Shown here: positions 1 to 24,109 of the stretch, piece after piece | Layout of the letters: each line of letters begins with the position of its first letter | Position numbering within the stretch: the stretch's first letter is position 1 | NCBI GenBank assembly: GCA_002686195.1 | Contig: NZAS01000139.1 | Location: 1 to 24,109 of the forward strand | Reading direction: 5' to 3' | DNA length: 24,109 nt | DNA from: Candidatus Pacearchaeota archaeon | Lineage (GTDB): Archaea > Nanoarchaeota > Nanoarchaeia > Pacearchaeales > GW2011-AR1 | Notes under the pieces: model-generated | Databases searched by the model: none | Told to the model about the DNA's origin: nothing | The model's input: only the letters and a program-made list of their open reading frames with translations | Made by a program: the position numbers and the translations under genes

Positions 1-944
1 GACTGTTTGGTTCGCCAAACGACATGATGCATAGTTATCATTCAATCCAAAGACTTGGACTTGTTCAATTAGCGTTGGATTGCGAAGGTATAAGCCTGGA
101 GATGGGGTATCGAATCCTCTCCCAGTTAGAAATTGAGTGACTGCTCAAAGAGCCAGTGGCAGTTTAATGGACTGTGTATAACACTGGCTCATCCCCATTG
201 AAGAGAGTAAAATCAAACAAGTAGATTTAGCTTAAGGAATGCATCCTATTTCTATTGATGATGACGTTGGAAACATCGTCACTCTCTTCATAATCTTTTT
301 AAACTTAGAGACTGACATTGTTGTGTAAACATTAAAGTAGATATTAGTATTTATGTGAAAATCATGGACAATATATCTTTAAACATCTGAACACTAACGT
401 CAGTTTATACTTGCGGGACTTCCTAGTGGAGTGAGGTTTTATAATTGGCCCGTCCTCTGTCTGATTCGAACAGACACCCGCCAAATCTTTTTATGAATCT
501 GAATGAATTATTAAGTGGTGTGAGTAACCGAAAGGCGAATCGCCATCACTGTAGGGTTAACGTGACCCTTTAATGCTGTTTTAATGCGGGTAATTCATTT
601 AGATATTAATGATGACAGCCATATTTTTTCATGTTAAGATGCGTATTCTAAGCCTTTATGCAATTCCTAACGGCTGTCTGAGGTTAAGGGCTTTGATGGG
701 GCTGGAATTACCGGGCGTTAAGCTACAAGGTATCTAGCCCCAGAGATTTCATATTTAGGCAGGGTGACCTAGAGACGTACTGGGCGATACTATGAAAGTG
801 CGCTTGACGTATCAAACTAAAGACGTAGAACGGTTAAGGGTTCAAAGTAATCCTGCCTAAAGATTTATAACTGTGGCGAACTAGTGCATCACGCAGGTTC
901 ATACCCTGTAATCTCCGGTAGCACACTACTGCCGGAGAGCCACA
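1..944 (+). ncRNA. Large structured noncoding RNA (GOLLD/ROOL-like candidate)
   Basis: No convincing ORF covers this stretch, yet it is full of perfect long-range complementarity. Helices seen: 43-50/75-82 (8 bp), 150-158/182-190 (9 bp, inner CAGT/ACTG stem), 199-208/281-290 (10 bp), 262-266/277-281 capped by a TG-GAAA-CA GNRA hairpin, 310-317/397-404 (one mismatch), 497-510/591-604 (14 bp with one G-U, enclosing 514-520/544-550 and hairpin 554-568), 614-620/672-678, 697-703/736-742 with inner TACC/GGTA, 754-763/852-861 (10 bp), 872-877/939-944 and 912-918/932-938. The helices are nested into successive multi-branched domains. Size, a tRNA immediately downstream and phage context match the GOLLD class (about 800 nt) better than the shorter ROOL. 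I assign the class by architecture, not by sequence consensus. The true 5' end may lie before base 1; the TTCG-capped hairpin at 5-20 may belong to the RNA or be a separate element. Confidence 0.7.
412..483 (+). other. tRNA-like fold inside the large RNA
   Basis: This segment has a tRNA-like outline: acceptor-like helix GCGGG (413-417) with CCCGC (477-481), followed directly by CA; a D-arm-like hairpin CCT/AGG (422-424/434-436) whose loop contains GTGG; and a T-arm-like hairpin GTCTG/CAGAC (459-463/471-475) with loop ATTCGAA. The central 22 nt do not form a clear anticodon stem, and the T-loop is shifted one base from the TTCRANY consensus. A functional decoding tRNA is therefore unlikely. 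Its first eight bases (TTGCGGGA at 411-418) also begin the tRNA-like gene at 950-957. It may be a tRNA mimic or a degenerate tRNA captured in the RNA. Confidence 0.35.
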
Positions 945-950
945 AACATT

Positions 951-1024
951 TGCGGGAGAGTGAAATGGATTACACACCAGGCTCATAACCTGGAGACACT
1001 TGGGTTCGAATCCCTTGTCCCGCA
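951..1024 (+). tRNA. tRNA-Met-like gene (anticodon CAT) with unusual T-arm
   Basis: The acceptor stem is a perfect 7 bp (951-957 TGCGGGA with 1018-1024 TCCCGCA). The D-arm is GTG/CAC (960-962/973-975) with GG in the loop. The anticodon arm is CCAGG/CCTGG (977-981/989-993) with loop CTCATAA, giving anticodon CAT at 984-986. The variable loop is AGACA. The T-loop TTCGAAT is canonical, but the T-arm spans 19 nt instead of 17: three G-C pairs next to the loop, then two opposed T-T mismatches, then a closing C-G. No full CCA is encoded; ACA follows. It lies seven bases after the last helix of the large RNA. It may be a divergent elongator or initiator tRNA-Met, a tRNA-Ile2 candidate if the C is modified, or a decaying copy. 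Confidence 0.55.
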
Positions 1025-1057
1025 ACAAGATTTTATTAACTAACGGCGGAGGATGTT

Positions 1058-1210
1058 ATGTCTAATTGGCATTTTATCATCAATGGTGCTCTACTTACTG
1101 TTAGAGCAAGCAACGTAGTGCAGGCAAGTAGGCGTGTAAGACGTTTATTGGAGCATGATGGTGGCGGAAGGGTAAATAACCCAATGCAGAAGATTGTAGT
1201 AGCTGACTGA
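1058..1210 (+). CDS. Small hypothetical protein, 50 aa
   Basis: Begins at ATG 1058 with a strong GGAGGA site at 1048-1053, four bases upstream, and ends at TGA 1208-1210. The next gene starts in the same TGATG, so the two are translationally coupled. The product is small and basic, with an N-terminal beta-like stretch (WHFIINGALLTV) and an Arg-rich helix (ASRRVRRLLEH). I do not recognise a family. It is the first gene after the noncoding RNA/tRNA block and leads a run of tightly overlapping small genes. The ribosome site, coupling and position support a real gene; function unknown. Confidence 0.6.
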   Translation: MSNWHFIINGALLTVRASNVVQASRRVRRLLEHDGGGRVNNPMQKIVVAD

Positions 1211-1458
1211 TGGGAAGAATGAAAGATGCCTATTTGGATTACGTATGTAATACCCTGGGCATCTCTCAGGAATACGCATGTACACTTTCAATAGCAACCC
1301 TTGAACAGATGTTGAAAGGAATGGAAGAGCGTATTCAGCAGGAAGAAGAACGCATCGAAGAGAAAATCGATGATGCGTTAAAAGAATATGACTGGGACGT
1401 CGATGTAGACGAAGATGGTCATATATTTATTGTAAATGCAGAAGGAGAAAGAGCATGA
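1210..1458 (+). CDS. Hypothetical acidic coiled-coil protein, 82 aa
   Basis: The ATG shares its A with the previous gene's TGA stop. The gene overlaps the next one by 4 bp (ATGA). The product is strongly acidic: residues about 27-60 form a Glu/Lys-rich helix likely to be a coiled coil (MLKGMEERIQQEEERIEEK). The C-terminal part has a run of Asp and a short beta-like ending (HIFIVNAEGE). No family recognised. Small acidic proteins in phage early regions are sometimes inhibitors or DNA mimics, but nothing here proves that. Confidence 0.75.
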   Translation: MGRMKDAYLDYVCNTLGISQEYACTLSIATLEQMLKGMEERIQQEEERIEEKIDDALKEYDWDVDVDEDGHIFIVNAEGERA

Positions 1459-1652
1459 ATTATGATTACAGCAATGCTGAAGATTTCATAAAAGATACAT
1501 CTGATGAAGATATTTGTAGAGCCTGGAAGAACATTTTAAAATCCTGGGAAAACGAATTATTAATAACTGAAGATTCTTTGATGCTACATTTGAAAGAATG
1601 GTATCAAGATTGTATTTATTTTGAATTCTCAAAAAGGGGGTTGAAGTTATGA
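1455..1652 (+). CDS. Small hypothetical protein, 65 aa
   Basis: Starts at ATG 1455 in an ATGA overlap with the gene before, preceded by GGAG in GAAGGAGAAAGAGC. It overlaps the following gene by 4 bp. The sequence is acidic and Trp-rich (AWKNILKSWENE, KEWYQDCIYFEF) and predicted mostly helical. There is no signal peptide or membrane segment. No family recognised. Gapless packing between two coupled genes argues that it is translated. Confidence 0.75.
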   Translation: MNYDYSNAEDFIKDTSDEDICRAWKNILKSWENELLITEDSLMLHLKEWYQDCIYFEFSKRGLKL

Positions 1653-1849
1653 TAACAATCATAGATGGTTGGTTTCTTGATGTCCTCCTTGTAGTGGGTT
1701 ATGTAAGCCTTTTAGCTACCATGGTAATGCTTATAAAGGTAATACAGGCTTTAAATCAGAAAATCAGCAAGTTAGAAAACGACTTGGATTGGTGGAGACA
1801 AGAGGCACTCAATAGAATGAATTTTTCTAAGAAAGTGCTAAGACGTTGA
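1649..1849 (+). CDS. Small single-pass membrane protein with coiled coil, 66 aa
   Basis: Residues about 9-32 form one hydrophobic segment (FLDVLLVVGYVSLLATMVMLIKVI), followed by an amphipathic helix with heptad character (ALNQKISKLENDLDWWRQEALNR) and a basic tail. This is the outline of a small inner-membrane protein with a cytoplasmic coiled coil. The start is in an ATGA overlap with the upstream gene, behind AAAGGGGG. Such proteins can act in lysis control, superinfection exclusion or host-membrane interference, but sequence alone does not choose. The TGA stop overlaps the TTG start of the next gene. Confidence 0.7.
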   Translation: MITIIDGWFLDVLLVVGYVSLLATMVMLIKVIQALNQKISKLENDLDWWRQEALNRMNFSKKVLRR

Positions 1850-2085
1850 CGCTCCACCCAAAACGCTCGGTTCCAATCGGCGGTGACCCAGCTCATATAG
1901 ACTGTCCAGAATGTGATTCAGATAACACGATAATCGAAGAATACATCAGCGAGTACGCTCCTGATGAATCCGATTTAGGCATTTTATGCCAAGACTGTAA
2001 TCACGCTGTAACACCTGATGAGTTAGGTCATCGCTTCGAGCCTTGTTATATTTTAGAAAATGGAGGCGAAAATGGCATTGATTAA
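1846..2085 (+). CDS. Zinc-ribbon protein, 79 aa
   Basis: Two CxxC knuckles (C20-x2-C23 in DCPECDSDN and C48-x2-C51 in LCQDCNH) spaced 24 residues apart predict a zinc ribbon, as in many small phage proteins that bind nucleic acid or proteins. The start is TTG 1846, overlapping the upstream TGA. No ATG lies in frame before the first Cys pair, so TTG is the best available start, with only a weak A/G-rich ribosome site. The 3' end overlaps the next gene by 14 bp. Exact function unknown. Confidence 0.65.
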   Translation: MTLHPKRSVPIGGDPAHIDCPECDSDNTIIEEYISEYAPDESDLGILCQDCNHAVTPDELGHRFEPCYILENGGENGID

Positions 2086-2389
2086 GAAGAAGAGGAGAAA
2101 GCTTTCTCCAAGACTTGAAAGTTTGAATGATATGACTACGGCCTGGATTATAGATGCTTTTAATGCACAGAAACAGACTAAAAATAGGTCGATACAGGAA
2201 ACTAAAGGTCGCAGGAACTGGGTAAGATTTCAAAAACTAATGGTATGTCCTAAGTGCAATTTTGTATGGCAACGGATTACTAATGGTCAGAACCGTTATA
2301 AAACGAACTGTATAAAATATAAAAACATGCCAACAATAGGCTTAGAGCGGACTATTTGTAATAGATGTAAACCCGTAAAGGAGACGTAG
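2072..2389 (+). CDS. Basic zinc-finger-like protein, 105 aa
   Basis: I place the start at ATG 2072 because GGAGG at 2062-2066 sits five bases upstream. An earlier in-frame ATG at 2060 overlaps that ribosome site and lacks one of its own. The N-terminus is very basic (IKKKRRK). CPKC (C59, C62) and CNRC (C96, C99) form a likely zinc ribbon, with C80 between. The positive charge suggests nucleic-acid binding. It overlaps the upstream zinc-ribbon gene by 14 bp and abuts the next gene, whose ATG follows its TAG stop directly. No named family recognised. Confidence 0.75.
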   Translation: MALIKKKRRKLSPRLESLNDMTTAWIIDAFNAQKQTKNRSIQETKGRRNWVRFQKLMVCPKCNFVWQRITNGQNRYKTNCIKYKNMPTIGLERTICNRCKPVKET

Positions 2390-2608
2390 ATGAAATATCT
2401 CTACAGGATGTTTTCCAACATCTTTAAACCATGGAAGAAGGGACAGCGTACCTTATGGTACAAAATCCGTCAACTTGAAAAGAGTATGGCTCTACTTAAT
2501 GATAAAATTAATGGTAGTCATAAATTTTCAACATTCGAACTGGAGGCGTTATCGGCAAAGATTGGAAAGCTTAAGCCGAAGCGTGGACGCCCCAGAAAGA
2601 AAACCTAG
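2390..2608 (+). CDS. Small basic protein with C-terminal AT-hook, 72 aa
   Basis: The ATG directly follows the TAG stop of the preceding gene, with GGAGACG as ribosome site. Residues about 20-60 are helical and probably coiled-coil. The C-terminus, K62-PKRGRPRKK-T72, contains the RGRP core (R65-P68) of an AT-hook, which inserts into the minor groove of AT-rich DNA. The protein may therefore bind phage or host DNA in a nucleoid-like or regulatory role. The next gene is the ubiquitin-like protein, 30 bp downstream. Confidence 0.72.
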   Translation: MKYLYRMFSNIFKPWKKGQRTLWYKIRQLEKSMALLNDKINGSHKFSTFELEALSAKIGKLKPKRGRPRKKT

Positions 2609-2638
2609 GAACCACGCAGACGTATCAAAGGGGACCAT

Positions 2639-2845
2639 ATGGCTAAAGTACTAGTTCAAACCTTTGGTGGTGTTGTTAAATCGATGGAAGCAAACACTCC
2701 TGCTGATATAGCAGAGTCTTTGGGACAATCGTTGGATAATACCACAATTAACGTCAATTCTAAAAAGGCTGAAGCCACTACATCTTTACGAGATGATGAT
2801 TTTGTCGCATTCGTAACTGATAAAGTGACTTCTGGCTTAGTATAG
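2639..2845 (+). CDS. Ubiquitin-like (beta-grasp, ThiS/MoaD-like) modifier, 68 aa
   Basis: The predicted order beta (KVLVQTFG), beta (VVKSMEAN), helix (PADIAESLG), beta (TTINVNSKKAEA), then LRDDDFVAFV is that of a minimal beta-grasp fold. The 'L-x-D-D-D/G-x-V' step before the last strand is typical of ThiS/MoaD and prokaryotic Ubls. The C-terminus is DKVTSGLV. It has no terminal GG, but Gly66 is followed by only two residues, so removal of Leu-Val would expose a C-terminal glycine suited to adenylation. The three genes after it encode E2-like, JAMM protease and E1-like proteins, which makes the Ubl assignment much stronger than sequence alone. AGGGGA lies upstream of the ATG. Expected role: modifier conjugated to target lysines. 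It is shorter than ubiquitin (76 aa). Confidence 0.78.
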   Translation: MAKVLVQTFGGVVKSMEANTPADIAESLGQSLDNTTINVNSKKAEATTSLRDDDFVAFVTDKVTSGLV

Positions 2846-2868
2846 TCTAGACGAAAAGATTCGGTCTA

Positions 2869-2890
2869 TGGGGGGTATTTATATCCCCCA
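2869..2890 (+). promoter_or_regulatory. G/C-tract hairpin between Ubl and E2 genes
   Basis: TGGGGG (2869-2874) pairs with CCCCCA (2885-2890), and the stem extends inward through a G-T and T-A/A-T pairs to a short A/T loop. No T-run follows, so it does not look like a complete intrinsic terminator. It sits in the 86-bp gap between the short modifier gene and the large E2 gene. It could stabilise the 3' end of the Ubl message or partly stop transcription, giving more Ubl than enzyme. The E2 ribosome site is 30 bases beyond. Confidence 0.55.
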
Positions 2891-2931
2891 GCCGATGACT
2901 ATAAAATGAAAATAATACGAGGAGGAAAAGA

Positions 2932-4602
2932 ATGGGGAATCAAGCAACAACGACGAATAGTGAGTCAGAGTGGTATAAGCTACAGAATGCTGTAAAAAGA
3001 TGGATACTAAGTAATGCTCATTATCAAGGCGATAGAATGGATAGAACAACTGCTGAGAATACAGCAAATGCTTTTCTTAATAAAGTTCATGTCTATGACA
3101 TTCAGGATGATTTTGAACACAATACAGAGAAAATCTTTAAAGTATATATTGGGCATCCCAAGTTTCGTGGTACTGTTAACTATACTTTACCCGAACATTC
3201 ATTACAGTTTAATAGTGCTCAACCGAGTAATGTAAAAATATTAAACACAGGGAATGACACACCTGAATGGTGGTCTACTATACAAAGTTCTTTTATTAAT
3301 ACAGGACTACATCCTTTATTAAGTTGGGATACAACTAGTATGCATCCGCATATTAATCCAAATGGACAGCCATGTTTAGGTGGCTGGAGTAATGCATGGT
3401 CTTATGCAATTTCATCTGGAGATATCCCATCCTTAATAAATGTAGCTAAGAGTTTTCTTAATACATGGACAAGGGATGATGCATATTGGGACATAAATAG
3501 ACAGTACAGAGATTGGGATAACATATTTAACTATCCACAACGTGGCTTAAGTGAGTTCTTTCCTTTCCAAAAATGCCTTCAACATGCATTTCTTTGGCAA
3601 AGGTTAGCTAGGAATATTGAATCATCATACAGATGGAGTCCTAAGCTTACTTGGAGTTGGTTAGCAAGTAATTATGAAATCATTCAACAATTATGCCATG
3701 AAAATGGTGATGATTACAAATGGAAGATTTATGATTATTATTTAGCTACTATAATAAGTAGTAAGAATACTGCGGATACTGAATCAGGGAAGATGAAGAA
3801 ACTTAATTCTACTATTCACATTTTAGACCGAATGATAACAGGAATTACTGATATATTAACAGAAGAAATTGGATGTGCATATTGGATTTCTAAACGATTG
3901 GTTGGCGATACTATGCTCTATGGTATTGATAAATTGGATTATGGTACAGTAAAACGTATACATTTAGTTCAAGATAGCGATGGTAATTATCCTCCTGGTT
4001 GGAATCTCTCTACTTTAATACAAAGAATGAGTGAATCCTTAAATTCAAGGGCAAGGGAATTGCGACCACAACAAGCTCGTGTTGAAATGATTGATATTGG
4101 AGAAGTATTTGAAACCATGCGTAATGCAAATAGAGGGAAAAGCATCATTAATAGAGGCTTTCTTTCTGAAGAAGATTACTATGTGGTTTTGTTGGATTAC
4201 ATAGGCTATGGACCAAGATGGCATACGGGAACTCGTTCATCTACACAGAATACATTTCACATACTTGAGAACATGTTGACATTTGCATATAATGAAAAAG
4301 TCTGGGATGCAAATGAATTGATAAGGGTTGGAATTGAAATATCTGAAGATGACTATCTTAGTGATAGAAACATGTTAGATGATACAGCACCCTTTGACAA
4401 TATGTTTACTCTTTTCCATAATGTAATTGATGATGAAGAATCGAGGAATAGGATAATATATCATTTTGTATGTCTTGGTATAGAAAGATACACAAAAATC
4501 TGTATGAAACAGTTAAACGGGAGAATGAAAAATGCAAAAGAACACTACAGATGGGAAGAAGAGGTTGTTCAACCTGGGAATCCCAGAACGAATGTTGCAT
4601 AA
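2932..4602 (+). CDS. E2-like ubiquitin-conjugating enzyme with long C-terminal extension, 556 aa
   Basis: Residues about 65-190 fit a UBC/RWD-type E2 core: a beta meander (FKVYIGHPKFRGTVNYTLP), then H138-P139-H140 in MHPHINPNGQPCLGG with candidate catalytic Cys148. The 10-residue distance from His to Cys equals that of eukaryotic E2 enzymes (HPN...C), and a helix follows. E2 accepts activated Ubl from E1 as a thioester and passes it to a target amine. The remaining 365 or so residues are mostly helical, with no family I recognise; they could bind substrate, E1, or replace an E3. The ATG follows GGAGG at 2921-2925. The 3' end overlaps the JAB gene by 71 bp. Gene order Ubl-E2-JAB-E1 resembles bacterial operons described for prokaryotic Ub-like systems (PRTRC and Bil types). 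The E2 assignment rests on motif and context. Confidence 0.8.
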   Translation: MGNQATTTNSESEWYKLQNAVKRWILSNAHYQGDRMDRTTAENTANAFLNKVHVYDIQDDFEHNTEKIFKVYIGHPKFRGTVNYTLPEHSLQFNSAQPSNVKILNTGNDTPEWWSTIQSSFINTGLHPLLSWDTTSMHPHINPNGQPCLGGWSNAWSYAISSGDIPSLINVAKSFLNTWTRDDAYWDINRQYRDWDNIFNYPQRGLSEFFPFQKCLQHAFLWQRLARNIESSYRWSPKLTWSWLASNYEIIQQLCHENGDDYKWKIYDYYLATIISSKNTADTESGKMKKLNSTIHILDRMITGITDILTEEIGCAYWISKRLVGDTMLYGIDKLDYGTVKRIHLVQDSDGNYPPGWNLSTLIQRMSESLNSRARELRPQQARVEMIDIGEVFETMRNANRGKSIINRGFLSEEDYYVVLLDYIGYGPRWHTGTRSSTQNTFHILENMLTFAYNEKVWDANELIRVGIEISEDDYLSDRNMLDDTAPFDNMFTLFHNVIDDEESRNRIIYHFVCLGIERYTKICMKQLNGRMKNAKEHYRWEEEVVQPGNPRTNVA

Positions 4603-5362
4603 AATCAATTATCTATTAGGTCGCTTCAATAATGAAGAGTGGAGCGGACCAGCCTGGTACGAGATAATTGAAACAACAAAAACAGGCTTTCCTAAGAATG
4701 TTGTCTTGAAGTTTTTTAAGGCAATTCACTTAGGGAGTGGTGCTGAAACCGAAATAGATGGTGACAAGATGGGTAAGCTTTTACCCAAAATCTATAAGAA
4801 AATACCTGAATTAAAGGATTATTATCTTGGTTTGATTCACAGTCATCATACTATGGGTGCATTTATCAGTAAGACAGATAAAGAAACAGCACTAGAACAA
4901 GCATCAAAAGACGGAATCTTCTTTTCTACAATAGTAGCAAGTAAGAATGAACGCTTCGAGACATGTCTGACATATAAAGACCAGTTTGGTTTTGACAGAC
5001 TAATTGAAGGGGCAACAGAGCCACTTATCAATGTTGAAATAGATAAGAGTTGGCAAGCTGAGGCTAATTACATTCAGAAAATGAAGAAGAAACAAGATGC
5101 AAAGAAACCCACTACATCTTATTACAATGGTTTTGGTCACCTTAATTCAGTTGGAGGATATGGTCATTATAACTATGGAGTGAGTAAATATAGTGGAGGT
5201 ACTAAGGCAGATTGGGATATAATGGAAGAGCTAATTGAAAGCTATGAAATGAATAAGATTACTTATCATGAATTACTTGAAAAGGCTAAGAAGAAATGTC
5301 CTAATATGGATATACACCTCTGGGTGGATAATCCTAATCAACAAGCTATTGGATTAGTTTAA
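4532..5362 (+). CDS. JAMM/JAB-domain metalloprotease (Ubl-processing isopeptidase), 276 aa
   Basis: A full JAMM signature is present: E36 in NEEWSG, then H103-S104-H105, S113 and D116 (HSH-x7-S-x2-D). This coordinates catalytic zinc in Rpn11, CSN5 and bacterial JAB proteases. The domain covers about residues 10-160. The C-terminal part has a Tyr/Gly-rich linker (about 190-225: YYNGFGHLNSVGGYGHYNYG) and an acidic helical tail. Expected role: trim the two residues after Gly66 of the Ubl and reverse conjugation. The start at ATG 4532 follows GGGAG (4519-4523). A start at 4592 would lose the first beta strand (RLFNLGIPERML), so the earlier one is better. It overlaps the E2 gene by 71 bp in another frame, implying co-translation. 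Confidence 0.88.
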   Translation: MQKNTTDGKKRLFNLGIPERMLHKINYLLGRFNNEEWSGPAWYEIIETTKTGFPKNVVLKFFKAIHLGSGAETEIDGDKMGKLLPKIYKKIPELKDYYLGLIHSHHTMGAFISKTDKETALEQASKDGIFFSTIVASKNERFETCLTYKDQFGFDRLIEGATEPLINVEIDKSWQAEANYIQKMKKKQDAKKPTTSYYNGFGHLNSVGGYGHYNYGVSKYSGGTKADWDIMEELIESYEMNKITYHELLEKAKKKCPNMDIHLWVDNPNQQAIGLV

Positions 5363-5367
5363 ACTAC

Positions 5368-5455
5368 AAAGGGGGCATAAGCATGCACACACTCCGCTTG
5401 TTGCCCTGGCTATTATCAATGTGGGGATTGGAAATAGCCCAGGATTGCCCCCTTT
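5368..5455 (+). ncRNA. Structured RNA element between JAB and E1 genes
   Basis: Perfect 10-bp closing stem: 5368-5377 (AAAGGGGGCA) with 5446-5455 (TGCCCCCTTT). Inside lies a 10-bp stem, 5405-5414 with 5433-5443, with one bulged base (C5438). Inside that is CAAT/ATTG (5417-5420/5427-5430), closing a GTGGGG loop. No T-tract follows. The three-tier fold suggests a cis-regulatory RNA, a processing or stability element, or a small RNA separating expression of JAB from E1. A 26-codon ORF (ATG 5383 to TGA 5463) runs through it with GGGGG upstream, but it is probably incidental. Confidence 0.6.
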
Positions 5456-5458
5456 ACC

Positions 5459-5496
5459 TTTGAGAGACTAATAAAATTAGTTTAATTAGTTTAATT
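5459..5496 (+). promoter_or_regulatory. Possible promoter with tandem 9-bp repeats upstream of E1
   Basis: After the RNA element the gap turns very AT-rich. TTGAGA (5459-5464) and TTTAAT (5481-5486) are separated by 16 bases, a weak sigma70-like pair. From 5475 the unit TTTAATTAG is repeated in tandem (about 2.3 copies, to 5496), as an operator might be. The E1 ATG is 40 bp further, behind AAGGAAA. AT-rich DNA yields such boxes by chance, so this is only a candidate second promoter for E1 and the replication cassette. Confidence 0.25.
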
Positions 5497-5535
5497 CTGA
5501 GTTTAAAAAACTTATAAAATAAAGGAAACATACTG

Positions 5536-6303
5536 ATGGACAGTAGATTCTTAAGAAACAAAGACCTAATACCTCAAGAATGCTTAGATGTAATAAGTAT
5601 TATAGGATTAGGCGGGATTGGTTCATTCTTAGTACAGGGATTAGCCATGATGGGATGGAAAGATGTACATGGATATGATAGCGATGATGTAGAGAATCAT
5701 AATTTTAGTACAACCTGTTATCCACTTAATACAGAAAATATTGTAATGAAGAGGGTAGCGGCTCATTCATTATTTGATAGTTATTCTGATGAAACCCAGG
5801 AGTTTCATCCATATGAACATTTTATTGGAGGTGCTCAGTTTTCAGAATTAACTACTAAGGTGATTGTCTGTACTGATGATATGGAATCAAGAAGGATGGT
5901 TTATAATAATTGGAAAATGTTTAAAGAAAGAGAGTTCCTTATAGACCTTAGAATGGGTGCTACAAGCGTGGAAATCGTTACCGTAACAAAGGATAATGAT
6001 AATTATATGGATACATGGGTTCCGACTCATACTGTACCACCAGAACCATGTTCACAGAAACATACTGTATTTGCAACAATGCATATTGTTTCCTTAGGAC
6101 TGTCTCAAGTGTATAATCTTGTTGCAAACATAGCGTATTATGACTATATTTGGACTAGCCTGAGCCCAAATATTGTCGAATTTGGTACTCTAGTAACTCC
6201 AAATCTAAATAAGGAGGTATCACATGATACAGGTACGCAAAGTATCAACGGATTGGAAAGCAATGCCTTCCGGTCTGACATATCTTATAATAGGTCAGCC
6301 TAA
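5536..6303 (+). CDS. ThiF/E1-like Ubl-activating enzyme, 255 aa
   Basis: A Rossmann nucleotide-binding motif GLGGIGS spans residues 24-30. D48/D50-D51-V-E-N-H-N56 matches the second ThiF/MoeB/E1 motif, and CTDDMESRR (112-120) matches the Mg-ATP Asp and its partner Arg. C172 in PPEPCSQKHT is the likely catalytic cysteine that forms the Ubl thioester. The usual Arg of the 'NxxRQ' motif is absent (NFSTT here), a notable change. Length fits single-domain bacterial E1s, which work as homodimers. The reaction would be adenylation of the Ubl C-terminal glycine, then transfer to C172 and on to E2 Cys148. The last 80 bp overlap the start of the ATPase gene. Confidence 0.87.
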   Translation: MDSRFLRNKDLIPQECLDVISIIGLGGIGSFLVQGLAMMGWKDVHGYDSDDVENHNFSTTCYPLNTENIVMKRVAAHSLFDSYSDETQEFHPYEHFIGGAQFSELTTKVIVCTDDMESRRMVYNNWKMFKEREFLIDLRMGATSVEIVTVTKDNDNYMDTWVPTHTVPPEPCSQKHTVFATMHIVSLGLSQVYNLVANIAYYDYIWTSLSPNIVEFGTLVTPNLNKEVSHDTGTQSINGLESNAFRSDISYNRSA

Positions 6304-7084
6304 AACTGGGAAAACCACAGCCACTTCAAGGTGGAGTACAAAGGGTCAAGATGGTGTCATATTACTTGATGCTGACCTTGGCTCTGACTTTGTTGATGGA
6401 GCTAATACTATAGCTATTAGTGGCTTAAATCAACCAACAAGACCTGTAATGCATAAAGGCAAGCAGGTAACAGATAAAGGTATACCTAAAACTGAAGTTA
6501 TTCCACCCGAAGAACGGGGTTTCAATCATCGCTCCGGTGCTGATAAAGGAACCCCGTTGCCAGCTTATTCAATGGCAGAAGTCTATGGATGGCTAAATAC
6601 AGAGTGGGATAAACTTCCATATGATACTATAGTGATAGATACTGTTGGTCAGATTAACGAATGGATTGAACATTCTGTTATTCATGAACTCGGTATCACA
6701 GCTATGGGAGAGGGTCAATGGGGAGCCGATTGGGGCAAAGCTAGACGTAGAAATCTAGATATTGTCAAACGGTTTCAGGCTCTCATCAAAAAGAAGGGTG
6801 GAAATCTTGTTTTAGTAAGTCATTCAAAGACTTCACAATTACAAGATGGGAAGGTGCAACTAGCACCTGAACTTCCAAGAGGACTCGGTTATTCATTAGC
6901 GGCTAAAGCTGATATAATCGGGTACACTACAGCATCAAAGGAAGATGGTAAATACTATATATCATTTGAAGCTTATGATGAAAGGGTTGTAGGCAGTCGC
7001 TTAAAGCCTCTTTCTCAAAAGGTTTTATTATTTGATTATGAAGTAATATCATCTGAAATCCTTAACTACAAGGAGGAAAAGTGA
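6224..7084 (+). CDS. Sak4-like / AAA_24 phage recombination ATPase, 286 aa
   Basis: The Walker A motif G24-QPKTGKT-31 lies near the N-terminus, as in the phage AAA_24 (Sak4-type RecA-like) family. A Walker B strand ends IVID139, and a later strand with NLVLVSHSK resembles the sensor region. These ATPases anneal single-stranded DNA for phage recombination together with an SSB. The start at ATG 6224 is fixed by AAGGAGG ten bases upstream, inside the 3' end of the E1 gene, so the two genes overlap by 80 bp and are likely co-expressed. The 3' end overlaps the next gene by 4 bp (GTGA). Length is near the family norm. Confidence 0.8.
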   Translation: MIQVRKVSTDWKAMPSGLTYLIIGQPKTGKTTATSRWSTKGQDGVILLDADLGSDFVDGANTIAISGLNQPTRPVMHKGKQVTDKGIPKTEVIPPEERGFNHRSGADKGTPLPAYSMAEVYGWLNTEWDKLPYDTIVIDTVGQINEWIEHSVIHELGITAMGEGQWGADWGKARRRNLDIVKRFQALIKKKGGNLVLVSHSKTSQLQDGKVQLAPELPRGLGYSLAAKADIIGYTTASKEDGKYYISFEAYDERVVGSRLKPLSQKVLLFDYEVISSEILNYKEEK

Positions 7085-7692
7085 GTAATACTCGTTTTCG
7101 CCCTGATGACCTACAGTTATCCGGTAGCGGTAAAAGCTGGATAGGTTTTCAAAAAGTAGGGATTGTCGATTGGGAAGACCGAGCAGACCAATTTGATTGG
7201 GCTGACGTCTACCTAGTTGCTACTCTTAAACAAGAAGATTCGCAGTATCCAATAGAGATGAAACTTGCGGGTTCTTATGATAGAGAAACAAATGGCAACA
7301 TTAAAACCTGTACACTATTGAAAAGACTTTATTGGCTTTTTGATACTATAGGCTTTGACGGCGGTCCTGATATTGGTGGTACTATGGTAGATGCAGATGG
7401 TGAGGAGTTAAATCTCGTTAATCATCTTAATCAAAATCATGTTACTAATCCATTAGACCCTAAATTGGAGTATATAGCATACATTTACAAAGAGAAGGGT
7501 TATAAAGACCCGTCTAAATTGTATAATGCTGTATTTCCTAAGTTGGTTCCAAACACTCCTAAGGGTTTAAAAGACATCGAGGGCTACATAGCCTTTATGA
7601 AGTCTAAGAACCTTATTAAGGAGGTCATAGAACAGCCGACTCCTACTAATGGAGTCAACACAGCATCTACAGAGGGAACTACTAGTTTCTAA
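7081..7692 (+). CDS. SSB-like or recombination-accessory protein, 203 aa
   Basis: The start is GTG 7081 behind AAGGAGG, in a GTGA overlap with the Sak4-like gene. Residues about 20-75 are rich in beta strands with aromatics (SWIGFQKVGIVDW, DVYLVATLKQ), then a helical middle, then a flexible Pro/Thr/Ser tail from about residue 185 ending in TTSF. Phage Sak4 and primase genes are often paired with an SSB, and a folded beta domain plus flexible tail would suit that. However, the tail lacks the acidic tip of classic SSBs, and I do not recognise a family motif. The stop overlaps the next ATG (TAATG). Confidence 0.55.
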   Translation: MSNTRFRPDDLQLSGSGKSWIGFQKVGIVDWEDRADQFDWADVYLVATLKQEDSQYPIEMKLAGSYDRETNGNIKTCTLLKRLYWLFDTIGFDGGPDIGGTMVDADGEELNLVNHLNQNHVTNPLDPKLEYIAYIYKEKGYKDPSKLYNAVFPKLVPNTPKGLKDIEGYIAFMKSKNLIKEVIEQPTPTNGVNTASTEGTTSF

Positions 7693-9482
7693 TGTATGTT
7701 GAAATAGCAATCGGGAGTCCCTCTAAACGGGGGACTCTCGTTTCTATAAATGATGTATGGGATATCGTATTTGAAAGTGGAGAGAAAGATGCTGTTTACA
7801 CATCTGTATATCAATATGATGAAGAAGCTGTAAACTATATAAATAAGAAGGGTACGCTTAAAAAGTTTGTTGGAACTAGACATATTAATTCAATACCTAT
7901 TGATATTGATAAGGGTCAAAATTCAAATGAATATACCCTGTCTCAAGCACAAACCATTTTATATCATCTACAATCTGAATTAGGATTGAAAGATGGAAAT
8001 TTTGCAATATTCTTTAGTGGTACGGGATACCACATTGAAATAAGTAATGAATGTTTTGGCTTTAGACCAGGAGCTACCCTTCCTTTTATGGTTAAGCAGA
8101 CAATGGTAAATAATGTCTTACCCAATTTCAGAATAGATGGGAGTGTCTATAGTAGGACTTCTATCATACGCCTTCCACATACATTAAACAAAAAATCAAA
8201 ACTGTATAAAGTTCCTCTTACAATAGATGAGCTTTTTGGAGATGTTAATACTATCCTTGAATTAGCTAAGGATAGAAGACTGTCATTTGGTCAACATGAC
8301 CTATGGGGAGATGGTAGTCTTGAACACTTAATAGACACTGATGTGCCTGATATTAGGACAATGAAACATGTTTCAGAGCCTAACAATGTTGTACCATGTA
8401 TACAAACTATTTACAATAATGGACCGCAACAAGGTACTAGGAATAATGTATTATTAAGAATAGCATCTCATTTTAAAAGACATGGCATACCAAGTGATGC
8501 CACTAAAGCATCCTTGCTTGCTTGGAATGATAACCAACTCGAACCAGAGATAGTTATGGAAAAGGTCGAATCCACATATAACTATGGATATCAATATGGA
8601 TGCCATGATACAATTTTAAAATCAGTTTGTAACCCTAAGTGCATTTACTATAAGAACAAGAGTTATTTAGTAGATGTTAAAACAACACGGGATTTACAGA
8701 AAGACTTAGAAGAAAGGCTTACATCTGATTTTACAGGTAGAATGATTAACCTGGCACAAATGTTTGGTCTTTATGATAAGGATTGTGATATATATCCTGG
8801 TGAGCTAGTAACAATATTTGGTCCTACTGGAGCAAATAAAACAACATTGGCTCAAAATATTGTCCTTGGATATGATTTCCACAATGATACAATTAATACA
8901 GATTGGCACATGCCAACGCTATATCTTTCATTAGAACTTAGTGGATGGTACATGCACCGTAGAAATCAACAGATTGTTAGCGGTCTTTCAAAGGAGGAGG
9001 TAACGGGGAATAATAAGTATGTCTCTAAAAAGTATAATAGCTATTTAGAGCATGTTAATATTCAAACAATCTCACCAACAACTGAAATGATTTTGAAACA
9101 GGTAAGAGAACTTCAGCCCAATCTTATGGTCATAGATTACATTGACTTAATAGATGCTGGAAAATCTTACAGAGGAGAATATGAACAAGTTCGAAATATA
9201 AGTCACTTTCTATCTAATCTAGCAGTTAATCTAGATATCATTATTATACAGATATCTCAGGTTTCAAGAGAATATTCAAGGAATCAAATACTTGATATTT
9301 ATGCTGGTAAAGGTAGCGGTGCTATAGAGAACGCATCAAGAAAGGTAATAGGAATTAACGGTACTCAAGATGACCCAACAAAGAAAGTGTCTTTATTTAA
9401 GAATAGCGACGGTGACTTATTTGATGTAGACCTTGAATGGACACCTTCATTCAGATTACCAGTAAGGAGAACAGAAGCATGA
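7692..9482 (+). CDS. Primase-helicase fusion (AEP primase + DnaB/RecA-like ATPase), 596 aa
   Basis: The N-terminal half has archaeo-eukaryotic primase motifs: D71-I-D73 (metal site), S109-GTGYH-114, and D149...R160-LPHTLNKK, the third motif. A Cys cluster (C304, C313, C317) links to a C-terminal RecA-fold helicase with Walker A GPTGANKT (377-384), Walker B VIDYIDLI (480-487) and a DnaB-like IIIQISQVSRE strand (517-527). Such fusions synthesise primers and unwind DNA at the phage fork. The Walker A has Asn where Gly usually precedes the Lys. The start in TAATG implies coupling to the gene before; the end overlaps the next gene by 4 bp (ATGA). Confidence 0.85.
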   Translation: MYVEIAIGSPSKRGTLVSINDVWDIVFESGEKDAVYTSVYQYDEEAVNYINKKGTLKKFVGTRHINSIPIDIDKGQNSNEYTLSQAQTILYHLQSELGLKDGNFAIFFSGTGYHIEISNECFGFRPGATLPFMVKQTMVNNVLPNFRIDGSVYSRTSIIRLPHTLNKKSKLYKVPLTIDELFGDVNTILELAKDRRLSFGQHDLWGDGSLEHLIDTDVPDIRTMKHVSEPNNVVPCIQTIYNNGPQQGTRNNVLLRIASHFKRHGIPSDATKASLLAWNDNQLEPEIVMEKVESTYNYGYQYGCHDTILKSVCNPKCIYYKNKSYLVDVKTTRDLQKDLEERLTSDFTGRMINLAQMFGLYDKDCDIYPGELVTIFGPTGANKTTLAQNIVLGYDFHNDTINTDWHMPTLYLSLELSGWYMHRRNQQIVSGLSKEEVTGNNKYVSKKYNSYLEHVNIQTISPTTEMILKQVRELQPNLMVIDYIDLIDAGKSYRGEYEQVRNISHFLSNLAVNLDIIIIQISQVSREYSRNQILDIYAGKGSGAIENASRKVIGINGTQDDPTKKVSLFKNSDGDLFDVDLEWTPSFRLPVRRTEA

Positions 9483-9766
9483 AAAAGCATGTTGTAAAAA
9501 CAGAGGTTTCTTTAGATACGAAGATGGCACTGATGAATATTGCTCAAAAAGAAAAACGTAGTATGCGAAAACAACTGGAATATATAATTGAACAGTTTAT
9601 TAAATCGCAAATTATGGTCGAAAGTATTTCTGGTAGCAAACCAAAAGCATGGAAAGGACCTTTGTCGACTAGTTTAAAACAAGCATTAAGAAGTAAAGGA
9701 TGGGATATTCCTAAGGTAGAAGCTTTACTGAAAGAGAAAGAAGACGATGCAGAAATTGACAACTAA
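9479..9766 (+). CDS. Ribbon-helix-helix-like DNA-binding protein, 95 aa
   Basis: I choose ATG 9479 (AAGGAG at 9463-9468, ATGA overlap with the primase-helicase stop) over an earlier in-frame ATG at 9437 lying inside that gene. Residues 3-40 read KHVVKTEVSLDTKMALMNIAQKEKRSM..., the strand-helix-helix order of Arc/CopG-type regulators ('VsLd...alA...sm...l'). The C-terminal half is basic and helical. Likely a small transcription regulator or DNA-binding accessory of the replication genes. Confidence 0.7.
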   Translation: MKKHVVKTEVSLDTKMALMNIAQKEKRSMRKQLEYIIEQFIKSQIMVESISGSKPKAWKGPLSTSLKQALRSKGWDIPKVEALLKEKEDDAEIDN

Positions 9767-10271
9767 AGAACTTATAGGCGAGTACATAGACCTTCAGGTT
9801 CAATTAGAACAGGAATTGGAGGATAAAGAACCAATAGAAGATGCACTAGAAAATGTTAATGGTCAGATTAAACGCAAAGTCGATAACATAGATGTATTTA
9901 TGGTGGGTATTGAAAGAAAAACCCATATGATAGATGCTGAGATTCTAGCTTTGAGCGATGAAATAAAGAGACTAAAGGTAAGGAGAAAAGCTACAGCGTC
10001 ATTAAAGAAATACTTTAATGAAACTCTTATACCTATGGTTATAGAAGAAGTTGGAAGAAACGGTGTTTATGAAACGAATACAGCTAGATACAAGTTATTT
10101 GAAACTTTCGGACCAGTAATAGTATCTGATGAAGATGCTGTTCCAGATGAATACAAGAAAGTAGAGATGGTAGAATCTCTAGATAAGAAAAAGGCTCGTA
10201 AAGACCTTACTTCTGGTGTAGATATACCAGGTTTCTTTATTCAGAAGGTAAAGCGAGTAAGGAGGTCTTAA
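9747..10271 (+). CDS. Gp157-like (Sipho_Gp157) coiled-coil phage protein, 174 aa
   Basis: The layout fits the Sipho_Gp157 family: a long N-terminal helix (residues about 5-115) with the typical pattern of repeated Ile/Lys spacing and 'EI-x-x-L-KVRRKA...LKKYF' near 70-92, then a short beta region (TARYKLFETFGPVIVSD), 'VPDEYKK', the conserved late 'DKKKARKDLTSG' and 'IPGFFI'. The family occurs in phage replication/recombination clusters and was first linked to phage resistance in Streptococcus thermophilus; its biochemical role is not settled. It overlaps the RHH gene by 20 bp. The stop TAA overlaps the next ATG. Confidence 0.8.
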   Translation: MQKLTTKELIGEYIDLQVQLEQELEDKEPIEDALENVNGQIKRKVDNIDVFMVGIERKTHMIDAEILALSDEIKRLKVRRKATASLKKYFNETLIPMVIEEVGRNGVYETNTARYKLFETFGPVIVSDEDAVPDEYKKVEMVESLDKKKARKDLTSGVDIPGFFIQKVKRVRRS

Positions 10272-10468
10272 TGGGACGAATACTAGATATAGCATTCCCT
10301 CAAACAGGAATGATTATAACTATATTCAGATTCTTACAATTTGCTGTATTATTTGATAACAACTTTGTAGATTTTTCATTTTCTATTTGGAAAGCTGGAA
10401 TACATCTACATTTAGTATACGAGGAGAGGAATAGATGCCTAGAAATCGTAAAACACAAACAGACATAA
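10271..10468 (+). CDS. Small hydrophobic hypothetical protein, 65 aa
   Basis: ATG 10271 overlaps the previous TAA and has AAGGAGG upstream, a strong sign of translation. The first two thirds are hydrophobic and aromatic (MIITIFRFLQFAVLF, FVDFSFSIW), possibly one membrane-associated segment; the C-terminal third is basic. It overlaps the following HTH gene by 34 bp. Function unknown. The strong ribosome site is the main evidence that this is not a chance ORF. Confidence 0.55.
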   Translation: MGRILDIAFPQTGMIITIFRFLQFAVLFDNNFVDFSFSIWKAGIHLHLVYEERNRCLEIVKHKQT

Positions 10469-10656
10469 TATTGGAGTTGCTAGAACAGGGTTTGAAAGTA
10501 AACCCTCAAATGGCTCTTAATAGGTGTGGTTGTTTCAGACTTGCCGCTGTCATATATGACCTTAGACACAAACGAGGTTATGACATTAAGATGAACAAGG
10601 TGAAAAGCTATACAGGCAATCTTTATGCTGAATATGAGCTTATGCCTACAGCATAG
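10435..10656 (+). CDS. Small helix-turn-helix protein (HTH_39-like), 73 aa
   Basis: The core 'VNPQMALNRCGCFRLAAVIYDLRHKRGYDI' matches the phage HTH_39 pattern, in which 'ALNxYGCxRLAAxIxxLRxxGxxI' forms a winged-helix-like domain. ATG 10435 follows GAGGAGAGG. It probably binds DNA as a small regulator or replication accessory, often found near phage recombination and nuclease genes. It ends just before a GC-rich RNA hairpin that separates it from the HNH gene. Confidence 0.82.
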   Translation: MPRNRKTQTDIILELLEQGLKVNPQMALNRCGCFRLAAVIYDLRHKRGYDIKMNKVKSYTGNLYAEYELMPTA

Positions 10657-10660
10657 CCCA

Positions 10661-10712
10661 AAGGGGGGCAGGTTTTTGGAGACTATCCATATTCTATATC
10701 CTGCCCCACCTT
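10661..10712 (+). promoter_or_regulatory. Long G/C-tract hairpin between HTH and HNH genes
   Basis: GGGGCAGG (10665-10672) pairs perfectly with CCTGCCCC (10700-10707). Past a bulged A (10708), AAGG (10661-10664) pairs with CCTT (10709-10712), giving 12 bp in all. An inner TGGA/TCCA hairpin (10677-10680/10686-10689) sits in the loop. Only TTATTATAAA follows, not a T-tract, so termination would be weak at best. The 5' arm resembles those at 5368 and 12908. Confidence 0.6.
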
Positions 10713-10722
10713 ATTATAAAGT

Positions 10723-11163
10723 ATGAAGCTAGATAAAAAACAATTTAAAAATGTGCTTGAACCCATACATAAACACTTTTGGGAGAAAGCATATAAAAAA
10801 CTTTCTGCAAAGATGAGTGTACTATACAGCAGTCTAAAGAGAAGAAGTGAAGAATATGATGTAGCTTTTTCAATAGAAAGAGACGAAATAAGAAAAATGT
10901 TCTATAGCTCTTATGGTGATGATTGTAAATATTGTGAGAAAAGGCTCACTTATAAAACCATAGCATGTGACCATATAGTCCCACTATCTAAAAAAGGAGA
11001 AACTTCTGTAAAGAATCTCCAATTAATTTGCAAAACTTGTAATACAAGAAAGGGTCCTCTAGATGAAGAGGACTTTAATATGCTCATTCAGCTAGTACAG
11101 GAGCTTCCTGCTGAAATAAGAGTATACGTAATGAAGAAGCTCGCTAAGGGAGGACGTTACTAA
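10723..11163 (+). CDS. HNH endonuclease, 146 aa
   Basis: Residues 60-111 hold the HNH signature: C68-x2-C71, D83-H84 in ACDHIVPLSK, N98 in KNLQLIC, C103-x2-C106, N107, K110-G111. The four cysteines form the structural zinc site of the McrA-like HNH subfamily, and H84 is the general base. Such proteins nick or cut DNA, serving as homing endonucleases or packaging/replication nickases. ATG 10723 has no Shine-Dalgarno, unlike its neighbours; translation may be weak or depend on the upstream hairpin. The weak site and the separate hairpin-bounded unit hint at a mobile insertion. The stop overlaps the next ATG (TAATG). Confidence 0.85.
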   Translation: MKLDKKQFKNVLEPIHKHFWEKAYKKLSAKMSVLYSSLKRRSEEYDVAFSIERDEIRKMFYSSYGDDCKYCEKRLTYKTIACDHIVPLSKKGETSVKNLQLICKTCNTRKGPLDEEDFNMLIQLVQELPAEIRVYVMKKLAKGGRY

Positions 11164-11420
11164 TGAGTAATTGGACTTTTGAGGATAATATCCCTATACC
11201 TGAAGTAGACACAACATGGCATAAGCGAAGAAAATCTAAGTATGGTTTTCTGGCAGAGCTTAACCTCAACCAATCAGTTTTCATTCCTGAAGACAAGTTC
11301 AAGAAGGGCTTAGTAAGTCAAGCTTGTAATCGTATAGCAGGGAAAACTAATAGGAAGTTCACATCTAGAACTCGTGTTGAAAACGGAAGATACGGTACAA
11401 GAGTATGGAGAACGAAATAG
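11163..11420 (+). CDS. Small basic hypothetical protein, 85 aa
   Basis: The ATG shares its A with the stop of the HNH gene, with GGGAGGACG upstream. The protein is basic, with 'FLAELNLNQSVFIPEDKF' and a C-terminal half like that of small phage proteins with 'R..GRYGTRVWRTK'. This pattern ('...GKkf.trtr..gg.yGtRVWRt.') recurs in uncharacterised phage proteins from replication or regulatory regions. No function can be given. It overlaps the next gene by 16 bp. Confidence 0.72.
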   Translation: MSNWTFEDNIPIPEVDTTWHKRRKSKYGFLAELNLNQSVFIPEDKFKKGLVSQACNRIAGKTNRKFTSRTRVENGRYGTRVWRTK

Positions 11421-11626
11421 GCAGTAAAAAGCCAGAAGAAGAGCGTTTCAGAAAAACACTCTTTCCAAGGGAATTAACTCTAGTATTGTCTGGACTTCAT
11501 AAATTGCATTCCGAAGCTTATAGAGAAAATAATATGCCCCTTACAAGGGAAATTATGGCTCTAATAGACGAACTTAAACAAGGTTCTGGTTGGAATGACA
11601 ATGATGAAAAAGGACTGATACTATAA
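11405..11626 (+). CDS. Small hypothetical helical protein, 73 aa
   Basis: ATG 11405 lies 16 bp inside the previous gene; the ribosome site is weak (GGAAGA). The sequence is charged and helical (RELTLVLSGLHKLHSEAYREN, LTREIMALIDELKQG). No domain recognised. Coding is supported by fit with neighbours and lack of a competing frame. It ends just before an inverted-repeat element. Confidence 0.62.
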   Translation: MENEIGSKKPEEERFRKTLFPRELTLVLSGLHKLHSEAYRENNMPLTREIMALIDELKQGSGWNDNDEKGLIL

Positions 11627-11628
11627 TA

Positions 11629-11736
11629 ATAGGAGAGATGGGGGTTTCGTAAATCGTATTAATTTTGAACCGTGTATGTGGTCAGAGATAAGGCGACAAA
11701 TGAAATGGTATGGCATATCACCAACATCTCTCCTAT
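11629..11736 (+). promoter_or_regulatory. Inverted repeat (12-bp arms) upstream of a small gene
   Basis: ATAGGAGAGATG (11629-11640) is the exact reverse complement of CATCTCTCCTAT (11725-11736), 84 bases apart. The downstream arm ends 16 bases before ATG 11753, whose GGAG lies just beyond it. The upstream arm itself reads as a ribosome site plus ATG, opening only a four-codon frame. The pairing would place the next gene's ribosome site at the base of a large stem-loop, so a translational control element or leader is plausible. Confidence 0.5.
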
Positions 11737-11752
11737 AAATTGGAGAAATATA

Positions 11753-12025
11753 ATGGAAAAGAAGAAAGAAAATACAGTAAAAACAAACGAAGTTGCTGAT
11801 TCTATTGCATACTTAGCAGAACAATTTCAAGGAGAACACACAAACGAGCGTATGGCCTCTACTAATATAGTAAATGCGTTAGACGAAATAGCACATAGTT
11901 TATGGGATGGTTCAAGAGCTAATGGCTTTGATGACACCATTCCAGATGCTTTGTTTGCTGTTTCACGTTCTTTAGATAAAATAGCAGAAGCAATATCAGC
12001 TCACCCATATGGTAAAGGGAGTTAA
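11753..12025 (+). CDS. Small hypothetical protein, 90 aa
   Basis: I start at ATG 11753 because TTGGAG lies about eight bases upstream. A longer reading from GTG 11672 runs through the inverted-repeat element and lacks a ribosome site. The protein is charged at the N-terminus, then helical with 'ADSIAYLAEQFQ', 'NIVNALDEIAHSLWDG' and 'ALFAVSRSLDKIAEAIS'. These amphipathic repeats may form a helical bundle. No family recognised. Confidence 0.62.
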   Translation: MEKKKENTVKTNEVADSIAYLAEQFQGEHTNERMASTNIVNALDEIAHSLWDGSRANGFDDTIPDALFAVSRSLDKIAEAISAHPYGKGS

Positions 12026-12028
12026 ACT

Positions 12029-12283
12029 ATGGAGTTTACCTGCATAAAATGCGAATTTAAATTTCACCACACCTTAATGGACACAGATGAAAGAACATGT
12101 TACAGCTGTTTAGAAGAGGATGAAGATTCAAATGACTTTGGACCGCCATATTCAATGGCAAACTTAAGTGGAGACAAAACAAAAGGAGGTAAAAGTGATA
12201 GAATCAAAAAAGACAATGATGAGTCTGGAAAAGGCATACACCTCTATAATGAAGAAAGAACGGGAAAAACAACGAAAGATTGA
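12029..12283 (+). CDS. Small zinc-finger protein, 84 aa
   Basis: ATG 12029 follows GGGAG three bases after the previous stop. C5-x2-C8 and C24-x2-C27 form a short zinc knuckle (EFTCIKCEF...TCYSCLEED). From residue 28 the chain is acidic, then low-complexity and basic, probably disordered. The 3' half overlaps the next gene by 89 bp, so the end of this protein may be under little constraint. Possibly a protein-binding adaptor; no named family. Confidence 0.6.
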   Translation: MEFTCIKCEFKFHHTLMDTDERTCYSCLEEDEDSNDFGPPYSMANLSGDKTKGGKSDRIKKDNDESGKGIHLYNEERTGKTTKD

Positions 12284-12464
12284 GAATGATAATAAGATAT
12301 ATGATGGAGTGTGGGTTCGTAATCCTGGTTCAGCACGATTGACCCCAGGTGACTTAATAGAATTTTACCAAGGGTTGCTGAAAACTGAACAGATACAAGA
12401 AGGAGGACCAGCCCACACTAGATTAAAGTATTTATTAACTAGACATAATAGGTGGAAAAAATGA
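12195..12464 (+). CDS. Small basic hypothetical protein, 89 aa
   Basis: The best start is GTG 12195, five bases after GGAGG (12185-12189). An earlier GTG at 12168 lies before that site and is less likely. The product has a basic helix (MMSLEKAYTSIMKKEREKQRKIEND), then 'VRNPGSARLTPGDLIEFYQGLLK', then a basic end (RLKYLLTRHNRWKK). It overlaps the previous gene by 89 bp in a different frame and the next by 4 bp (ATGA). No family recognised. Confidence 0.65.
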   Translation: MIESKKTMMSLEKAYTSIMKKEREKQRKIENDNKIYDGVWVRNPGSARLTPGDLIEFYQGLLKTEQIQEGGPAHTRLKYLLTRHNRWKK

Positions 12465-12667
12465 TAGACCCATTAAGGAAGACAAGCGTTGTCAACATAA
12501 TATACAGTACTCTTGAAAAATATAGTGGTAAGCAACTAAATTATGACGCAGTATGGTTCGACATAGCAACAGAAATATCAGATGCATATATCGATATATT
12601 AGGCACTTACATCGATTCACTTATAGTAGAACATGAACTCCAAGATAAAAGGAAAGAAAATGAGTAA
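12461..12667 (+). CDS. Small hypothetical protein, 68 aa
   Basis: ATG 12461 is in an ATGA overlap with the gene before and behind AGGTGG. A GTG three codons earlier would overlap that ribosome site. The protein is helical and mildly acidic (VNIIYSTLEKYSGKQLNYDAVWFDIATEISDAYIDILGTYIDSLIVEHELQ). No motif known. It overlaps the next gene by 8 bp. Confidence 0.65.
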   Translation: MIDPLRKTSVVNIIYSTLEKYSGKQLNYDAVWFDIATEISDAYIDILGTYIDSLIVEHELQDKRKENE

Positions 12668-12881
12668 ATCAGCAATTAAAAGTGTTGCTCGAAACAACTG
12701 CGCTAACTTCAGCAATGATAGGTGTTTAGGGGTGATGCTTAGAACGGAAAAATATAAAAGTAGCCCTAATGTAATTAGGACTAGACTATATCAGTGGGTT
12801 GATAAAGAAAAGGCAAACGGAAAATGTACTATAGACAAGGGGTGTGATTACTTTAACTACATAGTCACACCAGGACTCTAA
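12660..12881 (+). CDS. Cys-rich small phage protein (four-Cys zinc type), 73 aa
   Basis: ATG 12660 follows AAGGAAAG; an ATG nine codons earlier lies in the upstream gene without a better site. C14-x7-C22 and C56-x5-C62 sit in 'RNNCANFSNDRCLG' and 'GKCTIDKGCDYF', a pattern I associate with a common but uncharacterised family of small phage proteins ('CANY..g.CLG ... C.l..gk.C.YFe..vlP'). The cysteines probably bind one zinc. It is the last gene of the plus-strand block, 27 bp before the terminator stem. Confidence 0.7.
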   Translation: MSKSAIKSVARNNCANFSNDRCLGVMLRTEKYKSSPNVIRTRLYQWVDKEKANGKCTIDKGCDYFNYIVTPGL

Positions 12882-12907
12882 CATGCCGTAGCCTACTTGT
12901 CGGGAAG

Positions 12908-12937
12908 AAAAGGGGGGCAAAAACCCCCCTTTTTTTT
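12908..12937 (+). terminator. Strong intrinsic terminator at the convergence of both gene blocks
   Basis: Six G (12912-12917) pair with six C (12924-12929) across a CAAAAA loop, flanked by A/T pairs (12908-12911 with 12930-12933), followed by eight T (12930-12937). This is a textbook rho-independent terminator for the plus strand. Read from the minus strand the stem is the same but the T-run is broken (TTTTCTT), so it may also stop leftward transcription, less efficiently. Confidence 0.9.
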
Positions 12938-12960
12938 ATTAAAAGTGAAAGGAATCGATT

Positions 12961-14442
12961 TTATTCATCTTCATCCTGTACTGCATAATAAATAGGTCCA
13001 CCTACTGCAACAGCCGCCGCTAATCTCGTAGCTCCAAATTCTATTTTCTCACCCAATGGTATCTTTTCTCCAAGAGCCTTTTCCCAAACTTCCTTATTCT
13101 TCTTTAAAATCTCCCAATCTCTTGTTGCAACTACACCTCTAGGTTTCTTTTTTCCAGATATATCAACATCTATTTCCTCTGCCTTTCCTTTAGATATTGC
13201 CCTTTGAGGACCATGACGTTGTACCTTTGTTAAGTCTGTATTTCTGAGTCGACCCGTTAATTCGGGAATACTCTTTTCAGTGACCTGACTTACATTTATG
13301 GTATCTCTACCAAGTGATACGCCAAACAGGTCACGCTTATCAGTAGCAAAATAAGTTACCTTACCGGGTTTAGCTGGGTCAAATATTAAGTTGCCATTAT
13401 ACCCACCCCAATCAAAATTCGATTTTATCCTGGGAGAAAACTGTACCTGGACTCTGCCACCTTTTAAGATTTTACCATTAAGCCCGTGTTTTTCAGCATA
13501 TTTTATTACATCGTGGGGTTTAAAATTTTTCTTACCCAATTCCTTAAATAAGTTATAAGCCCTACTATCAAACTGCATACCACGCATTACATCTTGAACA
13601 GGATGACTTGTTATTTGTAAATATTGAGTCCCCTTACCCAACTGGATACCCTGAGCTTTGATAGAATTTTCAAAAACATCTTCCCCGAGTAATCCGGTTA
13701 GATTTTTCTCATCTGTAGGCTTAACATACTTACTAAAATACTTATCCAAAAAGCCCTTCTTAGTAGCTTTATCCCCAAACAAAAACCTCTGATTAGAAAC
13801 ATCACTTATTACCTTATGGTGTAACTGTTTTTGAGCTCTCCTAAATGGTTTAGTCTCTTTAGAAACCTCCTTAGCTACTTTCTTTTTAAAAGCCTTCTCT
13901 GTACCCTCTGCTATCTTTGTCCCCTCGTACTTTCTATAAACATCTTCCATAGCCTTACTAGCAATTTTCTCTTCATTGGCAACATGTGCAATGGAATTAT
14001 AAGTTTGTTGAGACATACCGCTACTTCTAGATGCATGAGAAATCCTAGGGCTTACAAGCCTATGTATTACACGAGCAGTTGCTGGAACAACCTCTCCAAG
14101 TGTGCTAGTATATTTTTGTATTCCTCCAGCATAGAAACTACCAAACTTATTAACAAGAAAATTATCTATCTCTGAAACATAACCACTCCTGTATGCCCTT
14201 GGACCTTTCCCTTGTAATCTCCTAACTGCAGTAGATACTGCTTTAGGAGCTACTAATAATCCCCCAAGAGCTAATGCACCCATAGCTATATCATCAGAGG
14301 ATTCTGCTATTGTTTCGGTAACAGCTTGCCCTTTTTCAGTTTGAGACGCTAATAGACCAGCCAGGCCAACAGAGCCCAGGTCTCCCATACTTGGTTTAAT
14401 ATTTAGCTTTTCAGCTAATTTAATCAGACTCTTCGGGTTCAT
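12961..14442 (-). CDS. Probable internal virion/ejection protein, 493 aa
   Basis: Hydrophobic Gly/Ala segments at the N-terminus (about residues 22-33 and 53-68, GLAGLLAS, MGALALGGLLVAP) and C-terminus (RLAAAVAVGGPIYYAV) flank a basic, mixed middle. Around residues 350-395 a beta-rich stretch contains GRVQVQFSPRIKSNF and TYFATDKRDLFGVSLGRD. No catalytic motif recognised. ATG 14442 lies 22 bp inside the 55-aa gene behind a GA-rich site. Together with the giant gene upstream it looks like part of the virion internal-protein set, with hydrophobic ends suited to membrane passage during DNA entry. This rests on architecture and position. Confidence 0.7.
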   Translation of the reverse strand: MNPKSLIKLAEKLNIKPSMGDLGSVGLAGLLASQTEKGQAVTETIAESSDDIAMGALALGGLLVAPKAVSTAVRRLQGKGPRAYRSGYVSEIDNFLVNKFGSFYAGGIQKYTSTLGEVVPATARVIHRLVSPRISHASRSSGMSQQTYNSIAHVANEEKIASKAMEDVYRKYEGTKIAEGTEKAFKKKVAKEVSKETKPFRRAQKQLHHKVISDVSNQRFLFGDKATKKGFLDKYFSKYVKPTDEKNLTGLLGEDVFENSIKAQGIQLGKGTQYLQITSHPVQDVMRGMQFDSRAYNLFKELGKKNFKPHDVIKYAEKHGLNGKILKGGRVQVQFSPRIKSNFDWGGYNGNLIFDPAKPGKVTYFATDKRDLFGVSLGRDTINVSQVTEKSIPELTGRLRNTDLTKVQRHGPQRAISKGKAEEIDVDISGKKKPRGVVATRDWEILKKNKEVWEKALGEKIPLGEKIEFGATRLAAAVAVGGPIYYAVQDEDE

Positions 14443-14587
14443 TCTCTTCTTCTATACTAGTTACCATGGCTCCACCTATCTTATTAGATGTGACCATATT
14501 CTCTTTTCTCTTAACACAGCAATCACATATACCATCTTCATTCATAGTAGGGCAATCACATTCGTGACAATGAAAAGGCATAGGCAT
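14420..14587 (-). CDS. Small Cys-rich protein, 55 aa
   Basis: This ORF fills the gap between the giant gene and the 493-aa gene. Its ATG (14587-14585) shares one base with the giant gene's TAA stop, and its 3' end overlaps the next start by 23 bp. The N-terminal 24 residues carry six Cys and two His (H6, C7, H8, C10, C12, C21, C23, C24 in FHCHECDCP...GICDCC), a likely zinc or metal-binding knuckle. The rest is acidic. The ribosome site is weak (ACGGATA), so coupling to the giant gene is probable. Unknown family. Confidence 0.6.
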   Translation of the reverse strand: MPMPFHCHECDCPTMNEDGICDCCVKRKENMVTSNKIGGAMVTSIEEENEPEESD

Positions 14588-17500
14588 TATCCGTAAATAA
14601 ACTTTCCACCGAGACGCTCATCCCGGTCTTTCTTTACTAAGTCAGCTATTTGCATTACTGGCATACCCGTAAACTTTGCTATTGCATAATATGGATTCTC
14701 AACTGCTCCACCAGGACCAACAACATCTCTTATCAGTCTCCCAAATGGCGGTATAGTCCATAAATAATAGTCAGTTAATTTACTATAATCATCTGTCATC
14801 ATTCCTTTAAATAGCGGAGGAAGTAACCTAAAAGCTGGAGGAACTACAGCCTGTACAGGACCAAGTGGAGAACCATAAAAGGCTCTCTCTTTTTCCTTAT
14901 CATCACCCATTAATAAGTCTGCTGTATCTTGGAACCAGTTCCACGGAGCTGGAAGTGCGTTTTCGAACAAGCTGTACATAAACAAAGAAGACATAGCAAG
15001 CATAAAAGCATCTGCCTGTGCCATACGCTTAAATCTCTCAAACTCAGGAGTCCCTTCTTGAAAACCATGAATATGAGCTTCTCTTATTGTATCGTTACGA
15101 AAACGCACTGAGTTCCAACTCCATAATTGGAACCTAGAAAACACCCTACCCAGTGTGCTATTAGTCCATATAGGTCTAAATGGTGCGCTATATAAAAACT
15201 GAGTTCCTTTTACGCCTTTTTTAGCCATTTGTATAAGGAACGGATTGTCAAAATCTTTAATTGCTCCACCAAATCTTTCTTTTGCCATTAAGTAATGAGA
15301 CATAAAAGCATCTCTTCTAAGCATACGCTCTGGTAAGCGCATAAACGATGCCGCAAAATTCCAAGCTGTATCAGTAACGCCATATTTCTTTCTAAGCTGA
15401 TTTAAGCTTGTATCGGAAAGCTCTGGGTCTCTTTTTATTTTCTTAACAACATCTTTTACAAAGTCATCATATCTTTTAGACTTAATCTTAGGATTGAGAC
15501 CAGCCTCATATATTAGAAATTCCTCTATAATACCCAGCTCATTAATCCATTGCTCCACATCCTTCATACTCTTCCATTTAGGATTAATATGTGTCTGCAA
15601 GTATTCAAAGTTTCTTGCATTTTTAAGGTTCTTTGTACCAGCGCTAATCCAAGTATGTACAGTACCACCATACAGATTAGCTATAGAACTCTTAGGATGG
15701 GCAAGTAATGATGCTAACTGCCACTTAGCCTCTAAGGCACCCCAAGCCTGGAGCTGACTATACTCAACCCCACTTAGTTCATCTAATGTGGTCTCATCTA
15801 AGTTCCACTTTTCTAATTCTTTCCTACCAACACCAAGTCTTTTACCTATATAATCAATACGTTTCTTTGCCTGAGAATCAGCAAGCCATTTATATGGAGT
15901 CCCTTTTATCTTCATGAGGGGGTCATTCATAACGCTCTCTGGTATATGGGCTGGATAACCCATCATAGATTGAGTATATAGTTTAAAAAAGTTCGTCCAA
16001 CGATGAGTAAGTTCAGCATCCTTAGTCCTCTTATAGAACTTCTCATTAAAACTATGCATGGATACTCTACTAGCTAACTGAGCTACCTGCTTATTAAATG
16101 TGTCTATGATATTTTTCATATACTGGTCATAAGCCTCTGGCTCTCTTGACCATCCACCTATATGAGCATTGCGACTAAATTGATTACCCACACGCTTTAA
16201 ATCACTCATCAAGATATTCTTGGCTTTCTCTTTCCTGCCCAATGCCTGTTCTTTTAAAGCATCTTGAATAGCATCAAAGTTCTCAGTCATATCATCCTTA
16301 GCCATAAAATCACCAGTAAGCTGTTTATACTGATACATAAGCTTGCGTATTTCAGCCTGTTTTTCTTCTTTTGTGATATTTGGGTCACTAAATATATGTT
16401 CAATAACCTTCTTCAATCTTGAGTCTGCTACTTTCCTGTCAAAAGAAACATGGGGAAAATAGACATCAAATGGGAACTCACCAGTAACATCAAAAGGAGT
16501 AACCTCTAATTTCTTAGAGACCTTAGCCCATTCATTCCTAGTCATAAGTTTCCCGGGTGTAAGACTTAATAAAACCCTTTTAGTAATCTGTCTAAGTCCA
16601 TCTATACCGAACTTTTCAATAGGAATCTGCTCATGTTTCCTGCCTGTATCTATAAGATATTTCATAAACTCTTTCCGAAGATTCTGTAGGCTCTTAAAAC
16701 TTTCCTTGCCATTCTTATCACGGCCCTTAGCTAACCAGCTTTCAACAAACTCAGTATCACCAACAAGCCATTTATGGACATCAGTGTTCTGTTTTGTTAT
16801 TTGGTCATTTATAGCCCTTACAATCTCATCACCAGACATTAAACGTGTTTCCTCTTCCATAGGAACACGATACATCTTATTTTTCAGCTCATTATATTTT
16901 CCCTCAACCTCTTTCCAATTATTTTCATACTCCATCTCATAAAAAGTAAGCCTATGGTGGTTATCCTTATATTTTTTCCTTAGTACCCTTGGTATCATTC
17001 GTCTTTCTCGCATAGCTACAGCAATATCAAATAAAGCATCACCATCCTCAACAGCAGAAACAAAAGGTCTCAGATTTTCTTTCATCTTATCTTTCTCTTG
17101 TTCATGTTTCTGCATGGAATATTCCTGTCCACGAACAGCCCATTGTTGTAACTCACCCAATAGACCAGTTGGTCTCCGTATTTCACCCATAATAGTATTA
17201 CCAAGCCTATCTTTATATGGACCCACATCCTTTACCCATTCAACCATACCAGGCTCTCTCATTAGGTTTCTATCTATAGCTTCAGGAAACATCCAGTAAT
17301 AGCTACGCATTATATCAGGATTTTTATCTTTGCCAACCATCCAATCCATAGCCTTTCTAAACCAGGTGCCACTACGCATTTCTTTTAAATAATTATCAAG
17401 TAGTTTTAGGTCATACTTAGTGGCCTGGTTCATGTTCTTGCCTACAATACCACGAAACAACCCGTTAATATTACGAGCATCAAGATTGTGATAATGTTCG

Positions 17501-20500
17501 AGGTGGTCCTTGATGGAAAAGTAAACTTCTTTAAGCTCAGGGTCGGTAACCTTACCTCTATGGATACCTTCAAATGGGGCAATGTTTTCAAGGTAGGTTC
17601 TGTCTGCTTCTGAAAGGTCAGATGTCTCAATCATCTCTCCTTTTATAAGATTCCCATTCTCATCTCTAAAACTAGTAACTTTTTTCTTGCCTGTATATTC
17701 CTTCATAACAAGCTCTATTTCAGCATCAGAAAGGTCTGTCTTTGTCTTACTAAGAAGGGAATCATAATCGTCGAAAAACTTTTTCAGATTCTTATCTGCC
17801 ACTGCTTTTGAGTTCATAGCCGCTCTCATAAGTGATGTATTATTTGCCTGTTTCTCCAGGGTCTCTAACAGTATAGCCTCGCCTCTACTCAAATGCCCTT
17901 TCTTTTTGAGCTTGGCTATCGTGTCTAGATGTCCTCTTTGGAACGTACTTAAAAATAATACATCAAATAAATCTTTTTCAGATTGGGGTCGCCCTTTTTT
18001 CCACTCTCGTATCTTTGTATCTATTCTAACCTGGTCAAGTTTTGCTGTCCCCTTGTCCTCTATCCCAAAATTATCACGCTGTAACTCTTCAAACTTCTTA
18101 TTTGATTCTTGCTCATCAAAAGAACTGTCCTTTATAAGGTCGTCTTTATCTCGCCTTCTTCTAGCCATTTGAACGGTCATATCTTTGATTACTTCAGAAA
18201 CCTTATGAGTTTCAGTAATCAATTCCTTAGAATAACCATTCTTTTTTATTAAGTCAGTTAGAGTCTTAAGAGACGCCATGTCGCTTATATCATTGACCAA
18301 GAACTCCTCAGCTTTCAGTACCATCCTATCTAAATAGTTACGTCTATAGTCATAGTTGCCAGTATTAGTTGGCTTTAGGTCATACGGAACCTCGCCCATA
18401 ACATAGATTTTCTCTCCCTTCTTATTGATGAAAGACTCATCCCTAAACTTTATAAATGCATCCTCATCTTTTGCAATCTTCTCAAGACCCTCCCTGGTAT
18501 GTAATCTATTAGTAAATATCCTATCTATAAACTTACCCCAAGGCGTTGAAATGGACGTTCTACCAAGTACTTCCTTCAACCATTCATTCTGTTCGGCAAA
18601 ATCTCTATTCTGACTATATAAAACCTCTAATCTCTTATGGTCTACATGCCTAAATATGTTATCGCTCCAATTAACATCTTTCATGCTTTCTGATAACATA
18701 GACATTAAAGTATTTCTAGATGACTCAGACAGAAAAGTCATAGCGTCTAATCCAGAGCGTATTTCGGGGTAAGAGTGCGCTCTTCCCTCTATATAATTCT
18801 TACCATAAAGAACGCTATTTGTCTTGAAAAACAACCTATGTAATCCTTTGCCCTTTAAAAAATCCATCTTCCCATCATTAACCATCTTAGTAAGCCTAGG
18901 ATTTACCACAGATGTTTTGCCACGCATATCACGAACCTCATAACTAAACAAGGTATCAAGAACCTTTGATGAGAATACATCTACGCCTTTTAATCCTGCT
19001 TCATCCATTGGGTCAGAACCAAGAGCAATAGTTGCCCGAGACATTTCTCTAAATCTTTGTAAATCTTTTTCTCCGGTCTTAGCTTTAAATACAATCCTAT
19101 AGGTACGCCCCTTCATTACAAACGGAACGCTATAAGAATCTTTACCAAGCACAATACTTGCAGTCCGTGGTTTACCATCTTTATCCAATACATCCCTGCC
19201 CTTAGACTCTAAAACTATCTCTTTCATAGCTACCTTAGGTCCATCATGCCCTCTAATGGCGTTATATGCCCCTATAACAGCCGCTCTATTCGTAACGGCG
19301 AACCCAAGCATGTCTCTGCCACTTGATGCCCCCTCAGACATAAATCCTCGCCAATAAGGGCTATATTGAGATACTATATGAGAACCCTCATTCCTAATAT
19401 CTGGACTATCAACAGCAAGTTGAGACCTATACGATGTTTTAGTATCGGGGTCAATAGCCTCTTTATTGTGTTTTTCCTGGTTTTTAGCCTTATCAACATA
19501 TTCATCCCGCTGAGAATGATACATCTCTCGCCACTTCTGCCTAAACCCAACATCCTCACCACCAAAGAATATAAAAGCCTTATCACCGTCTAAATCAGCA
19601 CCACCAAGTGCTTTCATTGTTCTGGGATGTAATAAAGAACCAAAGCCCTTTACACCAGTAAACCCCTGAAAACGAAGACTATTTGCGCCACTAATAGAAT
19701 CCATAGGCACTCTCATAACAGTACCGTGTAATACTTGTTCTATAGCATCCTGGTTGCCTTTGTATTTTCCAGCTTGGTAATCTTCCCATATTTCACCAAG
19801 GGTGTTTCTCCCCTTTATAATAATAGAATCATTTATCCTAAGGGACTTAAACCCATCATCAAGGAAAAAGATATCATCCTCGTTCCTAAGCCTAGACGTT
19901 TCTTTATTCGGATGTCGTAGACCTATTTCCCAGGGTCTCATCCTTGAGGTGGCGCTATTTTCAAGCTTTGGTCTTGTTAATTGAGTTACAACAAAATTAC
20001 GCATAGCAGTCATGCGATAATCCCTGGAGAATTTATGTAGATAGGCTCCCATAGAGCCTTCTGGATATAGTTTAGACAGCCTTTCAATTATTGTTTCAAA
20101 CTCAGCATTTATCTCGCTTTCCCTTGACAGCTCATCCCTTGACAACTCTCCTTCTTCAGCAAGAGATTCAATATGCTCTCTATTTAATCTTAGAATCTTC
20201 TCATAAGCCTTAGTAGAGAACTTCTCATACTTAGGATTACGCATCATTTCAAGTAATTTCTGAACGGGTATATCTTCAATATTATCAACAAGATTGGTAA
20301 TGTTTTCATCAGACATATTCTCGGTAAATTTCTTTACATATTCTCTACCCTTCTCAGTCCCATTAAAAGCTCTATTAGAAAGCTCTTCATACATCTCCTT
20401 TATAGTATTTGGGTCAACATCCTTAAATCCATATGCGCTAAGAGTAGAAAACATTTGCTTAGGCAATCTCTGATTCTTTATATACTTATCGCTCGTAATC

Positions 20501-23304
20501 TCTGACATAATAGTTCTAAAAGAAAAAATTGGGAGATTATACTTTTTACCATCAAAATTCAGATTCCCCTTTTTAGTAAAACCTAACTGACCAATTTCTC
20601 TCGTACCAGTTTGCTTAGCGGCTGACTCTGGAATAAGCATATGTAATCCAGCTTTATCCATATAGGCTTCAAGTTCAGGAGTAGCTGTATGAATCATATA
20701 TTTACCAAGGACCGCTCCCTGCTGAGTATCAGGAGAGACTATAAAGGACTTATTCACCTTACCACTCGTAGGTAACCCTTTATCAAGATTAAGAGCATCT
20801 ACAACAGCTTCTCGTGCATATATAGCACCATCAGTTACCTCAGTATATTCATGAGCACCGCTTTTTAAGTTAATTTTATTTTGGTCATACCAACCATCAG
20901 CATCCTTAAAAAACCCTACTCGGAAATTCCCTCTATTCTTTATTCCTTGTTTCCTTAAATATCCAGAAACAAAAGCTGAATTAGCTGACAATCCTGTATT
21001 GAACCAGATTTGCGCCCTCTTATTATAGGCTTTAGCAGAATTAATCATACCATCACTAAGTACCTTTTCCATTCCTGCACTAAGGTCTTTCATCTCATTG
21101 GTCTTATCTAGCTTAAAGCCATTGTTAGTTATGTCATAAAGTGCATTATGAACATATATCTGTTTATATCTAGCAGATGGATTCTTTATTTTAGGATGCT
21201 TCTGCTTAAAGCGCTCTAAACCAGACTTATATATCTTTTTAAAATCTTTTACCCCAGCTTTCTTGAAAGATTTTTGAATCTCTTTAAAAAACTTATTAGT
21301 TTTCTTTGGATTGTGATGAAGAGTAGGGTGTTTACGCACAAAATACATCTTCTTATTATCGCCCTTACCGCCTATATGATAATATCCCTGTTTCCACATT
21401 TCATTGTGCAACTTATCCATAGCCTCAGATATCTGTCTCCTAGCCTTGCTCTCAGCCGCTTTTTTAAGGTCTTTATCAGACATTTCAGCAAATTTCTGAG
21501 ACTTTCTCATAGCTACACGATTCTGTCTTGTAAGCCCAGCCTCAGCCCTTGTTAAGTCATATTCCTTACCCCTCCATATCATATGGTCAAGTATTCTAAA
21601 GAACCCTTCTTCCTTTTGAGGGGCTTCACCAAAATATTCAGCATACTTCAATGCATATATATCCTCTATAATGGCTCTTTCTTGTGATAAATCTTTTTTA
21701 TTACCAACAGCATTTGTCTTTCCTTTGAGTATCCCAATCTCACCATCAACCATTTCAATCTGGTCAATCCATTGCTTCTTTCTTGTATTCTCAGCCCAGC
21801 GTCTCCACCATCCAGATTGCTCCTCATTAAGAGTAACCTTATAGTTCTTCTCAATAAAATCAACAATCTTTTCCTCAGCACCAAGCGTTGGCTTACCGCC
21901 CCTATGATGCTTAGTCCATTCACTATATATCTCATCACCTATCTTTATACGCTGTACATCTGGAAACTCAGAATCTTTCCAAGACTCCTTTAAATTTTGC
22001 TCAACAAAACCACCCCTACCAGCAATCTTACCAGGCAAATCAGCTATTCTTGCTATATGCATGTCTAAATCATGCGGGTCTTCAAACCTGGGGTCATCTT
22101 TATATGCCTCTCGATAAGCCCTAACCTCGTCTTTGTCTACTGCAAAAGAAACTTCACCAGTAGTCTCATCTATCTCCATCCCTTCTCGATATTCTTTTGA
22201 TAGCTTTTCAATATCCTCAAGCGAAACTCCACGACCCTTTAAAATATCATAAGCAATGTGCATACTCTCTTCTGGTCCAAAGAAATGAGTAAAATCATTC
22301 TTGACTATCTCTTTCATTTCTGGAGTAAGAGTGTCCCACTTAGGATTCAGTTCAGGGTCAGGACCATGGTCTTTTTTTATTGAATCATGTATATACTCAC
22401 GACTCATTCTTGTCTGATACGGAGTCTCTTTAAAACCAAAAAAAGCACCCATAGCATAAGCATATACTTGTTCTTCTGTAGTAGCCCCTTGTAAAGTAGA
22501 TGGCAATCCCTGAAACGCCGCTCCAGCCATAGTCCTAGCAGTAAGGTCTGCCATTTGACCAGGCTCTAGTTTCTTTAAATCGGGACTCCCATTAGATTTT
22601 ATCTGATGTGGTTCTAACCTTTTACCAAATCCTTTTAAATTTCCTATACCTCTGAAAGCACCACCAGCTACAGCTCCAAATCCAGCACTATGGAACATTT
22701 CATTAACCCCATGTGTCCAACTTGATACACCACTTGCTACACCAAGATGGAACGCACCAGACGCCATATCTTTTAAAAGCTCATTATTCTGCATGAATTG
22801 AGGCAAGTCTTTAAGAATAGGTTTAACACTATCAGCTACTTTTTTCTGAGCTTTAGTAGCAATACCCATTGGTATACTCTTGCCCCGTATCCCACGCATA
22901 GCACCAGCAAGTTTTAAAGCACCAAATGCTTTTGCTATACGAGCACCAGGAAGATATCCAACAAAGCCAGCAAGATGTCCCAGGTTCCGTGCAATAGCAC
23001 TAGCAGTATCATCTGGTGCCTCACCAAAATCAGTACCAGTTTTTTCACCAACCCATTCAGGAGGTAGGGTTGTGTAGCCCTCTATCCAGCCCTTACCGAA
23101 CTGTTTTAAACTCTTTTCTATAAAACCATCTTGGTGTTTTTCAGATTTAGCAAAGGGCTTTCTATAATAATAGGCGTGTTTTTCTAATACTTCAAGGTCT
23201 TCTTCCCTATCATCAAAAGCTTCTGGGTAGAGCTGGTATTGTGATACCAGCTTAGAAATTTCTTCTTCACTAAACCGAGGCTTAAATTCGGCAGGTTCAG
23301 CCAA
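14587..23304 (-). CDS. Giant virion-type protein with DxDGD (RNA polymerase-like double-psi barrel) motif, 2905 aa
   Basis: One uninterrupted frame of 8.7 kb. The start is TTG 23304 with GGAGGA four bases upstream. Near residue 1195-1245 the order R-V-P...S..GANSLRFQGF...G.L.HPR.M..LGGADLDGDKAF, with Asp triad D1237, D1239, D1241, resembles the DPBB active-site loop (DFDGD) of multisubunit RNA polymerase beta' and crAss-like phage virion polymerases. In those, the three Asp bind catalytic magnesium. The N-terminal 200 residues contain Gly/Ala hydrophobic stretches (about 112-155), and a hydrophobic helix occurs near the C-terminus (DAFMLAMSSLFMYSLF), as in DNA-ejection proteins. Most of the chain is charged and helical. 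It could be a virion-packaged RNA polymerase delivered with the genome, or a structural protein that keeps a degenerate barrel. Neighbours on both sides are also Gly/Ala-rich. Confidence 0.7.
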   Translation of the reverse strand: MAEPAEFKPRFSEEEISKLVSQYQLYPEAFDDREEDLEVLEKHAYYYRKPFAKSEKHQDGFIEKSLKQFGKGWIEGYTTLPPEWVGEKTGTDFGEAPDDTASAIARNLGHLAGFVGYLPGARIAKAFGALKLAGAMRGIRGKSIPMGIATKAQKKVADSVKPILKDLPQFMQNNELLKDMASGAFHLGVASGVSSWTHGVNEMFHSAGFGAVAGGAFRGIGNLKGFGKRLEPHQIKSNGSPDLKKLEPGQMADLTARTMAGAAFQGLPSTLQGATTEEQVYAYAMGAFFGFKETPYQTRMSREYIHDSIKKDHGPDPELNPKWDTLTPEMKEIVKNDFTHFFGPEESMHIAYDILKGRGVSLEDIEKLSKEYREGMEIDETTGEVSFAVDKDEVRAYREAYKDDPRFEDPHDLDMHIARIADLPGKIAGRGGFVEQNLKESWKDSEFPDVQRIKIGDEIYSEWTKHHRGGKPTLGAEEKIVDFIEKNYKVTLNEEQSGWWRRWAENTRKKQWIDQIEMVDGEIGILKGKTNAVGNKKDLSQERAIIEDIYALKYAEYFGEAPQKEEGFFRILDHMIWRGKEYDLTRAEAGLTRQNRVAMRKSQKFAEMSDKDLKKAAESKARRQISEAMDKLHNEMWKQGYYHIGGKGDNKKMYFVRKHPTLHHNPKKTNKFFKEIQKSFKKAGVKDFKKIYKSGLERFKQKHPKIKNPSARYKQIYVHNALYDITNNGFKLDKTNEMKDLSAGMEKVLSDGMINSAKAYNKRAQIWFNTGLSANSAFVSGYLRKQGIKNRGNFRVGFFKDADGWYDQNKINLKSGAHEYTEVTDGAIYAREAVVDALNLDKGLPTSGKVNKSFIVSPDTQQGAVLGKYMIHTATPELEAYMDKAGLHMLIPESAAKQTGTREIGQLGFTKKGNLNFDGKKYNLPIFSFRTIMSEITSDKYIKNQRLPKQMFSTLSAYGFKDVDPNTIKEMYEELSNRAFNGTEKGREYVKKFTENMSDENITNLVDNIEDIPVQKLLEMMRNPKYEKFSTKAYEKILRLNREHIESLAEEGELSRDELSRESEINAEFETIIERLSKLYPEGSMGAYLHKFSRDYRMTAMRNFVVTQLTRPKLENSATSRMRPWEIGLRHPNKETSRLRNEDDIFFLDDGFKSLRINDSIIIKGRNTLGEIWEDYQAGKYKGNQDAIEQVLHGTVMRVPMDSISGANSLRFQGFTGVKGFGSLLHPRTMKALGGADLDGDKAFIFFGGEDVGFRQKWREMYHSQRDEYVDKAKNQEKHNKEAIDPDTKTSYRSQLAVDSPDIRNEGSHIVSQYSPYWRGFMSEGASSGRDMLGFAVTNRAAVIGAYNAIRGHDGPKVAMKEIVLESKGRDVLDKDGKPRTASIVLGKDSYSVPFVMKGRTYRIVFKAKTGEKDLQRFREMSRATIALGSDPMDEAGLKGVDVFSSKVLDTLFSYEVRDMRGKTSVVNPRLTKMVNDGKMDFLKGKGLHRLFFKTNSVLYGKNYIEGRAHSYPEIRSGLDAMTFLSESSRNTLMSMLSESMKDVNWSDNIFRHVDHKRLEVLYSQNRDFAEQNEWLKEVLGRTSISTPWGKFIDRIFTNRLHTREGLEKIAKDEDAFIKFRDESFINKKGEKIYVMGEVPYDLKPTNTGNYDYRRNYLDRMVLKAEEFLVNDISDMASLKTLTDLIKKNGYSKELITETHKVSEVIKDMTVQMARRRRDKDDLIKDSSFDEQESNKKFEELQRDNFGIEDKGTAKLDQVRIDTKIREWKKGRPQSEKDLFDVLFLSTFQRGHLDTIAKLKKKGHLSRGEAILLETLEKQANNTSLMRAAMNSKAVADKNLKKFFDDYDSLLSKTKTDLSDAEIELVMKEYTGKKKVTSFRDENGNLIKGEMIETSDLSEADRTYLENIAPFEGIHRGKVTDPELKEVYFSIKDHLEHYHNLDARNINGLFRGIVGKNMNQATKYDLKLLDNYLKEMRSGTWFRKAMDWMVGKDKNPDIMRSYYWMFPEAIDRNLMREPGMVEWVKDVGPYKDRLGNTIMGEIRRPTGLLGELQQWAVRGQEYSMQKHEQEKDKMKENLRPFVSAVEDGDALFDIAVAMRERRMIPRVLRKKYKDNHHRLTFYEMEYENNWKEVEGKYNELKNKMYRVPMEEETRLMSGDEIVRAINDQITKQNTDVHKWLVGDTEFVESWLAKGRDKNGKESFKSLQNLRKEFMKYLIDTGRKHEQIPIEKFGIDGLRQITKRVLLSLTPGKLMTRNEWAKVSKKLEVTPFDVTGEFPFDVYFPHVSFDRKVADSRLKKVIEHIFSDPNITKEEKQAEIRKLMYQYKQLTGDFMAKDDMTENFDAIQDALKEQALGRKEKAKNILMSDLKRVGNQFSRNAHIGGWSREPEAYDQYMKNIIDTFNKQVAQLASRVSMHSFNEKFYKRTKDAELTHRWTNFFKLYTQSMMGYPAHIPESVMNDPLMKIKGTPYKWLADSQAKKRIDYIGKRLGVGRKELEKWNLDETTLDELSGVEYSQLQAWGALEAKWQLASLLAHPKSSIANLYGGTVHTWISAGTKNLKNARNFEYLQTHINPKWKSMKDVEQWINELGIIEEFLIYEAGLNPKIKSKRYDDFVKDVVKKIKRDPELSDTSLNQLRKKYGVTDTAWNFAASFMRLPERMLRRDAFMSHYLMAKERFGGAIKDFDNPFLIQMAKKGVKGTQFLYSAPFRPIWTNSTLGRVFSRFQLWSWNSVRFRNDTIREAHIHGFQEGTPEFERFKRMAQADAFMLAMSSLFMYSLFENALPAPWNWFQDTADLLMGDDKEKERAFYGSPLGPVQAVVPPAFRLLPPLFKGMMTDDYSKLTDYYLWTIPPFGRLIRDVVGPGGAVENPYYAIAKFTGMPVMQIADLVKKDRDERLGGKFIYG

Positions 23305-23316
23305 TTTGTCCTCCTA

Positions 23317-24109
23317 TTATTCTATGTCTTTTAATATGTCGTATAAATTATACAAGTCTGAGGCTACCCATCCAGCGGTTACTAGTGTTCCTATGCCAAG
23401 AGTTCCGGTTCCAACAATACCAGATAAAACACCCTTAGCCGCAACTTTAGCCGCTAATTTTGCCCCACCTTTTTCTAAAACTCGCTTCAAAATATAAGGT
23501 GCCCCTTTTCTACGAACAACATCTTGCACCTTTTTGTAAATATGTGGAGCGCCAAGTACAGTAGCAGTACCAGCAACAGCACCTGATGCCTCACCAATCA
23601 AATCTGCATTATGTTCACCAACGCCTAAAGCACTAGCCGCACCAGAACCAAGTTGGTCAGCAACTGCACCAGCGGCTATTGTAGCCCCAAGAGTTTTAAC
23701 CATGCCCAATCCCTTAATAGGACCTAAATCAAGGTCTTTTTTACCCTCGATAGCCTGTCTAACGGCACCGCCCTTATCTCCAAGTTTTTCTAAGTTTTTC
23801 CAAATATTTCTAGATGTAAATGGCTGACCACTCTTTGAAGTATTAACTATTACACCTCTTAATTGGTCACCCATCTGCTGAGTAATTTTGCCATCCTTTA
23901 TGCCCTTAGTTATCCCCTTCTGAATAGCACCCATTTGATTGGGGTTAATAATATCATCTACAAGAGTAACACGGGCAGGATTAAGACCAAGTTGACCAGC
24001 AGGATTTACTATAGGAGAACCACCAGCTTTAGCTGGCATATTCCAAGCTTTTGCACCTGGACCAAGAAGCTTCTGAGCCTCTTTAGATATACTAGACGAC
24101 CCTTTGCCA
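23317..24109 (-). CDS. Gly/Ala-rich internal virion-type protein, 5'-partial
   Basis: The frame stays open for 23 codons upstream of the first in-frame ATG (24039) to the window edge, with natural-looking sequence (GKGSSSISKEAQKLLGPGAKAW). The true start therefore lies outside. The visible part has several Gly/Ala/Val hydrophobic stretches (TIAAGAVADQLGSGAASALG, GAVAGTATVLGAP, GIVGTGTLGIGTLVTAGWVA) likely to insert in or cross membranes, and ends acidic (YDILKDIE). Eleven base pairs separate its stop from the giant gene's start. It is probably another internal or ejection protein of the same operon; no family recognised. Confidence 0.65.
   Translation of the reverse strand, partial: GKGSSSISKEAQKLLGPGAKAWNMPAKAGGSPIVNPAGQLGLNPARVTLVDDIINPNQMGAIQKGITKGIKDGKITQQMGDQLRGVIVNTSKSGQPFTSRNIWKNLEKLGDKGGAVRQAIEGKKDLDLGPIKGLGMVKTLGATIAAGAVADQLGSGAASALGVGEHNADLIGEASGAVAGTATVLGAPHIYKKVQDVVRRKGAPYILKRVLEKGGAKLAAKVAAKGVLSGIVGTGTLGIGTLVTAGWVASDLYNLYDILKDIE

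What the first reader, a model, noticed from the sequence alone, without database searches (positions are those of the whole stretch)
2639..6303. Complete ubiquitin-like conjugation system in a phage genome: Ubl, E2, JAMM protease and E1
Four consecutive plus-strand genes encode a 68-aa beta-grasp Ubl, an E2-like protein with HPH and Cys148 exactly ten residues apart as in eukaryotic E2s, a JAMM protease with a full E...HSH-x7-S-x2-D site, and a ThiF/E1 protein with GLGGIGS and candidate Cys172. Established: bacteria carry such sets (PRTRC cassettes, Bil operons, 6A/6B-type systems). Here the set sits inside a phage replication region with no CBASS cyclase, no ParB-type gene and no E3, so it is likely a distinct phage-borne version. 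Possible roles: tagging replication or host proteins, blocking defence, or modifying the virion.
Basis: partly seen in the sequence, partly recalled or inferred. Interest (0 to 1): 0.95.

Follow-up and report, generated by a model that had tools for sequence, protein, structure and literature searches.

The report
Phage ubiquitin-like protein-tagging operon
A marine phage carries four neighbouring genes, with a same-order counterpart in many other phages including cultured ones of human gut bacteria, that likely form a complete ubiquitin-like system predicted to attach a small protein tag to other proteins during infection, a kind of control known mainly from cells rather than from the replication genes of phages.

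Summary
Observation confirmed and enlarged. Window 2639-6303 holds four + strand genes: a 68-aa beta-grasp Ubl, a 556-aa E2-like protein, a JAMM peptidase and a ThiF/E1. In marine virus contigs with at least 3.5 kb before the E1, all four genes in this order are found in 59 of 59 (clade 1, redundant loci) and 35 of 36 (clade 2). Key residues barely vary: Ubl Ser-Gly, E2 HPH plus Cys148, JAMM E/HSH/S/D, E1 Cys172. A divergent, syntenic counterpart (JAMM and E1 clearly homologous; E2 and Ubl by motif and position) lies in cultured crAss-like phages (crAss001, DAC15) and Flavobacterium phage FpV4. There the Ubl carries a long tail after K-[VI]-x-S-G; in cr106_1 an endonuclease gene separates Ubl and tail two residues after that glycine, as expected if the mature Ubl ends there. 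The cassette sits among replication genes. Most likely mechanism (inferred): JAMM trims pro-Ubl, E1 activates it, E2 transfers it to a replication-linked or host protein, JAMM removes it. Conjugation, target and benefit are untested; the E2 fold rests on motif plus weak structural matches. My literature searches found no description. New variant of a known kind, unusually testable because cultured phages carry it.

The parts
2639..2845 (+). Ubl: 68-aa ubiquitin-like modifier precursor
2834..2836 (+). Ubl Gly66, predicted mature C-terminus (KVTSG), followed by 2 extra residues (LV)
   Evidence: S-G in 28 of 28 distinct marine clade-1 Ubls; tails of 0-3 residues in these 28
2932..4602 (+). E2-like protein: UBC-like region (about residues 54-200) plus long, fast-changing helical C-terminal part
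3343..3351 (+). E2 HPH motif (residues 138-140)
   Evidence: 39 of 40 distinct homologues; the exception is a cut contig
3373..3375 (+). E2 Cys148, predicted catalytic cysteine
   Evidence: 40 of 40 distinct homologues; aligned with the Cys of UBE2W HPHVYSNGHICL in a weak match (E 0.34)
4532..5362 (+). JAMM/JAB metallopeptidase; start overlaps E2 end by 71 nt
   Evidence: Prok-JAB E 3.1e-4, below cut-off; active site conserved
4637..4639 (+). JAMM Glu36 (EWSG)
   Evidence: 39 of 40; the exception is a cut contig
4838..4879 (+). JAMM H103-S-H105 ... S113 ... D116 zinc site
   Evidence: 40 of 40
5536..6303 (+). E1-like ThiF-family adenylating enzyme
   Evidence: ThiF 34.8 bits vs cut-off 28.1; PDB profile hits PaaA, NEDD8 E1, UBA5, UBA6, MccB
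5605..5625 (+). E1 GLGGIGS nucleotide-binding loop
   Evidence: G24, G26, G27, I28, G29, S30 each 41 of 41
6049..6051 (+). E1 Cys172, predicted thioester cysteine (PCSxKH)
   Evidence: 41 of 41 marine clade 1; aligned Cys in 72 of 73 crAss-type E1s, a gap in one 172-aa sequence
6224..7084 (+). Sak4-like single-strand annealing ATPase, overlapping E1 by 80 nt; syntenic partner
   Evidence: phrog_124 1.4e-23; after E1 in 36 of 36 marine clade-1 and 47 of 52 clade-2 loci with >=3.2 kb downstream
7081..7692 (+). 203-aa conserved protein (SSB by position only, a guess); syntenic partner
   Evidence: 36 of 36 and 52 of 52 such loci; no Pfam hit
7692..9482 (+). primase/DnaB-like helicase; syntenic partner
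   Evidence: phrog_19 1.2e-27; 36 of 36 and 52 of 52 such loci

Best explanation
Four adjacent phage genes encode a predicted ubiquitin-like modifier (Ubl), an E2-like protein, a JAMM peptidase and an E1-like enzyme, and together they likely attach the modifier to, and remove it from, proteins linked to phage DNA replication. Shown here: gene order, conserved catalytic residues, a predicted beta-grasp Ubl, placement among replication genes, and a syntenic module with homologous JAMM and E1 in cultured crAss-like phages. Inferred: (1) JAMM cuts pro-Ubl after the Ser-Gly, removing a tail of 0-10 residues in most marine Ubls or 53-217 in crAss-like ones; (2) E1 adenylates the freed glycine and takes it on Cys172 as a thioester; (3) it passes to E2 Cys148; (4) the fast-evolving helical part of the E2 chooses the target, in place of an E3; (5) the Ubl is joined to a lysine or N-terminus of a replication-linked phage or host protein; (6) JAMM reverses this. 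Steps 1-3 are the firmer part (my estimate 0.8); a replication-linked target is the weakest (about 0.4).
For: Order Ubl-E2-JAMM-E1: among loci with at least 3.5 kb before the E1 all four genes in order in 59 of 59 (marine clade 1; redundant, several loci per contig), 35 of 36 (clade 2) and 69 of 71 (crAss type). Ten of ten named records inspected carry it. Catalytic residues, clade 1. Clade 2: E2 HxH..C 38 of 38 (6 E2s added by position), JAMM HxHx7SxxD 50 of 50, E1 C[ST]xK[HQ] 50 of 51 (the miss keeps the Cys). crAss type: E2 Cys column 70 of 71 and E1 Cys column 72 of 73, each exception a gap. Homology between clades (hhalign, single comparisons): JAMM clade 1 to crAss 8.7e-25, E1 3.9e-27; E2 clade 1 to 2 1.5e-20, Ubl 6.2e-24. 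Ubl fold. Maturation site: S-G 28 of 28 by column; K[VI]xSG 26 of 27 in clade 2 and 63 of 69 in crAss type; in cr106_1 the Ubl stops at KKIKSG+KF, an HNH gene follows, then the tail as its own ORF. JAMM constraint: group I intron hits (RF00028) at the break of JAMM genes split at the HSH codons in L184 and L197; genes split in or just after the motif in L204 and L208. Purifying selection, window vs L001: E2 dN 0.020/dS 0.081, JAMM 0.018/0.109, E1 0.017/0.091. Replication context; named crAss-type records: primase and uracil-DNA glycosylase nearby in 9 of 10, DAC15 being annotated only 'hypothetical'.
Confidence: 0.7

Rival explanations
1. Counter-defence: the phage Ubl is likely joined to, or occupies, host immune proteins, perhaps bacterial Ubl, CBASS or Bil-type systems, and blocks them. 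The enzymes are the same; only the target differs.
For: Bacterial relatives with these enzyme types act in anti-phage defence (recalled; Bil passage and its reference titles). The E2 C-terminal part evolves fast (18% mean identity vs 43% for residues 54-200), as for a part that follows a changing target.
Against: In the marine clades the cassette is a fixed neighbour of replication genes (36 of 36, and 47 to 52 of 52 loci), not a patchy accessory gene; the Ubl is strongly conserved (81% mean column identity in 13 clade-1 Ubls), which is unusual for counter-defence proteins (recalled).
Confidence: 0.17
2. Sulfur carrier: the Ubl is a ThiS/TtuB-like sulfur donor charged by the E1, likely for a phage nucleic-acid or cofactor modification, with JAMM trimming it.
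Against: An E2-like gene is part of 59 of 59, 36 of 36 and 70 of 71 loci with 3.5 kb before the E1, with the Cys kept wherever the column is covered; no rhodanese, thiolase or sulfur-pathway gene among the neighbours searched or annotated; the Ubl ends in S-G, not the G-G usual in sulfur carriers (recalled).
Confidence: 0.07
3. Virion or assembly role like lambda tail proteins I and K, where a Ubl and a JAB domain act in tail assembly without conjugation.
For: Phage Ubl + JAB pairs are known in lambdoid and T1-like tails (Iyer 2006, passages read).
Against: That pair is described without E1 or E2 and in tail gene clusters; here E1 and E2 are fixed and the neighbours are replication genes.
Confidence: 0.04
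4. Non-covalent complex: the four proteins assemble without isopeptide transfer, the E2-like protein being a scaffold.
For: Weak UBC fold match, no E3, HxH missing in 5 of 71 crAss-type E2s; some bacterial E2-like domains are inactive (Iyer 2006, section 14).
Against: Those inactive E2-like domains lack the cysteine; here it is kept: 40 of 40, 38 of 38 by pattern, 70 of 71 with one gap.
Confidence: 0.06

Closest known systems
Bacterial E1-E2-JAB-Ubl operon types 6a-6e (Iyer, Burroughs, Aravind 2006, PMC1779556; passages and section 14 read)
   Same: Related activities in one predicted operon; small Ubl with C-terminal glycine (6d); E1 without rhodanese.
   Different: 6a-6c have E2-E1 fusions, 6a with JAB too; 6d E2s lack the upstream His; 6e E2-like domains lack the Cys. 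Here all four are separate genes, the E2 has HPH before Cys, and the set sits among phage replication genes.
Bil system (BilA-D; passage in PMC11354881)
   Same: Separate Ubl, E2, JAMM-type DUB and E1 genes; the DUB processes the Ubl precursor.
   Different: BilA has two Ubl domains, here one; Bil is bacterial, this is phage-borne. crAss001 E1 scores only 21.1 bits with PADLOC BilD.
CBASS type II Cap2/Cap3 and 6A-MBL
   Same: E1, E2 and JAMM chemistry; Cap2 is a PDB profile hit of the crAss-type E1.
   Different: Cap2 is an E1-E2 fusion acting with a cyclase (recalled); here E1 and E2 are separate, there is a dedicated Ubl, and no cyclase among the genes searched.
PRTRC system (ThiF, PRTRC_A, B, C)
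   Same: Ubl, E2-like, JAB and ThiF genes together (recalled); the PRTRC_ThiF model matches 19 of 20 clade-1 E1s below its cut-off (best E 1.8e-8).
   Different: Window E1 10.4 bits vs cut-off 144.75, JAMM 12 vs 101.8; no ParB-type gene among the window proteins searched, which leave out most small ORFs.
Lambda tail assembly proteins I (Ubl) and K (JAB)
   Same: Phage Ubl with a C-terminal extension plus a JAB peptidase.
   Different: No E1 or E2 described; tail module.
Archaeal SAMP2/JAMM1
   Different: No dedicated E2 in that system (recalled); cellular.

Membership tests
ThiF/E1 superfamily | ThiF domain with GxGGxG loop | tested here: met
   34.8 bits vs cut-off 28.1; loop glycines 41 of 41
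Ubl-type E1 (thioester forming) | Conserved candidate catalytic cysteine | tested here: met
   Cys172 41 of 41; 72 of 73 in crAss type, one gap. The chemistry itself is not tested
Ubl-type E1 (thioester forming) | Canonical adenylation arginine in NxxR | tested here: inconclusive
   Sequences show S/T or G at that place; which residue is canonical is recalled, and no structural superposition was made
E2/UBC | HPN/HPH-like motif and Cys ten residues after its first His | tested here: met
   39 of 40 and 40 of 40; aligned with UBE2W, weakly. In the crAss-type counterpart HxH..C in 65 of 71 with other spacing
E2/UBC | UBC fold | tested here: inconclusive
JAMM/JAB metallopeptidase | E...HxH-x7-S-x2-D zinc site | tested here: met
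   39-40 of 40; 50 of 50 in clade 2, 63 of 72 in crAss type; profile hit to CSN5 E 3.8e-4 for the crAss set
Ubiquitin-like beta-grasp modifier | Beta-grasp fold | tested here: met
   AF2 model and VIA matches; predicted structure only, marine Ubl only
Ubiquitin-like beta-grasp modifier | C-terminal glycine, exposed or by processing | tested here: met
   S-G 28 of 28; K[VI]xSG 26 of 27 and 63 of 69; 47 of 51 database Ubls; processing not shown
PRTRC system | Members above NCBIfam cut-offs | tested here: not met
   ThiF 10.4 vs 144.75 bits, PRTRC_A 12 vs 101.8
Bil system | Ubl with two beta-grasp domains | tested here: not met
   68 aa, one domain; BilA description from a PMC11354881 passage
CBASS type II / 6A-6B | E1-E2 fusion | tested here: not met
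   E1 and E2 are separate genes
Iyer type 6d | E2 lacking the upstream His, with a downstream one | tested here: not met
   HPH upstream of Cys; definition
Covalent protein conjugation system | Ubl-substrate adducts | not testable with these tools
   Needs biochemistry or mass spectrometry

The most novel reading that the evidence does not exclude
Tailed phages own an ancient ubiquitin-like conjugation pathway kept with their replication genes, shared by marine phages, crAss-like gut phages, Flavobacterium phages and some jumbo phages, whose tag, cut free at Ser-Gly by its own JAMM protease and aimed by an E2 that doubles as ligase, regulates replication proteins; it would be a viral ubiquitin system not borrowed from a known bacterial one.
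Probability: 0.45. Interest if true: 0.93.

Novelty: new variant of a known kind. Interest (0 to 1): 0.87.

Why it matters
Ubiquitin-like conjugation in prokaryotes has been studied mostly as bacterial defence or sulfur chemistry (recalled). A self-contained set among the replication genes of phages, with a pro-Ubl, a dedicated protease and an E2 family that Pfam does not recognise, would mean that phages run their own protein-tagging control. It re-annotates four conserved genes of crAss-like phages (called the most abundant viruses of the human gut in the abstract of PMC10172136, seen in the listing), now named hypothetical, metalloprotease or thiamine biosynthesis protein, and cultured members (crAss001, DAC15) make it testable at once. 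It also adds a distinct branch for studying how E1-E2-Ubl-JAMM systems arose.

Tried and rejected
Rejected or without result. (1) tblastn of the window's own E2 and E1 in INPHARED: no match; divergent relatives (L085, L082, P0179) opened the crAss link. (2) Pfam, NCBIfam and PADLOC for the E2: nothing relevant. (3) Bacterial homologues: two E1 scans of genome contigs confirmed no relative, nor did one tblastn of plasmids; the scans use short patterns and could miss distant ones, so phage-only is not proven. (4) Whole-profile comparison of marine and crAss-type E2 and Ubl: not significant. (5) Foldseek of the E2 model in PDB and BFVD: no nameable significant hit (BFVD best an unnamed viral protein, E 9.4e-4). 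(6) A clade-1 E2 (L082) against named phages: no match. (7) A conserved C-terminal motif that I thought I saw in crAss-type Ubl tails is in only 16 of 69, so dropped. (8) Sulfur-carrier and virion readings: see rivals. (9) Literature: ten paper runs ran; term look-ups in the main text of eight papers on crAss-like or jumbo phages or phage proteins and one on polyvalent proteins found no description of such a system; two hold the word ubiquitin in other senses. Main texts only, as passages; supplements and most subscription papers were not available, so prior mention elsewhere is possible. A deposited record already names one gene 'E1 enzyme family protein'.

Rows dropped before counts: identical sequences and lengths under 60/400/200/200 aa (ORFs cut by contig ends were kept there if long enough); identical and cut ORFs (with 6 clade-2 E2s added by position). 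Of 217 confirmed clade-2 loci only the best 80 were kept by the tool, and of 86 crAss-type ones the best 80, 77 distinct; of 374 E1 proteins 120 were listed. Several loci come from one contig (e.g. L002, L005, L039, L058), and L181, L182, L201 and L255 have the record lengths of crAss001, cr106_1, DAC15 and Fpv3, so locus counts are not independent. crAss-type misses of simple patterns (E2 6 of 71, JAMM HxH 9 of 72, E1 11 of 73) were looked at: the E1 misses keep the Cys save one 172-aa sequence; the E2 misses keep the Cys save one, but five have no HxH; five JAMM misses start late (four inspected are genes split in two ORFs, L230 not inspected further); four JAMM misses (L247, L249, L251, L256) were left unresolved. 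Loci with 3.5 kb before the E1 that lack a gene: L167 (Ubl), L241 (E2, Ubl), L245 (Ubl). In 'SG' anywhere in the crAss-type Ubl was met by 69 of 69, but that test is weak in a long protein and I do not rely on it.

Full report
What is there. The four ORFs are at the stated coordinates. The 255-aa protein is a ThiF/E1-family enzyme by Pfam; the 276-aa protein matches Prok-JAB and the 68-aa protein TGS/ThiS below the curated cut-offs; the 556-aa protein has no relevant family hit. The window is a 24,109-base IMG/VR virus record. Right after the E1 come a Sak4-like annealing protein, a 203-aa conserved protein and a primase/DnaB-like helicase.

It is conserved. Searching IMG/VR with the window's E1 gave 36 loci. 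Of 38 records examined (37 loci and the window), 24 have all four genes in the order Ubl-E2-JAMM-E1; in the other 14 the first cassette gene detected starts within 556 nt of the contig's end. Wider searches with alignments gave 31 E2 loci, 41 Ubl loci and 374 E1 proteins, 120 of them listed. Counting only loci with at least 3.5 kb before the E1, all four genes are there in order in 59 of 59 marine clade-1 loci (redundant: some contigs were fetched several times), 35 of 36 clade-2 loci and 69 of 71 crAss-type loci. Over distinct clade-1 sequences the predicted catalytic residues hardly vary: E2 Cys148 40 of 40, HPH 39 of 40, JAMM zinc site 39-40 of 40, E1 Cys172 41 of 41, Ubl Ser65-Gly66 28 of 28; the two exceptions are contigs cut before the residue. 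Near relatives show dN below dS in E2, JAMM and E1; the Ubl has too few changes to tell.

The wider family. Divergent marine E1s match E1s of named phages: crAss001, DAC15, crAssBcn isolates, Flavobacterium phage FpV4, bajarodcaudo virus 1, Dulem virus 41. The ten records inspected have, in this order, a Ubl-like gene, a 371-444 aa protein with HSH and a later Cys, a JAMM protein (overlapping it in 9 of 10 as annotated), and the E1. JAMM and E1 are clear homologues of the window's (hhalign 8.7e-25 and 3.9e-27, the latter aligning the predicted catalytic cysteines). E2 and Ubl are too divergent for a clear profile match across this gap. With deeper alignments E2 clade 2 to crAss gives 3.9e-4, E2 clade 1 to crAss 0.008, Ubl 1.1e-3 and 2.1e-3, the Ubl alignments running to the shared S-G end. 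That link therefore rests on position plus motif. A second marine clade bridges part of it: its E2 and Ubl match the window's clade at 1.5e-20 and 6.2e-24. In the crAss type the E2 pattern HxH..C is met in 65 of 71, with no HxH at all in five, while the Cys column is kept in 70 of 71.

How the Ubl is made. The Ubl ends as K-[VI]-x-S-G in 26 of 27 of marine clade 2 and carries it in 63 of 69 of the crAss type. After it come 0-3 residues in 28 clade-1 Ubls, 0-10 in clade 2, and 53-217 in the crAss type, save one with 2. Among 51 database Ubls four lack the S-G and look cut or frameshifted, and one has a tail of about 24 residues. The crAss-type exception with 2 is cr106_1: the Ubl is a free 92-aa protein ending KKIKSGKF; an HNH endonuclease gene follows, then a 130-aa ORF resembling the tail (its IMG/VR copy is L182). 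So the Ubl stays intact when separated from its tail just after the glycine, as expected if that glycine is the mature end. A JAMM protease beside it is the natural processing enzyme (inference; Iyer 2006 proposed the same for lambda I and K). The JAMM site is under strong constraint: group I intron hits (RF00028) lie at the break of genes split at the HSH codons in L184 and L197, and L204 and L208 are split in or just after the motif with other ORFs between; that such introns favour conserved sites of important genes is recalled.

A possible jumbo-phage relative. Xanthomonas phage PhiXhv-12 has an E1 relative preceded by an 892-aa protein with HPH...CLG and Cys-rich ends, and before it a 140-aa protein ending Ser-Gly-Gly; no Prok-JAB match at E <= 1 was found in that genome. 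If real, a Ubl already ending in GG without a protease fits the processing idea. This rests on motifs alone.

Function. Among loci with at least 3.2 kb after the E1, the Sak4-like gene is present in 36 of 36 marine clade-1 and 47 of 52 clade-2 loci, and the primase-helicase in 36 of 36 and 52 of 52; none of the 80 crAss-type loci has homologues of these window neighbours. In named crAss-type records the cassette lies between DNA primase and uracil-DNA glycosylase genes in 8 of 10; FpV4 has both upstream and exonuclease VIII downstream; DAC15 is annotated only as hypothetical. Two different replication blocks thus hold the same kind of cassette. I commit to a conjugation system acting on replication-linked proteins; the chemistry is likely (about 0.8), the target much less sure (about 0.4). 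Rivals are counter-defence, sulfur transfer, virion assembly and a non-covalent complex.

Comparison. It works like bacterial Ubl systems of Iyer types 6a-6e and Bil, but fits none: separate genes, HPH before Cys, a single-domain Ubl, E1 and JAMM far below PRTRC cut-offs. PADLOC models match only the E1 core, and the JAMM weakly. No relative was confirmed in GTDB representative genomes (two pattern scans) or PLSDB plasmids (one tblastn). I found no description of it in the papers searched (searches; look-ups); supplements and most subscription papers were out of reach.

Limits. All is computational. Locus counts include redundant contigs. The hosts of the marine phages are unknown.

Noticed in passing
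L184 4663-4922, L197 5307-5519; L204 4649-5829, L208 3800-5667: JAMM genes of crAss-like loci are split at or just after the HSH codons, with group I intron hits (RF00028) at the break in L184 and L197 and other ORFs between the halves in L204 and L208.
   Followed up: partly
L098 677-1880 (cr106_1): An HNH endonuclease ORF lies between the Ubl, ending SG+KF, and its tail, encoded as a separate ORF.
   Followed up: yes
L006 4789-5226 and 12 more of 17 clade-1 loci looked at: A conserved ORF of about 145 aa (MMTVPQKKYFC...) lies between JAMM and E1; absent from the window, L001, L003, and from L030 and L035, which were also looked at. Function unknown.
   Followed up: no
L077 2908-3051, L078, L079, L081: The conserved last ~47 residues of the JAMM protein are encoded by a separate overlapping ORF, suggesting a separable module.
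   Followed up: no
window 14587-23304 (-): 2905-aa ORF without any Pfam hit, next to a 493-aa ORF also without Pfam hit.
   Followed up: no
window 9747-10271 and 10723-11163: Sipho_Gp157 family protein (homologues in 32 of 36 and 45 of 52 loci) and an HNH/endonuclease-VII-like nuclease (29 of 36 and 43 of 52) follow the primase-helicase.
   Followed up: partly
L100 1736-5612 (Xanthomonas phage PhiXhv-12): Possible JAMM-less Ubl (ends SGG)-E2 (892 aa, HPH...CLG, Cys-rich ends)-E1 set in a jumbo phage; near-identical 892-aa protein in Erwinia phage Ep032.
   Followed up: partly
window 951-1026: tRNA-Met (CAT) gene upstream of the early gene block.
   Followed up: no
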